DNA from: Candidatus Zhuqueibacterota bacterium
GTDB lineage: Bacteria > Zhuqueibacterota > Zhuqueibacteria > Oceanimicrobiales > Oceanimicrobiaceae
NCBI GenBank assembly: GCA_029262055.1
Contig: JAJDAD010000010.1
Coordinates: 1-64,000, forward strand
Length of the DNA: 64,000 nucleotides
Reading direction: 5' to 3'
Shown: positions 1-64,000 of the stretch, piece by piece
How the letters are laid out: the number at the start of each line of letters is the position of its first letter
Numbering within the stretch: position 1 is the first letter of the stretch
Made by a program: the position numbers and the translations under genes
The notes under the pieces: generated by a model
Told to the model about the DNA's origin: nothing
The model's database searches: none
What the model saw: the letters and a program-made list of their open reading frames with translations, nothing else

Positions 1-1
1 C

Positions 2-3000
2 CCCAGGCTCAACACCATCTGGACGAAGTTCCAGGAGCAACGGGTGGACAGTTCGTTTCGGGTCAAAGTCAGCAGCCGCGGTATCGCCGAAATTGACGAG
101 GGCCGAAATTACGGCGATGCTCTTGCCGACTTGACGCTGGCCTATGTCGTAACGCAAGACCCGAAGTATCGCGACAAAGCGATCGCCGTCATGCTCGACC
201 TGACAAGGCAGTCGACCTGGGGCAAAAGCCTGGTCAAAGCGCACATCAGCATGGGTGTGGCATTTTGCTGGGATGTCTTGTACGACCAGCTCAGTTCCAG
301 CCAGCGCGAGAAGATCAGAAAAGCGGTTCTGTCAAAGGCGGACAACAGGGTCAACAGCGATGTTTATGCCAACGTCAACTGGACCACCTCGGTTGGGGAA
401 GGCCTTATCGGCCTGGCGTTCGACGGTGATGGCGACGCTGGTTTCAACAGCTTCGTTCGTTCCCTGCTCGCGGGTGCGAAGCGAAATTTCAAGGAAAAGG
501 ATCGCAGCGTTCTGTGGGCGCACGGCACGGATGGCTTTCCGCATCAGGGGCTGGGCTACTGGCGTAAGTACAATCACATTGGCTTGTTTTTGTCCGCACT
601 CCGGTTTAATCAGCCGGCGAATGATTGGTTTCACCTGGGCGCTGAGTTTCCGGCCAGCGAGTTTTTCAGTCAAATGGCCTACCCGCGGATTTACGCCGAT
701 GTGCAGCACCAGGATCTCGCGACCCTGACCTGGGCAGACAGCCGACAGGTCCGGAAAAAGCCTCAAGGCCAGTTTGGCAACCTGGGCGTTCTGACTTTGG
801 TGGCGTCAGAATACAAAGACGGGTACGTTCTGGATTTCATCGACTACCTGCTTACGGAAGTCGAAACAAGATTCAACCAGGAGGACTGGGCGACGTTCAT
901 CTTCTATGATGACGCCGGCATCCCACAGCGAAATTATCGCGATTTGCCACTCAGTAAATATTGGCCGGACATGGAAGCGGCCATTTTTCGCAGTGGTTGG
1001 AGCAAGGACGATCTGGTCTTCTACATGCGCTGCGGTTCGCCGGGCGGACACAGTCGCAGGCTGAAGTCACTGCAGCCCGGCGGCCACGACCACCCGGACG
1101 CAAACGGGTTTGTCCTGTTCTACGACAACGATTACTTAGCCGCCGAGGATGGTGTCTTTCCTCTGATTGGACCTGACAAGAGCAATAACAAGATTACCTA
1201 CGGCCACAATACCTTCCTGATAGACGGCGGCGGCCAGCGCGGCGACAAGACCCGTAATGTCAAGACCACTTCAGCAACTATGGACTTCCTGGACTCCGAA
1301 AACGTCGGCTACCTGCTCGGTGATGCCTCGAGCGCCTATGCCGGAATCGACAAATTCTACCGGCACGTCATTTATAACAAGGACGGCTACTTTATTGTGC
1401 TTGATGAATTGCGCGACAATGCGAAACACAAATACGAGTTCCTGCTTGGGACCGATCACCGGCACCGGATCCTCAGCCGGGGGGAGGGCGAATTTGTGAT
1501 TTCACCCACCAGCGGCAGGGCCGGGATGCCGGTCGTCTTTGTTGAGCCGCGGGCGCTGGAGAGCAGCATTGCCGCCGAGCGGCCGTACGGCATCGTAATT
1601 TCCGAAGTGGATTTGTTGCGCGTATGGCCACGGAACAGGAGTTCAGCAAGTACATTCTTCTCATTGCACTATCCCGTCGGGGTTTCGGAGCAACCGCCGC
1701 GATTCGAAAAGATCTATGACGGCAGCCGGAGCGGCATCGCGGTGAACGAGAGCGATTTCTACCTCTACAACCAAAGCCGGGCGCGCTTCAGCTTCAACAA
1801 TATCGAAACGGACGCTACGCTGTGTTACTTCAGGGAGGACACACAGGAGCCGGAATATCTGGCGGTTGCGGCAACGACTTTTTCCTATGGACCCGGTGTC
1901 GGCTTTGACGCCTCCAACCCGATTGTGGCGGCCTTTTCCGGGAAAGCCGGTACGGTTCGGCTGGCGAAGAAATTCGGCTCTGGTCGGGAAACTGAAATTA
2001 CGATCAAATATCCCGGTATCTCATCGGTGCGGGTCGATGGCCGCGAGGTGATCTTAACCGGCCGCCGGCAGGGGGCGGTTACATTCAGGCTGCAACCAAA
2101 GACACTCCGGATTGGGCCTTCCAATGCGCGGCAAACAGTCACAGACAATTACACCATTGCCATTGTGACGGACCCTGCATTACTGCAGCCGCAGCTCGCT
2201 CTCTCTATGAACGAGTTTGACTTTGGACGTGTGGTAATGTCGTCCAGCGCCGGCAAATCACTTGAAATAACCAACGCCGGCGGTGACACACTTCAAATCA
2301 AAAAACTGAGCTTTGTGGAAGATGCGGCTGGGGAATTCGGCCTGGAAGTACCTGCTGCTGGATTTGTTTTGCCTCCCGGCCAGTCTCAAAGCCTGGGGAT
2401 CATCTTCTCGCCGGCGGCTGCGGGCGTCAGGCGTGCAGCGCTGCGAATCGAAAGCAACGACCCGGACCGGAGTCTCGTCGAGATTCCACTGCTTGCTGAA
2501 GGTGTCACCGCACCGCAGCCCGGCAGCATCAGCTTTGAAGAGGTGGTGGCCGGCGGTTCATCAAAAAGCTTGCGAGTATCTACGACCGGTCCTGTGACCG
2601 GGGCGGAAGGCCGGCTGTATCTGGCGGCAGTGACAAGCCGGCAGAGGGTAAGAGTGGAAGACGTGACTGGCCTCGGGGTGAGTTGGACACCACTCGTGTC
2701 GCAGTGCTCGGGCAGGAATCGAACCGGCATTGAAATATGGTATGCTGTCGCCGGTCTGCCGCAATCCGGAGCCGTGACCGCCAGGCTGGCGAGTTCACCC
2801 ATGAACGCCGCGATTGCTGTCGCCGGATATTCGGGAGTGGATCCTGCGCAGCCTTTTGCCGAGGTCATGACGCGGAACTCCAACGGTACTCCTGGCACAT
2901 GCAGTGGCGGTATCGACGCCAATAACTACTCACTGACCGCGAATTCGGTGGCCGACGGCGCACTGCTGTTCGGCGCGGTCGCCATGCGAAATAAGGTTCA

Positions 3001-4876
3001 TTTGCCCGGCGCGGGTGTGACCGAGCGCATCGAATTTACGCAGAAGGTGGGGCGTGGGTCTGCCGGGCTGGCGCTGCTGGAAAAAGACCCGGCTGCCATT
3101 GGCGACGCTTCACTTTTTGGTTCGTTTGACGCGCCGGTGGACTGGGCTGCTGCTCTGGTGCAATTGCAGCCACTGCCCCCGGCCCCCGGTGCCGTGCTCA
3201 CTGTTCGACCTGACAGCCTGGACTTCGGTCGGGTCGTGAAGGACAGTACGTCCGGGCGCGATTTGGTCGTCCGGAACGCAGGCAGCGAGGACTTGCTTAT
3301 TTCAGAGATAAGCAAGTCCGGGACAGGCTCGGATGCTTTTCAAGTATTGCAGCAAGCAACCGGACTGGCGATCCAACCCGGAATGGAAGAGAACGTGAAT
3401 CTGGTCTTTGCGCCATCGGCAACAGGCAGGAAAGAAGCGCTGCTCACCCTTGTCAGCAACGACAAAGACAGCCCGCTGACCGTCGTTTTGCAGGGTGAAG
3501 GCATTGCACTTCCGGCTGGCCGTGTCGTGGTCTCGCCGGCGGTTCATGATTTCGGTGAGACTGTAATCGGGGCAAGCGATTCGGTTGAATTCAGCATTCG
3601 CAATGCGGGCCTAACCGAGGTTGCGGTCCTCACAACCGGCATCGGTGGTGTGGATTCTGCGGCGTTCAGCGTGGACCGGCTGACGGGATTCCAGTTGGCA
3701 CCGGGCTCGGAACGTTTTCTGAAAGTTCGTTTCGATGCGGTCTCGGCGGGAGAGAAGGCGGCCTTTCTGCACATCAGCAACGATAACGGAGAGAGTCCTC
3801 GAATCGAGATCCTGCTCTCGGCAAACGTGCTTCCCGACCTCCCGGATGACGTCGCAATCGTAAGATTTGAGGAGTCGGCCGTTGGCGGTTCTTCCAATCA
3901 ATTGCGGCTGACAACGGCAACTGCGCTCACCGGTGTATCGGGGCATCTTTATCTGGCAGCCATCACCAGCAAACCAAACGTTACCGTTCGGGAGGTCTCG
4001 GGTCTGGGACTTACCTGGACGCAGGTCGAGTCGCAGTGCTCCGGACGTAACCGCACAGGGGTTAAGGTGTGGTGGGCCGCCGGCGCCGAGGCCGGCAACG
4101 GCAGCGTCAGCGCGATCCTGGCAAGTTCTCCCCGAAACGCCGGAATGATTGTCGCGCGGTACTCCGGCGCGGACGTGACGGACCCGGTGGCGAACCTGAT
4201 GGCGGCAAACAGCAACGGACAGTTTGGATCATGCCGGAAGGGAGTTGACTCGGACAACTATTCTCTGGAGTCTACAGGCAAAAGCCCGGGGTCTTTAGTT
4301 TTCACGGCGGTGGCCATGCGCAGCCGGAGTCTCACGCCGGATTCGGCGGACGACATGCGTGGCTTCTTTGTGCAGAAAGCCGGCTTGGGCGCCGCAGGTC
4401 TGGCGATTCTGGACCGGCAGGCGGAAGCCGGCAATAACATCGAGCTAACAGGCACTTTTAACGCACCGGTAGACTGGGCTGCGTGTGCTTTTGAAATAAG
4501 ACCCAAGACAGTGACGCTTGCAGGAAAAGCGGTGGAAACAGACGCTGGCCCGCTACGCGCGACTTTGAATCATTCACCCGGTTCGCCGTTCATCCCGGAG
4601 CAGTTTTTTCTTAGCCAAAACTACCCCAATCCGTTCAATGGCAAAACCACCATTGAGTACGGTCTTTCGGCAGCGGCAACGGTGCGATTTTCAATCTACA
4701 ATATTCAAGGGCAACTGGTTTGGAGATGGGGCCCAGCCCAGAAGCAGGCGGGCATCCGGCGAGTGGTCTGGCAGGGTCGAAACAATGACGGTCTTGAAGT
4801 CAGCAGCGGCATCTACTTACTGATTCTCGAAGCAGGGCCAAACAAGCTGATCCGACGAATCACGCTGCAGCGTTAG
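2..4876 (+). CDS. Secreted heparinase II/III-like polysaccharide lyase with ASH-type repeats and type IX sorting domain (5' partial)
   Basis: The frame is open to the first base, with coding-like sequence before the first GTG (44), so the true start lies outside the window; 1624 residues are visible. The N-terminal third looks like an alpha/alpha toroid followed by a heparinase II/III domain (about 960-1700), with the family's GGHDHPDANGF and GHNTFLIDGGGQ motifs. These lyases cleave uronic-acid polysaccharides by beta-elimination. Three Ig-like choice-of-anchor D/ASH modules follow (about 2194-2515, 3180-3510, 3512-3838). They alternate with two copies of a roughly 220-residue domain (about 2522-3180 and 3850-4505) that share SQCSGRNRTG and APVDWAA motifs. 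The end (about 4590-4873, FFLSQNYPNPFN) is a FlgD-like sorting domain, implying outer-membrane export by a type IX-like system. Substrate unknown. The lyase and sorting domains are clear; the repeated domain is unnamed by me. Confidence 0.85.
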   Translation, partial: PRLNTIWTKFQEQRVDSSFRVKVSSRGIAEIDEGRNYGDALADLTLAYVVTQDPKYRDKAIAVMLDLTRQSTWGKSLVKAHISMGVAFCWDVLYDQLSSSQREKIRKAVLSKADNRVNSDVYANVNWTTSVGEGLIGLAFDGDGDAGFNSFVRSLLAGAKRNFKEKDRSVLWAHGTDGFPHQGLGYWRKYNHIGLFLSALRFNQPANDWFHLGAEFPASEFFSQMAYPRIYADVQHQDLATLTWADSRQVRKKPQGQFGNLGVLTLVASEYKDGYVLDFIDYLLTEVETRFNQEDWATFIFYDDAGIPQRNYRDLPLSKYWPDMEAAIFRSGWSKDDLVFYMRCGSPGGHSRRLKSLQPGGHDHPDANGFVLFYDNDYLAAEDGVFPLIGPDKSNNKITYGHNTFLIDGGGQRGDKTRNVKTTSATMDFLDSENVGYLLGDASSAYAGIDKFYRHVIYNKDGYFIVLDELRDNAKHKYEFLLGTDHRHRILSRGEGEFVISPTSGRAGMPVVFVEPRALESSIAAERPYGIVISEVDLLRVWPRNRSSASTFFSLHYPVGVSEQPPRFEKIYDGSRSGIAVNESDFYLYNQSRARFSFNNIETDATLCYFREDTQEPEYLAVAATTFSYGPGVGFDASNPIVAAFSGKAGTVRLAKKFGSGRETEITIKYPGISSVRVDGREVILTGRRQGAVTFRLQPKTLRIGPSNARQTVTDNYTIAIVTDPALLQPQLALSMNEFDFGRVVMSSSAGKSLEITNAGGDTLQIKKLSFVEDAAGEFGLEVPAAGFVLPPGQSQSLGIIFSPAAAGVRRAALRIESNDPDRSLVEIPLLAEGVTAPQPGSISFEEVVAGGSSKSLRVSTTGPVTGAEGRLYLAAVTSRQRVRVEDVTGLGVSWTPLVSQCSGRNRTGIEIWYAVAGLPQSGAVTARLASSPMNAAIAVAGYSGVDPAQPFAEVMTRNSNGTPGTCSGGIDANNYSLTANSVADGALLFGAVAMRNKVHLPGAGVTERIEFTQKVGRGSAGLALLEKDPAAIGDASLFGSFDAPVDWAAALVQLQPLPPAPGAVLTVRPDSLDFGRVVKDSTSGRDLVVRNAGSEDLLISEISKSGTGSDAFQVLQQATGLAIQPGMEENVNLVFAPSATGRKEALLTLVSNDKDSPLTVVLQGEGIALPAGRVVVSPAVHDFGETVIGASDSVEFSIRNAGLTEVAVLTTGIGGVDSAAFSVDRLTGFQLAPGSERFLKVRFDAVSAGEKAAFLHISNDNGESPRIEILLSANVLPDLPDDVAIVRFEESAVGGSSNQLRLTTATALTGVSGHLYLAAITSKPNVTVREVSGLGLTWTQVESQCSGRNRTGVKVWWAAGAEAGNGSVSAILASSPRNAGMIVARYSGADVTDPVANLMAANSNGQFGSCRKGVDSDNYSLESTGKSPGSLVFTAVAMRSRSLTPDSADDMRGFFVQKAGLGAAGLAILDRQAEAGNNIELTGTFNAPVDWAACAFEIRPKTVTLAGKAVETDAGPLRATLNHSPGSPFIPEQFFLSQNYPNPFNGKTTIEYGLSAAATVRFSIYNIQGQLVWRWGPAQKQAGIRRVVWQGRNNDGLEVSSGIYLLILEAGPNKLIRRITLQR
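2522..4505 (+). repeat. Two diverged copies of a ~660-bp domain-coding unit inside the lyase gene
   Basis: Unit 1 (about 2522-3180) and unit 2 (about 3850-4505) encode clearly related domains. Both contain FEE..VGGSS or FEE..AGGSS near the start, SQCSGRNRTG in the middle, an LASSP.NA segment, and an APVDWAA motif at the end. The copies differ at many positions, so this is an old internal duplication of a protein domain rather than a recent DNA repeat. Two ASH-type modules separate them. Confidence 0.8.
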
Positions 4877-5064
4877 ACTGCGTTGGGCCGCCGAGCCTGA
4901 GAGGCCGGACAAAAGACTTGCTTTTTTTTGAACCAATATATATATTCGGGTCTAATTAATCGTTTGGATGGGCTAACACGAATTTGATCGGCAATGAGAG
5001 AGAGTCGTAGCACGTTATTTCTCCTGATACGAAAATCAAAAACACCACAATTTGAGAGTTGACC

Positions 5065-5073
5065 TGCTATAAT
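5065..5073 (+). promoter_or_regulatory. Extended -10 promoter for the zinc-ribbon gene
   Basis: TGcTATAAT at 5065-5073 is a perfect extended -10 element. I see no good -35 hexamer at normal spacing, which extended -10 promoters can do without. Transcription should start near 5080. The ATG at 5072 lies inside the -10 box, so it cannot be the start codon of a transcript from this promoter. Confidence 0.6.
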
Positions 5074-5098
5074 GCACCGCTTTACGGGTGCATTTTTT
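5073..5098 (+). terminator. Small intrinsic terminator-like hairpin overlapping the -10 box
   Basis: TGCACC (5073-5078) and GGTGCA (5087-5092) form a 6-bp stem with an 8-nt loop, followed directly by six T (5093-5098). The left arm begins at the last base of the TATAAT box. Only RNA arriving from upstream would contain both arms. It may insulate the new promoter from read-through out of the lyase gene. The stem is short, so its strength is uncertain. Confidence 0.45.
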
Positions 5099-5149
5099 GT
5101 TTGTAGTTGGCCTGCTCACTTTTTGTGCGAACCTGCTTTTTGGAGGTAT

Positions 5150-5881
5150 GTGAAATTGAAAGCGAATTTGACCGGACTGGTAGAATTACAGAAAGTAGAC
5201 AGAGAGCTGCAAGCTTTGGAAGCGCTGAGAGGCGACTTGCCGCAGCAGGTTGCGCGCACAAAAGAGAAGTTGGATGGTCTCAAAGAAGAGCACTCATCAA
5301 AAAAAGTGCGTCTGGCGGACAACGGCACCGCGAAAGCGATCGCAGAAGGAGAGCTAAAGGATTTTCAAGCTAAGTTGGCAAAATATCGCGACCAACTGTA
5401 TGCGGTGACTTCGAACAGGGAGTACGATGCGATCACGGCTGAAATCGACACAGTCGAGGGGAAAATCAGCGAAACCGAAGATAAGATTCTGGCCTTTCTG
5501 GAAGAGGAAGAAGTGCTAAGTGCGGACCTGGAGACGATAGAGCCTGAGATCAAAGATATCGAATCAGAACTCGAAGATAAAGACAGCGAGCTGAAGCAGA
5601 AAATTCTGGCCACCGAAGCGGAATGCAAGTCATTTGAAGAGCAACGTTCACAGCTTGCGGCATCGGTTGACAAGAGAATCGTCTATCAATACGAGAGGAT
5701 CCGCACCGGGCTTGGCAACACCGCAGTGGCTGACCTGCGAAACGATGCCTGCAGCGGTTGCCGTTCAAATATTCCCCCACAGAAACGAGTCGAAATCAAG
5801 ATGATGAATCAACTGATTCTTTGTGAATCGTGTGGGAGGATTCTTGTTAGCACCGTTGCAGATACCGCGGTCACCACCTGA
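5150..5881 (+). CDS. C4-type zinc-ribbon coiled-coil protein (DUF164 family)
   Basis: A 243-residue protein. It is mostly a long Glu/Lys-rich coiled coil (about residues 5-180) and ends in a zinc ribbon with CSGC (in NDACSGCRSN) and CESCG as the two cysteine pairs. The layout and the NIPPQKRVEI stretch match DUF164/CdsZ proteins, thought to act as nucleic-acid-binding or chaperone-like factors; the exact role is unsettled. The frame is open from 5072, but that ATG overlaps the -10 promoter box. I therefore place the start at GTG 5150 behind GGAGG (5142-5146); TTG 5156, 9 nt from the same GGAGG, is equally possible. The gene stands alone between the lyase gene and rnpB. Confidence 0.85.
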   Translation: MKLKANLTGLVELQKVDRELQALEALRGDLPQQVARTKEKLDGLKEEHSSKKVRLADNGTAKAIAEGELKDFQAKLAKYRDQLYAVTSNREYDAITAEIDTVEGKISETEDKILAFLEEEEVLSADLETIEPEIKDIESELEDKDSELKQKILATEAECKSFEEQRSQLAASVDKRIVYQYERIRTGLGNTAVADLRNDACSGCRSNIPPQKRVEIKMMNQLILCESCGRILVSTVADTAVTT

Positions 5882-6252
5882 TTTGCTTTTACTTGCATTA
5901 GTTTTTTCTCTGCGTTCTCGGCCACTCTGCGAGGGGCAGATAGGGGAAGTCGAATGTGACTCGCGCGCAAAGGCGCAAAGAAAAACAAGACAGTCTGTTT
6001 ATCGCTAACATTTCTCACTTCGGATCTAAGGTCTTCTGAGCGCGAAGTGACGGATTGTGCGGTCAAGAAATTCATTGAAGCGCGAAGAACCTTCAATCAG
6101 TGAGGAGATTCTCCGCACACAGCCGGTCCTGGACAGAAACAGAGAATTCTGCACTGCGTGCTCAGAGTGACAGGTAAGCAACTGTTAAGAATATAGATAT
6201 ACAAGTGAGAAATATGAGTTTGCTAGTTTACGTGTCTTTTATTTCCTGATGT
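5882..6252. other. 371-bp gene-free spacer upstream of rnpB
   Basis: No supported gene. The first 120 bases carry tracts such as TCTCTGCG and GCGCAAAGGCGCAAAG, of a kind often seen as eroded dispersed repeats between bacterial genes; one window cannot prove this. The last 80 bases are A/T-rich (6181-6252) and presumably hold the rnpB promoter, but no clear pair of hexamers stands out. Confidence 0.5.
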
Positions 6253-6664
6253 CAATCCAAAGTAGTCCAGGCGATCGCGTTCCGGCTTCGGCCGGGATGA
6301 GGAAAGTCCGAACTCCACAGGGCAGGACGCTCCGTAACGCGGAGGAGGGGTGACCCTACGGAAAGTGTCACAGAAAATACACGGCCGATGGCCTGCGTGC
6401 AGGCACAGGCAAAGGTGCAATGGTGAGGTAAGAGCTCACCTTTCCGGCAGCGATGTCGGGAGTACGATAAACCCCGTCCGGAGCAAGACCAAATAGGCTT
6501 CGCTTACTTACCCTCGGGTAGGTAGTATGGTTGCCCGCCGTACACTCATCAGCGAAGCGGGTAGGTCGCTTGACCCTGTCAGCAATGGCAGGGCTAGATA
6601 AATGGTCGCCTCCCTCGCATGTTCGAGGAAGACAGAATTCGGCTTATCGGACTACTTTGGATTG
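6253..6664 (+). ncRNA. rnpB: RNase P RNA, bacterial type A
   Basis: This is the catalytic RNA of RNase P, which trims the 5' leader from tRNA precursors. Conserved core blocks are present in order: GAGGAAAGTCCGAACTCCAC near 6298, the GGGTGACCC region near 6348, ACAGAAAATAC near 6370, CCCGTCCGGAGCAAGACCAA near 6473, and the 3' block AGATAAATGGTCGCC near 6595 followed by ACAGAATTCGGCTTAT near 6632. The ends are set by helix P1: CAATCCAAAGTAGTCC (6253-6268) pairs over 16 perfect base pairs with 6649-6664. A T6 run follows, so the RNA probably ends at 6664-6670. The length of about 412 nt fits type A. Open frames inside it are not genes. Confidence 0.96.
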
Positions 6665-6670
6665 TTTTTT
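6649..6670 (+). terminator. 3' end of rnpB: P1 strand plus T-run
   Basis: The 3' strand of the 16-bp P1 helix (6649-6664) is followed directly by TTTTTT (6665-6670), so P1 probably doubles as the terminator stem. The recJ ribosome-binding site starts only 5 nt later; recJ therefore relies on read-through or on a promoter within the rnpB gene. Confidence 0.55.
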
Positions 6671-6685
6671 GTTTGGAGAATGGGT

Positions 6686-8377
6686 ATGGAGCAGCAGTGG
6701 CAAATCGTTGAGCACAGCGACGATCAACAGGTGCAGGCGTTTGCCTCCGACTTGAATTCAGCGCCTGCGTTGGCCCAGGTCATGCTAAATCGGGGCATTG
6801 CAGATGTTGACAGTGCGCGCAAGTATTTTATTCCGCGCATTGAGCATCTGCACGATCCTTTCCTGATGCAGGATATGGCTAAGGCAGTGCAGCGCCTGAC
6901 ACGCGCCTTGCAGGAAAAAGAAAAACTGCTCATCTATGGCGACTACGATGTCGATGGCGCAACTGCCACAGCCATGATGGTGCGTTTTTTTCGCAATCTT
7001 GGACATCCGACCGAATATTTTATTCCGGATCGCCTGCAGGATGGCTACGGACTCTCAAATAAAGGCATCGACCTGGCTCACAGCCAGGGTGCGAGCATCA
7101 TTGTAACCGTGGATTGCGGCATCACGGCCTGCGATGAGATCGCTTATGCCAACGAACTCGGACTCGATGTCATTGTCTGCGATCATCATCAGCCGGCGCA
7201 TGAGTTGCCGGCAGCTCACGCTGTGCTTGATCCCAAGCGCGAAGACTGCCCCTACCCGTTCAATGAGCTGGCAGGCGTGGGGGTTGCTTTCAAGCTGCTG
7301 CAGGGCTTGCAAGCCCATTTGGGGCTGGACGAAGCCAAGGTCATGGACCTGGTGTACTTTGTGGCCATGGGTTCCGCCGCCGATATTGTGCCGCTGGTGG
7401 ATGAGAACCGGGTCCTTACCAAAATCGGCCTTAGAGACATTACGCTTGGCACGGCCAATGTCGGGTTACGTTCCTTGCTTGAGATTACGGCGTTGACCGG
7501 CAGGGAAATTGGCACCGGCCAGGTTGTCTTCGTGCTGGCTCCCCGGATCAATGCCGTGGGACGGTTGGGCGACGCCAACCGGGCGGTTGAGCTACTCACC
7601 ACCGCCGACGGCGAGCGGGCGATGGCAATTGCCGCAATCCTGGAAGAGGAGAACCGCAGCCGCCGCGAAATAGATGAATCGATGCTGAACCAGGCGCTGG
7701 ACCTGTTGCAGAATACCTCGCATGAGAACGTCATCGTTTTGAACAGTGATGATTGGCATCCCGGCGTCGTAGGTATCGTCGCTTCCCGCCTGGTCGAGAA
7801 GTTCTATCGCCCGGCAATTCTGATCGCAACTGACAACGGAGAGGGCAAGGGTTCTGCGCGCAGCATTCCGGGTTTCGATATCTACCAGGCCTTGCAGAGT
7901 TGCGAAGACCTCATGATTTCCTTTGGCGGCCATAAATACGCGGCGGGCCTGAGTGTGCAAACCGAAAAAATCCCCGCCCTCAAGGCAAAGCTAAATCAGG
8001 TGGCCGGCGACATTCTTACCGAAGAGATGCTCAAACCACAACTACGAATAGACGGTGAAATCCGCTTTGGCGAAATTGACGCGTCGCTGCTGAAGTTGCT
8101 GAGAAAAATGGCGCCGTTCGGTCCACAGAACACCCGTCCGACATTTCTTTCCCGCGGACTTCAGATTGTCGGCAATCCGCGCATCGTAGGCCGGAACCAC
8201 CTGAAGTTCAAAGTACGGCAGGACGGCATCGTGATGGACGCCATCGGTTTTGACCTGGGTGACAAGCTTTACCGCATTCCTTCCGGTGAACAAAATGTAG
8301 ACTTGGTGTACGTGGTGGATGAAAATGACTTCCGGGGCCAGGTGTCAACTCAATTACGCGTAAAAGACCTGAGATAA
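6686..8377 (+). CDS. recJ: Single-stranded-DNA-specific exonuclease RecJ
   Basis: A 563-residue 5'-3' ssDNA exonuclease of the DHH superfamily, acting in recombinational repair and mismatch excision. Motifs appear in order: YGDYDVDGATATA (DHH motif I), VDCGIT, the defining CDHHQP, then the DHHA1 region with GVVGIVASRLVE, GSARSIPGFD and GGHKYAAG, and a C-terminal OB-like segment. Length is normal for RecJ. The frame is open from 6602, but that part lies inside rnpB. GGAG at 6675-6678 is 7 nt from ATG 6686, whereas ATG 6680 is only 1 nt away, so 6686 is preferred. Confidence 0.95.
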   Translation: MEQQWQIVEHSDDQQVQAFASDLNSAPALAQVMLNRGIADVDSARKYFIPRIEHLHDPFLMQDMAKAVQRLTRALQEKEKLLIYGDYDVDGATATAMMVRFFRNLGHPTEYFIPDRLQDGYGLSNKGIDLAHSQGASIIVTVDCGITACDEIAYANELGLDVIVCDHHQPAHELPAAHAVLDPKREDCPYPFNELAGVGVAFKLLQGLQAHLGLDEAKVMDLVYFVAMGSAADIVPLVDENRVLTKIGLRDITLGTANVGLRSLLEITALTGREIGTGQVVFVLAPRINAVGRLGDANRAVELLTTADGERAMAIAAILEEENRSRREIDESMLNQALDLLQNTSHENVIVLNSDDWHPGVVGIVASRLVEKFYRPAILIATDNGEGKGSARSIPGFDIYQALQSCEDLMISFGGHKYAAGLSVQTEKIPALKAKLNQVAGDILTEEMLKPQLRIDGEIRFGEIDASLLKLLRKMAPFGPQNTRPTFLSRGLQIVGNPRIVGRNHLKFKVRQDGIVMDAIGFDLGDKLYRIPSGEQNVDLVYVVDENDFRGQVSTQLRVKDLR

Positions 8378-8399
8378 GGCGGAAGGCGAGTTTTTCTTT

Positions 8400-10064
8400 A
8401 TGCAAAAATATGAAAGTCGCCTGGATGCAAAGTCCGAAAAATACAAGCGCCGGCGCGGCGCCATGCTTACCCGGCTCAGTGAGTTGAACTTGCGACTCAA
8501 AGAAGTAAAAGAGGTAAACGGGAAGTCGCTGCTGCGGCTGCAGAAAAAGGGGAAGTACTCCGCACGCGAAAAGATTGCACGAATAGTCGATAAAGGCACC
8601 GAGGTGCTGGAGATTGGCAGCCTCGCCGCTTTCGGGATGTATGAAGACATTCCGGGTGGGTACCCATCGGCCGGCACTGTCGGCGTTGTGGCTGTGGTCG
8701 CCGGACGTAAAGTCGTGATAATTGCCAACGACCCGCTGGTTAAATCCGGCGCCTGGGTCGAAACAACCTGCAAGAAAAACCTGCGGCTGCAGGAAATCGC
8801 GATGGAAAACCGGCTGCCGATCATCTATCTGGTGGATTCCGCCGGGGTCAATCTGGAGCGGCAAGCGGAGATATTTCCCGACCAGTCTCATTTTGGTCGA
8901 ATCTTCAGAAACAATGCCAAGATGGCTGCCCTGGGCATTCCGCAGATTTCGTGTGTTTTTGGTTTCTGCGTGGCCGGTGGCGCCTACTTGCCGGGAATGA
9001 GCAGCGACCTGGCCATGGTAAGTCGCAATTCCAGCATGTTTCTCGCCGGACCTTTTTTGGTGCAATCTGCCTTGGGGCAGGCCGTGGACATGGAGACGCT
9101 GGGCGGGGCCAGTATGCACAATGCGATCAGCGGTGTAGCTGATTATCAGTTTGAAAAAGAAGATGACGCCATCCTGTGGATTCGGGATCAGGTGGCAGCG
9201 CTGGGCGAACCCGTGTTGGCGCGCTTTTCCCGGACTTCTGCTCGACCCCCGGCGCTCAACCCGGAAGAGCTTCTCGGCGTGCTGCCGGTGGACGCCAGCG
9301 GCACTTACGAAATGCGTGAGATCATTGCGCGCCTGGTGGACGACAGCAGCTTCGAAGAGTTTAAGCCGAATTACGGCCCGACGCTGGTCACCTGCTTTGC
9401 CCGCATGGGCGGCTTTGCTGTGGGCATCGTCGCCAATGAAGGCAAACAGGTTTACCGGCAAATGCCGCCGGACATTCACGGCAATCCGCAGCCGCCGCAA
9501 CTACAGATTGGCAACGTGATCTACAGCGACTCCGCCAATAAGGCTTCCCATTTCATCATGTTGTGCAATGAACGGCTTATTCCTTTGATTTTCCTGCACG
9601 ATGTCACGGGCTTTATGGTCGGCAAGATGGCCGAAAACAACGGCATCATCAAAGATGGTTCAGAGATGGTGAACGTGCAGGCCAATTCCATTGTGCCCAA
9701 GTTTACGGTGATTATACGCAACAGCTTTGGGGCGGGCAACTACGCCATGTGCGGAAAGGCTTATGACCCGCGTCTGATTTTTTCATGGCCCACGGCCCGG
9801 CTCGCGGTGATGGATGGCGGCATTGCAGCCGACACTGTCCTGCTGACCAAGCGCGACCTGGATGAAGAGGCCAAGAAAGAATTCCGGAAGAAACTCGTAG
9901 CAAAGTACGAGGCCGAAACCTCTGCTTACTATTCCGCCGCCCGCATGGTTGTCGACGGCATTATCGATCCGCGCGCGACCCGGCAGACTTTGATTTCCGG
10001 ATTGGAAATAGCCCAGAATAATCCTGATGTGCCCGAATACAAGACGGGCGTTTTGAGAATGTAA
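8400..10064 (+). CDS. Acyl-CoA carboxylase carboxyltransferase subunit (methylcrotonyl-CoA carboxylase beta-like)
   Basis: A 554-residue cytoplasmic carboxyltransferase. It has an N-terminal and a C-terminal crotonase-fold domain, as in the beta subunits of methylcrotonyl-, geranyl- and propionyl-CoA carboxylases. The YLVDSAGVNL, CVAGGAYLPGMS, DVTGFMVGKMAE and SFGAGNYAMCGKAYDPR stretches are most like methylcrotonyl-CoA carboxylase, the leucine-breakdown enzyme. Such enzymes need a biotin carboxylase and a biotin-carrier domain; neither is encoded here. One odd point: the GGEQAA loop usual in this family reads VMDGGIAADT. The following AtuA genes are typical partners in isoprenoid or leucine catabolic clusters. 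MCC versus a related acyl-CoA carboxylase or decarboxylase subunit is not decidable from sequence alone. Confidence 0.85.
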   Translation: MQKYESRLDAKSEKYKRRRGAMLTRLSELNLRLKEVKEVNGKSLLRLQKKGKYSAREKIARIVDKGTEVLEIGSLAAFGMYEDIPGGYPSAGTVGVVAVVAGRKVVIIANDPLVKSGAWVETTCKKNLRLQEIAMENRLPIIYLVDSAGVNLERQAEIFPDQSHFGRIFRNNAKMAALGIPQISCVFGFCVAGGAYLPGMSSDLAMVSRNSSMFLAGPFLVQSALGQAVDMETLGGASMHNAISGVADYQFEKEDDAILWIRDQVAALGEPVLARFSRTSARPPALNPEELLGVLPVDASGTYEMREIIARLVDDSSFEEFKPNYGPTLVTCFARMGGFAVGIVANEGKQVYRQMPPDIHGNPQPPQLQIGNVIYSDSANKASHFIMLCNERLIPLIFLHDVTGFMVGKMAENNGIIKDGSEMVNVQANSIVPKFTVIIRNSFGAGNYAMCGKAYDPRLIFSWPTARLAVMDGGIAADTVLLTKRDLDEEAKKEFRKKLVAKYEAETSAYYSAARMVVDGIIDPRATRQTLISGLEIAQNNPDVPEYKTGVLRM

Positions 10065-10095
10065 TTCAGCCTGACAGAGGCAGAGCAGAAAAAGA

Positions 10096-11454
10096 ATGCG
10101 AAAATCAGTCCTAATTGGAAATGGCCAGGGTTTTTGGGGTGACAGCATCGACGCGCCCGTGCGCTTGATGAATGACGGTCCTATTGATTACGTCACCCTC
10201 GATTATCTCGCAGAAGTAACCATGTCCATCATGCAGCGGCAGAAGAACAAGAATCCGGAGCGCGGTTATGCCACGGATTTTGTGCAACTGATGAAAGACA
10301 CGTTGCCGACTATTATTGACAAGAACATCAAGGTGGTCGCAAATGCCGGCGGTGTCAACCCGAAAGCATGCCGGGAAGCGATCTTTGCGGCTGCCAGAGA
10401 GTTGGGCCTCTCGGGACTGAAAATCGGGATCGTCGAAGGCGACGATATTCTGGAGGATTTGCCCCAACTGATGCAGGCAGGGGCTGAGTTTAAGCACCTT
10501 GATACCGGCCAGGGTTTTGCATCGTTTCAGGAAAAAGTGCTGTCAGCGAATGTCTACGTGGGTGCGTTCCCGATCGCGGAAGCGCTCGCCGAGGGCGCCC
10601 AGGTCATCGTTACCGGTCGTGGGACCGATCCGGGCCTGGTTTTGGGGCCGCTGATTCACGAGTTCGGCTGGCAAGCTGACGATCTCGACCTCCTGGCCGC
10701 GGGCACAGTTGCCGGCCACATTCTTGAGTGCGGCGCGCAGACCACGGGCGGAAATTTTACGCGCTGGTGGGAAGTGCCGGACTATGCCTCGATCGGCTAC
10801 CCGATTGTGGAAGCAAACCCCGACGGCACTTTCGTGGTTACCAAACATCCCGGCACCGGCGGCATGGTCACCAGAGAAACAGTGAGCGAGCAGATCGTTT
10901 ATGAAATGGGTGATCCGGAGAACTATATTTCGCCGGATGTACGGGTGGATTTCACGACCATTCAACTGGAAGAAATCGGTAAAGACCGCGTGCTGGTGTC
11001 CGGGATCAAGGGCATGCCGGCCACAGACAGCTATAAAGTGTCGATGAGCTACCGGAAGGGCTTCAAGGCGTCGGGCACGTTGACGGTAAGCGGACCACAG
11101 GCATATGAAAAAGCACAGAAATGTGGCGAGATTGTCTGGCAGCGTTTGCAGGAGGCCGGCTGTTCATTTGAAGAGACCAACAGTGAATATCTGGGTCTGA
11201 ACTCGTGCCACGGCGACATCAATCCGACTCCGGATCAGATCAACGAAATCGTGCTGCGGCTCTCTGCCAAAGACGCGAATGCTGACAATCTGGTCCGGTT
11301 CGGCAAGGAAATCGCTCCGCTCATCACAAATGGCCCACCGGGAATCACCGGTTTTGCGGGCGGCCGCCCAAAACCGCAGGAAATCGTGGCCTTTTGGCCG
11401 GCGTTAATTGACAAGACTCTGGTTCAGTCACGCGTTACCGTGGAGGAAGTTTAG
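10096..11454 (+). CDS. AtuA-family protein, N-terminal (DUF1446) domain
   Basis: A 452-residue protein of the DUF1446/AtuA family. Recognisable segments are LIGNGQGFWGDS, LDYLAEVTMSIM, NAGGVNPKAC, GRGTDPGLVLGP and ECGAQTTGGNF. AtuA is needed for acyclic terpene (citronellol, geraniol) use in pseudomonads, but its reaction is not firmly known. In pseudomonads AtuA is one longer chain whose C-terminal part corresponds to the next gene here. The gene lies 31 nt after the carboxyltransferase and 2 nt before its partner, so the three are probably one operon. Confidence 0.88.
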   Translation: MRKSVLIGNGQGFWGDSIDAPVRLMNDGPIDYVTLDYLAEVTMSIMQRQKNKNPERGYATDFVQLMKDTLPTIIDKNIKVVANAGGVNPKACREAIFAAARELGLSGLKIGIVEGDDILEDLPQLMQAGAEFKHLDTGQGFASFQEKVLSANVYVGAFPIAEALAEGAQVIVTGRGTDPGLVLGPLIHEFGWQADDLDLLAAGTVAGHILECGAQTTGGNFTRWWEVPDYASIGYPIVEANPDGTFVVTKHPGTGGMVTRETVSEQIVYEMGDPENYISPDVRVDFTTIQLEEIGKDRVLVSGIKGMPATDSYKVSMSYRKGFKASGTLTVSGPQAYEKAQKCGEIVWQRLQEAGCSFEETNSEYLGLNSCHGDINPTPDQINEIVLRLSAKDANADNLVRFGKEIAPLITNGPPGITGFAGGRPKPQEIVAFWPALIDKTLVQSRVTVEEV

Positions 11455-11456
11455 CC

Positions 11457-11789
11457 TTGAAACGTATCCGACTTGGTGAAATTGCACACGCCCGCTCGGG
11501 CGACAAAGGTGATAGCTCCAATGTCGGGCTGATCGCAAACAATGCAGCCGCATACGAAATACTCAAAGAGCAACTCACCGAAGAGCGGGTCAAAGCTCAC
11601 TTCGGCGGCATTGTACTGGGCAAGGTCGATCGCTACGAAATGCCGAACCTCTGGTGCCTTAACTTTATCCTGCATGATTCCCTGGGCGGAGGCGGCAGCG
11701 AAAGCCTGAAGAACGATGCACAGGGAAAGACACATGGCCAGGCCATGTTGCTGATGGAGGTAGAGGTTCCAGACGACTTTGAAGGGTGA
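11457..11789 (+). CDS. AtuA C-terminal-domain-like small protein
   Basis: A 110-residue protein matching the C-terminal ferredoxin-like domain of AtuA: LGEIAHARSGDKGDSSNVGL near the start and NLWCLNFILHDSLGGGGSES later. It starts with TTG, 2 nt after the upstream stop, with GGAGG at 11442-11446 inside the end of the upstream gene. The two products probably act together, since they are one polypeptide in other bacteria. Function is otherwise unknown. Confidence 0.85.
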   Translation: MKRIRLGEIAHARSGDKGDSSNVGLIANNAAAYEILKEQLTEERVKAHFGGIVLGKVDRYEMPNLWCLNFILHDSLGGGGSESLKNDAQGKTHGQAMLLMEVEVPDDFEG

Positions 11790-11843
11790 TTTACTTGTGC
11801 CAGACGTTGTTTTTTATGTCATGAATGGACTAAGAGAAAAATT

Positions 11844-13235
11844 ATGGAAGATTTCAGTCAGACAACTTCAGACATCAGGAAGTATCTTGACAAGCTAAGC
11901 GCGGACCTGACTTCGCCGCAGGGAGATTTGGCGATTGTTCTTGCAGCTGGGCACGGCAAACGCATCAAATCGGCGAGATCGAAGATGCTGCACGAGATCT
12001 GGGGCAAGCCGACAGTCGTGCGTGTGACGGATGCCGCCTGCAAGGGCCTGGGCTCCAACAATCTGGTCGTTGTAGTGGGAATCAAGGCAAGGGAAGTCTC
12101 CGATGCCGTGGGCAAGCGTGCAGGGCAGACTTTTGCCTTCCAGGAGAGTCAAAACGGGACTGGTCATGCGGTCAGTGTTGCCCTCGAGGCAATCGCCGAC
12201 CAAACCATCGCTGGCGACATTTATATATTCGCCGGGGATATGGGCCTGATGACAGCCGAAGCTGTCAGCGAATTCAAGCAAGCATTTATCGACAGTAAAT
12301 GCGACATGATTGTCCTCACTGGTATTTATGAAGGTCCTGCGGGGGAAAACTCATACGGCAGGATCGTTCGTGTCCCAGCGACAGACGCATCCGGCCGGGA
12401 GGCAGGAGATGACTGCGGTAAGGTCATAGAAATTATCGAGCACAAAGACATTCTGGCGCTTGAAAATGAAGTCCCGTACGCAGTCGACTATCGCGAGAGA
12501 AGTTATTCCTTCAGCAAAGAGAGCTTGTTGAATTTACGCGAATTCAATAGCGGTGTTTTTGCGTTTAAGAGCATGCAACTCAAAAAGTATATCAGTGAAA
12601 TAAAGCCCGATAACGCTCAGGGTGAGTTGTATGTGACGGATCTGATCAGCATTTTTAATGGCGATGGCCTGGCAGTCGGTGCTGTGCCGACCTCTGATAA
12701 TCGCACAGTCCTCGGGTTCAACACAAAAAGTGTCTTACGCCAAATGAACGAATTGGCGCGCGCCGAGGCTTACGAACGCATCAAAGACCTGGTCACCATC
12801 GAAGACAAGAATGATTTCTTTGTCGCCACGGAAGTAATCGAGCAGATAATCGCACTGGACGAGGCAAAAGCGCCGTTGGATATCCTGATCGGCAAGGGCG
12901 CTTACATCGGCAAAGGAGTTGTGCTGAACAAGGGTGTGACGGTTGGCAGCGATGTGCTTTTGCAAGGCTCAGTTTCTTTTGGAGAGAATTGTATTCTTGG
13001 CGACGGGGTAAAAGTAACCGGGACGGCAGACCGCCCCACAACTCTGGGAAACAAGGTCGTTATCCGCGGACGGTCGACCATCGCCAATTGTGACATTGCA
13101 GAAAATATATTGATCGAATTCTGTGTTCTTGAGAACAAACGAGTTGCGGGCGTGAAAGGGCAGAACGGCGAGTACCAGATTGTACGGTATGTTTATCCGG
13201 ATCCGCAAGGCCGGGATTTGGTGCAGGCTCTTTAG
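11844..13235 (+). CDS. GlmU-like sugar-1-phosphate nucleotidyltransferase with shortened beta-helix
   Basis: A 463-residue protein. A ~25-residue N-terminal extension precedes a GlmU-type pyrophosphorylase domain: LAAGHGKRIKSARSKMLHE (about residues 33-51), QNGTGHA, FAGDMGLMT, IEHKD, NSGVFAF and NAQGELYVTDLI. This part should make UDP-GlcNAc from GlcNAc-1-P and UTP. The left-handed beta-helix is short (about 348-445, ending soon after ENKRVAGVKGQNGEYQ). I find neither the GlmU acetyltransferase histidine region nor the AGTITCNYDG-type segment. It is therefore probably uridylyltransferase only, or acts on another sugar phosphate. It lies 54 nt after the AtuA pair and interrupts the acyl-CoA block. 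Confidence 0.8.
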   Translation: MEDFSQTTSDIRKYLDKLSADLTSPQGDLAIVLAAGHGKRIKSARSKMLHEIWGKPTVVRVTDAACKGLGSNNLVVVVGIKAREVSDAVGKRAGQTFAFQESQNGTGHAVSVALEAIADQTIAGDIYIFAGDMGLMTAEAVSEFKQAFIDSKCDMIVLTGIYEGPAGENSYGRIVRVPATDASGREAGDDCGKVIEIIEHKDILALENEVPYAVDYRERSYSFSKESLLNLREFNSGVFAFKSMQLKKYISEIKPDNAQGELYVTDLISIFNGDGLAVGAVPTSDNRTVLGFNTKSVLRQMNELARAEAYERIKDLVTIEDKNDFFVATEVIEQIIALDEAKAPLDILIGKGAYIGKGVVLNKGVTVGSDVLLQGSVSFGENCILGDGVKVTGTADRPTTLGNKVVIRGRSTIANCDIAENILIEFCVLENKRVAGVKGQNGEYQIVRYVYPDPQGRDLVQAL

Positions 13236-13611
13236 ATGCTACCCTGGGTGTTGCGACAAAATAAGGTCCACACTTCGCATTTCTTGAGAAAGGACATCCG
13301 AAACATTGCAATGGTCTGTATTCTTCATGAATAGGCATGTCAGGCAGAAACTTGTTACGACGGAGTTCTCAACGCCGCGTGTGTCAGACATCCCCCTGAT
13401 TTGTTCTCTGGACGCCTCACAAATCGTCCTCCTTCCAAGGGGGAATTTGACCAAATCTCCCTTGGAAGGAGGCAGGTTGTCGCTCGTTCAGAGCGAAGCG
13501 CAGAGGGATGTTCGTTCCGTAATGAAGGTTGCGTATCTTAGATTTCATGAGTTATTCAGACTGAAATGGTGAATCAAGTCGGAAGCTGACCAACTCAAAG
13601 GTTGAGGTTTG
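13236..13611. other. 376-bp gene-free spacer holding a palindromic repeat
   Basis: No supported gene. An 88-codon open frame here (13306-13572) runs through the palindromic element and has no recognisable protein features. The stretch 13512-13600 shows nothing I can name. GAGG at 13604-13607 is the ribosome-binding site of the next gene. Confidence 0.6.
13388..13511. repeat. Palindromic REP/MITE-like element, 124 bp
   Basis: A perfect 14-bp inverted repeat, CCTCCTTCCAAGGG (13428-13441) and CCCTTGGAAGGAGG (13459-13472), encloses a 17-nt loop. Outside it, ACATCCCCCTG (13388-13398) and CAGAGGGATGT (13501-13511) are near-perfect inverted copies that mark the outer ends. No coding frame is needed to explain it. 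Similar C-rich/G-rich palindromes occur in many copies between genes in various bacterial genomes, so this is probably a dispersed non-autonomous element. Confidence 0.7.
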
Positions 13612-14394
13612 ATGTATCAACACTTACATTGTCATGTTGAAGATTATGTTGCCCTGGTGACAATTGAACGTCCGCCCGTAAACGCGCTTAATCGTGAGCT
13701 GGTGGCTGAGCTTGCGCAAGTCGCACAGGACATCGAAACCGAGGTTGCCGCGGGCAACGTGCGGGCCGTAATTATCACTGCGGCCGGAAAATACTTCAGC
13801 GCCGGCGCCGATTTGAAAGAACGCATGGCGATGGCGGAGGAAGATGTGGCGCCGGCCGTAAAGAACATCGGGCACGCCATGCAAAGGATTGCTGCGATTT
13901 CAGTGCCGACCATTGCGGCAATGCAAGGCAGTGCATTCGGTGGCGGATTCGAAGTCGCTCTGGCGGCAGATATTCGTTTTCTGGTCACCGGCGCGCAAGT
14001 CGGACTGCGCGAGACGGCCCTTGCGATTATTCCGGGCGCCGGCGGGACACAGCGTTTGACCCGGCTCATCGGGCCTAGCAATGCGTTGCTCTGGATTGCC
14101 TCGGCGCGTCTTTTCTCTGCCGAAGAAGCGTGCCGGCAGGGTGCGGTTAACCAGGTTACATCAGCGACGGACCTGTTTGCCAGAGCTATTGAGCTGGCAG
14201 CGGAGATTGCCCAAAACGGGCCGCTTGCCGTGCGGCAGGCCAAGAAGGCCATTCTGGCCGGACTCGACCAGGATCTGGAAGCCGGCCTGGAATTGGAGTT
14301 TGAGTGCTACAAAAATATTATTCAAACCCGGGATAGAATCGAAGGGCTGACCGCTTTTCGGGAAAAGAGGCAGCCAGTTTATTCCGGCAAGTAA
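13612..14394 (+). CDS. Enoyl-CoA hydratase/isomerase, AUH (methylglutaconyl-CoA hydratase)-like
   Basis: A 260-residue crotonase-family enzyme that hydrates an enoyl-CoA double bond. Both catalytic glutamates are present: one in AFGGGFEVALA, one in GLRETALAIIPG. The oxyanion-hole segments SAGADLKER and GAGGTQRL are also there. The GLRETALAIIPGAGGTQRL stretch is close to methylglutaconyl-CoA hydratase (AUH), which would act right after methylcrotonyl-CoA carboxylase in leucine breakdown. Start ATG 13612 follows GAGG (13604-13607); TTG 13609 is the only nearby alternative. It heads the second half of the acyl-CoA block, 32 nt before the dehydrogenase. Confidence 0.88.
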   Translation: MYQHLHCHVEDYVALVTIERPPVNALNRELVAELAQVAQDIETEVAAGNVRAVIITAAGKYFSAGADLKERMAMAEEDVAPAVKNIGHAMQRIAAISVPTIAAMQGSAFGGGFEVALAADIRFLVTGAQVGLRETALAIIPGAGGTQRLTRLIGPSNALLWIASARLFSAEEACRQGAVNQVTSATDLFARAIELAAEIAQNGPLAVRQAKKAILAGLDQDLEAGLELEFECYKNIIQTRDRIEGLTAFREKRQPVYSGK

Positions 14395-14426
14395 ACGCTT
14401 AAAAAGAAACGAGTTGCGGAGAAGGT

Positions 14427-15578
14427 ATGGCTTACAGCGAATTGACCGAAGAACAAACTATGCTGCGTGACATGGTTCGAGAGTTTGCGAAAAACGAGAT
14501 CGAGCCACTGGCAGCAGAAATCGATGAAACCTGCGCGTATCCCATCGACAACATCAGGCAAATGGCGGAACTGGGGTTGCTCGGTATTCCGTTTCCGGAA
14601 AAGTATGGCGGCGCCGGCATGGATACGATGAGTCTGGCTCTGGCACTGGAAGAGATCGCCAAAGCGTGCGGCTCCACCTGTCTGTCTTTGGCGGCCCACA
14701 CCTCACTGTGTGCTACCCCGATCTACCTGTTTGGGAGCGAGGAGCAGAAGCAGAAGTATCTTGTGCCACTTGCCAGCGGCGCAGCCATCGGTAGTTTTTG
14801 TCTTTCGGAGCCGGGTTCCGGCTCTGATGCCGGCGCAGCCACGACGGTTGCCGTGCGAGAGGGAGAGCATTACGTTTTGAACGGCAACAAGCTTTGGGTC
14901 ACCAACGCCGGCTTGGCCGACACGTTTGTGGTTTTTGCGAAGACAGATCCTGAGCAGGGCGTTCGCGGTATTTCCGCGTTTATCGTGGAAAAGGGGACGG
15001 AGGGTTTCATTATTGGCAAGAAGGAAGACAAGCTCGGCGTGCGGGCTTCAGACACGCGTCCGGTTTCGATTGAAGGCTGCCGGGTTCCTAAGGAAAACCT
15101 TTTGGGTGAAGAGAACAAAGGGTTCAGGCAAGCCCTGGTCACGCTTGATGGCGGCAGGATCGGCATCGGTGCCATGAGCGTTGGCCTGGCCCAGGCCGCG
15201 ATGGAAAAAGCGGCGGCCTATTCGCAGGAACGCGAGGCGTTTGGCAGTCTAATTGGAGATTTCCAGGCGATCAAATGGATGCTGGCAGATATGGCGACGG
15301 AAATTCATGCGGGCAGACTTATGGTGCACCATGCGGCCCGCTTACGAGATGCCGGGCAACCGTATACCAAAGAAGCCGCCATGGCGAAATTGTTTTCTTC
15401 CGAGGCCGCCATGCGCGCAACCAAGAATGCCATCCAGATTTTCGGCGGATATGGATACACACGTGATTATCCGGTTGAAAGATATTGGCGCGACGCGAAG
15501 TTGACCGTCATCGGGGAAGGGACTTCCGAGGTGTTGCGTCTGGTCGTTTCGCGCGAGCTGCTGAAGGAGTTTGCATGA
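14427..15578 (+). CDS. Acyl-CoA dehydrogenase (short/branched-chain type)
   Basis: A 383-residue FAD enzyme that introduces the alpha-beta double bond into acyl-CoA and passes electrons to ETF. Signatures: [13 protein letters not shown] (FAD/substrate), WVTNAG, and QIFGGYGYTRDYPVERYWRDAK near the C-terminus (split by me as FGGYGYTRDY and VERYWRDAK). The catalytic base is Glu364 in IGEGTSEVLR, the usual SCAD-type position rather than the isovaleryl-CoA dehydrogenase arrangement. It overlaps the next start by 4 nt (ATGA), so the two are translationally coupled. Confidence 0.92.
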   Translation: MAYSELTEEQTMLRDMVREFAKNEIEPLAAEIDETCAYPIDNIRQMAELGLLGIPFPEKYGGAGMDTMSLALALEEIAKACGSTCLSLAAHTSLCATPIYLFGSEEQKQKYLVPLASGAAIGSFCLSEPGSGSDAGAATTVAVREGEHYVLNGNKLWVTNAGLADTFVVFAKTDPEQGVRGISAFIVEKGTEGFIIGKKEDKLGVRASDTRPVSIEGCRVPKENLLGEENKGFRQALVTLDGGRIGIGAMSVGLAQAAMEKAAAYSQEREAFGSLIGDFQAIKWMLADMATEIHAGRLMVHHAARLRDAGQPYTKEAAMAKLFSSEAAMRATKNAIQIFGGYGYTRDYPVERYWRDAKLTVIGEGTSEVLRLVVSRELLKEFA

Positions 15579-16417
15579 TCGCGCTTGGCGAATTCGAAAT
15601 CTTCGTCGTAAGTGACGGAAAATTCAAACTCGACGGTGGCGCCATGTTCGGCGTCGTGCCCAAGGTGGTTTGGCAGCGGACAAATCCGGCCAATGAAAAC
15701 AATCGCATTCAACTCGGATTGAACTGCCTGATGATTAAGACTGCCAATGATTTGATTTTGGTAGATACCGGCATTGGCGGTTTTCACGATGCGAAGTTTA
15801 GCTCCATGTTCGAGATTGAGCGTGGCGGAGGCCTGGTCGGCCAACTGGCCGAAAACGGTGTTCAGCCCGAAGATGTGACCAGGGTAATTCTGACGCACCT
15901 GCATTTTGACCATTGTGGTGGTAATTGCACCCGCGCAGAGGACGGCACGCTTCGCCCCACTTTTCCGAATGCGGTCTACCATTGTAATCGAGGTGAATTT
16001 GACTACGCCCAGGACCCGGATGCCAGGAGCCGGGCGAGCTACCTGGCCCAGAACTGGGATGCGCTAAAGGTAGCCGGGCAATTGCAGTTCAACGATGGCG
16101 ATGCCGAGATCGTGCCCGGCATCTCAGTGCGAGTTACCGGTGGCCATACCCGGGATCATCAGATTGTCATGATTGAGTCGGGCGACAGGAAAGCCTGCTT
16201 CCTGGCGGACCTCGTGCCCACCGACTCTCATTTGAAGACGCCCTATGTCATGGGCTATGACCTGTACCCGGGAACCACGATGAAAGTAAAACAAGAGGTT
16301 CTGCAACAGGCGCTGGCTGAGCAGTGGCTTTTGCTGTTTGAGCACGCACCGTCTGTGCAGGCCGGTTACCTGGTGCAGGACAACGACAAGATCGGTCTTA
16401 CCGGTGTCGCGGTTTAG
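15575..16417 (+). CDS. MBL-fold metallo-hydrolase
   Basis: A 280-residue metallo-beta-lactamase-fold protein. The metal site THLHFDHCGG gives His108, His110, Asp112 and His113; later ligands are likely in GGHTRDH, FLADLVP and the C-terminal LLFEHAP. The substrate is not evident. In this setting it may be a thioesterase or lactonase-type hydrolase serving the acyl-CoA pathway. ATG 15575 overlaps the preceding stop (ATGA) and has AAGGAG at 15562-15567. The frame extends upstream to 15485, but there it overlaps the dehydrogenase in another frame. Confidence 0.88.
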   Translation: MIALGEFEIFVVSDGKFKLDGGAMFGVVPKVVWQRTNPANENNRIQLGLNCLMIKTANDLILVDTGIGGFHDAKFSSMFEIERGGGLVGQLAENGVQPEDVTRVILTHLHFDHCGGNCTRAEDGTLRPTFPNAVYHCNRGEFDYAQDPDARSRASYLAQNWDALKVAGQLQFNDGDAEIVPGISVRVTGGHTRDHQIVMIESGDRKACFLADLVPTDSHLKTPYVMGYDLYPGTTMKVKQEVLQQALAEQWLLLFEHAPSVQAGYLVQDNDKIGLTGVAV

Positions 16418-16441
16418 ACTGAAGATTGGAGCAAAAACAAA

Positions 16442-17626
16442 ATGGCAAATCTGAAAGAAGTTGTAATCGCAAGCGCCTGCCGGACTCCGGTTGGAGCGTT
16501 CCAGGGGGTGCTGAGTTCAGTGCCCGCGCCAAAGTTGGGCAGCACGGTCATCGCTGAAGCTGTCCGGCGGGCAGGCATTGCCGTCGACCAGGTCGATGAG
16601 GTGATCATGGGAGAGGTTTTACCCGCGGGCGTTGGACAGGCGCCCGCCCGACAAGCGGCCATCGGCGCCGGGCTGCCCAATCGTGTTCCCTGCACGACCA
16701 TCAACAAAGTCTGTGGCTCAGGGTTAAAATCAGTCATGTTGGCGGCCCAGGCAATCATGGTCGGCGATGCAGACATTGTGGTCGCGGGCGGAATGGAGAG
16801 CATGTCGAACGCGCCCTACTTACTGAGCAAAGCACGCACGGGCTACCGGCTGGGCCACGGCGAAATTATCGACAGCATGATTCGGGACGGACTTTGGGAC
16901 GTCTACAATGATTTTCACATGGGAGTTGCTGCCGAATTGTGCGCCTCTGAGTGCAATGTACCACGAGATGCTCAGGACGGATTCGCCATCGAGTCTTACA
17001 AGCGGGCACAGGCAGCTCAGAAAAACGGTTTCTTTAAGGATGAAATTGTTGCCGTCGAAGTTCCGCAACGAAAAGGTGACCCGTTGGTAGTCGCGGAAGA
17101 TGAGGAACCCGGCAAGGCCAATTTTGAAAAGATGCCGGGACTCCGCCCGGCTTTCAAGAAGGACGGTACGGTGACGGCCGCGAATGCATCTTCGATTAAT
17201 GACGGTGCAGCAGCGTGTGTCATCATGTCGAGAGAGCGGGCCGGACACCTGGGTATTGAACCTTTGGCTGCCATTCGTGCGCAAGCAAGCGCCGCCAAAG
17301 CACCGGAATGGTTCACCACTGCGCCCGTGGATGCCATCAGGAAGATTCTGGATAAGACCAACTTGACCATAAACGATATCGATTTGTTTGAACTGAATGA
17401 AGCTTTTGCAGTGGTCAACCTGGCTGCGATTAACGACCTTGGCATCGACCCCGCGAAGATGAACGTGCACGGCGGTGCCGTGGCTCTCGGACATCCGATC
17501 GGCGCAAGTGGAACACGAATATTGACTACTCTTCTTTACGCGATGCAGAGGTACGACAAGAATCGCGGGCTGGCAACGCTATGTATCGGCGGTGGTGAAG
17601 CAGCGGCTGTGATTGTGGAACGGTAG
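16442..17626 (+). CDS. Acetyl-CoA acetyltransferase (thiolase)
   Basis: A 394-residue thiolase that cleaves 3-ketoacyl-CoA to acetyl-CoA or runs in reverse as acetoacetyl-CoA synthase. Catalytic residues are visible: Cys91 in [11 protein letters not shown], His351 in [11 protein letters not shown], and Cys381 in [17 protein letters not shown] is also typical. Length is standard. It is followed 4 nt later by the 3-hydroxyacyl-CoA dehydrogenase, so acetoacetyl-CoA is a likely shared intermediate. Confidence 0.94.
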
Positions 17627-17630
17627 ACCA

Positions 17631-18482
17631 ATGCAACCCAAAAGAATAACAGTAATCGGTGCCGGAACCATGGGCAATGGCATCGCGCATGTTTTCGCGG
17701 CTGCAGGCTACAATGTAAGCCTGGTAGACATCCAGCAGGAATTTGTGGACCGTGGGTTGACAACCATCCGCAAGAACCTGGACCGGCAGGTGAAAAAGGA
17801 GAAGATTTCTTCTGAACAGGCGGAGACAACCTTCAGCCGCCTCGTTGGGAATATAGATTTGGCAGCAGCCTCAGATTCCGCTTTGGTGGTGGAAGCCGCG
17901 ACCGAGAATCCGGAAGTAAAGAAAAAGCTCTTTGCCGACCTGGACCGGATTTGTCCAAAGAACACCGTGCTTGCTTCAAACACCTCTTCAATTTCGATTA
18001 CCGAGGTTGCCGCCGCGACCAACCGGCCCGAGCAGGTCGTGGGCATGCATTTCTTTAACCCGGTGCCGGTCATGAAGCTGGTCGAGGTGATCCGAGGACT
18101 TTCGACTTCGGAGCAAGTCTTCGAAGAGATTATGCAGCTCAGCCGGGAACTTGGGAAGAGGCCGGTAGCGGTTAATGACTATCCTGGCTTTGTTTCGAAT
18201 CGCGTGTTGATGCCGATGATCAACGAGGCTGTCTATTGCGTCATGGAAGGCGTGGCCGATCGCGACGCCGTAGATGCCGTCATGCAGCTTGGCATGGCGC
18301 ATCCCATGGGTCCACTGACCCTGGCCGATTTCATTGGCCTGGATGTCTGTTTGCACATTATGACTGTTTTACACAGCGAGCTGGGCGACGACAAATACCG
18401 TCCCTGCCCGTTGCTGCGAAAAATGGTTGCGGCGGGCAAACTGGGACGCAAGTCCGGACACGGATTTTACGATTACGCTTAA
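17631..18482 (+). CDS. 3-hydroxybutyryl-CoA dehydrogenase
   Basis: A 283-residue NAD(P)-dependent dehydrogenase interconverting 3-hydroxyacyl-CoA and 3-ketoacyl-CoA. The Rossmann motif [14 protein letters not shown] is at the N-terminus. [26 protein letters not shown] (catalytic His) and [12 protein letters not shown] follow, with a C-terminal helical domain ending in [11 protein letters not shown]. Length matches Hbd/PaaH-type short enzymes. ATG 17631 is 4 nt after the thiolase stop. An earlier in-frame GTG (17613) would run into the thiolase and is not needed. Confidence 0.94.
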
Positions 18483-18499
18483 ATCATGAGGATGCATTC

Positions 18500-19639
18500 A
18501 TGGATTTTATGTTGACTGAAGAACAGAAACTGATACAACAAACCGCACGAGAATTTGCGGAAAACGAAGTCGCAAAGGATGCCGCCGAAAGAGATCAGAA
18601 GGAAGAGTTCCCGGCTGCCCACGTAAAGAAAATGGGCGAGTTAGGTTTTATGGGGATGATGGTAAGCCCGGAGTACGGCGGCGGCGGTATGGATACCATC
18701 AGCTACACCATTGTAGTGGAGGAGTTGTCCCGGATAGATGCCTCCGTCGGGGTTGTCTGTTCAGTTAATAATTCATTGGTCTGTTACGGCCTGGAAGCCT
18801 TTGGTAGTGAGGAAATCAAGCAAAAATACCTGATGCCGTTGGCAATAGGGGAAAAGCTGGGGGCGTTCTGCTTGTCCGAGCCTGGCTCGGGCTCAGATGC
18901 TTCCTCCATGAAAACGACCGCCGAACTGAGAGGCGATCACTATGTCCTGAACGGGACGAAAAATTGGATTACCAATGGCAAGAATGCCGACTATTACCTG
19001 ATTACGGCCCACACTGATCCCACGGCCGGCAATCGCGGCATCAGCGTCTTCGTGGTGGAGAAAACATTCCCCGGATTTACGGTTGGCCAGAAGGAGCGCA
19101 AGCTCGGCATCCGCAGTTCAGATACTGTCTCGGTAACACTTGACGAGTGCCGCGTGTCTCAAGAAAACTTGTTGGGAGAGGAGAGGCAAGGGTTCAAGAT
19201 AGCCATGAAGACCCTTGATGGCGGGAGAATCGGTATTTCCGCGCAGGCGATTGGGATTGCGCAAGGCTCGCTGGACGCCGCACTGCAGTATGCCCGGGAG
19301 CGCAAACAGTTTGGCAAGCCGCTTGCTGATTTCCAGGCGATTCAGTTTAAGTTCGCCGACATGGCAACGCGCATCAACGCAGCACGTCTGCTCATGTATC
19401 AGGCTGCCTGGAAGAAGGACCACAAGATGAGTTATTCGATCGAGGCCGCCATGGCAAAAGTCGCCGCTTCGGAAACCGCTGTGTTTGCCAGCACCGAGGC
19501 GGTTCAGATTCATGGGGGCAACGGTTATACCAAGGATTACCCGGTGGAGCGTTTTATGCGGGACTCAAAAATCACTGAAATCTATGAGGGGACGTCCGAG
19601 ATCCAGCGGCTGGTCATCGGTCGTGCGCTCACGCACTAA
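18500..19639 (+). CDS. Acyl-CoA dehydrogenase (butyryl-CoA/SCAD-like)
   Basis: A 379-residue second acyl-CoA dehydrogenase. Features: [42 protein letters not shown] (20 residues) and the catalytic Glu363 in [11 protein letters not shown]. It is closer to the butyryl-CoA type than the gene at 14427, so the two probably handle different acyl chains. Start ATG 18500 has GAGG (18488-18491) 8 nt upstream. The open frame reaches back to 18236 but overlaps the previous gene there. This is the last gene of the tight operon; a 223-bp gap follows. Confidence 0.93.
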
Positions 19640-19813
19640 GGACTGGCGGCGTCCGGGCGTACAGCCGGGCTAGCCTGATGGACCAACGGCGTGAATCCCC
19701 AAACTCTGCTCACATCATGAGCATGCTGGTTGTTCACCAATGGTGGATGGATTTCTCCTGCCCGGCAGCGGGCGGTGAGATGATTTTTCGTTTTAGGGAA
19801 ACTTTTGCAGTCC

Positions 19814-19840
19814 CTGAACATTATATGAGAGCTTTATAAT
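19814..19840 (+). promoter_or_regulatory. Likely promoter of the branched-chain aminotransferase gene
   Basis: TATAAT at 19835-19840 is a perfect -10 box. CTGAAC (19814-19819) is a moderate -35 match 15 nt upstream. It sits 22 nt before the start codon, inside the 223-bp gap after the acyl-CoA operon. Confidence 0.45.
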
Positions 19841-19862
19841 ATTCTAATCTTGGAGTGATTCT

Positions 19863-20786
19863 ATGTCTGGATTCCTGGAAGATGGCAAGCTCTGGTTCAA
19901 CGGAGAGATGATAAACTGGCCGGATGCCAAGATACATGTGATGAGTCATGTGCTGCATTACGGCTCTTCGGTATTCGAAGGCATGCGTTGTTATTCCACC
20001 CCGAAAGGTCCTGCGCATTTTCGCTTGCATGACCATATCCGCCGGCTGCTGGATTCTGCCAGGATCTACCAAATGCCGATCAAGTACAGCCAACAGGAAC
20101 TGGAGGAGGCCTGCTCGGATGTTGTAAAAGTGAACGAACTGGATGCGGCCTATCTCCGGCCCATCGCTTTTCGCGGCTATGGCAGCCTGGGCGTAGACCC
20201 AACCCCCAATCCGGTGGATGTTGTAATCGCTGCGATGCGCTGGGGAAAGTATTTGGGAGACGAAGCCATAAATATTGGCGTGGATGTCAGGGTCTCTTCG
20301 TGGAATCGCATGCGCGGCAACACCCTGCCGGCGATGGCAAAATGCGCGGCGAATTATATGAACTCGCAGTTGATCGTGATGGAAGCAAAGCGTGATGGTT
20401 ACGTGGAAGGTATCGCTCTCGATGCAAACGGACATGTGAGCGAAGGCAGTGGCGAGAATATCTTCGTGATCAGAAACGGGCGTATCTACACGCCCTCCCT
20501 GTCTTCATCTGTTTTGCCCGGAATCACCAGGGATTGCGTCATTAAGCTGGCCACAGATCTTGGCTATGAAGTAGAGCAGGCCGCTATTCCGCGCGAGTTG
20601 CTCTACATCGCGGACGAGGTCTTTTTTACCGGGACCGCCGCCGAGGTAAGTCCCATAAAGTCCATAGATGGCATCCCGATCGGTGCGGGACGCCGAGGGC
20701 CGATCACTGAAAAGTTGCAACAGCGATTTTTCGGTATCTTGTCTTTAGACGTTGAAGACAAGCACAACTGGTTGACTTTTGTGTAA
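19863..20786 (+). CDS. ilvE: Branched-chain amino acid aminotransferase
   Basis: A 307-residue fold-type IV PLP aminotransferase interconverting Leu/Ile/Val and their 2-keto acids. Segments match IlvE: GSSVFEGMR, FRLHDHIRRL, the PLP lysine Lys160 in MAKCAANYMNSQ, EGIALDANGHVSEGSGENIF (20 residues) and FFTGTAAEVSPI. GGAG (19852-19855) lies 7 nt before the ATG. Its place after a leucine-type catabolic block suggests it could feed that pathway, although biosynthetic use is equally possible. Confidence 0.92.
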   Translation: MSGFLEDGKLWFNGEMINWPDAKIHVMSHVLHYGSSVFEGMRCYSTPKGPAHFRLHDHIRRLLDSARIYQMPIKYSQQELEEACSDVVKVNELDAAYLRPIAFRGYGSLGVDPTPNPVDVVIAAMRWGKYLGDEAINIGVDVRVSSWNRMRGNTLPAMAKCAANYMNSQLIVMEAKRDGYVEGIALDANGHVSEGSGENIFVIRNGRIYTPSLSSSVLPGITRDCVIKLATDLGYEVEQAAIPRELLYIADEVFFTGTAAEVSPIKSIDGIPIGAGRRGPITEKLQQRFFGILSLDVEDKHNWLTFV

Positions 20787-20824
20787 TTGAGAATCGGTTT
20801 TGGTTCCGCCATCAAGCAATAATT

Positions 20825-21274
20825 ATGATCAATAAACGAAGACATGCCCGGGAGTTGGCGCTGAGTGCGCTTTATGCCCACGAGTTGTCCGGCAATTCGG
20901 TGAGTACGATTATCGAGACCACTATCCTGAATCTCGACGAAGAGAAGGACGTGAAAGAATTTGCGGCCGACCTGCTCACCAAATGTGTCGAGCACAAAGA
21001 AGAACTGGAAGAGCTGATCATCCAGCAGGCCCACAATTGGAAGTACGATCGCATCGCTGTTTTGGATACCCTGACCATGCGGATTGCCATTTGTGAGTTC
21101 CTGTACTTTAAGGACATCCCGCCGAAAGTAACCATCGACGAAGCAATCGAAATCTCCAAAAAGTACAGCACTGAAAAAAGCGGCACTTTTGTGAACGGCG
21201 TCCTGGACGGTGTTTTGATACTACTCAAGAAAGCAGGAAGACTGAAGAAAAGCGGTCGTGGATTGCAGGAGTAG
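20825..21274 (+). CDS. nusB: Transcription antitermination factor NusB
   Basis: A 149-residue all-helical protein that with NusE/S10 binds boxA of rRNA leaders and promotes antitermination. The N-terminal RRHARELALSALYAHEL and the C-terminal IDEAIEISKKYSTEKSGTFV (20 residues) are diagnostic. Length is normal. It begins the housekeeping run after a 38-nt gap from ilvE. Confidence 0.95.
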   Translation: MINKRRHARELALSALYAHELSGNSVSTIIETTILNLDEEKDVKEFAADLLTKCVEHKEELEELIIQQAHNWKYDRIAVLDTLTMRIAICEFLYFKDIPPKVTIDEAIEISKKYSTEKSGTFVNGVLDGVLILLKKAGRLKKSGRGLQE

Positions 21275-21407
21275 TCTTGATAAGGGTGGCGCGCGGCAGG
21301 TTTTATGCACGGATGCATTGCCACATCCACGCACGCCATTTGCCCGATAAACCGACACTTATGACAACCCAGGCTAAACTTTTGAAGAAGGAAAATTAAG
21401 GCTCAGA

Positions 21408-24400
21408 ATGATTTCTAAATTAGTGACAAAAGTCTTCGGTAACAAACATGACCGGGACGTGAAAGACCTGACTCCGATGATCGAGGAGATTAATCGAAAC
21501 TATGAAGAGTTGAACGGCCTGTCCGAAAAAGAGCTGAAGGCCAAGACCGAACAATTCAGGCGCGAGATTGCTGAGGCGACTCAGGAAGTCCGCGCCGAGA
21601 TCGAGCAGGTGCAGGAAGCGCTGCACGCCGATACGCTGACCTACGAAAGCGAGAATGGCAACACCGATGCCCCCGGCACCGATGGTGATTCTGAGGGTGA
21701 GAATCTCCGGCACCAACTTGAGGAGCTGCAAAAGGAAGAGGAAGAAATTGTTCAGGAGAAACTGGACGAGATACTGCCGCAGGCGTTCGCGGTAGTGAAA
21801 CAGGCCTGCAAGAGACTCGTCGGCAGAAAGCTCAGGGTGTGCGACCAGGAGCTTACCTGGGACATGATTCCGTACGACGTCCAGCTGGTGGGCGGAATCG
21901 TGATGCACCAGGGAAAGATCGCCGAAATGGCTACGGGAGAGGGCAAAACGCTTGCCGCCACCATGCCGCTCTATCTCAACGCGTTGCCCGAAAAAGGGGT
22001 TCACCTGGTTACGGTGAATGATTATCTCGCGCGCCGCGACGCCGAGTGGATGGGGGAAATCTACAACTACCTGGGACTCACCGTCGGCAACATCGAAAAC
22101 AGCATGCCCCCGGAACAGCGGCGCGTCTCTTATGATTCGGACATCACCTATGGCACCAACAATGAATTCGGGTTCGATTATTTGCGTGACAACATGGCGG
22201 TGCGGCTCGAAGACAAGGTCCAGCGCAAACACAACTACGCCATCGTGGACGAGGTCGACTCTGTGCTCATCGATGAGGCGCGTACGCCGCTGATCATCTC
22301 AGGCCCGGTCGAGCACTCAACTCACAAATATGATGAGATGAAACCACGGGTTGAAACGCTGGTCAAACGGCAGGCGACCCTGGTCAACAGCATTGTTGGC
22401 GAAGGCGAGAAACTCTTCAACGAAGGCGAGGAGTATGAAGCCGGGATCAAGCTCTTGTGTGCGACCCGCGGCGCGCCAAAAAACAATCGCCTGGCAAAGC
22501 TGCTGCAGGAAGTTGGCGTGAAAAAACTGATCCGGCGCGTCGAAAGTGACTACCTGCGCGACAAGAAGTTGAGCGAGATCGACGATGAGCTGTACTACGC
22601 CATCGACGAGAAGGCGCATACCATCGATCTCACCGATATGGGGCGTGACGCCCTCTCCCCTAACGAGCCGGAGTTGTTTGTCCTGCCCGACCTCTCGGAA
22701 GCGTTGCACGACCTGGATACCGATGAGTCTGTCTCGACCGAAGATAAGCTGGCTCGCAAATCGGAGTTGCAGCGGGAATACTCCGAAAAGAGCGAGCGTC
22801 TGCACAATATTTCGCAATTACTACGGGCCTATTCGTTGTTTGAAAAGGACGTTGAGTATGTGGTTTCAGAAGGCAAGGTAATGATTGTTGACGAGTTTAC
22901 CGGTCGCCTGATGCCCGGTAGACGCTTCAGTGACGGCCTGCACCAGGCCCTGGAGGCAAAAGAGAAAGTCAAGATCGAGCGCGAGACCCAGACCTTTGCC
23001 ACGATTACGCTGCAAAATTATTTTCGACTGTACCACAAGCTAGCCGGAATGACGGGCACAGCCGAAACCGAAGTGAGTGAATTCTGGGAAATCTACAAGC
23101 TCGACGTGGTGGTGATTCCGACCAATGAGCCCATTTGTCGTTCCGACGACGAAGATCGTATTTACCGCACCAAGCGCGAAAAGTATAAGGCGATCATCGA
23201 TGAACTCGAAGAGCTGAACCAGAGAAAACAACCTGTTCTGGTGGGTACGGTATCGGTTGAAGTATCCGAGACGCTCAGCCGCATGCTGAAACGGCGCGGG
23301 GTTAAGCACTCCGTGTTAAATGCCAAGCAACACCAGCAGGAAGCAGACGTTGTTGCGCGGGCCGGCGAGCCTGGCGCGGTCACCATCGCGACCAACATGG
23401 CGGGCCGCGGTACGGATATAAAGCTCGGCGCCGGCGTGGCTGACAATCTTGGCGGCCTGCACATTCTGGGTACGGAGCGACATGAAGCCCGCCGCATCGA
23501 TCGTCAGTTGCGTGGCCGTAGCGGCCGGCAGGGCGACCCGGGGTCGTCGCGTTTTTATCTGTCGCTCGAGGACGATCTCATGCGCCTGTTTCAATCGGAT
23601 CGGGTTGCTGGAATCATGGATCGCCTTGGCGTTGAGGAAGGCGAAGTCATCCAGCACGCGATGATCACCCGCTCCATCGAGCGCGCCCAAAAGAGAGTGG
23701 AAGGCCACAACTTCGATATCCGCAAGCATCTGCTGGAATATGACGATGTGATGAACCAGCAGCGGGAGGTGATCTACAGTCGCAGGGCACATGCCCTGGA
23801 AGGCGACAATCTGAGAGACGAATTCATCGAGATGCTTGGAGACTTTTGTGAGAGCCGCATCCGGCTGCACACGCCGGAAGGCTCCTTTCAGGAAGAGTGG
23901 GACTTGGACAGCATCCGCAACGATTTTCGCAAGACGTTGCTGATGGAGATCCCTCCCCTCGAAGACTCGGACCGAGCCCTGGACCAGGCCGGACTATTCG
24001 AACTTCTGTTTGATGCTGCCCAAAAACATTATGCCGAACGCGAACGCGCCCTCGGCGACAAACTGATGCGCCAACTCGAACGTTTTTCGGTCTTGCGCGT
24101 TATCGACGAAAGGTGGCGGGAGCATCTATACGAAATGGATCAGCTCAAGGAAGGGATTGGGCTCCGAGCCTACGGCCAAAAGAACCCGTTGTTGGAATAT
24201 AAATCTGAAGGCTTCAGGATGTTCACCGAGATGCTCGAACAGATAAACGAGCAGGCGCTGGAAATGACATTCAAGGCGCAGCTGCAAACCCAACCCGTTA
24301 TGACGCGCCGGATGCCGGCCCAGATGACGACCGTCCACGATTCGGCCGACGGCATGGGCTTTACCAACGTGCCGCAGCGCAGCGCCATGGCCGAAGCCGC

Positions 24401-24521
24401 GCAACAATCTCGCAGAGCCAAACCGCAGCCGGTGGTTGCCGAAGAAAAGGTCGGTCGCAACGACCCATGTCCTTGTGGCAGCGGTAAGAAATACAAGAAG
24501 TGCCACGGCGTCATGCAATAG
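21408..24521 (+). CDS. secA: Preprotein translocase ATPase SecA
   Basis: A 1037-residue motor that pushes unfolded preproteins through SecYEG. Visible parts: Walker A ATGEGKTL (about residue 178), [16 protein letters not shown] (about 281), the [13 protein letters not shown] motor motif, [17 protein letters not shown], and a C-terminal SEC-C zinc motif in [18 protein letters not shown] that binds SecB or ribosomes. It is longer than the ~900-residue E. coli enzyme, mainly because of an acidic Glu/Asp-rich insert near residues 65-115 and extra residues around 300-360, as seen in FCB-group SecA. The start is the ATG after GGCTCAGA; no better upstream signal is seen. Confidence 0.97.
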
Positions 24522-24601
24522 TCCTTGCTTTTGCAACAGAATTTGCTAGATTTATTTTGAACTGAGGGAGATATTAAGAAAAATCTTTGAGGGCTATCCT
24601 T

Positions 24602-25069
24602 ATGAACGAACGAGTGGTGGAGATCCTGGTCTACATCATGACTGAAATGAGAAGGAATCAGAACGTTTCGAGTAATCTGGACTTGCTGTCGAGTAGCTTA
24701 ATCCAAAAGGGATATTCCGAGAGTGAGATAAGTTCGGCATTCAGTTGGTTAATGGATAGGATCAATAATGAGCCGGAAGAGGTTTTCGAAAAGCACGGTC
24801 CGGCATTCCGCCACAGCGTAAGACACCTGCACGAGATCGAGAAGTCCGTTATTTCTGTCGAAGCGCACGGCTACCTGATCCAACTACACGCGCTCGGCAT
24901 CATAGACGAGTTTGATTTGGAACAAATTCTTGAACGCGGTCTGATGCTTGGCATCCCACGAGTCTCCGTTGAAGAGATTAAATCAATAGTGGCCGGCATG
25001 TTCCTGGCATCGGAAGAAGGAAGCCGCGGCGGTTTTTTCCTTTTAAACGACGACCCAACCATCCAGTAG
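24602..25069 (+). CDS. smg: DUF494/Smg family protein
   Basis: A 155-residue protein of the DUF494 (Smg) family. It has an N-terminal helical part (VVEILVYIMTEM) and a C-terminal EARGFL-like block here reading VEAHGYLIQLHALGIID. Function is unestablished; in proteobacteria smg neighbours dprA and a topoisomerase-like gene, and here topA follows after 37 nt. ATG 24602 has GAGGG (24589-24593) 8 nt upstream; TTG 24587 is in frame but has no good site. Confidence 0.85.
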   Translation: MNERVVEILVYIMTEMRRNQNVSSNLDLLSSSLIQKGYSESEISSAFSWLMDRINNEPEEVFEKHGPAFRHSVRHLHEIEKSVISVEAHGYLIQLHALGIIDEFDLEQILERGLMLGIPRVSVEEIKSIVAGMFLASEEGSRGGFFLLNDDPTIQ

Positions 25070-25106
25070 GAATCGCTTCACCAACCTTCAGCTACCACGC
25101 AAATAT

Positions 25107-27356
25107 ATGCCAAAGTCCCTAGTCATCGTCGAGTCCAACGCGAAAATCAAAACAGTCAGCAAGTTTCTCGGAAAGGAATATGAGGTGATGTCATCGGTGG
25201 GGCATGTCAAAGACCTGCCGCGCCAACGTCTCGGCGTCGATGTCGAGGACCGCTTTGAGCCGGAGTACATCACCATCCGGGGCAAAGGGAAAATCCTGCA
25301 ACGGCTGCGCAAGTCCGCCTCCACAGTCGATGACGTTTATATCGCCACGGACCCTGACCGCGAAGGGGAGGCCATCGCCAGCCATCTGGCGGAGGAGATA
25401 AAGAACAAAGACGTTAACATCCATCGCGTGATGTTTAACGAAATCACTGAGCGCGCCGTGAAGTCAGCGCTGCAAAGCCCCACCAAAATTGATTCAAACA
25501 AAGTCGCTGCTCAAAAAGCCCGCCGTGTTGTCGACCGCCTGGTTGGCTATCAGGTCAGCCCGATTCTGTGGCGGACGGTCTATCGCGGTTTGAGCGCGGG
25601 GCGCGTGCAGTCGGTAGCCCTGAGACTAATCTGCGAACGCGAGGAGGAAATCGAGCGTTTTGTTCCGCGCGAATACTGGTCGGTAACTGCCGAGCTAAAA
25701 GCCGCCGAGTCCAATCCGTTCTTTTCCAAGCTCAACAAGATTGACGGCAAACCTCCTGAGTTGCCAAACGAGGAGACTACCCAGAGTGCCTGCACCGAAA
25801 TTCGGGAGCAAGTTTTCAAGGTCCAGGCGATCAAAAAGAAGAAGGTAAGCCGGCATCCTTCGGCTCCTTTTACCACCAGTACGATGCAGCAAGCGGCTGC
25901 GGGCCGGCTTGGGTACTCTTCAAAGAAAATTATGATGATCGCCCAAAAGCTGTATGAGGGCATCGAGCTGGGGGCGGACGGCAGTGTCGGACTCATTACC
26001 TATATGCGTACCGACTCCACCCGAATTTCGGCAGAGGCAGTTGAGAGTGCGCGCGAGTATGTTGCGGTAAATTATGGCAGCGACTACTTACCCAAGACCG
26101 AAAGAAAATACAAGGTCAAGAAAGGGGCTCAGGACGCACACGAAGCGATTCGCCCGACATCAGTGAAATATGCGCCGAAGAAGATCAGGAAGTTTTTGAC
26201 TGCCGAACAATTCAAACTTTACGAATTGATTTGGAATAGGTTCTTGGCTTCACAAATGGCTTCGGCAAGCATCGATCAGACCACGATTGACATCTCAGCG
26301 GGCAAAAAGTACACTTTTAGGACTACGGGCAGCATCGTGACCTTTCGTGGTTTCCTGCAAGTCTACGAGGACGCGCTGGAAGACAAGGACAAGGCGGAAG
26401 ATAATATGCGCATCCCGGTCCATATCGAGGTCGGTGACGAGCTGAATCTTCTGAATCTTAAGCCGCTACAGCACTTTACCCGGCCGCCTGCCCGGTTTTC
26501 AGAGAGTAGTCTGATCAAGGAATTGGATTACTTGAGCATCGGTCGACCCAGTACCTACTCAACCATCATCTCGACTATTCTGAATCGAAAATACGTCGAA
26601 AAACTACAACGTCAACTGAAGCCGACGGAACTTGGACGGACCGTCAACAAAATCTTGATTCAGAATTTTGCACAGCTTTTTAATGTCCAGTTTACCGCTC
26701 GCATGGAGGCGGAATTGGACGAGATAGAGACAGGCAAAAAAGCATTTTTAGAAGTGACAAACGATTTTTATACGCCGTTCATCGCTGCCGTGACCGAAGC
26801 TGACGCACGCAAGCAGGAAATCCGGGATTCTCTGCAAGAGCAAACAACCACAAAGTGCTCTGACTGTGGCCACGAACTTATCATTCGCTGGGGGCGTAAC
26901 GGCAAGTTTATGGCGTGCTCAAACTATCCCGACTGCAAACATACGCAACCCCTGGAAGAACCCGAGAAAGTGGATGATGTTTGTCCCAACTGTGGGAAGC
27001 CGATGCTTGTCAAGCATGGACGGTACGGACGGTTTCTTGCCTGCAGCGGCTACCCGGACTGCAAAACCACTAAGGCTGTTTCTATTGGTGTGAAGTGTCT
27101 GAACGACGGTTGTGGCGGCGACCTGGTCGAAAAGCGAACGCGCAGAGGTCGGATATTTTATGGCTGCAGCAACTACCCTACTTGCAAATTCGCAACCTGG
27201 AATAAGCCCGTCAACAGGCCGTGTCCGACATGCCGCAACCCACACATGGAGTTTCGGTCGACACAGGCAAACGGAGATTTTCACTACTGTCCCGCCTGCA
27301 AATCACAAATAGAAATTGAGGAAACGGAGGCTCATGGAACGCTTGCTGCCGGTTAG
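25107..27356 (+). CDS. topA: DNA topoisomerase I
   Basis: A 749-residue type IA topoisomerase that relaxes negative supercoils. The Toprim domain is at the N-terminus (LVIVESNAKIKTVSKFLG, DPDREGEAIA). The catalytic tyrosine is Tyr299 in GLITYMRTDSTRIS. GRPSTYSTIISTI and the four C4 zinc ribbons of the C-terminal region (about residues 584-733; CSDCG/CSNYPDC, CPNCG/CSGYPDC, CLNDGCG/CSNYPTC, CPTC/CPAC) follow. The usual VESPAK is VESNAK here. Its last 23 bases overlap the start of the recombinase gene. Confidence 0.96.
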   Translation: MPKSLVIVESNAKIKTVSKFLGKEYEVMSSVGHVKDLPRQRLGVDVEDRFEPEYITIRGKGKILQRLRKSASTVDDVYIATDPDREGEAIASHLAEEIKNKDVNIHRVMFNEITERAVKSALQSPTKIDSNKVAAQKARRVVDRLVGYQVSPILWRTVYRGLSAGRVQSVALRLICEREEEIERFVPREYWSVTAELKAAESNPFFSKLNKIDGKPPELPNEETTQSACTEIREQVFKVQAIKKKKVSRHPSAPFTTSTMQQAAAGRLGYSSKKIMMIAQKLYEGIELGADGSVGLITYMRTDSTRISAEAVESAREYVAVNYGSDYLPKTERKYKVKKGAQDAHEAIRPTSVKYAPKKIRKFLTAEQFKLYELIWNRFLASQMASASIDQTTIDISAGKKYTFRTTGSIVTFRGFLQVYEDALEDKDKAEDNMRIPVHIEVGDELNLLNLKPLQHFTRPPARFSESSLIKELDYLSIGRPSTYSTIISTILNRKYVEKLQRQLKPTELGRTVNKILIQNFAQLFNVQFTARMEAELDEIETGKKAFLEVTNDFYTPFIAAVTEADARKQEIRDSLQEQTTTKCSDCGHELIIRWGRNGKFMACSNYPDCKHTQPLEEPEKVDDVCPNCGKPMLVKHGRYGRFLACSGYPDCKTTKAVSIGVKCLNDGCGGDLVEKRTRRGRIFYGCSNYPTCKFATWNKPVNRPCPTCRNPHMEFRSTQANGDFHYCPACKSQIEIEETEAHGTLAAG

Positions 27357-28248
27357 CGAGCTGGAAGCCCGAACCGATCTATTCTTACAGCATCTGAAAA
27401 TTGAGAGAAACGCTTCTAGCTTTACTCTGCGGTCTTACGGCACAGACCTTGCACAATTGCTGCAGTTTCTGGAGGAAAACCACACCCCTGATTTGGACCG
27501 AAAGGCATTGCGTGCCTATTTGGCTCACCTGTCCCGGAAACGGTTGAAAGCATCGACCATTAACCGTAAACTTGCTTGCATTAAATCCTTTTTCAAATTT
27601 GTTTGTGGGCAGGAAGTGGTCACTACCAACCCTGCCGACACTTTGAGTTTCCTTAAGCAGCGCAAACGCTTACCGTCCGTTTTGTCATTCCAGGATATCA
27701 TGAGCGCTGCGGGCCTGGCTGGTGGGGCAGATTATGAGAGCGTCCGCGATGGCTTTATTATAGATGTATTCTATGCTTCCGGAATCAGACTGCGCGAGCT
27801 TGTCGGTCTGAATGTTGAGGACGTGGACGTTTATCAAAATACAATTCGTGTTTTGGGCAAGGGCGCAAGAGAGAGAATCACGCCGATAGGCCCGAGCTTA
27901 TCCCGGTCGATGAAAAGTTATCTGCAATTGCGGGCCGGTTTTTTGACTACTTTTAAGCAAGAAACACAGGCTCTGTTTGTGAATAAAAGGGGCCGGCGAA
28001 TGACCGCACGGCAGGTGCAGTACCGTGTAAGCAAGCACCTGGTTGCAGCTTCCGGGAGGCAGGATGCTTCGCCACATAAACTCAGACATTCATTTGCGAC
28101 CCACCTTCTTGATCGCGGTGCTGATCTGCTTGCTGTCCAGGAGCTACTCGGCCACGCCAGTCTGTCAAGTACTCAAGTGTACACGCATTTAACCATAGAA
28201 AAACTGAAACAGACGTATAACCAGGCACATCCACGTGCCGAAAAATAG
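27334..28248 (+). CDS. Tyrosine recombinase XerC/XerD-like
   Basis: A 304-residue site-specific recombinase, of the type that resolves chromosome dimers at dif. It has an N-terminal SAM-like core-binding domain and a C-terminal catalytic domain. Catalytic residues are all visible: Arg in ASGIRLRELVGL, Lys in VLGKGARERITP, HKLRHSFATHLL, and His/Tyr in LLGHASLSSTQVYTHL. ATG 27334 lies within the end of topA, 3 nt after GGAGG (27326-27330); TTG 27316 is an alternative. topA followed by xerC is a common arrangement, supporting a housekeeping Xer rather than a phage integrase. Confidence 0.92.
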   Translation: MERLLPVSELEARTDLFLQHLKIERNASSFTLRSYGTDLAQLLQFLEENHTPDLDRKALRAYLAHLSRKRLKASTINRKLACIKSFFKFVCGQEVVTTNPADTLSFLKQRKRLPSVLSFQDIMSAAGLAGGADYESVRDGFIIDVFYASGIRLRELVGLNVEDVDVYQNTIRVLGKGARERITPIGPSLSRSMKSYLQLRAGFLTTFKQETQALFVNKRGRRMTARQVQYRVSKHLVAASGRQDASPHKLRHSFATHLLDRGADLLAVQELLGHASLSSTQVYTHLTIEKLKQTYNQAHPRAEK

Positions 28249-28310
28249 GAAAGTGCTGTTTCAAAAATCAATATAACGTGAACCTGGCATAGTTTGACAA
28301 GGAGGAAAAC

Positions 28311-28625
28311 ATGCGCATAAACTTTACGGCCCGTCATTTCAAAGCACCGGAGAAGCTAAGAAACTTCTCTGAAAGTAAGGTAGCCAAGCTCACGAAATAC
28401 TATGATGGTATTATCACCTGCGATATCGTACTGGACTATGAAAAGCTAGTCCAGGTAGCGGAGATATCGCTCAGCGTTAACTCGCAACATCTGAGGGTGG
28501 TAGAAAAATCTGAGGATGCCTTCAAGAGCGTTGAGTTGGCGGTGGACAAACTGGAGCGAAAACTCAAGAAGTTTAAGGATAAGCGCAACGATCATAGCGG
28601 GGCAAAGCCGCCTGTTCTGGAATAA
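28311..28625 (+). CDS. hpf: Ribosome hibernation-promoting factor (short HPF/RaiA)
   Basis: A 104-residue ribosome-associated factor that inactivates 70S ribosomes in stationary phase. The fold pattern and the sequences INFTARHFKAPEKLRNF and AFKSVELAVDKLERKLKKFK match the short HPF family. AAGGAGG lies just upstream of the ATG. It sits before hprK, a frequent neighbour through the rpoN-hpf-pts gene clusters of other bacteria. Confidence 0.9.
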   Translation: MRINFTARHFKAPEKLRNFSESKVAKLTKYYDGIITCDIVLDYEKLVQVAEISLSVNSQHLRVVEKSEDAFKSVELAVDKLERKLKKFKDKRNDHSGAKPPVLE

Positions 28626-28693
28626 GGCGGCGTTGGGCACCAGCGGTTTCATTTCTCGTTGGCCGGGGCTAAGGCCGGCCAACAATGGGGGCA

Positions 28694-29677
28694 ATGATGA
28701 AAGAAATAAGCGTCGGCAAGATCTTTCAGGATAACAAAGACAGGCTTCACCTCAGATCTTTGAACGGAGAGGTAAGTTTTGATAAGCTTGTCCATGAACC
28801 AGATTTGCATCGTCCCGGCTTAGCCCTGTCCGGATTTGTAGACGTTTTCACGTTTCAAAGAGTCCAGATCGTTGGCAATACGGAGGTGGGATACCTGAAA
28901 AGCCTCAACAACCGCCAACGCGGAAAAGCCATCGAGAATCTGTTGACCTTCGATATCCCCTGCATTATCGTCACTGAGAGTAACTCTGTTTCCGATAAGT
29001 TTGTTGAGCTCGCCGGGGAGCGGGGCATCAGCATCCTGGAGACCGATTTCAAGACGACCAAGCTCATGCATTTGCTTAGCGACTACCTGGATAGGGAGTT
29101 CGCGCCGAGCATAACAGTGCACGGGTCCCTAGCCGACGTTTATGGGATCGGGGTTCTGTTTACCGGTCGTAGTGGCATCGGCAAGAGCGAAATAGTACTT
29201 GATTTGGTAGAGCGCGGTCACAGGCTTGTCACCGACGACATCGTCCACATTTCGCGGCAGGCCGGAGGTAATCTCATTGGGATGGCGAGCGAAATGCTTG
29301 AGCATCACATGGAAATCCGGGGCGTGGGTATCGTGGATGTCCAGAGCATCTTTGGCATTCGCTCCATTCGACGGCGAAAGCGAGTCGAAGTAGAGATCCA
29401 ATTAGAAGAGTGGGACGACAAGGAAGACTATGAGCGCATTGGGCTTGAGGAAACGACCACGGAAGTCCTGGGAGTTGAACTGCCGATGGTCAAGCTTCCC
29501 ATCTTCCCAGGTAAGAACATTACGGTTATCGCGGAAGTCATTGCATTACAGCAGCTTCTCAAAATAAATGGTATCTTTCCCGCCCAGAGATTTAACGAGA
29601 AACTGATAAGCAAAATGCAAGCTAAAGCGGCCACCGCTAGGTATCTGGAAGACTATCTTGAACGGGACTACGAATGA
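28694..29677 (+). CDS. hprK: HPr kinase/phosphorylase
   Basis: A 327-residue enzyme that phosphorylates and dephosphorylates a serine of HPr. It has an N-terminal domain, Walker A TGRSGIGKSE, and the family signature EIRGVGIVDVQSIFG. The start is uncertain: ATG 28685, 28694 and 28697 are all in frame, and I prefer 28694 or 28697 because a G-run lies just before them. The PTS EIIA gene follows 3 nt later. No HPr or Enzyme I gene is in the window. Confidence 0.93.
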   Translation: MMKEISVGKIFQDNKDRLHLRSLNGEVSFDKLVHEPDLHRPGLALSGFVDVFTFQRVQIVGNTEVGYLKSLNNRQRGKAIENLLTFDIPCIIVTESNSVSDKFVELAGERGISILETDFKTTKLMHLLSDYLDREFAPSITVHGSLADVYGIGVLFTGRSGIGKSEIVLDLVERGHRLVTDDIVHISRQAGGNLIGMASEMLEHHMEIRGVGIVDVQSIFGIRSIRRRKRVEVEIQLEEWDDKEDYERIGLEETTTEVLGVELPMVKLPIFPGKNITVIAEVIALQQLLKINGIFPAQRFNEKLISKMQAKAATARYLEDYLERDYE

Positions 29678-29680
29678 AGC

Positions 29681-30061
29681 ATGATTAAGTGCGTTGTTGT
29701 TAGCCACGGCGAGGTTGCCAGCGGGCTTGTTGCATCCTGCGAGCGAATCTTAGGTGAGTGTGAACACGTCTATGCTTTGCAGTGCCGTGGTTTGTCACGT
29801 CCACAAGTGCAACAACAGATTGAGGCTCTGATAGAAACAGAGAACTTGCACGAAGGGCTTTTGATCCTGGTGAGCTTGTATGGCGGCAGCTTCTGGCAGA
29901 GTGCTGTCCACGTGGCCGGCAAGCATAGAAATGTTGAAGTAATCTCGGGTGTCAACCTGTCGCTTCTTATTTCATTTGTCACAAAACGGTCACAATACTC
30001 TCTAAAAGAGCTGCCGGACGTATTGCTTAACGATGCCGTTCGCGCCATCCGGCGCAACTAG
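29681..30061 (+). CDS. PTS mannose-family EIIA component
   Basis: A 126-residue EIIA-man domain protein. The phosphorylatable residue is probably His9 in VVVSHGEVASGLV. LLILVSLYGGSFWQSA resembles the dimer-interface loop (DLFGGSPFN in E. coli). With no membrane permease components nearby, this is more likely part of a regulatory, incomplete PTS than a transporter. It is 3 nt after hprK, almost certainly co-transcribed, and is the last gene of the housekeeping run. Confidence 0.85.
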   Translation: MIKCVVVSHGEVASGLVASCERILGECEHVYALQCRGLSRPQVQQQIEALIETENLHEGLLILVSLYGGSFWQSAVHVAGKHRNVEVISGVNLSLLISFVTKRSQYSLKELPDVLLNDAVRAIRRN

Positions 30062-30823
30062 AGCTGCCGTTGCCGGACAAGAGAGAGCGCCAGCGCACAC
30101 GTAAGTCGTTGCTCCAAACCCAAAAACTCCTCCGGCATCTTTTGAAAGTCCTGATTCGGCCTTCTTGCAAAGCCTGGTTCTTCGCGTAACGTATTGATTA
30201 ATAGCCTTCACTGTTCATCTCAGCTTTTTTTCAAACCTGACAGGCAATCATGTTGGTAAAAGTGACTTCTTGTCCCAATTGCCACTCACATCATGGTTCA
30301 ATTCCGGCCAGAATATTCGCGTTGCAATATGGACTGTTTAGGCAATCTCAACGCCTGGCGGGTAAAAACGTCATATGAATGGGTGGTGGTTTTCGTACAT
30401 TCGCGAAGAAAGGTAGCTTGGGTCCGCATTGTTAAGTTTTTGCCTCTGATTTTCATCTATTTGTTCTCCTCAGTTAATTGTTGTTACGGCAAGTTATTCT
30501 GCGTTAAATAATCCTCACAAGTCTTGCGTCTCCACACCCGTATTGTCATCTTGGCCTGCGTTTTCAAGGGAGATAGACTAATGGGGCCTGACACTGCGCT
30601 TTTCTTTCCTACGTGACGACGTCCTGGCTTCCAAAATGAGAAATTATGGAAAACTATTAGTTTGTGAGGCAAAAACAAAGTTTTTGTAATCAAAAAGGAT
30701 TTATTGCGCAACCAACTCGGCTTGTCTCTACTTCAAGCGATAGTCTCGAGGTATGGAGATACTATGAACATGACTTTCAGTGTAGACAGGCGTACTCACT
30801 CACTCCAAATCGATTGAACGCTT
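30062..30823. other. 762-bp gene-free spacer ahead of the polysaccharide locus
   Basis: Short open frames here (for example 30293-30511 and 30664-30885) lack recognisable sequence and ribosome-binding sites. The DNA is more A/T-rich than the housekeeping run. I see one small hairpin, CAAAAAC (30670-30676) and GTTTTTG (30680-30686) around an AAA loop. The length and position fit a regulatory region for the following locus, but I cannot point to a convincing promoter. Confidence 0.5.
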
Positions 30824-31204
30824 ATGCTAAAGGAAACAGATCAGCAAGTACGCAAAGTATCAAGCTTCCCGCGCGACACACTTGAACAGGCCGGCTTTGT
30901 TCAGGAAGGATGGAATTCCGTCGGCTCGAAACTGGTGGTGCCAAACCTGGATGAAAAGCAGTTTCAGGACAAGCTTATTGAGGCGGTAGAGCTGGTTGAG
31001 CGCGCCGAGGAGCTAAAAGTCGAGCGGGCCAAGGCCATTCACGAGCGCAATGTATGTTTAAGTGAAGTATGGGACCTTACCAAACGAATAAGGAACGCAG
31101 CCAAAGCAACCTTTGGTGACAATTCTGTGGAGCTACAGGTGCTCCTGAATTCCCTGGTGGACAAAGCCAGGGCCGAAACTCTAGGCGTGGAGAGCCACAA
31201 ATGA
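30824..31204 (+). CDS. Small hypothetical protein, helical
   Basis: A 126-residue protein I do not recognise by name. The middle (about residues 45-85) is Glu/Lys/Ala-rich and probably a coiled coil. The segment LTKRIRNAAKATFGDNS resembles conserved hypothetical proteins of the FCB group, from memory and unverified. It overlaps the next start by 4 nt (ATGA), which favours real translation and coupling to the epimerase gene. No signal peptide or membrane segment is visible. There is no clear ribosome-binding site before ATG 30824. Confidence 0.6.
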   Translation: MLKETDQQVRKVSSFPRDTLEQAGFVQEGWNSVGSKLVVPNLDEKQFQDKLIEAVELVERAEELKVERAKAIHERNVCLSEVWDLTKRIRNAAKATFGDNSVELQVLLNSLVDKARAETLGVESHK

Positions 31205-32133
31205 AGTATCTAGTGACCGGCGGTGCAGGTTTTGTTGGATCTAACATCGTAGCGGAGCTTCTCTCGTTGGGGGAATCCGTACGAGTTCTGGACAATTTCT
31301 CGACGGGTCGTCGTGAGAACATAAGTGAGTTTATCAATGACATCGAGCTGATTGAGGGAGATATTCGTTCGCTCAGCACGGTCTATAGGGCGGTGGATGA
31401 GGTTGATTACGTGCTGCATCAAGGGGCGCTTCCCTCTGTACCACGCAGCATCGCAGATCCCATAACCACCAATGAAGTGAACATCACGGGAACTCTAAAT
31501 GTCTTGACTGCGGCGCGTGATCGTAACATTAAGAGAGTTGTGTTCGCGTCCTCTTCTTCGGTCTATGGAAATGACCCCAGGTTACCCAAGCACGAAGACA
31601 TGCGACCCAGGCCCATGAGTCCGTACGCCATCTCAAAGTTAGCAGGTGAAGTCTATTGTGCTGTCTTTGACCAACTCTACGACCTCGAGACAGTCATCTT
31701 GCGCTACTTCAATATCTTTGGACCGCGCCAGGACCCTAGTTCGCAGTATTCGGCGGTCATACCTAAGTTCATCGCAGCGATGAAGAAAAGCCGGCGGGTC
31801 ACCATTTATGGCGATGGCAGTCAGTCGCGTGACTTTACTTTTGTCAAAAACGTTGTTCAAGCAAATTTGAAGGCTTGCAAAGCAGATAATCTTCCTGAAG
31901 AGAGAATTTTTAACTGTGCCGGAGGTGGGCGTGTAACCTTGCTCGACCTTGTGGCAACCTTGAACAAGATCCTCGATAAAGACCTGAGCCCGGTTCTTAC
32001 CGACCCCAGACCGGGCGACGTTCTCCATTCTTTTGCTGACGTTTCCAGGGCGGTAAATTTCTTGAACTATGAGGCTTCCATTAACTTTGAAGACGGGTTG
32101 AAACAGACAGTTGATTGGTTCTTGAATAATTGA
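31201..32133 (+). CDS. NAD-dependent sugar epimerase (GalE/WbpP-like)
   Basis: A 310-residue extended short-chain dehydrogenase acting on a nucleotide sugar. Motifs: TGGAGFVGSNIVAELL (NAD), the catalytic SSSSVYG with YAISK, RYFNIFGPRQDPSSQYSAVI, and SRDFTFVKNVVQA. The FNIFGPRQDPSSQYSAVIPK stretch (20 residues) is typical of UDP-GlcNAc/UDP-GalNAc 4-epimerases such as WbpP and VipB. It would supply UDP-GalNAc or UDP-Gal for the polysaccharide. Coupled to the gene before it; a 276-bp leader for the NusG-like gene follows. Confidence 0.88.
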   Translation: MKYLVTGGAGFVGSNIVAELLSLGESVRVLDNFSTGRRENISEFINDIELIEGDIRSLSTVYRAVDEVDYVLHQGALPSVPRSIADPITTNEVNITGTLNVLTAARDRNIKRVVFASSSSVYGNDPRLPKHEDMRPRPMSPYAISKLAGEVYCAVFDQLYDLETVILRYFNIFGPRQDPSSQYSAVIPKFIAAMKKSRRVTIYGDGSQSRDFTFVKNVVQANLKACKADNLPEERIFNCAGGGRVTLLDLVATLNKILDKDLSPVLTDPRPGDVLHSFADVSRAVNFLNYEASINFEDGLKQTVDWFLNN

Positions 32134-32201
32134 TTATTGCCCCTCGAGACATACTTCCAGGGCTACAATTGCAGGGGCATTTTGGATTTTGTTCTGACGA
32201 G

Positions 32202-32251
32202 CAAGCTGTTTTACTAGCTTGACCTTTGGGTGCTAGCACTCAAAGAGTGCT
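32202..32251 (+). promoter_or_regulatory. Pair of hairpins in the leader of the NusG-like gene
   Basis: CAAGCT (32202-32207) pairs with AGCTTG (32216-32221). AGCACTC (32235-32241) pairs with GAGTGCT (32245-32251) around an AAA loop. Neither is followed by a T-run, so these are not ordinary terminators. They lie in the 276-bp stretch before an antiterminator gene and could be RNA elements involved in its action, which is inference. Confidence 0.35.
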
Positions 32252-32409
32252 GCCCAGTTAGTTAGGTTCACCAAAGTTACCATTGTTTGACCCGGTTGTC
32301 TGGGACTGACCTGGCGGAGCTGTGTACGGGCCAGCCAGGAACAGAAGGCAGGAATAGTGGTCCAAAGAGCGAATTTAATCATTTCCCAATGGCCAGATAG
32401 GATAGTCGT

Positions 32410-32958
32410 ATGAGCAAGGTGTCACAATCAAAGTCTACTCTTCTACAAAAAAAACAGCGTCACTGGTACGCGATTTATACCAGACCGCGATTTGAGCGAA
32501 AAGTGTTTGAGGATCTGGAACAGAAACGCCTGGAAGGCCTGTTGCCCGTACGAACCGTAAACAAGGCCTGGAGCGACCGCATCAAAAAGGTGACCGAACC
32601 GCTATTCCCGTCCTACGTGTTCACTCACTCGAATTGTAAAGAGCGTTTTCTCGCACTGCAGTCTCCCGGCGTAGTCCGCATGGTGACATTTTGCGGTCAA
32701 CCGGTTCGGATTCCGGATGAGCAGATTGAAGCAGTTTTAACTTTGATGGAATTGGGCTATAATCCGGAACCCTGTCAGTATCTGCGGGCCGGCGATGCGA
32801 TAGAAGTAACATCCGGACCGCTTTTGGGAATTCGTGGCTATTATCTCGAAGACCGGGGCCAGGCACGAATTGCCATTTCGGTAGATGCTATTCAACAAAC
32901 TCTGGCCGTTGAAGTTGGGCGGGACCAGATACGGAAAGTCGCCGCGCAGGCGGCTTAA
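32410..32958 (+). CDS. NusG-paralogue transcription antiterminator (UpxY/RfaH-like)
   Basis: A 182-residue protein with an NGN domain (HWYAIYTRPRFERKVFEDL, PLFPSYVFTH, VVRMVTFCGQPVRIPDEQI in shorter parts) and a C-terminal KOW-like domain (VTSGPLLGIRGYY). Specialised NusG paralogues at the head of capsule and LPS operons, such as UpxY in Bacteroides and RfaH in enterobacteria, bind RNA polymerase and allow it to read through long operons. Its position directly before the export and kinase genes of a ~30-kb locus fits that role. The housekeeping NusG would be elsewhere. Confidence 0.9.
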   Translation: MSKVSQSKSTLLQKKQRHWYAIYTRPRFERKVFEDLEQKRLEGLLPVRTVNKAWSDRIKKVTEPLFPSYVFTHSNCKERFLALQSPGVVRMVTFCGQPVRIPDEQIEAVLTLMELGYNPEPCQYLRAGDAIEVTSGPLLGIRGYYLEDRGQARIAISVDAIQQTLAVEVGRDQIRKVAAQAA

Positions 32959-33054
32959 GAACATGAATGGTCGTTTTCAAGGAGTACCCGATATGCGATA
33001 CGCAAATGCTCTGTCTGGAATCTCCGGTGTTCGGCAAATTTTGAAAAGACAGCC

Positions 33055-33060
33055 AGGAGG
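33055..33060 (+). promoter_or_regulatory. Ribosome-binding site deciding the SLBB protein start
   Basis: AGGAGG at 33055-33060 is a full Shine-Dalgarno sequence 7 nt before ATG 33068. The frame is open back to 32885, but the protein from 33068 begins with a clear signal peptide, so this site sets the start. Confidence 0.85.
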
Positions 33061-33067
33061 TGGTAGA

Positions 33068-33586
33068 ATGAAGGTAATGAGATTTCTTGCTTTGGTTTTT
33101 TTGATGTTGTCGCTGGCGCCATCAGTCAGGGGGCAGGACAACAATACAGTGTCAAAAAGCGGTGCTGCCCAATACTATCTGGGCGCCAAGGATGAGATTC
33201 TGATGAAAGTCAATGTTTGGGGGTTTGTAGAGAGTCCGGGACAATACCTCGTGCCCCGCCAAACTGACCTGATTTCTCTTATTTCGTTTGCGGGTGGGCC
33301 TCGCGATGGCGCCAAGCTGAAGGAGGTGCGGATCATTCGGGGCGAAGGCACGAACGGAACCAAAGGACATGGGAAGAACGGGACGGGTGCTCCCATCATC
33401 ACCGTTGATGTCAAGGAGTTTCTTGAGTCGGGCAATGCCGGCAAGATACCGGCCCTTGAAGCAGGTGACACGGTGCTTGTGGGACAGACTTTTGGAAACA
33501 AGTTTAGCAGATTTCTCGGGGTTACTTCAATTGTCGGTCTTATGGCGGCGAGCGCAACATTGATTATCGCCGTCAATCAACTGTAG
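33068..33586 (+). CDS. SLBB-domain polysaccharide export protein, short
   Basis: A 172-residue exported protein. Residues 1-22 are a signal peptide (MKVMRFLALVFLMLSLAPSV, 20 residues, cleavage likely after VRG). An SLBB domain follows (VNVWGFVESPGQYLVPRQTD, LISFAGGPRDGA). The last 25 residues form a hydrophobic helix (GLMAASATLIIAV). SLBB domains build the periplasmic ring of Wza-type channels. The Poly_export domain that normally comes first in Wza is missing, so this is a short variant or partner rather than the channel itself. It directly precedes the Wzc-type kinase. Confidence 0.8.
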   Translation: MKVMRFLALVFLMLSLAPSVRGQDNNTVSKSGAAQYYLGAKDEILMKVNVWGFVESPGQYLVPRQTDLISLISFAGGPRDGAKLKEVRIIRGEGTNGTKGHGKNGTGAPIITVDVKEFLESGNAGKIPALEAGDTVLVGQTFGNKFSRFLGVTSIVGLMAASATLIIAVNQL

Positions 33587-33617
33587 CATTACTGGATAGT
33601 TTACAGGAAGAAATGAT

Positions 33618-35975
33618 ATGGAAATGACAGCCAATAACGGTAGCAACGGTCATAGCAACAACAACGGCTACAACAACGGAATAGAGGGACGGAACTCTCT
33701 GCCGGCCCGACCGGTGTCCATCCATGACTATCTGGCGATGCTCTATCGCGGTCGGTGGTGGATTGCGATTATTTTCCTGGTGACCATAGCAGGGGTGAGT
33801 TACCATACTTTCACCACGCCACCTGTTTTTCAAGCCTCCACTACTATCATGATTGATGAAAAGAAAGGTGCGGGCCAGTCCCTTTTTGAGTTGGGAGGAT
33901 ATGACCAGCAACGCACCCTGATGAACAATCAGGCTGAGATCTTGAAAAGCCGTTCTTTAGCGACTGCAGTGGTCATGAATCTTCTCAAAGAGCCGGAACG
34001 AGATTCGCTCCAACTGACTAAAGGTGTGGGAGTGAACAAGTCGGTTGCCGCCGCGGCAGGCAGACTGCGCAGGTCCATTTCAATATCGCCAATCCGCGGC
34101 ACAGACTTGATCCGGATTGATTTCAGGGCGCCCTCCCCCTTCGAAGCAGCCTTTTTGGCCAACAGTGTGGCGAGGGTCTATCGCGAACTGGAGCGCGATT
34201 TTGGCCGTGGCGAGATATCACAGGTTGTACAGTTTCTTGACGACCAGCTCACGCGCAAAGAGAAGGACCTGAAGAGCAGTGAGGAGGGGTTGAAGCAGTT
34301 CCTGGAAAAGGAGAAGATCGGCTCATTGAACGACGAGGCGACCCTCGTAGTGGAAAATGGCGCTCGATTTGAAAGCCTTTATGAAGGCGTTTTGATTGAC
34401 CTTGAGGTCAGAAAGAGGAGTTGGGAATACCTGAAAAACCAACTTGGCAGAAGCAAAGAAACGTTAGAAGCCGAGATCGCCAGAATCTCCAGTCCGCTGG
34501 TTACGCAGTTGCGTACGGAAATGGCCGGGATTGAGAGGACTATTGCCGTCTATCTTTCCCAGGGCGTCGGAGAAGATGATCCACAGGTGCGGCGGGAACG
34601 GAAGAAGTTGGAATCTATCAAGTCTCGACTAACCCAGGAGACTCGTAAGCTGGTCGTCGAAGGCTTGCCCGCCAGTGACCCTCTGTCGCAGGCACAAGAG
34701 CTGGTTCTAAAGGTCCTTGAAGCTGAGACTGAAATAGCTGCTTTGAATGCGCAGGCCGATGCCCTGTTTAAAGTAGTCGAGAGTTACTCCGGTAGGCTGG
34801 AATCGTTGCCGGAAAAGAATGTCAGGTTGGCGCGGCTGGAGCGAAATCGCAAGGTCGACGAGAATCTCTATATGATGATGCGCGAAAAATATGAGGAGTC
34901 CCGTATTACTGAAGCCGGACAAATCGGCATGGTGCGCATCATCGATGAGGCTGTGCCGCCGGGATCGCCCATTTCTCCCCAAACGAGACTCAACTTGATT
35001 CTGGGAGTCATAGTCGGACTGGGTTTGGGAGTAGGGTTTGTCCTCTGCCGGGAGTACTTTGATACCTCGGTCCGTAGAATTGAGGATGTCGAGGCCATGG
35101 GCCTGGCCATCCTGGGGGCTATTCCGTCTATCGAGCCGGTCGCTGCAAAGGGTCGCGTGGAGAGCATAAAGGGCAAGCAGACTCTGGGCAATACCGGTGA
35201 CGGCGAGCGCCCGCGCCGCCTGGTTACGCATTTCAAACCCAAGTCTCCGGTGAGCGAATCTTACCGGAGCTTACGCACGAACTTACAGTTTTCCCAGTCT
35301 GATAAGCCACTGAAGACGATGTTAGTCGCGTCCTCCGGACCGGGCGAGGGTAAATCCACTACAACCGCCAACCTGGCGATTGCGCTGAGCCAGCAGGGCA
35401 CTAAAACGATCCTGGTGGATACGGATTTGCGCCGACCGGTTCAGCACCGAATATTTGAGTTGGAAAAAAATAAGGGCCTTACCAATGTTCTGGTCGGCGA
35501 AGAGACATTTGAGAACGTTGTCCAGCCTACCGGCATCAAGAACCTGGATGTCCTCACTTGTGGTATTTTGCCGCCTAACCCTGCCGAACTCCTGGGATCG
35601 AAGTTGATGAAGGATTTCGTGGCGGATCTGCAGCAACGCTACGACATCTGTCTCTTTGATAGTCCACCATTGATTGCGGTGACTGACGCTGCGGTTCTGG
35701 CGCGGGAGCTTGATGGTGTTCTCCTGGTCGTCAAATCCGGTAAGACGCTGCGGGACGCGCTGTCCCGCGGTATCGACCTTCTGGAAACAGTCGGTGCCCG
35801 CATTCTGGGTGCGCTCCTGAACGATGTCAGCCGGGGGAACACCTACGGTTCATATTACTACTACTATTACTACCATTATTATTACTATTACGGTGAGAGT
35901 GGTGATAAGAAAAGGCAGAAGCGGAAACAGCCCAGGAAGAAGCCACCGTTGGATGTATTGGAGATTGGTCAATAA
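33618..35975 (+). CDS. Wzc-type polysaccharide co-polymerase / tyrosine autokinase
   Basis: A 785-residue inner-membrane protein controlling polysaccharide chain length and export. Order: an Asn/Gly-rich N-terminus (residues 1-25), a Wzz domain, TM1 (about 47-65), a long periplasmic coiled coil, TM2 (about 455-475), then a cytoplasmic BY-kinase with Walker A SSGPGEGKSTTT, Walker A' ILVDTDLRRP and Walker B CLFDSPP. The tail carries YGSYYYYYYYHYYYYYG (residues 743-759, 13 tyrosines in 17), followed by a basic stretch. Autophosphorylation of a C-terminal tyrosine cluster is the known control mechanism. Kinase and co-polymerase are fused, as usual in Gram-negatives. Confidence 0.95.
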   Translation: MEMTANNGSNGHSNNNGYNNGIEGRNSLPARPVSIHDYLAMLYRGRWWIAIIFLVTIAGVSYHTFTTPPVFQASTTIMIDEKKGAGQSLFELGGYDQQRTLMNNQAEILKSRSLATAVVMNLLKEPERDSLQLTKGVGVNKSVAAAAGRLRRSISISPIRGTDLIRIDFRAPSPFEAAFLANSVARVYRELERDFGRGEISQVVQFLDDQLTRKEKDLKSSEEGLKQFLEKEKIGSLNDEATLVVENGARFESLYEGVLIDLEVRKRSWEYLKNQLGRSKETLEAEIARISSPLVTQLRTEMAGIERTIAVYLSQGVGEDDPQVRRERKKLESIKSRLTQETRKLVVEGLPASDPLSQAQELVLKVLEAETEIAALNAQADALFKVVESYSGRLESLPEKNVRLARLERNRKVDENLYMMMREKYEESRITEAGQIGMVRIIDEAVPPGSPISPQTRLNLILGVIVGLGLGVGFVLCREYFDTSVRRIEDVEAMGLAILGAIPSIEPVAAKGRVESIKGKQTLGNTGDGERPRRLVTHFKPKSPVSESYRSLRTNLQFSQSDKPLKTMLVASSGPGEGKSTTTANLAIALSQQGTKTILVDTDLRRPVQHRIFELEKNKGLTNVLVGEETFENVVQPTGIKNLDVLTCGILPPNPAELLGSKLMKDFVADLQQRYDICLFDSPPLIAVTDAAVLARELDGVLLVVKSGKTLRDALSRGIDLLETVGARILGALLNDVSRGNTYGSYYYYYYYHYYYYYGESGDKKRQKRKQPRKKPPLDVLEIGQ

Positions 35976-36211
35976 TCCGCTGAAGGTTAGCAACGGGTAA
36001 TCGAAACAGTTAGATCTCCTCAGATCAGCTCTCGTTTACAGGGATCCAGGAGAGGCGGGCGGGGGGAAGGTGTAGTTATCGCTATCGCCCTACTTAAGAA
36101 GTATGAAGCGATCGATAAGTTTCATGAAATCTATGCAAACTCCAGATTACATGTTTGTACGACGATACCTGTTATGTCAGAAAAGTCGTATTGCTAGCCG
36201 GGATAGATTTT

Positions 36212-37942
36212 ATGAAAATGATCGCATCGGTATTACAGGCAGCACACACTCACATCCGCACTTCGGTACAATTCCTTTGTCTCACAACCCTGGTATTCCT
36301 ATCGGTTAGTGACAGCCTGTTCTCACAGGAGCCTGTAACCATTGACACTCTTGGAAACAACCGCGCAACTGCATACCCGATGCAGAACAAAATCATTTCA
36401 TCAGACATTGATGGTGTCCGGAAGACGTTCATTGCCTATGGAAAGAATACTGCAATTGATAGTTTTGCCGCCTGGCAAAGTATGAGTGTCTGGGTCGCAA
36501 CATTCGATCATCTCACTCAGGCTATAGAAAGCAAGACGCTTGTTGGGTATTTGCGTGACAATCATGGCTCGCCGGCTTTGACGATAGATCGTGACGGGTA
36601 TTTGCATATCGTCTATGGCGCTGCTTTTACGCCCGTCAGATATAGAAAGGCCCTGGAGCCCAACAGCGCGGCCAGCTGGTCACCCGAAGAGCGGATAAGC
36701 TCAGTTCACGGCCACCTGGATTCAAGTGATGTTTATTTATGGGACGACTACAGCACTCGCATGTCCGAGGGTGAGATGACATATCCCATCATTAAGACCG
36801 ATTCACGCAACAACATTCATATTGTCGGCAGCCTGCGCTTTGCTACCGGCTATCTGGGGAAGATTGATGGAGAATGGCGAGCACCTCAAATAGTCTATAC
36901 CGCTACAAAGTCATTGTCCCGGTATGATGTCATGATGAACATCATCGATGATGAGATCCATATCCTGGCGCCAGATCTGGAGTATATTCCCAATGAAGAT
37001 GGCCTGAAGCGAGGTGATCTGGAGTACCATCATTACGTATCCAGTAATTATGGCGATACTTTTAACTACAACGGCCTGGCATTCTCCGCAGCTGACGGCT
37101 ATGGATATGGCATTGGCAACATTTCATTTGATATGGACAAAGTCCCCCATTTCCTGGTGGTGAAACGGGACTGGGCACAAAAGAAAGGGTTTTGGTACAA
37201 TTCTTTTGATGGCGTTGCATGGCAATCGACCTACATAGATATTCCGGGTAAGCATGTATGGCTCGCCAAGATGGTTCATCATGGCAGCGATCCAATAATT
37301 GCTCTGCAGGTCAATGAAACAGTGGCGGATTGGGGAGACAGCACCAATCAAATTCAGCTTGTTCGGCTAAGAAAAGAACAGCAGGATTATTCCCTGGACA
37401 AAGTAGTTGATCTGACTGAAATAAGCACCGGCACTGCCGTCCTGAACTGGCTGCCGGTCCTGGAGGAAAATGAGACTTATTCCGACTTTTCCCCGGATGC
37501 AGTCAATGTGGTATGGACCTCTGACCCGGATCGGGGAGAAATGGAGTTGGACAGCATACCAGAACCCTCGCTTCAAAACCTCCTGAAGACAAAGGTAAAC
37601 CTATTCAGTTTTTCAATTGCGGCACTGTTTGATGCAACCACACACGTTGCTGCAAAAGACAACGCTGCACCGTCAGACATGATATTAGCATCAGCGTATC
37701 CAAACCCCTTCAATGCCCAGCTGTCTATCAAGTATGAGTCTGAAGCAGGGCTTGCTGAGAACGTGACCATAGGTGTCTACAACATCAGAGGTGAACTGGT
37801 TCAGACACTTCAGGATGGACATGTCTCTGCAGGTATTAACGCCGTCACATGGGATGCCTCCAATTATTCAACCGGCTACTACTTCATAAGGTTGAGCAAC
37901 AGAAATACATCCAGGACATTGCCGGTTACGTTGATTAAGTAA
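36212..37942 (+). CDS. Secreted beta-propeller-like protein with type IX sorting domain
   Basis: A 576-residue secreted protein. The N-terminus has a signal peptide (hydrophobic FLCLTTLVFLSVSDSLFS). The body has repeated short beta motifs (LTIDRDGYLHIVYG, IKTDSRNNIHIVGS, ISFDMDKVPHFLVV) like the BNR-type propeller proteins found with polysaccharide-degrading enzymes. The C-terminus (from about 37675) is a sorting domain with ASAYPNPFNAQ and GYYFIRLSN. It has no recognisable catalytic motif. It may bind or process the local polysaccharide. The start is uncertain: ATG 36212 or 36218 keep the signal peptide; the frame opens at 36155. Confidence 0.75.
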   Translation: MKMIASVLQAAHTHIRTSVQFLCLTTLVFLSVSDSLFSQEPVTIDTLGNNRATAYPMQNKIISSDIDGVRKTFIAYGKNTAIDSFAAWQSMSVWVATFDHLTQAIESKTLVGYLRDNHGSPALTIDRDGYLHIVYGAAFTPVRYRKALEPNSAASWSPEERISSVHGHLDSSDVYLWDDYSTRMSEGEMTYPIIKTDSRNNIHIVGSLRFATGYLGKIDGEWRAPQIVYTATKSLSRYDVMMNIIDDEIHILAPDLEYIPNEDGLKRGDLEYHHYVSSNYGDTFNYNGLAFSAADGYGYGIGNISFDMDKVPHFLVVKRDWAQKKGFWYNSFDGVAWQSTYIDIPGKHVWLAKMVHHGSDPIIALQVNETVADWGDSTNQIQLVRLRKEQQDYSLDKVVDLTEISTGTAVLNWLPVLEENETYSDFSPDAVNVVWTSDPDRGEMELDSIPEPSLQNLLKTKVNLFSFSIAALFDATTHVAAKDNAAPSDMILASAYPNPFNAQLSIKYESEAGLAENVTIGVYNIRGELVQTLQDGHVSAGINAVTWDASNYSTGYYFIRLSNRNTSRTLPVTLIK

Positions 37943-37972
37943 GCAAATTACCAGTACCGGATAGACAGAACA

Positions 37973-39013
37973 TTGCCCACCAACCAGGCAGCAGGACACA
38001 GCCAAACAAGCGTTCAAACCGAGGTCATTGCCGAAGTCGGCTCCGTGCATGACGGCAGTTTCGGGAATGCCCTGAAGCTGATCGAATTGGCGGCAGACTG
38101 CGGTGCGGACACGGTTAAGTTTCAAACCCACATTGCGGCGGCAGAGACACTAAAGGACGCTCCCATGCCACCGTTCTTCAAGGAGGAACCTCGCTACCAA
38201 TACTTCGAAAGAACCGGCTTTTCTGTGGAACAGTGGCGCGAACTGAAAGCCAAATGTGAAACGGTGGAGGTTGAGTTTCTCTCATCGCCATTTTCTATTG
38301 AGGCCGTTGAACTGCTGGAGGACCTCGGAGTACACAAGTATAAGATTCCATCGGGTGAGGTGACCAATCTACCGCTGCTGCAAGTCATTGCCGCAACAAA
38401 AAAACCGATACTGCTTTCGTCGGGCATGAGCACCTGGCTGGAAATCGATGCCGCTGTCAACACAATCCGGAAGATTCACGATGGCATCAGCGTGCTGCAG
38501 TGTACCAGTCATTATCCCTGCGACTACGCGAAGGTGGGGCTAAACGTGATGCTCGAGATGAAAGAGCGTTACGGTTTGCCCGTTGGCCTTTCCGACCATA
38601 CCAGCACAAACTACTCCTCTTTTGCTGCGGTGACTCTCGGTGCGACCGTTGTCGAAAAGCACCTGACTTTTAGCCGGCTGATGTATGGCAGTGATGCCAG
38701 ACATTCTTTGGATCCCAATGAATTCAAAGACCTGGTCGCAGGCATCCGCGGTATCGAGCAGATGCTGAACGGACAGGTGAACAAAGACGAGGAAGCAGGC
38801 CGGATGTCCGGCATGAAGGATATCTTTCAGAAAAGCGTGGTCTCTGTTGTTGACATCCCCCAAGGAACCATTTTGACCAACGATATGATTGGTTTCAAAA
38901 AACCAGGGACCGGCATTCCGGCCTCTAATGTCGATGCTGTAGTGGGTGCAAAGGTGGTTTGCGACATCCCCCGGGACACGCTCGTTCGAGCAGAAGATTT
39001 GGTGAAGGGCTAA
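37973..39013 (+). CDS. neuB: N-acetylneuraminate synthase family protein (NeuB)
   Basis: A 346-residue enzyme that condenses an N-acyl-mannosamine-type sugar with phosphoenolpyruvate into a nonulosonic acid. A TIM barrel (VIAEVGSVHDGSFGNALKLI (20), GADTVKFQTH, KIPSGEVTNLPLL, LLSSGMSTW, LQCTSHYPCDYAKVGL, GLSDHTS, VVEKHLTF) is followed by a C-terminal SAF/antifreeze-like domain (about residues 285-345, DIFQKSVVSVVDIPQGTILT, 20). The apparent start is TTG 37973 with no good ribosome-binding site, so the first ~15 residues are uncertain. With neuC and neuA nearby it probably makes Neu5Ac or an N-acyl variant; legionaminate is less likely, as no LegB/LegC genes are seen. Confidence 0.92.
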   Translation: MPTNQAAGHSQTSVQTEVIAEVGSVHDGSFGNALKLIELAADCGADTVKFQTHIAAAETLKDAPMPPFFKEEPRYQYFERTGFSVEQWRELKAKCETVEVEFLSSPFSIEAVELLEDLGVHKYKIPSGEVTNLPLLQVIAATKKPILLSSGMSTWLEIDAAVNTIRKIHDGISVLQCTSHYPCDYAKVGLNVMLEMKERYGLPVGLSDHTSTNYSSFAAVTLGATVVEKHLTFSRLMYGSDARHSLDPNEFKDLVAGIRGIEQMLNGQVNKDEEAGRMSGMKDIFQKSVVSVVDIPQGTILTNDMIGFKKPGTGIPASNVDAVVGAKVVCDIPRDTLVRAEDLVKG

Positions 39014-39023
39014 AGCTTCTTTG

Positions 39024-39962
39024 ATGAAAGACAATGCTCATCCGGTTGTGAATGTAGTAATGTATCACTATGTTTTCGACGCAGATGATAACGACTTCAA
39101 TCATCTGAAGGGCATCACAACAGATATGTTTCGCTCTCAAATCGATATTCTCGCCAAAGAATACAGTTTCATCTCAGCGCTGGATTATCTGGATTATATC
39201 GAGGATGGAAAACAACTTCCCCCAAAAGCATGTATCTTGTCATTTGATGATGGGACCAGTGATCACTACAGACATGTTTTCCCAATATTGCAGGAACTTG
39301 GGATTCCCGGGTATTTTTCAATTGTAACTTCAGCCATTCAGGACCGGCAGCCGCTATTCGTGAGTTTAATCCATAATATATTGGAATCATTCAGACCCCA
39401 GGATATCTGTCAAAAGATGAACAGCATCATCTCGGACAAGTATCCTGCTCATCCAAAGCTGTCTTTGGATCATGCTTATATGGGGTATCCATACGATACG
39501 AAGGAACGCGCGGCGATCAAGTATCAGGTAAACTACTGTTGGAACCCGTCAATCACGCAGGCCATCGTTAGTGATTTCTACAGCAGGTTTGTCGAACCAC
39601 TCGACGTATTTGTAGATAAATTCTATCTGGACTGGGACCAGGTGTTGGAGATGGAAGCAAATGATATGGTGATTGCAAATCACTCGCACAGGCATAGTGC
39701 GTATTCACTATTGTCAGATGATGAGATCGCTGACGATTTGAAAAAATCAGGGGAATACATTAGGGACAAGATTACGAATACAAGATCACTACGTTTTTTC
39801 ACCTATCCCTATGGGACAAAAGGCTCTTTCAATGGATCGACAATTGACATAGTAAAAGACTTCAAATACAAAATCGCTTTTTCGACCACTCGTGGACAAA
39901 ATGATGCAAGGGTGGATCTACTTAGATTAAAAAGAAACTCCACAAGCGATCTACCCAGTTAA
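39024..39962 (+). CDS. Polysaccharide deacetylase (NodB-type)
   Basis: A 312-residue NodB-fold metal-dependent deacetylase of carbohydrates. Motif 1 is LSFDDGTSDHYRHV, the metal-binding histidines are in IANHSHRHSAYS, and FFTYPYGTKGSF is the later motif. No signal peptide is seen, so it may act in the cytoplasm on a sugar or lipid-linked intermediate. It lies between neuB and the MaoC-SDR gene, so it could remove an acetyl group before another acyl group is added (inference). Start ATG 39024 (TTG 39021 is adjacent). Confidence 0.88.
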   Translation: MKDNAHPVVNVVMYHYVFDADDNDFNHLKGITTDMFRSQIDILAKEYSFISALDYLDYIEDGKQLPPKACILSFDDGTSDHYRHVFPILQELGIPGYFSIVTSAIQDRQPLFVSLIHNILESFRPQDICQKMNSIISDKYPAHPKLSLDHAYMGYPYDTKERAAIKYQVNYCWNPSITQAIVSDFYSRFVEPLDVFVDKFYLDWDQVLEMEANDMVIANHSHRHSAYSLLSDDEIADDLKKSGEYIRDKITNTRSLRFFTYPYGTKGSFNGSTIDIVKDFKYKIAFSTTRGQNDARVDLLRLKRNSTSDLPS

Positions 39963-39992
39963 CCTTGATGACGCGATAGCCAACCTTGTCAC

Positions 39993-40008
39993 AAAGGTAT
40001 AGACCATT
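39993..40008 (+). promoter_or_regulatory. Ribosome-binding site and probable ATT start codon of the MaoC-SDR gene
   Basis: AAAGG (39993-39997) is 8 nt before ATT 40006. After the in-frame TAG (40000-40002) there is no ATG, GTG or TTG until 40093, which lies inside the conserved hotdog motif. The coding sequence between matches the family's N-terminus, so ATT is the likeliest start. Confidence 0.6.
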
Positions 40009-41187
40009 ACAAAATTTGAAAAGATAAAAGTCGGCGATAAAGCAGAACTTGTTCACGTCATTACGCAACAGGATGTCGATCAGTTTGTAGAATTGACTGG
40101 TGACGATAACAAGCTGCACGTTGACAAGGACTACGCAAGCAGGACTCCGTATAAGAAGCCCGTTGCGCATGGTATGCTTGGTGCGTCGTTTATTTCAACG
40201 ATAATTGGAACGAAGCTACCTGGAGATGGCGCTCTCTGGTATGCACAGAATTTGGAGTTCTTACTGCCGGTAAGAGTTGGTGATGAAATCATCATAAAAG
40301 CCAGCGTAATAAAGAAAATTGATCGAACACAATCAATAGAGCTGTCTACTGAAATCTACAATCAAAACAGACAGAAAGTCACAACCGGAACAGCCAAAGT
40401 TAGGTTGGTTGAACAGGAACAACCTGTTTCCGAAATTGAAAAGCCTGTCAATAAAGTTGCCCTGGTTGTCGGTGGTACTGGCGGAATTGGAAGGGCCGCT
40501 TGCATACAGTTAGCTAAGGATGGATACGATGTTGCTGTTCACTACAACAGAAACAAGGGACTAGCAGAAGAAGTAAGAGACCAAGTCATAGGTCTTGGGA
40601 GGAGGGCATTTATCACTAATGCAGACATAGTTGACTTGGGTCTGGTACAGGAAATGATCAGTGATACAAAAAGGAAATTGGGCATAATCTCTGTCGTTGT
40701 TAACTGCACAACCTTGAATGTAGCTAGCATGAAATTTTCGGATTTGGAGTGGGAAGACATGTTCAATCATATTGAATTGAACATCAAGGGTTCATTCAAC
40801 ATCATGAAATGTGTGATCCCGGAAATGGAACTGAACAAGTATGGCAAAATAATAAACATCACAACTCAGTATGTTGATGACCCAAAACCGGAATTAGCAC
40901 CGTACATTACCGCGAAATCGGCTCTTGATGGTTTTACAAGAGCTGTTGCATTTGAATTGGCGCCTAAAGGAATTCGGGTTAATTCGGTTTCTCCGGGAAT
41001 GACCGAAACAGAGCTACTAGCGAATGTCCCCGAAAAAGTCAGACTGTTAACTGCCGCCCAGGCACCCTTAAGGCGTCTAGCGAGACCAGAGGACGTTGCC
41101 GGAGCCATCAGTTTTCTAGCTTCAGAGAAGTCAGACTACTTAACCGGAGAGACTATTCGAGTAAATGGTGGCCAAATCATGCTTTGA
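40006..41187 (+). CDS. MaoC-like hydratase fused to short-chain dehydrogenase/reductase
   Basis: A 393-residue two-domain enzyme. Residues 1-140 are a MaoC/(R)-hydratase hotdog domain with ELTGDDNKLHVDKDYA (catalytic Asp and His) and VAHGMLGASF. Residues 147-393 are an SDR with VGGTGGIGRAA, INITTQYV and YITAK (catalytic Tyr and Lys; the usual Ser is Thr) and PKGIRVNSVSPG, like ketoacyl-ACP reductases. Together they suggest reduction of a 3-ketoacyl group and reversible hydration of an enoyl group on a CoA or ACP carrier. It precedes the FkbH-like and ACP genes. The DNA here is A/T-rich. The start codon is probably ATT. Confidence 0.82.
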   Translation: MTKFEKIKVGDKAELVHVITQQDVDQFVELTGDDNKLHVDKDYASRTPYKKPVAHGMLGASFISTIIGTKLPGDGALWYAQNLEFLLPVRVGDEIIIKASVIKKIDRTQSIELSTEIYNQNRQKVTTGTAKVRLVEQEQPVSEIEKPVNKVALVVGGTGGIGRAACIQLAKDGYDVAVHYNRNKGLAEEVRDQVIGLGRRAFITNADIVDLGLVQEMISDTKRKLGIISVVVNCTTLNVASMKFSDLEWEDMFNHIELNIKGSFNIMKCVIPEMELNKYGKIINITTQYVDDPKPELAPYITAKSALDGFTRAVAFELAPKGIRVNSVSPGMTETELLANVPEKVRLLTAAQAPLRRLARPEDVAGAISFLASEKSDYLTGETIRVNGGQIML

Positions 41188-41387
41188 TGCAACCGCCCCT
41201 CTTTGAATACGCTGCGATTGTTAATTGCATGCCGGTCAGGCTTTCTTTACTACTACTTTCATCTTCAAGCAAATACACAGACCTTTAACTGCGGGCGTCT
41301 TTTCCCTGCTCAGCTCCTGCTTTCTTCAAAAATGAAGCGCAAGATAATACAAAAAACCTCACTCAATTCTACCCAGGGTGTGTCCTG

Positions 41388-43166
41388 ATGCTGGGGTCCA
41401 ATTCTCCAGGCACAGGGTCGACTTCTGAATTGAAGTATTCAGAAATCCTGAAACTGCACAAAGAGTCTGGCTCGAATCTGAATTCAGGCCCGTACAGGGT
41501 TAGCGTGCTTTCCAATATAACTGTTCATCAAATCAAGGAAATACTAGAACTCCCGCTCAGGCTTGAGCATATCAATGCGGATGTTTCTATTGGAGATTAC
41601 GATAACATTGTACAAGATAGTCTGAACTGCGAAGGGTCAAACGCGGTTATTATCTTCTGGGAATTGTGCAATATCGTCGATGGCCTACAACATAGAATCG
41701 AACTATTTGATGATGAGCAATTAGATGCAATTTTGGAAAAAGCCAAGTCTGAGATTGACCTGGTATTCAAAAACTTGCAGCAGACATCTCTAGTTCTCAT
41801 AAACAAGTTCACCGCACTTCAGTTTTCCCGATCAAATATCCGCTGTAACAGACTAGAGGAGTTAGCAAACCAGCTCAATAGATATCTGACACAACAGATG
41901 CCGGCCAATACAAGGTTGGTTGGAATTGAAAAAGTCCTCTCTGATGTTGGCGTGGCAAACGCCCTGGATATGAGGTATTATTATTCCTCAAAAGCACTAT
42001 ATACTATCGAGTTCTTCAAGGCTTATTCCAGATACATTTCACCCTTTTTTATGTCCGCCAATGGTAAAGCAAAGAAAGCACTGATTCTTGATTGTGATAA
42101 CACATTGTGGCACGGTGTATTGGGAGAGGATGGCTTTGACAATATCGACATGTCTCCGAACTCAAAGATCGGAGCGATTTTTTCAGAGATACAGGCGATG
42201 GCATTGACTTTGAATAAGCAAGGCGTCCTGCTCTGTTTGTGCAGTAAGAACAATCCTGCAGATGTTGCGGCAGTTGTATCTTCCCATCCGGATTTTCAGT
42301 TGAGAAAAGAGTATATCACCATCAATAAGAGTAACTGGCAAGACAAAGTGTCTAATATCCGGGACATTTCTGAAACACTGAATATTGGCATGGATAGTTT
42401 TGTGTTTGTGGATGATTCACCATTTGAAGCAAATATGATACGAGAGCATTTGCCGGAAGTCACAGTCCTGCAGGTGCCTGAGCGATTGCATGAATACCCA
42501 CAGATGTTTCGTGATAACCTGTCGCTGTTTTACAATCTTTCTTTTACCGCTGAGGACAAAAACAAGGTCGAGATGTATAAGCAACAGGCAAAAAGGGATT
42601 CCGCGAAGAAGGGATATACAGATATCGAGGATTATCTGGCGTCCCTGGGATTGAAGTTGACGGTATCGGTGGACGACATGTCTATTGTCCCGCGAATGTC
42701 ACAATTGAGCCAGAAAACAAATCAGTTCAATCTGACCACAAAAAGATATACGGAAGGTGAAATTACGAGCTTCATCGAAAATGAAGATTCAAAAGTCTTT
42801 TCATTCTCAGTCGCGGATAGATTTGGAGACAGCGGTGTTACGGGGCTCTGTATTGTCAAACTTTGCGATGATAGCCGCATGGCGGATGTAGACACATTCC
42901 TGATGAGCTGCAGAGTTCTTGGCAGGAATATTGAGTATGCTTTTGTTGACTACTTGTTGGGCACTCTGAAACAGAGTGAAGTCAAGACTGTCGCTGCCCA
43001 ATACTCGAGTACAAATAAGAACGAACAAGTAGAAGATTTCTATGATAAGTGTTGTTTCGTGGCAAAAAGCGACAGTAATTCTACAAAAAAGTACTCTCTG
43101 GATTTGGTCAAATATGAACCCAAACGACTAACCTACATTCAAGTTATCAATGGCAGATCAGATTAA
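41388..43166 (+). CDS. FkbH-like HAD-IIIC protein (acyl/glyceryl-ACP loading)
   Basis: A 592-residue protein of the FkbH family. Residues 1-220 resemble the SGNH-like N-terminal part, a HAD-IIIC domain carries LILDCDNTLWHGVLGEDG (Asp235, Asp237), CLCSKNNPADV and FVFVDDSPFEANMI, and the end is a GNAT-like region (DRFGDSGVTGLCIV, SCRVLGRNIEYAFVDYL). Known members transfer a glyceryl group from 1,3-bisphosphoglycerate onto an acyl carrier protein and dephosphorylate it. The ACP gene overlaps its 3' end (17 nt), a strong partner hint. Its place inside sialic-acid genes is unusual; glyceryl or a related hydroxyacyl would be the cargo (inference). Confidence 0.85.
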   Translation: MLGSNSPGTGSTSELKYSEILKLHKESGSNLNSGPYRVSVLSNITVHQIKEILELPLRLEHINADVSIGDYDNIVQDSLNCEGSNAVIIFWELCNIVDGLQHRIELFDDEQLDAILEKAKSEIDLVFKNLQQTSLVLINKFTALQFSRSNIRCNRLEELANQLNRYLTQQMPANTRLVGIEKVLSDVGVANALDMRYYYSSKALYTIEFFKAYSRYISPFFMSANGKAKKALILDCDNTLWHGVLGEDGFDNIDMSPNSKIGAIFSEIQAMALTLNKQGVLLCLCSKNNPADVAAVVSSHPDFQLRKEYITINKSNWQDKVSNIRDISETLNIGMDSFVFVDDSPFEANMIREHLPEVTVLQVPERLHEYPQMFRDNLSLFYNLSFTAEDKNKVEMYKQQAKRDSAKKGYTDIEDYLASLGLKLTVSVDDMSIVPRMSQLSQKTNQFNLTTKRYTEGEITSFIENEDSKVFSFSVADRFGDSGVTGLCIVKLCDDSRMADVDTFLMSCRVLGRNIEYAFVDYLLGTLKQSEVKTVAAQYSSTNKNEQVEDFYDKCCFVAKSDSNSTKKYSLDLVKYEPKRLTYIQVINGRSD

Positions 43167-43428
43167 AGACAGAATAAGGAATGTCATGTCTGCAGTTTTT
43201 GACATACCTGCCGAGATGATAAACGAGGAGTCTTCTCCAGACACAATTGAATCCTGGGATTCCCTGAAACACATGAACCTTGTTGTAGGTTTGGAGGAAG
43301 AATTTGACGTCGTCTTTTCAGATGAAGAGATTGTAGAAATGTTGAATTTTGCATTGATAAAGGAACTCCTTTCGAGCAGGGGAAATGACTCGAGCACGTC
43401 CGGCCAGGTCCTGAGTCAAGAGTTCTGA
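43150..43428 (+). CDS. Acyl carrier protein
   Basis: A 92-residue acidic four-helix carrier. The phosphopantetheine site is Ser38 in SWDSLKHMNLV, and EEFDVVFSDEEI is typical of helix III. It overlaps the FkbH-like gene by 17 nt. It is a dedicated ACP rather than the fatty-acid AcpP, which normally sits with fab genes and reads DSLDxVE. It probably carries the glyceryl or hydroxyacyl group for the neighbouring transferase. The tail after residue 80 is Ser-rich and probably unstructured. Confidence 0.92.
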   Translation: MADQIKDRIRNVMSAVFDIPAEMINEESSPDTIESWDSLKHMNLVVGLEEEFDVVFSDEEIVEMLNFALIKELLSSRGNDSSTSGQVLSQEF

Positions 43429-43540
43429 CGTTCATTACACCCAAGGCGTTCGATTAGAACATTGTCAATCGAACGTCCCCTTCCATCCAGGCTGATAGTA
43501 ATGCTGCAAGCCTGAGCCAAGTCCGTAAAGATCCCCCAAA

Positions 43541-44590
43541 GTGAATCACCATAAAATCTCTCAAGCAACAAGCCACGATGTTGATGACATTATGGACTTC
43601 ATCAGGCGAGAGTGGCGCTCAACTCATATCCTGGGAAATAACAAGCCCTTCTTCCTTTATGAGTTTCGATCTGATAAGGACATCAATTTTATAATTGCCA
43701 GAGAATTGTCTTCCGGGTCAATAACCGGGTTGGTGGGATTCATAAAGTCCAACTCTAGTGATACTCCTGATATTTGGACCTCGCTCTGGAAAGTAAAGAA
43801 AGGAACAAAAGACCCGGTTTTGGGGATAAGGATTCTGAATTTCTTGAGAAATAACATTCGACATAGAAAGCTAATTGTTGCTGGTTCTAATGATATCGCG
43901 TCAGCTCTCTTGAAACGAATGAAGTTCCAAACAGGATGTTATTCTCAATACTATATGATAAATCCTCATGTGGAAGACTATCGAATTCTGGTTTCAAAGG
44001 ACCACTCCAGGAAAGACACGGATAAAACATTGAAACCGGAAAACCGGCTAACCTTAGTCAGAGATTTTGATGACCTGGGTAGGTTTGACTCAGGTTTGTT
44101 TATCAATTCAATTCCATATAAGGACAGCAGCTATATTAAGAGAAGATACTTTGATTATCCTGATTTTGATTACTTGGTGTATGGAATCAAAACTGATGGC
44201 GACTATTCTTCCATTATCATCCTCCGGGAAGTCACCGTCGGTGATGCTAAAATCTTGCGGATAGTTGATTTTATAGGCAATGAAGAGGATTTGTTGCTGG
44301 TCAAAGATGATCTGAGGCAAATTCTGATTGACAACAAATATGAGTACATAGACTTCCTGGAGTACGGTATGTCAGATGATATACTTGCTGCTTTGGGGTT
44401 TTGTAAACTGAATGTAGAAAGCGACGACTTAATAGTTCCAAATTATTTTTCCCCGCTTGTTCAGGAAAACACGACGATCCATTTTGCCGCCGACATTCCA
44501 GTGAATGAAAAGTTCTTTCTATTTAAAGCCGATGGCGATCAAGACAGACCCAATCCACAAATTATAGCCAAAAGGGGAGCCGATGCGTAG
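43541..44590 (+). CDS. GNAT-like protein of the nonulosonic acid cluster
   Basis: A 349-residue protein with two apparent GNAT-like halves. ISQATSHDVDDIMDFIRREW and GLVGFIKSN resemble an acyltransferase N-terminal strand-helix pattern, and a second similar region begins near residue 170. A strict acyl-CoA binding loop is not obvious. Next to an ACP, an FkbH-like protein and neuC, the natural guess is an acyltransferase that moves the ACP-bound group to a sugar amine. It begins with GTG 43541 and overlaps neuC by 8 nt. I cannot exclude a non-catalytic role. Confidence 0.6.
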   Translation: MNHHKISQATSHDVDDIMDFIRREWRSTHILGNNKPFFLYEFRSDKDINFIIARELSSGSITGLVGFIKSNSSDTPDIWTSLWKVKKGTKDPVLGIRILNFLRNNIRHRKLIVAGSNDIASALLKRMKFQTGCYSQYYMINPHVEDYRILVSKDHSRKDTDKTLKPENRLTLVRDFDDLGRFDSGLFINSIPYKDSSYIKRRYFDYPDFDYLVYGIKTDGDYSSIIILREVTVGDAKILRIVDFIGNEEDLLLVKDDLRQILIDNKYEYIDFLEYGMSDDILAALGFCKLNVESDDLIVPNYFSPLVQENTTIHFAADIPVNEKFFLFKADGDQDRPNPQIIAKRGADA

Positions 44591-45749
44591 AATCTGCGTC
44601 TTCATAGGTAGCCGTGCCAATTACAGCAGCATTAAGTCTGTGATGAGAGCTGTCAAAGAAAATCCGGATACCGAATTGCAGTTGGTGACAGGGGCTTCTG
44701 CTTTGCTGGAGAGGTTTGGCAAGGTAGATGACCTCATTAAGAATGACGGTTTTATTCCCGACTATTCATTCCACAATATTGTTGAAGGTGGCAGCCCTAC
44801 CACAATGGCGAAGTCCACGGGTCTTGGCGTCATAGAAATGGCTATGGTGCTGGATAATTTGAAGCCGGACTTTGTAATCGTCGTAGGCGACCGTTTCGAA
44901 ATGATGGCCATAACGATTGCTGCTGCGTATATGAATATTCGTATCGCTCATACCATGGGCGGTGAAGTCACAGGTACTATTGATGAGAGCATTCGGCATG
45001 CAATCACCAAGTTCGCGCATATTCACTTCCCGGCAAACAGAGATGCTCGTGATAGAATCATTCGAATGGGTGAAGAAGAGAGCCATGTTTTTAATGTCGG
45101 CTGTCCGAGAATTGACCTGGTCGCGGAAGAATTGAAAAAAGATTCAATTGAGTTCCTGAATAATGGCAGCAAGTTTTTTGATAAGTACAAGGGAGTTGGG
45201 GGAACATTTGATTTTGAAAAACCTTTCCTAATGGTTTCCCAGCACCCGGTGACAACAGAGTTTGGCGATAATCGGCGGCAGATCGAAAACACTTTGAATG
45301 CTCTTAGTGAACTAAAAATTAACACCATAGTCTTGTGGCCAAATATTGATGCCGGTAGCGATGAGGTGGCTAAGGGTATCCGCACATTCAGGGAGAAGCA
45401 TAATGCCGATTGGCTTCATGCTTTCATCAGCCTGCCCACAGACGTCTACATTCATTTGATGAATACAACTGACTGCTTAATCGGGAACAGCAGCTCCGGT
45501 ATTAGAGAAGGTGCCTTTATAGGCGTTCCAGTGGTAAACATCGGCACTCGCCAAAAATTCCGTATGCGAGCAGAAAATGTAATTGACGTAGACCACAGCA
45601 CCACTGAAATATTGGACGGAATCACAAAGCACTTAAAAAACAGTCGCTATGAGCGCAGCACTATTTATGGCGATGGAACCGCGGGTGAGAGAATATCAGG
45701 TATTCTGGGAGAAGTGAATCCACCCGTGCAAAAGCACATTGTATATTGA
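44583..45749 (+). CDS. neuC: UDP-GlcNAc 2-epimerase, hydrolysing (NeuC-like)
   Basis: A 388-residue GT-B-fold enzyme that converts UDP-GlcNAc (or a diacetamido form) to the free manno-configured sugar plus UDP. Typical stretches: CVFIGSRANYSSIKSVMRAV (20), VIVVGDRFEMMAITIAA, HTMGGEVTGTIDESIRHAIT (20), VGCPRIDL, LIGNSSSGIREG and VVNIGTRQ. Substrate choice between NeuC (GlcNAc) and LegG (bacillosamine) is not decidable by eye; the absence of dehydratase and aminotransferase genes in the window favours NeuC. It overlaps neuA (TGATG). Confidence 0.92.
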   Translation: MRRICVFIGSRANYSSIKSVMRAVKENPDTELQLVTGASALLERFGKVDDLIKNDGFIPDYSFHNIVEGGSPTTMAKSTGLGVIEMAMVLDNLKPDFVIVVGDRFEMMAITIAAAYMNIRIAHTMGGEVTGTIDESIRHAITKFAHIHFPANRDARDRIIRMGEEESHVFNVGCPRIDLVAEELKKDSIEFLNNGSKFFDKYKGVGGTFDFEKPFLMVSQHPVTTEFGDNRRQIENTLNALSELKINTIVLWPNIDAGSDEVAKGIRTFREKHNADWLHAFISLPTDVYIHLMNTTDCLIGNSSSGIREGAFIGVPVVNIGTRQKFRMRAENVIDVDHSTTEILDGITKHLKNSRYERSTIYGDGTAGERISGILGEVNPPVQKHIVY

Positions 45750-46480
45750 TGAGATCGCTAGGAATTATCCCCGCCAGAGGGGGCTCGAGGGAGCTACCCT
45801 TAAAGAATATCATAGAATTAAACGGTGAGCCCCTCATCACGTTCACGATTCGGGCTGCATTGTGTTCGAACCTGGATAGAGTTATTGTCTCGACTGATGA
45901 TGAAGCAATCGCAGAGGTAGCGTGTGATTCCGGTGCCGAAGTGATGATGCGTCCTGCAGAGCTGGCCCGGCATGATACGCCGACCCTGCCGGTCCTGCAA
46001 CACGTGGCTGAAAATCTGGACGAAAGGTTTGACTGGGTCGTCACCCTGCAGCCTACATCACCATTCCGCACCTCAAAACATATCAATGAAGCTTTGGAAT
46101 TCTTCGAGCAACGTCCTGATGCAGATACTCTGGTGAGCGTAACTGAAGTTCCTCACAATATGGTGCCAGCGTCACTCATGACCATGGAAAACGAGTATTT
46201 GAGAACGTGTACTAGTCAAAAGAAACTAACGACAAGGCGTCAGGAAAAACCCAAACTTTATGCGCGCAATGGTCCGGCGATCCTGATACTGCAGGCAAAC
46301 AGATTGGAGATTAGCGAACTGTATGCCGGCAAGGTAGTTCCGTATTTCATGGATGCTATTTGTTCCGTTGATATCGATGATAGAGAGGATTTGGAAATCG
46401 CGCAATGCCTATACCCTCTGTGGCAGAGAAGTTCTGGCGGACCCGAAAATCCCTGCGAAGTCATCGCAACGCACACGTAA
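45749..46480 (+). CDS. neuA: CMP-N-acylneuraminate cytidylyltransferase (NeuA-like)
   Basis: A 243-residue GT-A-fold enzyme that activates a nonulosonic acid with CTP to CMP-sugar. Key motifs are GIIPARGGSRELPLKNI, VSTDDEAIAEVA, LQPTSPFRT and VDIDDREDLEIAQ. The usual GSKGIPRKN reads GSRELPLKN. The ATG shares one base with the neuC stop. It completes the neuB-neuC-neuA set, so the locus can make a CMP-linked nonulosonic acid from UDP-GlcNAc-type precursors. Confidence 0.92.
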   Translation: MRSLGIIPARGGSRELPLKNIIELNGEPLITFTIRAALCSNLDRVIVSTDDEAIAEVACDSGAEVMMRPAELARHDTPTLPVLQHVAENLDERFDWVVTLQPTSPFRTSKHINEALEFFEQRPDADTLVSVTEVPHNMVPASLMTMENEYLRTCTSQKKLTTRRQEKPKLYARNGPAILILQANRLEISELYAGKVVPYFMDAICSVDIDDREDLEIAQCLYPLWQRSSGGPENPCEVIATHT

Positions 46481-46496
46481 TGAATGGAGACAGATT

Positions 46497-48071
46497 ATGA
46501 ACGTCTTACTGCTATATCCTGCATTCGATACACCCTGGCCGCCACCCAAGCCTGACCGTCCACCTTTGGGGCTATTCACAATTGCAGCCCCATTGGTCGC
46601 AAAAGGAATAGAGGTGACCGTGCTTGATGAGAGAGCGATCTTCAATGTGTTTGAGCAGCGGCTAATGGAGGAATTGGCAAAAGAGCCGGTATGCGTAGGG
46701 ATTAGCACGATGAGCGTTAATCACATAACCAATGCGTTGCGTGTGAGCAGAATCGTAAAAGAGAATTCTAACTCGCCGGTGGTCTGGGGAGGAAATCAGG
46801 CGTCCTTAGAACCCCTGTCTACGCTTAAGCACGAGCTGATTGATTACGTAGTGCCACATGATGGGGAAGAAGTCTTCCTGGAGCTGGTAGAGGCTCTTGA
46901 CGAGGGCTCTGACCTCAGTCAGATAAGAGGCATTGGCTGGAAAGATGAGGGTGAAGCCTTATTGAATCCGCCGGCGCTGCCCGGTGATATTATGGCAATC
47001 CCCCCGATCCCATTCCATTTGATTGATTTTGATGACTATGAGGTTGGCTCGGGGATCTGGCAGCGGGCATTTGACATCAGCCCAAAAGAAAAAGTGATTC
47101 CGCTGGAGACCAGCAGGGGCTGCCCGTTTATCTGTTCATTTTGCACGGAATCTGTTCGCAAAAAGAAGTGGAGAACCTTGACACCGGAGCGGGTGCTGGA
47201 AGACGTAAAGTACCATATGGAGAAGACCGGCATCAAGAATTTCTGCTTTGTGGATGACAACCTGTTTGGACATGTGAAACGAGGTGAAGAGATTGTTGAA
47301 CTATTTGCCGAACAAAGTCTCGACGTCAAGTGGTACACAAATATCAGACCCGATTTCATGGCAAAAGCAGATAAATCGTTCGTCAGCGATCTTCACAAAG
47401 CCGGCTGCCGACACGCCACCTTCGGAGCCGAATCTGGTTCCGATGAGATTCTGGAAGATATTAATAAGAAGTCTACGCTACAAAATGTCTTCAAAACCAA
47501 TCTCAACCTTGTCGGCTCAGATATCCTGCCGTCGTTCTTCTGCATACTAGGATTTCCTGATGAAACGGTGGCTGATCTTAAACAGACCTTTTCGATGATG
47601 ATCAAGCTACAGCTTGACAATCCTGCTTCCGTGACGCCCTATGCGTTGCTGATCGCCACTCCGGGCACGGAGCTGGCAGAACGGTGTATCGGCGTCTCAA
47701 CGAAGAACCTGACGCTGGAGGATTGGGTTGACATAATTGACAACCAGAGAAACAAGAGATCGTCATGGATTCTGGACGAGACACATGATTACATCTATTC
47801 TCACGAGATGTTTCTGAAAATAATCCTGCGCTTGAACAAGAACATAACAATGATGTTTCCGGTTTACAGGTTTTTGCTAAGAGTCTATAGCGTAGGCATG
47901 AAGGTGGGATTTAGCCGGCACCTGGATTCCCTGCTAAAGAATGCTGTTTTGCTCAGAAGGACTTTGTTAGACCTGGTGGGTAGTGCCGGCAAGGCCTTTT
48001 CCGGCCTGTTTCATAGCAGGAAACCAGTGCCGAACTTGCAAAAGAACGTAAACTACCCGAATAATTGGTAG
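46497..48071 (+). CDS. B12-binding-domain radical SAM protein
   Basis: A 524-residue protein. Residues 1-140 match a cobalamin-binding domain (PLGLFTIAAPLVAKGIEVTV (20), LDERAI, VWGGNQASLEP). A radical SAM barrel follows with the 4Fe-4S motif at Cys209, Cys213 and Cys216 in SRGCPFICSFCTE, plus FVDDNLFG and GAESGSDEIL. The C-terminal ~120 residues are basic and partly hydrophobic. Such enzymes typically methylate unreactive carbon, or rearrange or cyclise substrates. In this place it may modify the nonulosonic acid or its acyl group (inference). ATG 46497 has GGAGA (46486-46490) 6 nt upstream. A 218-bp gap follows. Confidence 0.85.
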   Translation: MNVLLLYPAFDTPWPPPKPDRPPLGLFTIAAPLVAKGIEVTVLDERAIFNVFEQRLMEELAKEPVCVGISTMSVNHITNALRVSRIVKENSNSPVVWGGNQASLEPLSTLKHELIDYVVPHDGEEVFLELVEALDEGSDLSQIRGIGWKDEGEALLNPPALPGDIMAIPPIPFHLIDFDDYEVGSGIWQRAFDISPKEKVIPLETSRGCPFICSFCTESVRKKKWRTLTPERVLEDVKYHMEKTGIKNFCFVDDNLFGHVKRGEEIVELFAEQSLDVKWYTNIRPDFMAKADKSFVSDLHKAGCRHATFGAESGSDEILEDINKKSTLQNVFKTNLNLVGSDILPSFFCILGFPDETVADLKQTFSMMIKLQLDNPASVTPYALLIATPGTELAERCIGVSTKNLTLEDWVDIIDNQRNKRSSWILDETHDYIYSHEMFLKIILRLNKNITMMFPVYRFLLRVYSVGMKVGFSRHLDSLLKNAVLLRRTLLDLVGSAGKAFSGLFHSRKPVPNLQKNVNYPNNW

Positions 48072-48289
48072 GGGCATTGCCTGTCTGCCTGACTTTTGTT
48101 CCGCTTTGATTCTCGTTCCTACACCTTCTAAACCTTGAAGTGACCTAAACAACCCTGTAACTATTCATCTGTGCATCTGCGAGACCACCGACCGACAACC
48201 ATAAGTGCTAATAATGGCGGACCGCACCATTTGTACAGGACCATACTCGCGCTTGGAGATTAGCTATCAATACGTGTATTTATTATGAC

Positions 48290-50080
48290 ATGGAGGAAGT
48301 CTCAGACGGAGATATACAGAGGGTTGCCGATGTCGTCGATATCGCGGCTGCCCTTCATGTTCATCGCGATGATGTTCTGTGGCCGGAGGGGTGGAAAGTC
48401 ACCAAACAGGCAATCCCGTCACAAAGGTCCCCGGAGTTCTACAACGATTTGATGGAGGGTCTGGATCGATTCATTGCCAAGGTACATGGCAAGCCGGGCT
48501 GGCGAATGGCACTGTCTTATCAGGGTATTGATTTTTTGGAAGTTGCGAGATATGATTGGTTTGCCGCTATCTATGAATTTATCCATCCCGTTTGGGTCCT
48601 AGACCAGGTTCTGAAAGAGAGCGCGCCCGAGGTTTTTGTCTGGGTGACGGCATTCAACCATAAGCCCAAAGGTTCACTGTGGCGCCTCACCAAGGTCTTC
48701 GCAGAAAGAGGTATCCGTGTCGTTCAACTGCCGACGGAGCCAGGAGAATCTGCTCAAGCCGAAACGGGCTCAATTCTCCAATTCTACAAAGAAGCGCTGA
48801 GGGGTGTTAGGCACTCAGTGCAGGCCGGATTACAAGCTTTTTCCTCACAGTTCGGAAGGCACCGTCCAGCGGTCCCGGCAAGTCCGCATGTTATGTTCGT
48901 TGAAAATCACCCTAATAGCGCGAAGATATCGGCATCGGTCGCCAGGGTTATTGACGATCGGAGAGATTGGGATTGTCATTTCGTGGCAACACGAGCCAAC
49001 GTAATGAGCAACATTCCAGAGCTAAAGCATGCATATCTAATAGACGACATGATTCCGCCCGCAATATGGCTAAAGATTGCCCTGAAACAGGTCTTGATGT
49101 TCTTCCATCTTCAAGTCATTTGTGCGCAACTAATACGCAGGAATAGCGATCCACTATGGAATGACCTGATTTTGATAATAAGGCCCTGGTTTCTCCGGTA
49201 CACGGTTAAGTCCTGGAACCGCGCCGCTACACACAGCTGCATGCTGGATTACATCGTAAGGAAATTTACACCGAAGGTCGTGGCCTCCACAAGTGGTTGG
49301 GGATCATTCGCAAGGGCTGCAGTGATATCTGCAAAACGGCAAGAAGCCAGCAGCGTGTACATTCAACATGGGAGTTTTCAGTTCCCGCACATGTTTCGCT
49401 TGCCACAAGATAAGTACCTGGTGTGGGGTGAAAGAGACAAGCACTCGTGGGTAGAAGCCGGCATAGCTTCACATGATATTCATGTAACTGGTTCCCCGAA
49501 GTTCGAGGACGTCCGAGCATCCAATAAGAAAAGTCCGGCGGGGGAATCGGATGAATTCATGCTGGCCTATTTCCCGGCGATTGCGGGCGGAAACCGGGTT
49601 TCCGTCAGTGCTTCGAAGCGAATGCTGGACATCGTCTTGAGTTCAGTCAACTCCATACAAAACACCAAATTGGTGGTAAAAACAAAGAACGAGGATAGGG
49701 CTGACATATATCAGGCAGTTGAGAACCTTGAATTCGCAGAACTGGTAAATACCTATGATGCCTCGGAAACACTGCTGGAAGCCGATGCAATTATCGTGTC
49801 TACCAGTACTGTTGGCCTGGAGGCCTGTTTGCTGGATAAACCGATAATTGTTCTCAGTACTGATGGAATTGTCGTTGACGATGTTTACCAGGACTATGGC
49901 GCCGCGTTGTTTGCCAATTCCTCTTCAGAGTTAAAGGCAGGCATCGAAAAGTTAAGAGACGATGGCGAATTGTTGAAACAGTTGGAGTTAGGAAGGAAAA
50001 AGTTAGTCAAGGATCTATTTGCCGATGCGGCCCCCGGGGCCACAGAAAGAATAGCGGACATAATATCCAATGAAGAATAA
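48290..50080 (+). CDS. Putative GT-B glycosyltransferase / polymer transferase
   Basis: A 596-residue protein. The C-terminal half looks like the GT-B fold of CDP-glycerol glycerophosphotransferases and capsule synthases: VYIQHGSFQFPHMFRLPQDK (20), YLVWGERDKHSWVEAGI, HVTGSPKF, and AIIVSTSTVGLEACLLDKPI (20) near the end. The N-terminal half is not recognised. It may transfer the nonulosonic acid or a phosphopolyol. The frame is open upstream of ATG 48290 with coding-like codons from ATC 48266, which lies 7 nt after GGAG (48255-48258), so the true start may be non-standard; ATG 48290 itself has no ribosome-binding site. It overlaps the next gene by 11 nt. Confidence 0.65.
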   Translation: MEEVSDGDIQRVADVVDIAAALHVHRDDVLWPEGWKVTKQAIPSQRSPEFYNDLMEGLDRFIAKVHGKPGWRMALSYQGIDFLEVARYDWFAAIYEFIHPVWVLDQVLKESAPEVFVWVTAFNHKPKGSLWRLTKVFAERGIRVVQLPTEPGESAQAETGSILQFYKEALRGVRHSVQAGLQAFSSQFGRHRPAVPASPHVMFVENHPNSAKISASVARVIDDRRDWDCHFVATRANVMSNIPELKHAYLIDDMIPPAIWLKIALKQVLMFFHLQVICAQLIRRNSDPLWNDLILIIRPWFLRYTVKSWNRAATHSCMLDYIVRKFTPKVVASTSGWGSFARAAVISAKRQEASSVYIQHGSFQFPHMFRLPQDKYLVWGERDKHSWVEAGIASHDIHVTGSPKFEDVRASNKKSPAGESDEFMLAYFPAIAGGNRVSVSASKRMLDIVLSSVNSIQNTKLVVKTKNEDRADIYQAVENLEFAELVNTYDASETLLEADAIIVSTSTVGLEACLLDKPIIVLSTDGIVVDDVYQDYGAALFANSSSELKAGIEKLRDDGELLKQLELGRKKLVKDLFADAAPGATERIADIISNEE

Positions 50081-50465
50081 TAATCTAAAAGCAAGGCTTC
50101 TTGTTGTAGTTGGATTGTTATGCTATGGAGCCTCCTACTTTCTGCCGGCTATGTTCGAAATGGCGCCAACCTGGAAAGTTGCGTTGCGACTCGTGAGTGT
50201 AGCAATGATCCTGTTCGGAATCCGGGCCCACTTCAGAATGATCAAGCAAAGAGATCGACAACATCTTGAGGACAAACACAAACGAATTGAGCGCTTTGAT
50301 CGTCCCGATGATACGAAGGCGCCGGATCCAACAGAAGTCAGGCATAGAAAGAGGCAAGAAAGATATGCCCGGGGCAGGGAGGTTAGACGAAAGTACGTCC
50401 GGGAAAGACAGCAAATAGAAAGAATGTCCAATGGTGATTTGGACGGCAGGAAAGAGAAGCATTAG
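50070..50465 (+). CDS. Small membrane protein with basic tail, unknown function
   Basis: A 131-residue protein. Two hydrophobic helices lie near residues 9-30 (LLVVVGLLCYGASYFLPAMF, 20) and 38-52. From residue 55 the chain is very rich in Arg, Lys and Glu and probably cytoplasmic and helical. It overlaps the upstream gene by 11 nt, which supports real translation. No family recognised; it may be an adaptor for the membrane assembly machinery. Confidence 0.6.
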   Translation: MKNNNLKARLLVVVGLLCYGASYFLPAMFEMAPTWKVALRLVSVAMILFGIRAHFRMIKQRDRQHLEDKHKRIERFDRPDDTKAPDPTEVRHRKRQERYARGREVRRKYVRERQQIERMSNGDLDGRKEKH

Positions 50466-50523
50466 TGCCTGTGGCTCGGCTTTGGAATAGTACGACGAAT
50501 TGGGCGAAGCAGGAGTTTCATGG

Positions 50524-51075
50524 ATGATAAAACTCGGCGTCATAGAGAAAGTACGTTACTATCTGAATTACTATTTGTTGCCGCTCATCCGTCCGGATTG
50601 GAGGCTTCACACATACCATCTGCACAAACGGTGCAATTCAGTTGGCGCGGGATGCCGTGCAAATGGACCGATCAGTGGGTTTCACAAGAATGTGCACCTT
50701 GGTGACCATGTACATTTCAACGGGTGTTCTATTCTTGGCGATGGCGAGATACGAATTGGCAGGCATTTTCACTCTGGCGAGAACCTGGTGATTCTGACCC
50801 AAAACCACAACTATGACTCCAAAGACGCGATTCCCTACGATAACATTAAACTGACCCACAAAACCACCATCAAAGACTTTGTCTGGTGTGGTCACCAGGT
50901 TACTCTTGTGCCTGGAGTTACGATTGGCGAGGGCGCGGTCATCGCTGCAGGTGCCGTCGTTACCAAGGATGTTCCGGATTTTGCTATAGTGGGCGGCAAT
51001 CCGGCTAAGGTCATAAAATATCGCGATATCGAGCAATTTAGCGATCTGAAGAAGCAGGGGAGATTCCACCAATGA
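50524..51075 (+). CDS. Left-handed beta-helix acetyltransferase (WcaF/CapG-type)
   Basis: A 183-residue hexapeptide-repeat O- or N-acetyltransferase. Repeats run from NGPISGFHKNVHLGDHVHF to AVIAAGAVVTKDVPDFAIVG (20) and GGNPAKVIKYRD. The catalytic His is probably in LTQNHNYDS. Such enzymes acetylate sugars of surface polysaccharides. ATG 50524 lies 8 nt after AGGAG (50511-50515); the ATG at 50520 is in another frame. It probably decorates the repeat unit made by this locus. Confidence 0.88.
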   Translation: MIKLGVIEKVRYYLNYYLLPLIRPDWRLHTYHLHKRCNSVGAGCRANGPISGFHKNVHLGDHVHFNGCSILGDGEIRIGRHFHSGENLVILTQNHNYDSKDAIPYDNIKLTHKTTIKDFVWCGHQVTLVPGVTIGEGAVIAAGAVVTKDVPDFAIVGGNPAKVIKYRDIEQFSDLKKQGRFHQ

Positions 51076-51124
51076 AGCTGTCATACAGAGCGTAGCACTC
51101 CTGGATTGAGCAGACCTGGAAGCG

Positions 51125-52591
51125 ATGAGTAATAACACCTTTTCAAGAATTCTGGAATTAGGCAGAGACAGTCTGGTCTATGGCATCGGGTCAGCGATAT
51201 CGCAACTAGCGGCATTGTTTCTGATCCCATTCTATACCAGGGCTCTGGATCCTGAAGACTATGGTGTCATTGCCATTAGCGGCTTATTCTCTCAATTACT
51301 TATGCCGGTCATCAATATCGGGATGGATGCAGCGTTATTCAGATACTTCTCGATGTCGAAAACAGAATCTGAGAGGAATACCTATTTCTCTATCGCGTTT
51401 GCTCTCAAGCTGATCGTGAGCCTGGTCATTGTCGTGGTGGTGTTCATGTCCTATTCGGTTGTTAACCGGTTACTGTTTCACGCTGCGCTAACGAGGGAAA
51501 TCTATATCATTATCTGTCTGACGATATTCGTTACAAATATTGGTTCAACGGGCTTCGTAGCGCTGCGTTCGATGCGGCAACCCGGCAAGGTTGTGGTCTT
51601 GCAGGTTAGCGCCTTGTTGTTTGCCATCGCCGTGTCAGTTTATCTGGTCATCGTTCAAGATCTCAAACTCTATGGGGCGCTTCTCGCCAGTCTTATGTCC
51701 CAGACGTTTCTAAGCATCGGCTTAGTGTTTATCACCCGTAACTATTTTACTGCCTTAATCGTGGCCCCGGACAGAGTCAGGCAATTATTGCGCTATGGTA
51801 CCCCCTATGTCCCACACCGGTTGCAGGCCACCATCATGAGTGTATTCACGCTCTTCATGATCAATGAATACATGGGATTGAAAATTGCCGGTTTGTATGC
51901 AGTGGCGGACAAACTGACCAAGCCTTTGTGGCTGATTGTTAGCTCTGTACAGAATGCCTGGGTACCGTACAAATATCAGATCCACAAGAACTACACAGAA
52001 ATGAGCCGAAGGACAAAGCTGTTTAGCGGCATTGTTTCCAACTACTGGTTATTTCTGATTGCCTTTTGGGTAGTGAGTTGTTGGATTGCTCCAATCATTT
52101 ATGATAAGCTGATTGATAGTAAATACATGGCCTCTATGCGGTATTATCCATTCCTGGCCTTGCTACCTCTGGCAAAAGCTTTTTATTTTACATCAAGCAC
52201 GGGTCTGGAAATTTGGGATTCTCAGACTATTCTTCCGAAAGCAACACTTGTTGGAATGGTCATCCTGGTCAGTCTGTCATTTATTGCGAAGGACTTTCAC
52301 GCCCCTTACTCTTTGATTATGGTAAGTGTCTTCGGTACTATTGTCTCAGGACTGGTCGTTCAGAAGTTTGTAGCCCGCAGAATAATGAGAATTCGCTATC
52401 CTTTTGCAACCGCGAGCGGCGTCATTCTTATGAACATTATTTTGCTCTCCCTGTTTGCTTTTGATGTCAGTGTTATGAATGGTGTCGCAATCGGCTTCCT
52501 GAGCCTGCTGTCTATTGTTGCGGCATTCTTTGCCATAAACCACTCAACGCTCCGCACCAGCGCGCCTCTGTTGGGCTTTTTCAGCAAGTAA
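51125..52591 (+). CDS. wzx: Polysaccharide flippase (Wzx/MATE-like)
   Basis: A 488-residue integral membrane protein with about 12-14 hydrophobic helices. The N-terminal ARLGRDSLVYGIGSAISQLA-type start here reads LGRDSLVYGIGSAISQLAAL (20), followed by IPFYTRALDPEDYGVIAIS. This matches the Wzx (PST) branch of the MATE superfamily, which flips lipid-linked repeat units across the inner membrane. The repeat unit is probably built by the transferases around it. No polymerase (Wzy) is evident in the window. Confidence 0.88.
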   Translation: MSNNTFSRILELGRDSLVYGIGSAISQLAALFLIPFYTRALDPEDYGVIAISGLFSQLLMPVINIGMDAALFRYFSMSKTESERNTYFSIAFALKLIVSLVIVVVVFMSYSVVNRLLFHAALTREIYIIICLTIFVTNIGSTGFVALRSMRQPGKVVVLQVSALLFAIAVSVYLVIVQDLKLYGALLASLMSQTFLSIGLVFITRNYFTALIVAPDRVRQLLRYGTPYVPHRLQATIMSVFTLFMINEYMGLKIAGLYAVADKLTKPLWLIVSSVQNAWVPYKYQIHKNYTEMSRRTKLFSGIVSNYWLFLIAFWVVSCWIAPIIYDKLIDSKYMASMRYYPFLALLPLAKAFYFTSSTGLEIWDSQTILPKATLVGMVILVSLSFIAKDFHAPYSLIMVSVFGTIVSGLVVQKFVARRIMRIRYPFATASGVILMNIILLSLFAFDVSVMNGVAIGFLSLLSIVAAFFAINHSTLRTSAPLLGFFSK

Positions 52592-52616
52592 GCAATGGTT
52601 CTTACCTGCAGCCAGA

Positions 52617-53822
52617 ATGAATAATACCAGTCTCAACATTCTGTATTTTTCGCCGAGCAATTCGATCGGCGGGGCTGAATTCAGCTTGCTCGGAATTGTA
52701 AGCGAGGCCCGCAAGCACGGTCACAAGCCCTATGTTGTCCTGCCACCCGCTAAGGGCGGAAACACAAGTTACACCGATTTGCTGCGGCCTCATTGTGAGG
52801 AGATATTTATCGTCAGGCCCATGCCGGTGCATGTCAGGCCCGGAATGAGCTGGTTTATCAAGATCATCAACTACTTCTATAATTGTTTTCTGACGGGTTG
52901 GCACATCGTGCCTGTGTATAAGTTATGGAAGATCATAAAGGACAAGAAGATAGACCTGGTGCACACAAACACGGTTGTCAGCATTGAGCCGGCGATCGCA
53001 GCCCGGCTATCCGGCAAGCCTCATGTTTGGCATATCAGGGAGGTTACCGGAGATCATCCGCGCTCCATTATCAGGTTGCCTCTGCAGCGCCATCCGCATC
53101 TGTTTCGCTTCCTCATCGACCGACTGACGACAGCAATAGTCGCAAACTCGAAAGCAACTGCCGAAGCAGCCGCGAAGTACTTCCCGGAGAGAAAGATGCA
53201 AGTCATATATAACTCTCTTTCCGATAGTTGGTTCGTTTATCCTGCCAGGAAGCGGTTGCAGCCGCCCTATGTAGTAGGAACTCTTGCCAATGTAACGGCG
53301 AAGTGGAAGAATCACAAATTCGTGATCAGCACCGCCCGGGCGATGAAAGAGCAGTTCAGTGAAGCGAGAGTTATTTTTAACATCTATGGCAACCTGCCGT
53401 CAGATGACGACCCTTATCTGTCGGAACTGAAGGAGATGATAACACGGTTCGGACTAAGCGAGACGGTTATCTTCAAGGGTCGCCAGGAGAGGAACGAGAT
53501 TTACAAGGAGATCGATGTGCTGTTACACCCGGCATCAAAGGAATCGTTCGGACGGATTTTTATTGAATCCATGGGCAAGGGCATACCAGTCGTTGCTGTA
53601 AAAGGCGGTGGCGCGGACGAGTTGATCGAGGACAGTGTTACCGGATTCACCGTTCCTTCCGACCAACCTACCGAAGCAGCGCAAAAGATCGCCGGCCTGA
53701 TTCACGATTCAGACCTGCGCAGCGGGATCACACAGAGAGGGTTTGATTTTGCTTCTTCGCGGTTTAGAAGCTCGGAAATGTGGGAAGAACTGACAGGTGT
53801 TTACCGGAAATGCCTGGCCTGA
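52617..53822 (+). CDS. Glycosyltransferase family 4
   Basis: A 401-residue GT-B enzyme of family 4. N-terminal FSPSNSIGGAEFSLLGIVSE (20) and DLVHTNTVVSIEPAIAARLS (20) mark the acceptor domain. The donor domain has VGTLANVTAKWKNHKFVIST (20), DVLLHPASKESFGRIFIESM (20) with the E-x7-E motif, and GKGIPVVAVKGGGADELI. It adds one sugar to the lipid-linked repeat unit; donor and linkage unknown. The start is the ATG shortly after the flippase gene. Confidence 0.92.
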   Translation: MNNTSLNILYFSPSNSIGGAEFSLLGIVSEARKHGHKPYVVLPPAKGGNTSYTDLLRPHCEEIFIVRPMPVHVRPGMSWFIKIINYFYNCFLTGWHIVPVYKLWKIIKDKKIDLVHTNTVVSIEPAIAARLSGKPHVWHIREVTGDHPRSIIRLPLQRHPHLFRFLIDRLTTAIVANSKATAEAAAKYFPERKMQVIYNSLSDSWFVYPARKRLQPPYVVGTLANVTAKWKNHKFVISTARAMKEQFSEARVIFNIYGNLPSDDDPYLSELKEMITRFGLSETVIFKGRQERNEIYKEIDVLLHPASKESFGRIFIESMGKGIPVVAVKGGGADELIEDSVTGFTVPSDQPTEAAQKIAGLIHDSDLRSGITQRGFDFASSRFRSSEMWEELTGVYRKCLA

Positions 53823-53877
53823 GCGATCGCCTCATGGCTGCTAATCCCCGCTCTTGCAGAAACGTCATGTTTGCACT

Positions 53878-54741
53878 ATGAGCGCCCCGACCTTTAAATA
53901 CGAACACGAAGTAGGGATAACCTACAATCGCAACTTTGTTGTTCGCCGCATATCCGATGGGGCGCGCTGGGTCGGAAAGATCTCGAATTCCCTGAAGGAA
54001 AAGGGGGTAGACTTCCGGGACCTGGATGACAGAGCTGCATTGGCACACCGCCTGGCGCATCTTTTGGACCTGCCGCTGCCCCGGTTCGAGATTGCTTCCG
54101 CAAGCTGCGTCGATGGACTGGACCTGAATACATCTCCCATGCGCATCAATGACACCATCTGGCTAAGCGAGTATTCCGGAGTTCCGCTTCCCGAGTATTT
54201 GCAAAATGCCGCCCTCGGTGCGATTCAGAATATGCAGGATCTGTGGCATAATATTGCTTTCAATGTATGGATCGGTAACTATGACCGCAAAGATGGAGAC
54301 TACCTGATAGATGAGGGCGGACGCCTCTCTTTTATCGATTACCATCTGTGGGGACCGGGATTTTATACCGGCGACCTGTTGGCGCTCGGAGCTTATGCCG
54401 AAGCATACTCCCTGGATGACCCGGATGACACCGGCTGGTGTGTGGGAACGCCGCGTTTATTGCAACATGTCAGGGATATGCAGATAGGGATGGCATTGTT
54501 TCTGCCGATGCTGGCGCGCATTGAAGCGCTCTCTACTCGGGAAATTGAGTTGAGTTTAGACGGTCTGTCTTTCACGGACCAGGATGGGCGCATCTTACGC
54601 CCCGCGGCCGTGCTCGCCTACCTGCTTACACGCCGGTCGATGATTCGAAAGACTCTGGAAGATTGGATAAGAGCCGGCTACCCCAAAGGTGAACGCCCCA
54701 GAGACCCCGAGCACGGGGACAATATTTACAGGGATCTGTAA
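53878..54741 (+). CDS. PI3/4-kinase-like or HipA-like kinase-fold protein
   Basis: A 287-residue protein with the look of a lipid-kinase/HipA-like fold. WVGKISNSLKEKG could hold the ATP-binding lysine. NVWIGNYDRKDGDYLIDEGG (20) and LSFIDYHLWG look like the catalytic loop and the metal-binding IDY motif. The usual glycine-rich loop is poor. The substrate could be a sugar, a lipid or a protein; no experimental parallel is known to me in capsule loci. ATG 53878 gives an N-terminus MSAPTFKYEHEV; ATG 53854 is in frame with no ribosome-binding site for either. Confidence 0.5.
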   Translation: MSAPTFKYEHEVGITYNRNFVVRRISDGARWVGKISNSLKEKGVDFRDLDDRAALAHRLAHLLDLPLPRFEIASASCVDGLDLNTSPMRINDTIWLSEYSGVPLPEYLQNAALGAIQNMQDLWHNIAFNVWIGNYDRKDGDYLIDEGGRLSFIDYHLWGPGFYTGDLLALGAYAEAYSLDDPDDTGWCVGTPRLLQHVRDMQIGMALFLPMLARIEALSTREIELSLDGLSFTDQDGRILRPAAVLAYLLTRRSMIRKTLEDWIRAGYPKGERPRDPEHGDNIYRDL

Positions 54742-54843
54742 GACCTTGCTCCTGAGCAGCCGGACAAGACCAGGACCTGGCTGCTGAACTGCAGATTTCA
54801 TTCTAAGCACGACCCACTGCCCATCACCTTTTTACCATATTTA

Positions 54844-55761
54844 ATGAGTACAATTGCCAAAGCCACCTTGGATATCCTAGGAATGGGATGCGCTGCCGTT
54901 GATGACATCCTTTATGTCACCAAGTATCCGAACGCTGACAGAAAAGTCCCCGTGCTGCAGCGCAGACGAGAGGTCGGGGGATTGACCGCGCGCGCCTTAC
55001 TGGCGGCCTCGGCCCTCGGCGCAAAGTGTGCCTACGCCGCAATACTGGGCTATGATGACCTGTCTGAGTTTGTCCTGAGTGAACTCAGTTCCGCAGGTGT
55101 TGAAATCGAGACAGTCAGAAAAGAAAGTGAAGCAAGCGCGATGCACACCGTCGCCATTGTGTCTGAGGCAGAGTCGACGCGCAATACTTTTTTTGATGAT
55201 AGGCGCTGGCAGCAGGTGCAATCTGATTGGCCGCCGGTCGCAGTGATTGGCTCGGCTCGTGTCCTGCTGCTCGACAACTATATCGGCGTAGCGGCAGCCA
55301 TCAGGGCGGCCTCGATTGCCCGCGATGCGGCGATACCGGTTGTCGCTGACCTGGAAGTGCAGGACGCTCGTTTTTTTGAACTGTTTGACATGGTGGACCA
55401 CCCGATAATCTCCCAACCTTTTGCCGAGAAGCTGACCGGTCAGGCTGATCCTGCAGTGGCTCTGGAAAAACTCTGGACGCCGGAACGGGTATTCCTGGCA
55501 ATAACGGCCGGGCAAGACGGGTGCTGGTATCGCTGCGGGAATGATCCGCAGACCTATCATCAGCCGGCCTTTCGTGTTACAGCGGCGGACACTACGGGTT
55601 GTGGCGACGTCTTTCATGGAGCCTACGCGGCGGCTCTTGCCGGAAAACGACCGGCCCGGGAAAGGATCCAGATCGCTTCGGCCGCAGCCGCTCTGAAGGC
55701 GCAGGGGATAGTGCCCGCAATGGAGGCGGTAAACAGAATGATGGAGCATTCGCAGGCATGA
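54844..55761 (+). CDS. PfkB-family carbohydrate kinase
   Basis: A 305-residue ribokinase-like kinase that phosphorylates a sugar or nucleoside. The N-terminal region reads ILGMGCAAVDDILYVTKYP and REVGGLTARALLAASALGAK (20). The catalytic C-terminal signature is DTTGCGDVFHGAYAA, with Asp as the base. Substrate unknown. With transketolase, HAD phosphatase and nucleotidyltransferase genes in the same run, it may phosphorylate a sugar for nucleotide activation. It overlaps the GDPD gene by 4 nt (ATGA). Confidence 0.9.
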   Translation: MSTIAKATLDILGMGCAAVDDILYVTKYPNADRKVPVLQRRREVGGLTARALLAASALGAKCAYAAILGYDDLSEFVLSELSSAGVEIETVRKESEASAMHTVAIVSEAESTRNTFFDDRRWQQVQSDWPPVAVIGSARVLLLDNYIGVAAAIRAASIARDAAIPVVADLEVQDARFFELFDMVDHPIISQPFAEKLTGQADPAVALEKLWTPERVFLAITAGQDGCWYRCGNDPQTYHQPAFRVTAADTTGCGDVFHGAYAAALAGKRPARERIQIASAAAALKAQGIVPAMEAVNRMMEHSQA

Positions 55762-56459
55762 AGCCATTCAGAGTATTTGCGCACCGGGGGCTGTGGCGCA
55801 ACCCCGAGGATGAGAACAGCCTGGCTGCGCTGTCGCGTGCACTTGCAAGCGGGTTTGATATCGAAACAGATCTGAGACTGCTCAATGGTGAGTTCGTAAT
55901 CAAGCACGATGAACCACTGGCTTCCGAGTCTTTGCCCGCGTTGCTCGATGCTGTAGCACTCATGCAGGACTATCCTGAGCGTGAGTTGGCCCTTCACTTT
56001 AAGTATGATGATTGGCGCGACCCCGAGTCATTTGCGGTCATCGACCTGCTGCAACCGATAAAAGAGCAAGTTTTCTTGTTTGACATGTCAGTTGAGTTCT
56101 GCGAGCAACTCAAGAATCGGGACGCCGCCATTCGTGTCGGCGTTTCCGTGGGTGACAAACGCTACCACGAGGCTTTTGCTGACCTGGAAACTGCGTTGTC
56201 TTCAAACATTGATGTCATCTGGGCTGATGAATTTAGAGAGTTTTACCATCCTGAAGTTATAACCTTGTGTCACCGCGCCAACAAGCTAGTCTATTGCATA
56301 TCGCCCGATTTAGCGGCATCGATTGGGCATCCACGCGCACACGTAGGCTACAGGGAAGTTTGGCAAAACCTAATCCAATGGGGCGCCGACGGCATTTGCA
56401 CTGATCAAAGCATGGAGCTAAGGAAAACGTATGCAGATAATAGTACCAGCAGCCGGTAA
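55758..56459 (+). CDS. Glycerophosphodiester phosphodiesterase-family protein
   Basis: A 233-residue TIM-barrel GDPD protein. Diagnostic residues are FAHRGLWRNPEDENSLAAL (His-Arg and Glu-Asn), FDIETDLRLLNGEFVIKHDE (20; metal Glu and Asp, catalytic His). These enzymes release glycerol-3-phosphate from glycerophosphodiesters. There is no signal peptide, so it is cytoplasmic. ATG 55758 shares ATGA with the kinase stop; the frame opens further upstream over the kinase gene. It overlaps the nucleotidyltransferase gene by 29 nt. Confidence 0.88.
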   Translation: MKPFRVFAHRGLWRNPEDENSLAALSRALASGFDIETDLRLLNGEFVIKHDEPLASESLPALLDAVALMQDYPERELALHFKYDDWRDPESFAVIDLLQPIKEQVFLFDMSVEFCEQLKNRDAAIRVGVSVGDKRYHEAFADLETALSSNIDVIWADEFREFYHPEVITLCHRANKLVYCISPDLAASIGHPRAHVGYREVWQNLIQWGADGICTDQSMELRKTYADNSTSSR

Positions 56460-57222
56460 TGGCAATCGATTCCAGGAACAAGGCTACACGGACCCGAAGC
56501 CGTTAATTCAAGTTCTCGGGAAGCCACTTGTCAGGTGGTCTACGGGAGGGCTACAGAGCAATGACGAGCACCGCTACATTTTCTTGCTAAGACAGAGTCA
56601 TATTGACGAATTTCAGATTGACCAACGGTTGGGTGAGTGGTACAGCAACTACTCTGTTATTCCGGTCAAGACAGTTACGGAAGGGCAGGCTTGCACCGCT
56701 CTGCTGGCCCGCGATGCGCTGGACCGGGATGAGGAACTCGCGATTGTCAACTGCGACAACCTGTTTTCCATAGACCTGGTGCGAGCCAAGCGCGAACTCA
56801 AGATAGATGAGGACAGCCGGGGTATTGTATTTTATATTGCCGGAAACAATCCGGCCTGGAGCTATGTCGCGACAAATGACCTGGGCTTCGCGACCCGCGT
56901 CGTGGAAAAAGAGGTCATCTCCGACAAGGCAACAGTTGGCTGTTATTACTTCACGAAGGCGAAACACTTCCTGGATGCCGCTGACCTGATGATCGAGCGC
57001 AATATCAGGTACCGCGGGGAGTTTTATGTGTCGCCCACCTACAATCTCTTCATCGAAGACGGGAAGAAAGTCCATACCTGGCCGTGTGATTTTCATTTTA
57101 GCTTGGGTACGCCGGAAGAGGTGGCGCGCTTCACATCTCTGTTCGAGACCGAACCCGTTGTTCGTGTCAATGGCAATGTTCTGGTCGAAAACGGACGCGA
57201 GTCCACACCCGTATCACTATGA
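56431..57222 (+). CDS. Sugar nucleotidyltransferase (capsule-type)
   Basis: A 263-residue GT-A-fold nucleotidyltransferase. MQIIVPAAGNGNRFQEQGYT (20) and DPKPLIQVLGKPLV form the NTP-binding loop, with AIVNCDNLFSIDL (Asp pair) further on. It resembles capsule nucleotidyltransferases of uncertain donor and should activate a sugar-1-phosphate or polyol phosphate. It overlaps the GDPD gene by 29 nt and the HAD gene by 4 nt, so the set is translationally coupled. Confidence 0.85.
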   Translation: MQIIVPAAGNGNRFQEQGYTDPKPLIQVLGKPLVRWSTGGLQSNDEHRYIFLLRQSHIDEFQIDQRLGEWYSNYSVIPVKTVTEGQACTALLARDALDRDEELAIVNCDNLFSIDLVRAKRELKIDEDSRGIVFYIAGNNPAWSYVATNDLGFATRVVEKEVISDKATVGCYYFTKAKHFLDAADLMIERNIRYRGEFYVSPTYNLFIEDGKKVHTWPCDFHFSLGTPEEVARFTSLFETEPVVRVNGNVLVENGRESTPVSL

Positions 57223-57869
57223 TCTCCACCATATACTTTGACCTGGGCGGAGTCGTTTTTTACGACTTTTTCAGTGGCGGTGCAAAGACACTGGCCGAGA
57301 ACATGGGTATGCCCGAGCAGCGAGTGTATGACGCTTATACCAGGACAGACCTGCCGGCTTATAGTGTGGGCCAGCTCACTGATCTTGAGCGCTGGACCAT
57401 GTTCGCTGAAGAACTGGACATCAGCTCAGGTGAAATGGATGTGGTGGTTAAATCTTTCTATAACACTTACAAGGTCATCGAACCGACTGTTGCACTCTTG
57501 CGCGATCTGAAGGCCAACTTTCCCGGCGTAAACAGAGGCGTCCTTTCCGACCAGCCATGCAGTGTTGCCCGTATGCTGCGCAAACAGTATGAAGATGTCT
57601 TTTCACTGTTTGATGACGATTTCATATTGATATCTGCTGAGGCGGGCTTGAGCAAACGCAACCCCGATTTAAGCTTGTTCAAGCTTGCCTTCGAGCGCTC
57701 TGGCGCTACCGGTCCCAAAATCATGTACGTAGATGATTCGACGGTTCATCTCGCCAATGCCGCCAAAGTAGGTATCCCGGGTTTCCACTTCGACATTAAG
57801 AGCCAGTCGCCCGTAGACCTGGCGGCACAGATAAAACATCAGCTTACTAACCACTCGTCCAGTCTGTAG
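57219..57869 (+). CDS. HAD-superfamily hydrolase (class IA)
   Basis: A 216-residue HAD hydrolase. Motif I is IYFDLGGVVF (nucleophile Asp8, with Gly where many have Asp two residues later, as in YihX-like members), then GVLSDQPC (motif II), KRNPDLSLFKL (motif III Lys) and MYVDDSTVHLANA (motif IV). It could remove a phosphate between the kinase and nucleotidyltransferase steps, as GmhB does in heptose synthesis (inference). It overlaps the preceding gene by 4 nt. Confidence 0.85.
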   Translation: MISTIYFDLGGVVFYDFFSGGAKTLAENMGMPEQRVYDAYTRTDLPAYSVGQLTDLERWTMFAEELDISSGEMDVVVKSFYNTYKVIEPTVALLRDLKANFPGVNRGVLSDQPCSVARMLRKQYEDVFSLFDDDFILISAEAGLSKRNPDLSLFKLAFERSGATGPKIMYVDDSTVHLANAAKVGIPGFHFDIKSQSPVDLAAQIKHQLTNHSSSL

Positions 57870-57891
57870 CAACGGAGAAAAGGAAGAAAAT

Positions 57892-59757
57892 ATGAAAAGT
57901 ACTGAGTCTTTGGCGCCTGCAATGCGGAGAAACATATTACGTCAGGTATTTGTCGCGGGCGTTGGGCATACTGGTGGCGCTTTGTCCATGGTGGAAATCA
58001 TCATTAGCATTTTCGATCACTTTCATGAGCAGCATGATGACGCACGCCTGCCGCGCGTCGTTATCTCCAAGGGTCATGCCGCCGCTTGCCTGTACGCCTG
58101 GCTCGCAGAAAAGGGACATATAAAGCACGAAGAACTGGATCAATATCGCGGACTGGGCGGCCGTACCCAGGCACACGTGAAACCACCTACGGAGAAGACC
58201 CCTGGCCTCGAAGGTTTTTATCCCTCGGGTTCTTTGACGCACGGCCTCTCACTTGCATCGGGCATTGCAATCGCTGAGTTACAAGACCGCCCGGACAACC
58301 CGGAACCTGTCTTTTGTGTCTTGGGTGATACCGAGATGCAGGGCGGTCAGCTTTGGGAGGCAGCCACGCAGATTTCCTACCATAAGCTCAATCACATTGT
58401 CGCTATTGTCGACGATAATGGCCTGGGAAACGATTGTCGGACTGAGGACACTATGGGGGTCGGCGACCTGCGGAAGCATTTTGAGGTTTGTGGCTGGCAT
58501 GCGGTAGAAGTCAGTGATGGCCACGACCTCGCTTTACTCAACGAGGCACTCAAGACCCGTTCTGACCAGAAGCCATGCGCGATCATTGCCAAGACCATAA
58601 AGGGTAAAGGGGTTTCCTTCATGGAGAACGACAACATCTGGCATGGCAGAGGTCCCGATAAAGAGCAGTTTATGATGGCGGCAGATGAGGTCGCAATGGA
58701 CAAGGAGGACGTTGCGGATGCGATTCGGGCACGTGACAAACGCGCTTCTGATTTGCCCAGCCTTTTTCCCGGAGAACGGACCCTGCGCGATGCACCAGCT
58801 GAGATCCTGATTGAGGAAATGAAGGAGAATGATAGAATAGTCGTGATTGCGCCTGAGCTGGCAGAATCCACACGGGCGGCCAGGATTAAGAGAGCATTCC
58901 CCGACCGCGTTTACAATTTCGGGGTGCAGGAACCCAATGCCATGGATGCCGTGGCCGGGCTCGCCCTGTCCGGTAAGTTTCCCGTTATTCTGACCTTCAC
59001 AAATTTTGTCCTGTTGCGAACAGTTGAACAGATTTTTCAGAATATCGCACCGTTCGGGAAAAATGCATTGATAGTCGGCACCCACGACGGCCTGTTGGAA
59101 GACGGAATGTCTGTTACACCGTACAACCACTTTGCCATTGCCCGCAGCTTTTATGGCTCGACCGTGTTGGCGGCTGCGGATTATTACGAATCGAAAGGGC
59201 TGACAAAGGCGGCCCTCGACCGGCCGGGATATTCTTTTCTTTTTAATGCCAGAGAAAACATGCCGCTGGTGTTTGACGAGGAGACCCGATTCCGGGTCGG
59301 AGTTGCCAAGATCTACGACCCGCGCCACGACCGTTGGACTGACAGAGTCGAAGACAAAACCTGGAAGAAAAGCATCAGCCCTGTCCTCAATGTGGCGGTA
59401 GCAGGTGCACCATTTGTGTGGCTGGCGCAGCAGGCCATCAAAGAGCTGTATCAGCGGGATAATGTGCATATTGGCTTGATCAACATGTCCAGCATTAAGC
59501 CGCTTGATGTTGAGACCCTGGGTGAAGCGCTGAAAAGCGGTGAGAAGATGTTGGTGGTTGAAAAGCACACACCGCACGGCGGTCTCTACTCGGCAATAAC
59601 GGAGTTTGCATTCAACTATGATTTGCGTGCAGCAAAGATAAGTCACTTTCCCAACAGCGAATGGGTCGGACAATCCGGCACACCCGATCAGTTGATTTCT
59701 CACTACGGTTTCGACAAGGATTCACTAAAACGTCTTATCTCTACCATTTCCAGGTGA
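57892..59757 (+). CDS. Transketolase-family enzyme
   Basis: A 621-residue TPP enzyme with all transketolase parts in one chain. The N-terminal domain has VGHTGGALSMVE, VVISKGHAAACLYA and the TPP motif CVLGDTEMQGGQLWEA...VDDNGLGND. The middle Pyr domain has NFGVQEPNAMDAVAGLALSG (20) with the TPP-activating Glu, and a C-terminal domain ends the chain. Transketolases move two-carbon units between sugar phosphates. Placed in a polysaccharide locus rather than central metabolism, it probably builds an unusual sugar or keto-sugar precursor. It carries its own ribosome-binding site (GGAGAAAAGGAAG). Confidence 0.92.
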   Translation: MKSTESLAPAMRRNILRQVFVAGVGHTGGALSMVEIIISIFDHFHEQHDDARLPRVVISKGHAAACLYAWLAEKGHIKHEELDQYRGLGGRTQAHVKPPTEKTPGLEGFYPSGSLTHGLSLASGIAIAELQDRPDNPEPVFCVLGDTEMQGGQLWEAATQISYHKLNHIVAIVDDNGLGNDCRTEDTMGVGDLRKHFEVCGWHAVEVSDGHDLALLNEALKTRSDQKPCAIIAKTIKGKGVSFMENDNIWHGRGPDKEQFMMAADEVAMDKEDVADAIRARDKRASDLPSLFPGERTLRDAPAEILIEEMKENDRIVVIAPELAESTRAARIKRAFPDRVYNFGVQEPNAMDAVAGLALSGKFPVILTFTNFVLLRTVEQIFQNIAPFGKNALIVGTHDGLLEDGMSVTPYNHFAIARSFYGSTVLAAADYYESKGLTKAALDRPGYSFLFNARENMPLVFDEETRFRVGVAKIYDPRHDRWTDRVEDKTWKKSISPVLNVAVAGAPFVWLAQQAIKELYQRDNVHIGLINMSSIKPLDVETLGEALKSGEKMLVVEKHTPHGGLYSAITEFAFNYDLRAAKISHFPNSEWVGQSGTPDQLISHYGFDKDSLKRLISTISR

Positions 59758-59863
59758 CGGGCCCGGTGCCAGTTACTCGTCACACTCGTGTTCCCTTCTC
59801 CACATCCCTGGAACAGCGATTCTCTCATCGGTCATGGTCTCATAACTATTCCGGATCAACATT

Positions 59864-60670
59864 ATGATCTCATCATTTATTGAAAGTCAGAAGACGCGAT
59901 TGGAAACCAAGTTGCATTCAATCAATGACACTTGGGAGGATATGTTGTGTTTGGTCGACTGGATTGCATCGGAGCATCTTTTCCCTGACCCTGTTGAGAG
60001 AATTGGTCATCAGGCGATTGTAAGAGGGGAAACGGACGGGACGATGGGAATGGAAGATGTCAAACAACTGCTGAACTGGAATTCCAACGCGACCCTGATT
60101 TTGAGTGGTGGCGTTTACGGCCGGGAAAACTCAGTCGGTGATGTGGGCGCCATCGATATGTTTAAGCATATCGAGCACGACCTTTCCCTGTACGGATACA
60201 GTCCGGAAAAGATCAAGAGCAGAGTCATCATTGATTCGTTTTCCGAGCACACCATTGATCAGGCAAGAATACTGGCGGGTATCTTGCGGGCGATCAAATG
60301 TAGAGACTTTTTCGTGGTCGTTCCTTTGTATCACATGCCCCGCTTTCTACTGACGTTGGGTGCAGGGTTAGAAAGACTTGGGATCAAGCCCAACATCATC
60401 CCCAGGCCTTACGGTAGATGGTCCACACGCCACCCACGCAAAGGTCCAACCAGCGAACTGGATAAGACCTATACGTATCAAGAGCTGTTTGCGTCACCAG
60501 CCGTTCCCAGCCGTTCCAACGGCAAGCTTGATTGCGGTGAGGTCGACAAAACAATTGAGTTTGTCAAGGCCGGCGAAGCAATGACCTATAAGGAATTCAA
60601 CCGGTTGTATCTTCCGGCAAGTCCCGTCCCTGTTCAGCTTGTGGAATCGGAGTCTGTTTGCAGTGTTTGA
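59864..60670 (+). CDS. YdcF-like (DUF218) protein
   Basis: A 268-residue protein. A central region LILSGGVYGRENSVGDVGAI (20) and SRVIIDSFSEHTIDQARILA (20) followed by VVPLYHMPRFLLTL matches the DUF218/YdcF Rossmann-like fold: an ILSGG loop, an S-x-N/H-T-like helix start, then a strand with a conserved basic residue. YdcF binds S-adenosylmethionine, and some relatives act on cell-wall precursors, but no reaction is firmly assigned. It lies between the transketolase and the second deacetylase. No signal peptide is seen, unlike periplasmic members. Confidence 0.65.
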   Translation: MISSFIESQKTRLETKLHSINDTWEDMLCLVDWIASEHLFPDPVERIGHQAIVRGETDGTMGMEDVKQLLNWNSNATLILSGGVYGRENSVGDVGAIDMFKHIEHDLSLYGYSPEKIKSRVIIDSFSEHTIDQARILAGILRAIKCRDFFVVVPLYHMPRFLLTLGAGLERLGIKPNIIPRPYGRWSTRHPRKGPTSELDKTYTYQELFASPAVPSRSNGKLDCGEVDKTIEFVKAGEAMTYKEFNRLYLPASPVPVQLVESESVCSV

Positions 60671-60715
60671 GCGATTGCACAATTCACGCAGGTGGAAAAT
60701 CATGAGGACCGGCTC

Positions 60716-61642
60716 ATGTTGCTAGAGGCTCTCGTCAGGGGATTGGCTTCGGTCAACAAATGCGGTCTAATCGTAAACGAGCATGTGTTGTCGCGCGCCG
60801 CAACCAGGAGGCACGTCGATGTATTGGGCAAGTGGTTCGAGTTCATTCACCATGATGACCTCCTGGACAGAATAGAAAACCCGGGGCCTCGGCCATTTTG
60901 CCTGTTCACATTCGACGACGGCAAGATGAGCAACTATACAGAGTCCGCGCCCGAATTAGCGCGACTTGGTGTGCCGGCAGTTTTTTACATTGTCAGCTCT
61001 GCCGCAGAAAAGAGGACGATTCAACCTTACGACTGGTGGCGCGCTGTCGTTGACAAGCTCGGCGACACGCCTGAGGATCTGACACCGGAACTGTTCGGGT
61101 CGCTGCCTTTCGGGGAATTACAGGCGCGACTTCAACGTGCCGCGGACCAGGCTGAGCTGGATATCGAGAGTTTGAATGACGATGCCACATTACCCATGAC
61201 CTGGGAGCACGTAAAAAAGCTGGCGGAACAGGGGTTTACAATCGGCGCTCATACTGTAAGTCATACTAACCTTCTGAATGAGACCAGAGAACGCGCCAAG
61301 ATGGAAATTCGGGACAGTATCCTGGATGTGAGTTCAGCATTGGGCTCGCCCTGCCAGACATTTGCGTTCCCCTACGGTAGCTGCACCAACGAACTGGCCC
61401 GCTACGCCCAATCTTGTGGCGTCACTTCCGTTATGACTACGGTCCCGATTTGGCTGTCAAAAAATACGTCACCCTGGTACCTGCCCAGAGTCCAGTTGTT
61501 TGAACAACAAAGCCCGCGGAAAATCATGAGCAAGGTGGGTGTCTCCGCACTCGGATGTGTCATCAAGAATCCGAACGGCGAAGGCAGACAGTATGTTCGT
61601 GACCGCAGTCATCTCGCTCCTGCAAGTGGCGTTTCTAATTGA
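60716..61642 (+). CDS. Polysaccharide deacetylase (NodB-type), second copy
   Basis: A 308-residue NodB-fold enzyme, only distantly similar to the one at 39024. Motif 1 is LFTFDDGKMSNY, the metal histidines are in GAHTVSHTNLL, and FAFPYGSCTNEL follows. It has no clear signal peptide. It could deacetylate an amino sugar of the repeat unit. ATG 60716 lies 8 nt after GAGG (60704-60707); GTG 60692 is in frame but its site is poor. Confidence 0.85.
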   Translation: MLLEALVRGLASVNKCGLIVNEHVLSRAATRRHVDVLGKWFEFIHHDDLLDRIENPGPRPFCLFTFDDGKMSNYTESAPELARLGVPAVFYIVSSAAEKRTIQPYDWWRAVVDKLGDTPEDLTPELFGSLPFGELQARLQRAADQAELDIESLNDDATLPMTWEHVKKLAEQGFTIGAHTVSHTNLLNETRERAKMEIRDSILDVSSALGSPCQTFAFPYGSCTNELARYAQSCGVTSVMTTVPIWLSKNTSPWYLPRVQLFEQQSPRKIMSKVGVSALGCVIKNPNGEGRQYVRDRSHLAPASGVSN

Positions 61643-61651
61643 GAGGGATAG

Positions 61652-62716
61652 ATGAGTAACCCACTTTTTTCCATCTGCATTCCAAACTACAACTACGCGC
61701 ATTATGTTGACCAAACGATCAAGAGCGTACTGGAGCAGACCTGTCAGGATTTTGAGATTATCGTGGCGGACAATGCCTCCACAGACAATTCCGTCGAGGT
61801 CATAAAAGGCTTTCAGGATGATAGAATAAGGCTGCTCCGGAATGAATACAACATTGGCTTTTCGCCAAACCTGGACCGGGCGACCACAGATGCCCGGGGC
61901 GAATACTCTATTCTGTTATCCTCTGATGACTTGATGCAACCAACGGCTTTGGAAGAGTATGCCCGTCTTATCACTATGTTCGATGACAGCCGGGACAACC
62001 TGGTTCTTATTTCCGCCTACAATGTAATCGATGGTGAAGGGAAACTGATTGAAAAGCATCGCTCAAAATTTGATAATCTTCTGGAATACCTGGAGAAGAA
62101 CAACCAACGCAATTTCATCGATGATTCAGAGACTATCGAAGTTTATGACGGGCTCTTCATCCTGAAAGCGTTGCTGACAACAGATCTCTTGCCTCCCGGT
62201 GGATTCTTGACGATTTGCTACAGCAATGTGCAGTTCAGGAAGGTAGAGGGGTACAACAACATTATGTCCGTCCTGCCTGATGCCCACTTTTCACACAAAC
62301 TCTGTTTCCAGAATCCGAAACTCGTTTATTGCAACAAAGAGCTATTCGACTATCGCGTACACAATGTTAATCACAGCCAGCACGGGCACCAGGTAGATGT
62401 GAAGAGGCTGGTCGACCTGTTTCATATCTCCAATTCTTATAGTGATCAGGAATTAGCCTCGGTTCAATTGTCGCGCAAAGACTTACAAGAAACATTCATA
62501 AAACTCTGGTGTTTGCAGGTGCCATTCACCTCTCTCTATTCGGGCAGAATAGCCAGATTTTATTATTATTTTATTTTTGGATTTGCTTCGTATCCACGCA
62601 TCATGTTCTCTCAGGTCCGCACATATGTCATAATGTTCCTTTCTCTCTTCTCTCCTGTGTTTTGGATGGCGGGCAATCTCAAAAGGACATTGAGTAGAAA
62701 TGCAGAAATCGGTTAA
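61652..62716 (+). CDS. Glycosyltransferase family 2
   Basis: A 354-residue GT-A enzyme. N-terminal FSICIPNYNYAHYVDQTIKS (20), IVADNASTDNSVEVI and LLSSDDLMQPTAL (metal-binding acidic motif) are typical of family 2. The C-terminus carries hydrophobic helices (about residues 290-345), anchoring it to the inner membrane. It adds a sugar to the lipid-linked unit; donor unknown. It overlaps the next gene by 17 nt. Confidence 0.9.
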   Translation: MSNPLFSICIPNYNYAHYVDQTIKSVLEQTCQDFEIIVADNASTDNSVEVIKGFQDDRIRLLRNEYNIGFSPNLDRATTDARGEYSILLSSDDLMQPTALEEYARLITMFDDSRDNLVLISAYNVIDGEGKLIEKHRSKFDNLLEYLEKNNQRNFIDDSETIEVYDGLFILKALLTTDLLPPGGFLTICYSNVQFRKVEGYNNIMSVLPDAHFSHKLCFQNPKLVYCNKELFDYRVHNVNHSQHGHQVDVKRLVDLFHISNSYSDQELASVQLSRKDLQETFIKLWCLQVPFTSLYSGRIARFYYYFIFGFASYPRIMFSQVRTYVIMFLSLFSPVFWMAGNLKRTLSRNAEIG

Positions 62717-63659
62717 AGATATGGCAAAGTCAAAGGTGTCCACAATAGTGCCCTGTTATAATGAGCAGGAGAATGTTGACACTGTTTACACGGAATTAAC
62801 GGCGGTCTTGAGTGATACGGATTGTGATTACGAGATAATCTATGTCGACAATGGCGCTATCGATAATCAATTAGAATTGATGAAGGATGTCTACAACAAG
62901 GATCCCGAGCATGTCAGGGTTGTTTCACTTTCGCGGAATTTTGGTTACCAAATGTCCATGTCAGCGGGCCTGGAATTCGCGACCGGGGACGCCATCGTAT
63001 TGATCGATGCCGATTTGCAGGACCCGCCGCAAATGATACAGGATTTTATCGCAAAGTGGCAAGAGGGCTACGACGTTGTTTACGGGGTTAGAAAAAAGAG
63101 AAAAGCGCCGCTGCTGCTCAGGATGTTCTATCGCTTGTTCTACAAAATCTTCAACAAGACCTCCGATATCAAGGTGCCTCTAAATGCAAGTGAGTTTGGT
63201 TTGATGAGTAAAGAAGTGGTGGATCAAATAAAGAAAATGCCTGAATCGATACGTTTTATTCGCGGCATGCGCGCCTGGGTTGGATTTAACCAAATCGGCA
63301 TTTCCTATATCCGAAAAGAAAGAAAGAGAGGGAAAACGAAATTCAGATTCTTTGATTGTGTCGCACTCGGAATGGATGGGATTCTATCCTTTTCCACCAG
63401 GATATTGACTTTCACTTCTATATTTGGATTGTTGACGGTAGTTACATCTGTGCTGGTTTTGATCTACATTTTAGTATGGAAATTTTCTTCAGGCGAGACC
63501 ATACCTGGTTATGCCGCCATCATGGTTTCAATAACGTTTTTCAGCGGGATTATCGTCTTTATGCTCGGTATTGCCGGTGCGTTTATAGAAAGAATATTTC
63601 TGGAAGTAAAATCCAGACCAAAATTTTTAGTCAAAGAAACTTATGGGCTTACACCGTGA
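62700..63659 (+). CDS. Membrane glycosyltransferase family 2 (GtrB/ArnC-like)
   Basis: A 319-residue polyprenyl-phosphate sugar transferase-like enzyme. STIVPCYNEQENVDTVY, FGYQMSMSAGLEFATGDAIV (20) and LIDADLQDPPQMI are the GT-A donor motifs; two transmembrane helices (about 230-290) end the chain. Typical products are undecaprenyl-phosphate-linked glucose or aminoarabinose used for side-chain decoration. The common VDDGSTD box reads VDNGAIDN. ATG 62721 is an alternative start. It overlaps the previous gene by 17 nt and the next by 4 nt. Confidence 0.9.
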   Translation: MQKSVKDMAKSKVSTIVPCYNEQENVDTVYTELTAVLSDTDCDYEIIYVDNGAIDNQLELMKDVYNKDPEHVRVVSLSRNFGYQMSMSAGLEFATGDAIVLIDADLQDPPQMIQDFIAKWQEGYDVVYGVRKKRKAPLLLRMFYRLFYKIFNKTSDIKVPLNASEFGLMSKEVVDQIKKMPESIRFIRGMRAWVGFNQIGISYIRKERKRGKTKFRFFDCVALGMDGILSFSTRILTFTSIFGLLTVVTSVLVLIYILVWKFSSGETIPGYAAIMVSITFFSGIIVFMLGIAGAFIERIFLEVKSRPKFLVKETYGLTP

Positions 63660-64000
63660 AAGTAATAATACTCGCAGGCGGTTGGGGAACAAGATTGGGT
63701 CGTCAGTCTGAGGAAATACCTAAACCAATGGTACAAGTCGGCAACAAACCCATTCTATGGCATATTCTGAAAATCTACTCTCATTATGGCTTCAATGATT
63801 TTATCATTTCCTGTGGCGTCAAATCACATCTCATCAAAGATTATTTTGCAAACTACAAGTCCTACAATGACGACTTTGTGATAGACATAGGCACACAGGA
63901 AATCCAGTATCTCAATAACCATATTGAGAAGGACTGGAAGTTGACCCTGGTGGACACCGGGCTGAACACCCTGAAAGGGGCGCGGATTAAGAGAGTAGAG
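63656..64000 (+). CDS. rfbF: Glucose-1-phosphate cytidylyltransferase (3' partial)
   Basis: The first 115 codons of an RfbF-like enzyme that makes CDP-glucose from glucose-1-phosphate and CTP. It begins with GTG 63656, overlapping the preceding stop (GTGA). KVIILAGGWGTRLG and EIPKPMVQVGNKPILWHILK (20) match the NTP-binding loop, and IISCGVKSHLIKDYFANY follows. CDP-glucose is the entry to 3,6-dideoxyhexoses (abequose, paratose, tyvelose), so rfbG/rfbH-like genes may lie beyond the window end. Confidence 0.9.
   Translation, partial: MKVIILAGGWGTRLGRQSEEIPKPMVQVGNKPILWHILKIYSHYGFNDFIISCGVKSHLIKDYFANYKSYNDDFVIDIGTQEIQYLNNHIEKDWKLTLVDTGLNTLKGARIKRVE

Follow-up and report, generated by a model that had tools for sequence, protein, structure and literature searches.

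Modules in which an FkbH protein loads a glyceryl group onto an acyl carrier protein (ACP) are known from polyketide synthesis, where they are used for tetronates and methoxymalonyl-ACP (PMC7489565). Acyl-decorated nonulosonic acids are also known. Campylobacter jejuni makes a di-O-methylglyceric acid form of pseudaminic acid in a Cj1295-dependent manner (PMC3068675), the lgaHI and psaGH modules of Acinetobacter give N-(R)-3-hydroxybutanoyl derivatives of legionaminic and pseudaminic acid (Leg/Pse; PMC9676051), and the flagellar pse islands of Aeromonas hold genes for an ACP, a 3-oxoacyl-ACP reductase, an AMP ligase and luxE/luxC (PMC7874193). These three systems are precedents for the outcome that is proposed here for the genes of a Candidatus Zhuqueibacterota locus that lie in a stretch of 64,000 nucleotides (the window).

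The locus resembles each of these systems in part. As in the polyketide modules, an FkbH-like gene lies beside a standalone ACP gene and glyceryl-ACP is the expected product (PMC7489565), but the window has in addition a MaoC-SDR fusion, lacks a polyketide synthase and places the module in a nonulosonic acid setting. The C. jejuni system likewise concerns a nonulosonic acid with a glyceric-acid group (PMC3068675), although its sugar is pseudaminic and is made in the flagellin locus. In Acinetobacter, dedicated genes exchange the N-acetyl of a nonulosonic acid for a hydroxyacyl group, as may happen here, but their target is the 7-amino group in Leg/Pse, and the term "acyl carrier" is absent from the main text of the report (PMC9676051). 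The Aeromonas islands also carry ACP-based acyl genes within a nonulosonic acid locus, but with other acyl chemistry, and FkbH goes unmentioned in their description (PMC7874193). The NeuC, NeuB and NeuA set is that of the GNE/NeuC-type sialic acid pathway, from which the window differs by its embedded deacetylase, GNAT and ACP-acyl cassette. In the literature searched, no FkbH-ACP acylation route to nonulosonic acids like that of the window was found, and nothing came up on FkbH in connection with legionaminic acid, O-antigen or MaoC, or on pseudaminic acid in connection with glyceric acid and ACP.

A sequence-only reading had described nine genes as a single + strand block joined in part by overlaps, and domain searches and coordinates bear this out: all nine calls hold, with small corrections to two, and their order is genuine. 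FkbH and ACP overlap by 17 bp, GNAT and neuC by 8 bp and neuC and neuA by 4 bp, and the NodB gene starts 7 bp after neuB. The gene identities given in that reading stand, and the radical SAM gene most likely starts at 46494, 14 bp after neuA, rather than at 46353. A frameshift at the NodB end was considered and rejected, the in-frame end being backed by the homologue in locus L060. Because the same parts are found together again in other phyla, the block is not a chance arrangement. The locus itself extends along its contig as far as about 96 kb and includes genes resembling those for CDP-dideoxyhexose, an aminotransferase and a dehydratase.

The first gene (37973-39013, +) encodes a NeuB-type nonulosonic acid synthase with NeuB and SAF domains (PF03102, 253.8 bits, and PF08666 in the Pfam search). 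Its score against the equivalog TIGR03569 is 347.4 bits, below the cut-off of 399.65, so that it is filed as a NeuB superfamily member and not as a proven Neu5Ac synthase. Of 15 positions checked against Neisseria NeuB, 11 are identical, including E25, K53, Q55, K129, S132, Y186, H215, E234, H236 and D247. At the equivalent of Arg314, which is Arg in Neisseria NeuB and most relatives and which we take to touch the N-acyl group, the window protein has Lys. The hydrolysing UDP-GlcNAc 2-epimerase NeuC (44583-45749, +) reaches 393.9 bits against TIGR03568 (cut-off 235.9), carries the motifs QHPVTT and PNIDAGS, and has human GNE (4zht, 250 bits) as its best solved relative, ahead of LegG (5xvs, 206). 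On whether its substrate is UDP-GlcNAc or diacetylbacillosamine, the NeuC tree groups it with GNE rather than LegG, with weak support and no starred branch, and the E. coli K1 NeuC added to the comparison forms a long branch that does not separate Neu from Leg. NeuA (45746-46480, +) is a NeuA/PseF-like CMP-nonulosonic acid synthetase that matches PF02348 and scores 138 bits against TIGR03584, below its cut-off of 205.7. Gene calls and domain searches found no LegB/LegC dehydratase or aminotransferase within the neu block. As this absence is joined by a NeuC of the GNE type, the core made from these genes is probably neuraminic, and a legionaminic core was rejected as first choice. Candidates for LegB/LegC were noticed, by reading the sequence, about 45 kb downstream on the contig.

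Three products form the putative acyl-building cassette. The MaoC dehydratase-SDR reductase fusion (40006-41187, +; PF01575 and PF13561) has an uncertain start codon, since ATT occupies the homologous start position at 40006 and no ATG, GTG or TTG is present there. Its MaoC Asp/His dyad (D33/H38) is found in 24/24 homologues and the SDR YxxxK motif (Y300/K304) in 23/24; the catalytic Ser of the SDR is Thr in the window, as in 6 of 23 homologues, the other 17 having Ser. The FkbH-like HAD protein (41388-43166, +), a proposed glyceryl transferase/phosphatase, scores 288 bits against TIGR01686 (cut-off 146.65), with the HAD aspartates D235/D237 kept in 85 of 86 homologues and C508 in all 86. The dedicated ACP (43150-43428, +) is recognized by weak ACP models and a WDS motif; its Ser38, in WDSL, occurs in 70/70 homologues, and the ACP gene lies directly downstream of FkbH in most relatives. 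MaoC-SDR, FkbH and ACP occur together in 23 of 80 FkbH loci (the ACP was found in 21 of these), from Bacteroidota, Campylobacterota, Cyanobacteriota and Actinomycetota as well as one Woesearchaeota MAG. In the FkbH tree the window falls within a clade of 22 rows (SH-aLRT 99), 19 of which have the fusion beside FkbH. What this cassette assembles on its carrier protein is probably a small hydroxy-acid, either glyceryl or lactoyl. In one archaeon, Nitrosotenuis, genes for FkbH, ACP and MaoC, in this order, are followed by the organism's own phosphopantetheinyl transferase gene.

The double-GNAT protein (43541-44590, +), a proposed acyl-ACP:amino-sugar N-acyltransferase, has no match in Pfam or NCBIfam. 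It is assigned to GNAT through its homologue in L133, which matches GNAT Pfam, and through its predicted structure, a double-GNAT fold of middling confidence (pLDDT 73.6) that resembles N-myristoyltransferases in a fold search (E ~1e-11, TM ~0.5). A profile comparison of two GNAT families gave no clear link between them. The NodB-type polysaccharide deacetylase (39021-39962, +; PF01522), proposed to act as a sugar N-deacetylase, has homologues adjoining the GNAT homologue in L060, L130, L132, L133 and L149. GNAT relatives lie beside NodB and a varying ACP-based acyl source, either FkbH-ACP or FabH/FabG/ACP, and often with neuB/neuC: the order is FkbH-ACP-GNAT-NodB in L132, ACP-FabG-FabH-GNAT-NodB in L060 and FabH-GNAT-NodB-FabH-ACP-FabG in L149, and L036 and L038 have FkbH-ACP-GNAT. 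L060 contains GNAT homologue-NodB-NeuC together with MaoC-SDR-FkbH-ACP and NeuB. Nearly the complete set of the block, without the radical SAM enzyme, is present in a gammaproteobacterium. The FkbH proteins of L132 and L135 are distant from that of the window in the FkbH tree.

These neighbourhoods bear on the earlier proposals that the N-acyl group is built on the ACP and that the deacetylase and GNAT-like protein are tied to this acylation. The latter link recurs with ACP-based acyl sources in other loci, and the FkbH-ACP pair does co-occur with neuB in other genomes, whereas the earlier reading would have been refuted had the two never occurred together. That reading as a whole is supported in part, with the qualification that the cassette is not reserved for nonulosonic acids: neuB is absent within 10 kb of most FkbH cassettes, and G019 and G086, both with the GNAT homologue and an ACP source, have no NeuB match.

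Two further genes end the block and follow it. The B12-binding radical SAM protein (46494-48071, +; PF02310 and PF04055, cluster motif CPFICSFC) reaches no NCBIfam equivalog cut-off and so belongs to no methyltransferase equivalog; among the cassette loci only weak matches to it were found, in L038 and L084, and it was rejected as a conserved cassette partner. A surface-polysaccharide GT-B-like protein (48290-50080, +), with a sub-cut-off score of 48 bits against TIGR04396 and weak similarity in L130, is a candidate nonulosonic acid transferase.

From the genes, their order and overlaps, their families and conserved residues and their recurrence, all of which are observed, we infer the reactions, the acyl group, its acceptor and the order of steps. 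Our main reading, with a probability of about 0.5, is that the block produces a nonulosonic acid, probably of neuraminic type, that is activated with CMP and has its N-acetyl group swapped for a small hydroxyacyl group assembled on the ACP. NeuC would convert UDP-GlcNAc to ManNAc, and NodB would strip the N-acetyl group before or after this step. The FkbH-like protein would load glyceryl from 1,3-bisphosphoglycerate onto the ACP, the MaoC domain would dehydrate glyceryl-ACP to an enol/pyruvoyl form, and the SDR would reduce this to lactoyl-ACP; should this conversion fail to happen, the acyl group would be glyceryl. The double-GNAT protein would then move the acyl group from the ACP to the free amine, NeuB would condense the product with PEP, NeuA would activate the resulting nonulosonic acid, and the surface-polysaccharide glycosyltransferase would join it to the polymer. 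Conversion of glyceryl-ACP to lactoyl-ACP is suggested because, in the FkbH clade to which the window belongs, most cassettes lack a nearby ketosynthase. For this lactoyl step, no tested precedent was found in the literature searched. In the bryostatin and FR901464 pathways, FkbH with a dehydratase may give lactyl starters, a putative precedent that the literature searched did not confirm. The oocydin paper describes a DH-MT-FkbH-ACP module that is thought to be inactive.

The acyl group might instead be glyceryl itself, delivered as N-glyceroyl by FkbH, ACP and GNAT, with the MaoC-SDR acting elsewhere or on another substrate. FkbH proteins are documented to form glyceryl-ACP (PMC7489565), Campylobacter pseudaminic acid is known to bear glyceric acid (PMC3068675), and L132 and L038 have FkbH-ACP-GNAT without the fusion; we nevertheless consider this unlikely, given that MaoC-SDR accompanies FkbH so regularly in the window's clade (19/22) with its catalytic residues kept. 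A FabH-like gene is nearby in 10 of the fusion loci, and its position just upstream of MaoC-SDR in seven of them (L050, L051, L054 and L056-L059) fits chain extension instead, in which a ketosynthase from elsewhere would act and MaoC-SDR would process a 3-ketoacyl group to 3-hydroxybutyryl or a longer polyhydroxy acyl. The best NCBIfam match of the SDR, acetoacetyl-CoA reductase, and the known 3-hydroxybutanoyl nonulosonic acids (PMC9676051) are consistent with this. A ketosynthase is not detectable in 13 of the 23 fusion loci, however, a FabH-like gene is nearby only in L040 and L043 within the window's 16-row FkbH clade, and chain extension leaves FkbH without an obvious part to play unless the starter is glyceryl. 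It also sits poorly with archaeal loci that have FkbH-ACP together with MaoC, archaea not being known to have fatty acid synthase II, and we regard it as quite improbable.

A different amino sugar of this polymer could instead be the acceptor, with neuBCA making an ordinary N-acetylated nonulosonic acid, since the cassette often lies in polysaccharide loci without neuB, most cassette loci lacking it within 10 kb, and since G019 and G086 have members of the GNAT family as well as an ACP source but no NeuB match. The length of the window's locus and its further sugar genes point in the same direction. Against this stand the tight junctions of GNAT with neuC and of NodB with neuB, the GNAT homologues close to neuB/neuC in L060, L130, L132, L134 and L135, and the Lys of NeuB at the presumed N-acyl contact, so that we see another acceptor as somewhat unlikely. 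More tentatively than the main reading, we suggest that MaoC-SDR-FkbH-ACP may be a route that leads from 1,3-bisphosphoglycerate to lactoyl-ACP without a ketosynthase, has been traded between bacteria and archaea and provides amino sugars with hydroxyacyl groups; in this locus it would feed a deacetylase and GNAT that convert ManNAc to a nonulosonic acid with an N-lactoyl (or N-glyceroyl) group.

If the proposed acyl exchange is right, an acyl source beside a GNAT/NodB pair would become a genomic rule for unusual N-acyl groups on sialic-acid-like sugars. FkbH-ACP cassettes in polysaccharide loci across many phyla, archaea included, would have a likely role, and archaeal carrier proteins would gain a job outside fatty acid synthesis.

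All nine genes that a sequence-only reading had placed at 37973-48071 of the window are present on the + strand in the order it gave, and Pfam and NCBIfam searches bear out the families of NeuB (with SAF), the NodB deacetylase, MaoC+SDR, FkbH, NeuC, the CMP-sugar synthetase and the B12 radical SAM protein. The ACP call also holds, as the WDSL motif is present despite a weak model match, and all 70 relatives retain its serine. The window takes up bases 1-64000 of a 140 kb contig in a 5.7 Mb, 114-contig draft genome, and the block stretch is lower in GC (42-48%) than the first 30 kb of the window (50-59%). In MaoC-SDR (40006-41187) the homologous start lacks ATG, GTG or TTG; the frame follows directly on a stop codon, with ATT at 40006 as its first codon. 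This reflects either a rare start codon or a sequence error. The radical SAM protein, encoded 14 bp past neuA, has B12-binding and radical SAM domains, reached no curated NCBIfam methyltransferase model above cut-off, is only weakly matched in other cassette loci (L038, L084), and is assigned no reaction here. The gene directly upstream of neuB (36155-37942) encodes BNR repeats and a Por secretion tail. In addition, one run at 54844-61642 holds a PfkB kinase, a phosphodiesterase-like ORF, nucleotidyltransferase-like, HAD-like and transketolase-like genes and a second NodB deacetylase (several named by domain search, the remainder by sequence reading), and may make a further odd sugar.

MaoC-SDR, FkbH and ACP constitute a mobile cassette rather than a chance gene run. 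Among the best 80 FkbH loci from 84,980 genomes, 23 carry a full-length MaoC-SDR fusion no more than 3 kb from FkbH, in most cases about 150 bases away or less, and an ACP was detected in 21 of these. In the FkbH tree the window falls in a 22-row clade (SH-aLRT 99; fusion in 19 rows) spanning Bacteroidota, Campylobacterota, Cyanobacteriota, Actinomycetota, Acidobacteriota and one Woesearchaeota MAG, whose host assignment could be wrong because its contig is a 12 kb piece from a draft bin. Within the same phylum, 8 of 82 genomes have FkbH matches, the window's own among them; in the three others with NeuB matches (G025, G029, G033), FkbH and NeuB lie on separate contigs, and the GNAT-like protein has one further match, in G019. 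Therefore, among these 82 genomes, the combination is confined to the window's genome.

FkbH enzymes transfer glyceryl from 1,3-bisphosphoglycerate onto ACP (PMC7489565, PMC8949500). MaoC and SDR catalytic residues are kept in nearly all relatives, the window SDR having threonine for serine. No FabF- or FabH-like gene was found at 13 of the 23 fusion loci, and within the window's 16-row FkbH clade one occurs only at L040 and L043. Where no ketosynthase acts, the simplest chemistry would be dehydration of glyceryl-ACP to an enol/pyruvoyl form and its reduction to lactoyl-ACP. Archaea are not known to possess fatty acid synthase II, so archaeal FkbH-ACP-MaoC loci fit this route; one in Nitrosotenuis (L103, 9923-12715) is followed by a 4'-phosphopantetheinyl transferase gene, a self-contained carrier-protein kit. 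Against this route, a FabH-like gene lies just upstream of MaoC-SDR in seven fusion loci, and its protein may there extend the product or act as an acyltransferase. The acyl group may also be plain glyceryl, since some relatives lack MaoC-SDR.

Regarding the sugar core, the best solved structure for the window NeuC is human GNE (250 bits, against 206 for Acinetobacter LegG), with which it has QHPVTT and PNIDAGS motifs in common; in a small, weakly supported tree it clusters with GNE and the L135 protein, and LegG, L060, L132 and L134 fall elsewhere. The block also contains no LegB/LegC-like genes, and on these grounds together a neuraminic-type core is likelier than a legionaminic one. The window NeuB keeps most checked active-site residues and is the only one of 35 aligned rows with Lys at the Neisseria Arg314 position (Arg in 23), where the residue presumably contacts the N-acyl group; this replacement is suggestive only. 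The genome has a second NeuB-like gene, 35% identical (contig 93, 32956-33969).

In the proposed search for neuB around FkbH, 9 of the best 80 loci had NeuB no farther than 10 kb away. In the one phylum where they were counted, NeuB matches are present in 27 of 82 genomes, roughly a third, so random placement would give far fewer; this proximity is in part shared habitat, both gene kinds living in surface-polysaccharide loci. More specific evidence for the nonulosonic acid link is the GNAT family. The window protein has no direct Pfam or NCBIfam match, and its GNAT-like label is supported by a homologue in L133 that matches GNAT Pfam models and by an AlphaFold model built from eight relatives (pLDDT 73.6), which matches double-GNAT N-myristoyltransferases over its full length (E ~1e-11, TM ~0.5). 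In L135, a NeuC sharing 48% identity with that of the window accompanies NeuB, GNAT, NeuA, MaoC-SDR, FkbH and ACP. The gammaproteobacterial L060 runs ACP, FabG, FabH, GNAT, NodB, NeuC, NodB, MaoC-SDR, FkbH, ACP, second GNAT, beta-lactamase-fold protein, NeuB, NeuD-like, nucleotidyltransferase. L132 has FkbH-ACP-GNAT-NodB with LegB, NeuC, NeuB and a nucleotidyltransferase in the vicinity; one Nitrosotenuis contig (L130, L103) has FkbH-ACP-MaoC-phosphopantetheinyl transferase and NeuB and, farther on, NeuA, GNAT-NodB and NeuC; and L134 holds a GNAT fragment alongside NeuB and NeuC. L036 and L038 have FkbH-ACP-GNAT with no neuB within reach, L133 GNAT-NodB alone, and L149 FabH-GNAT-NodB-FabH-ACP-FabG, its ACP identified from the DSL motif only. 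Around the three weakest GNAT matches of the class search, neither NeuB nor NeuC lies within about 10 kb. In the cassettes of L037, L048, L055, L060 and L078, ACP (or FkbH) is followed by a second, distinct GNAT-like family, and the weak beta-lactamase-fold match in L060 (475 aa, 12746-14173, between second GNAT and neuB) is perhaps a sugar-modifying enzyme.

As the sequence-only reading had stated, acyl-decorated nonulosonic acids have precedent: hydroxyacyl groups (PMC9676051) and pseudaminic acid with glyceric acid (PMC3068675) are described. Known, too, are pse islands containing ACP genes (PMC7874193). Its impression that the combination is undescribed agrees with the open-licence literature searched here, in which no nonulosonic acid operon coupling an FkbH/MaoC-SDR/ACP source to a deacetylase and GNAT was found. 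Against a general link, no NeuB match turned up in G019 (L149) or G086 (L038), so in some genomes the GNAT family has an acceptor other than a nonulosonic acid. Overall, this family accompanies a deacetylase and some ACP-based acyl source, whose kind varies, which is the pattern expected of an acyl-ACP-dependent N-acyltransferase.
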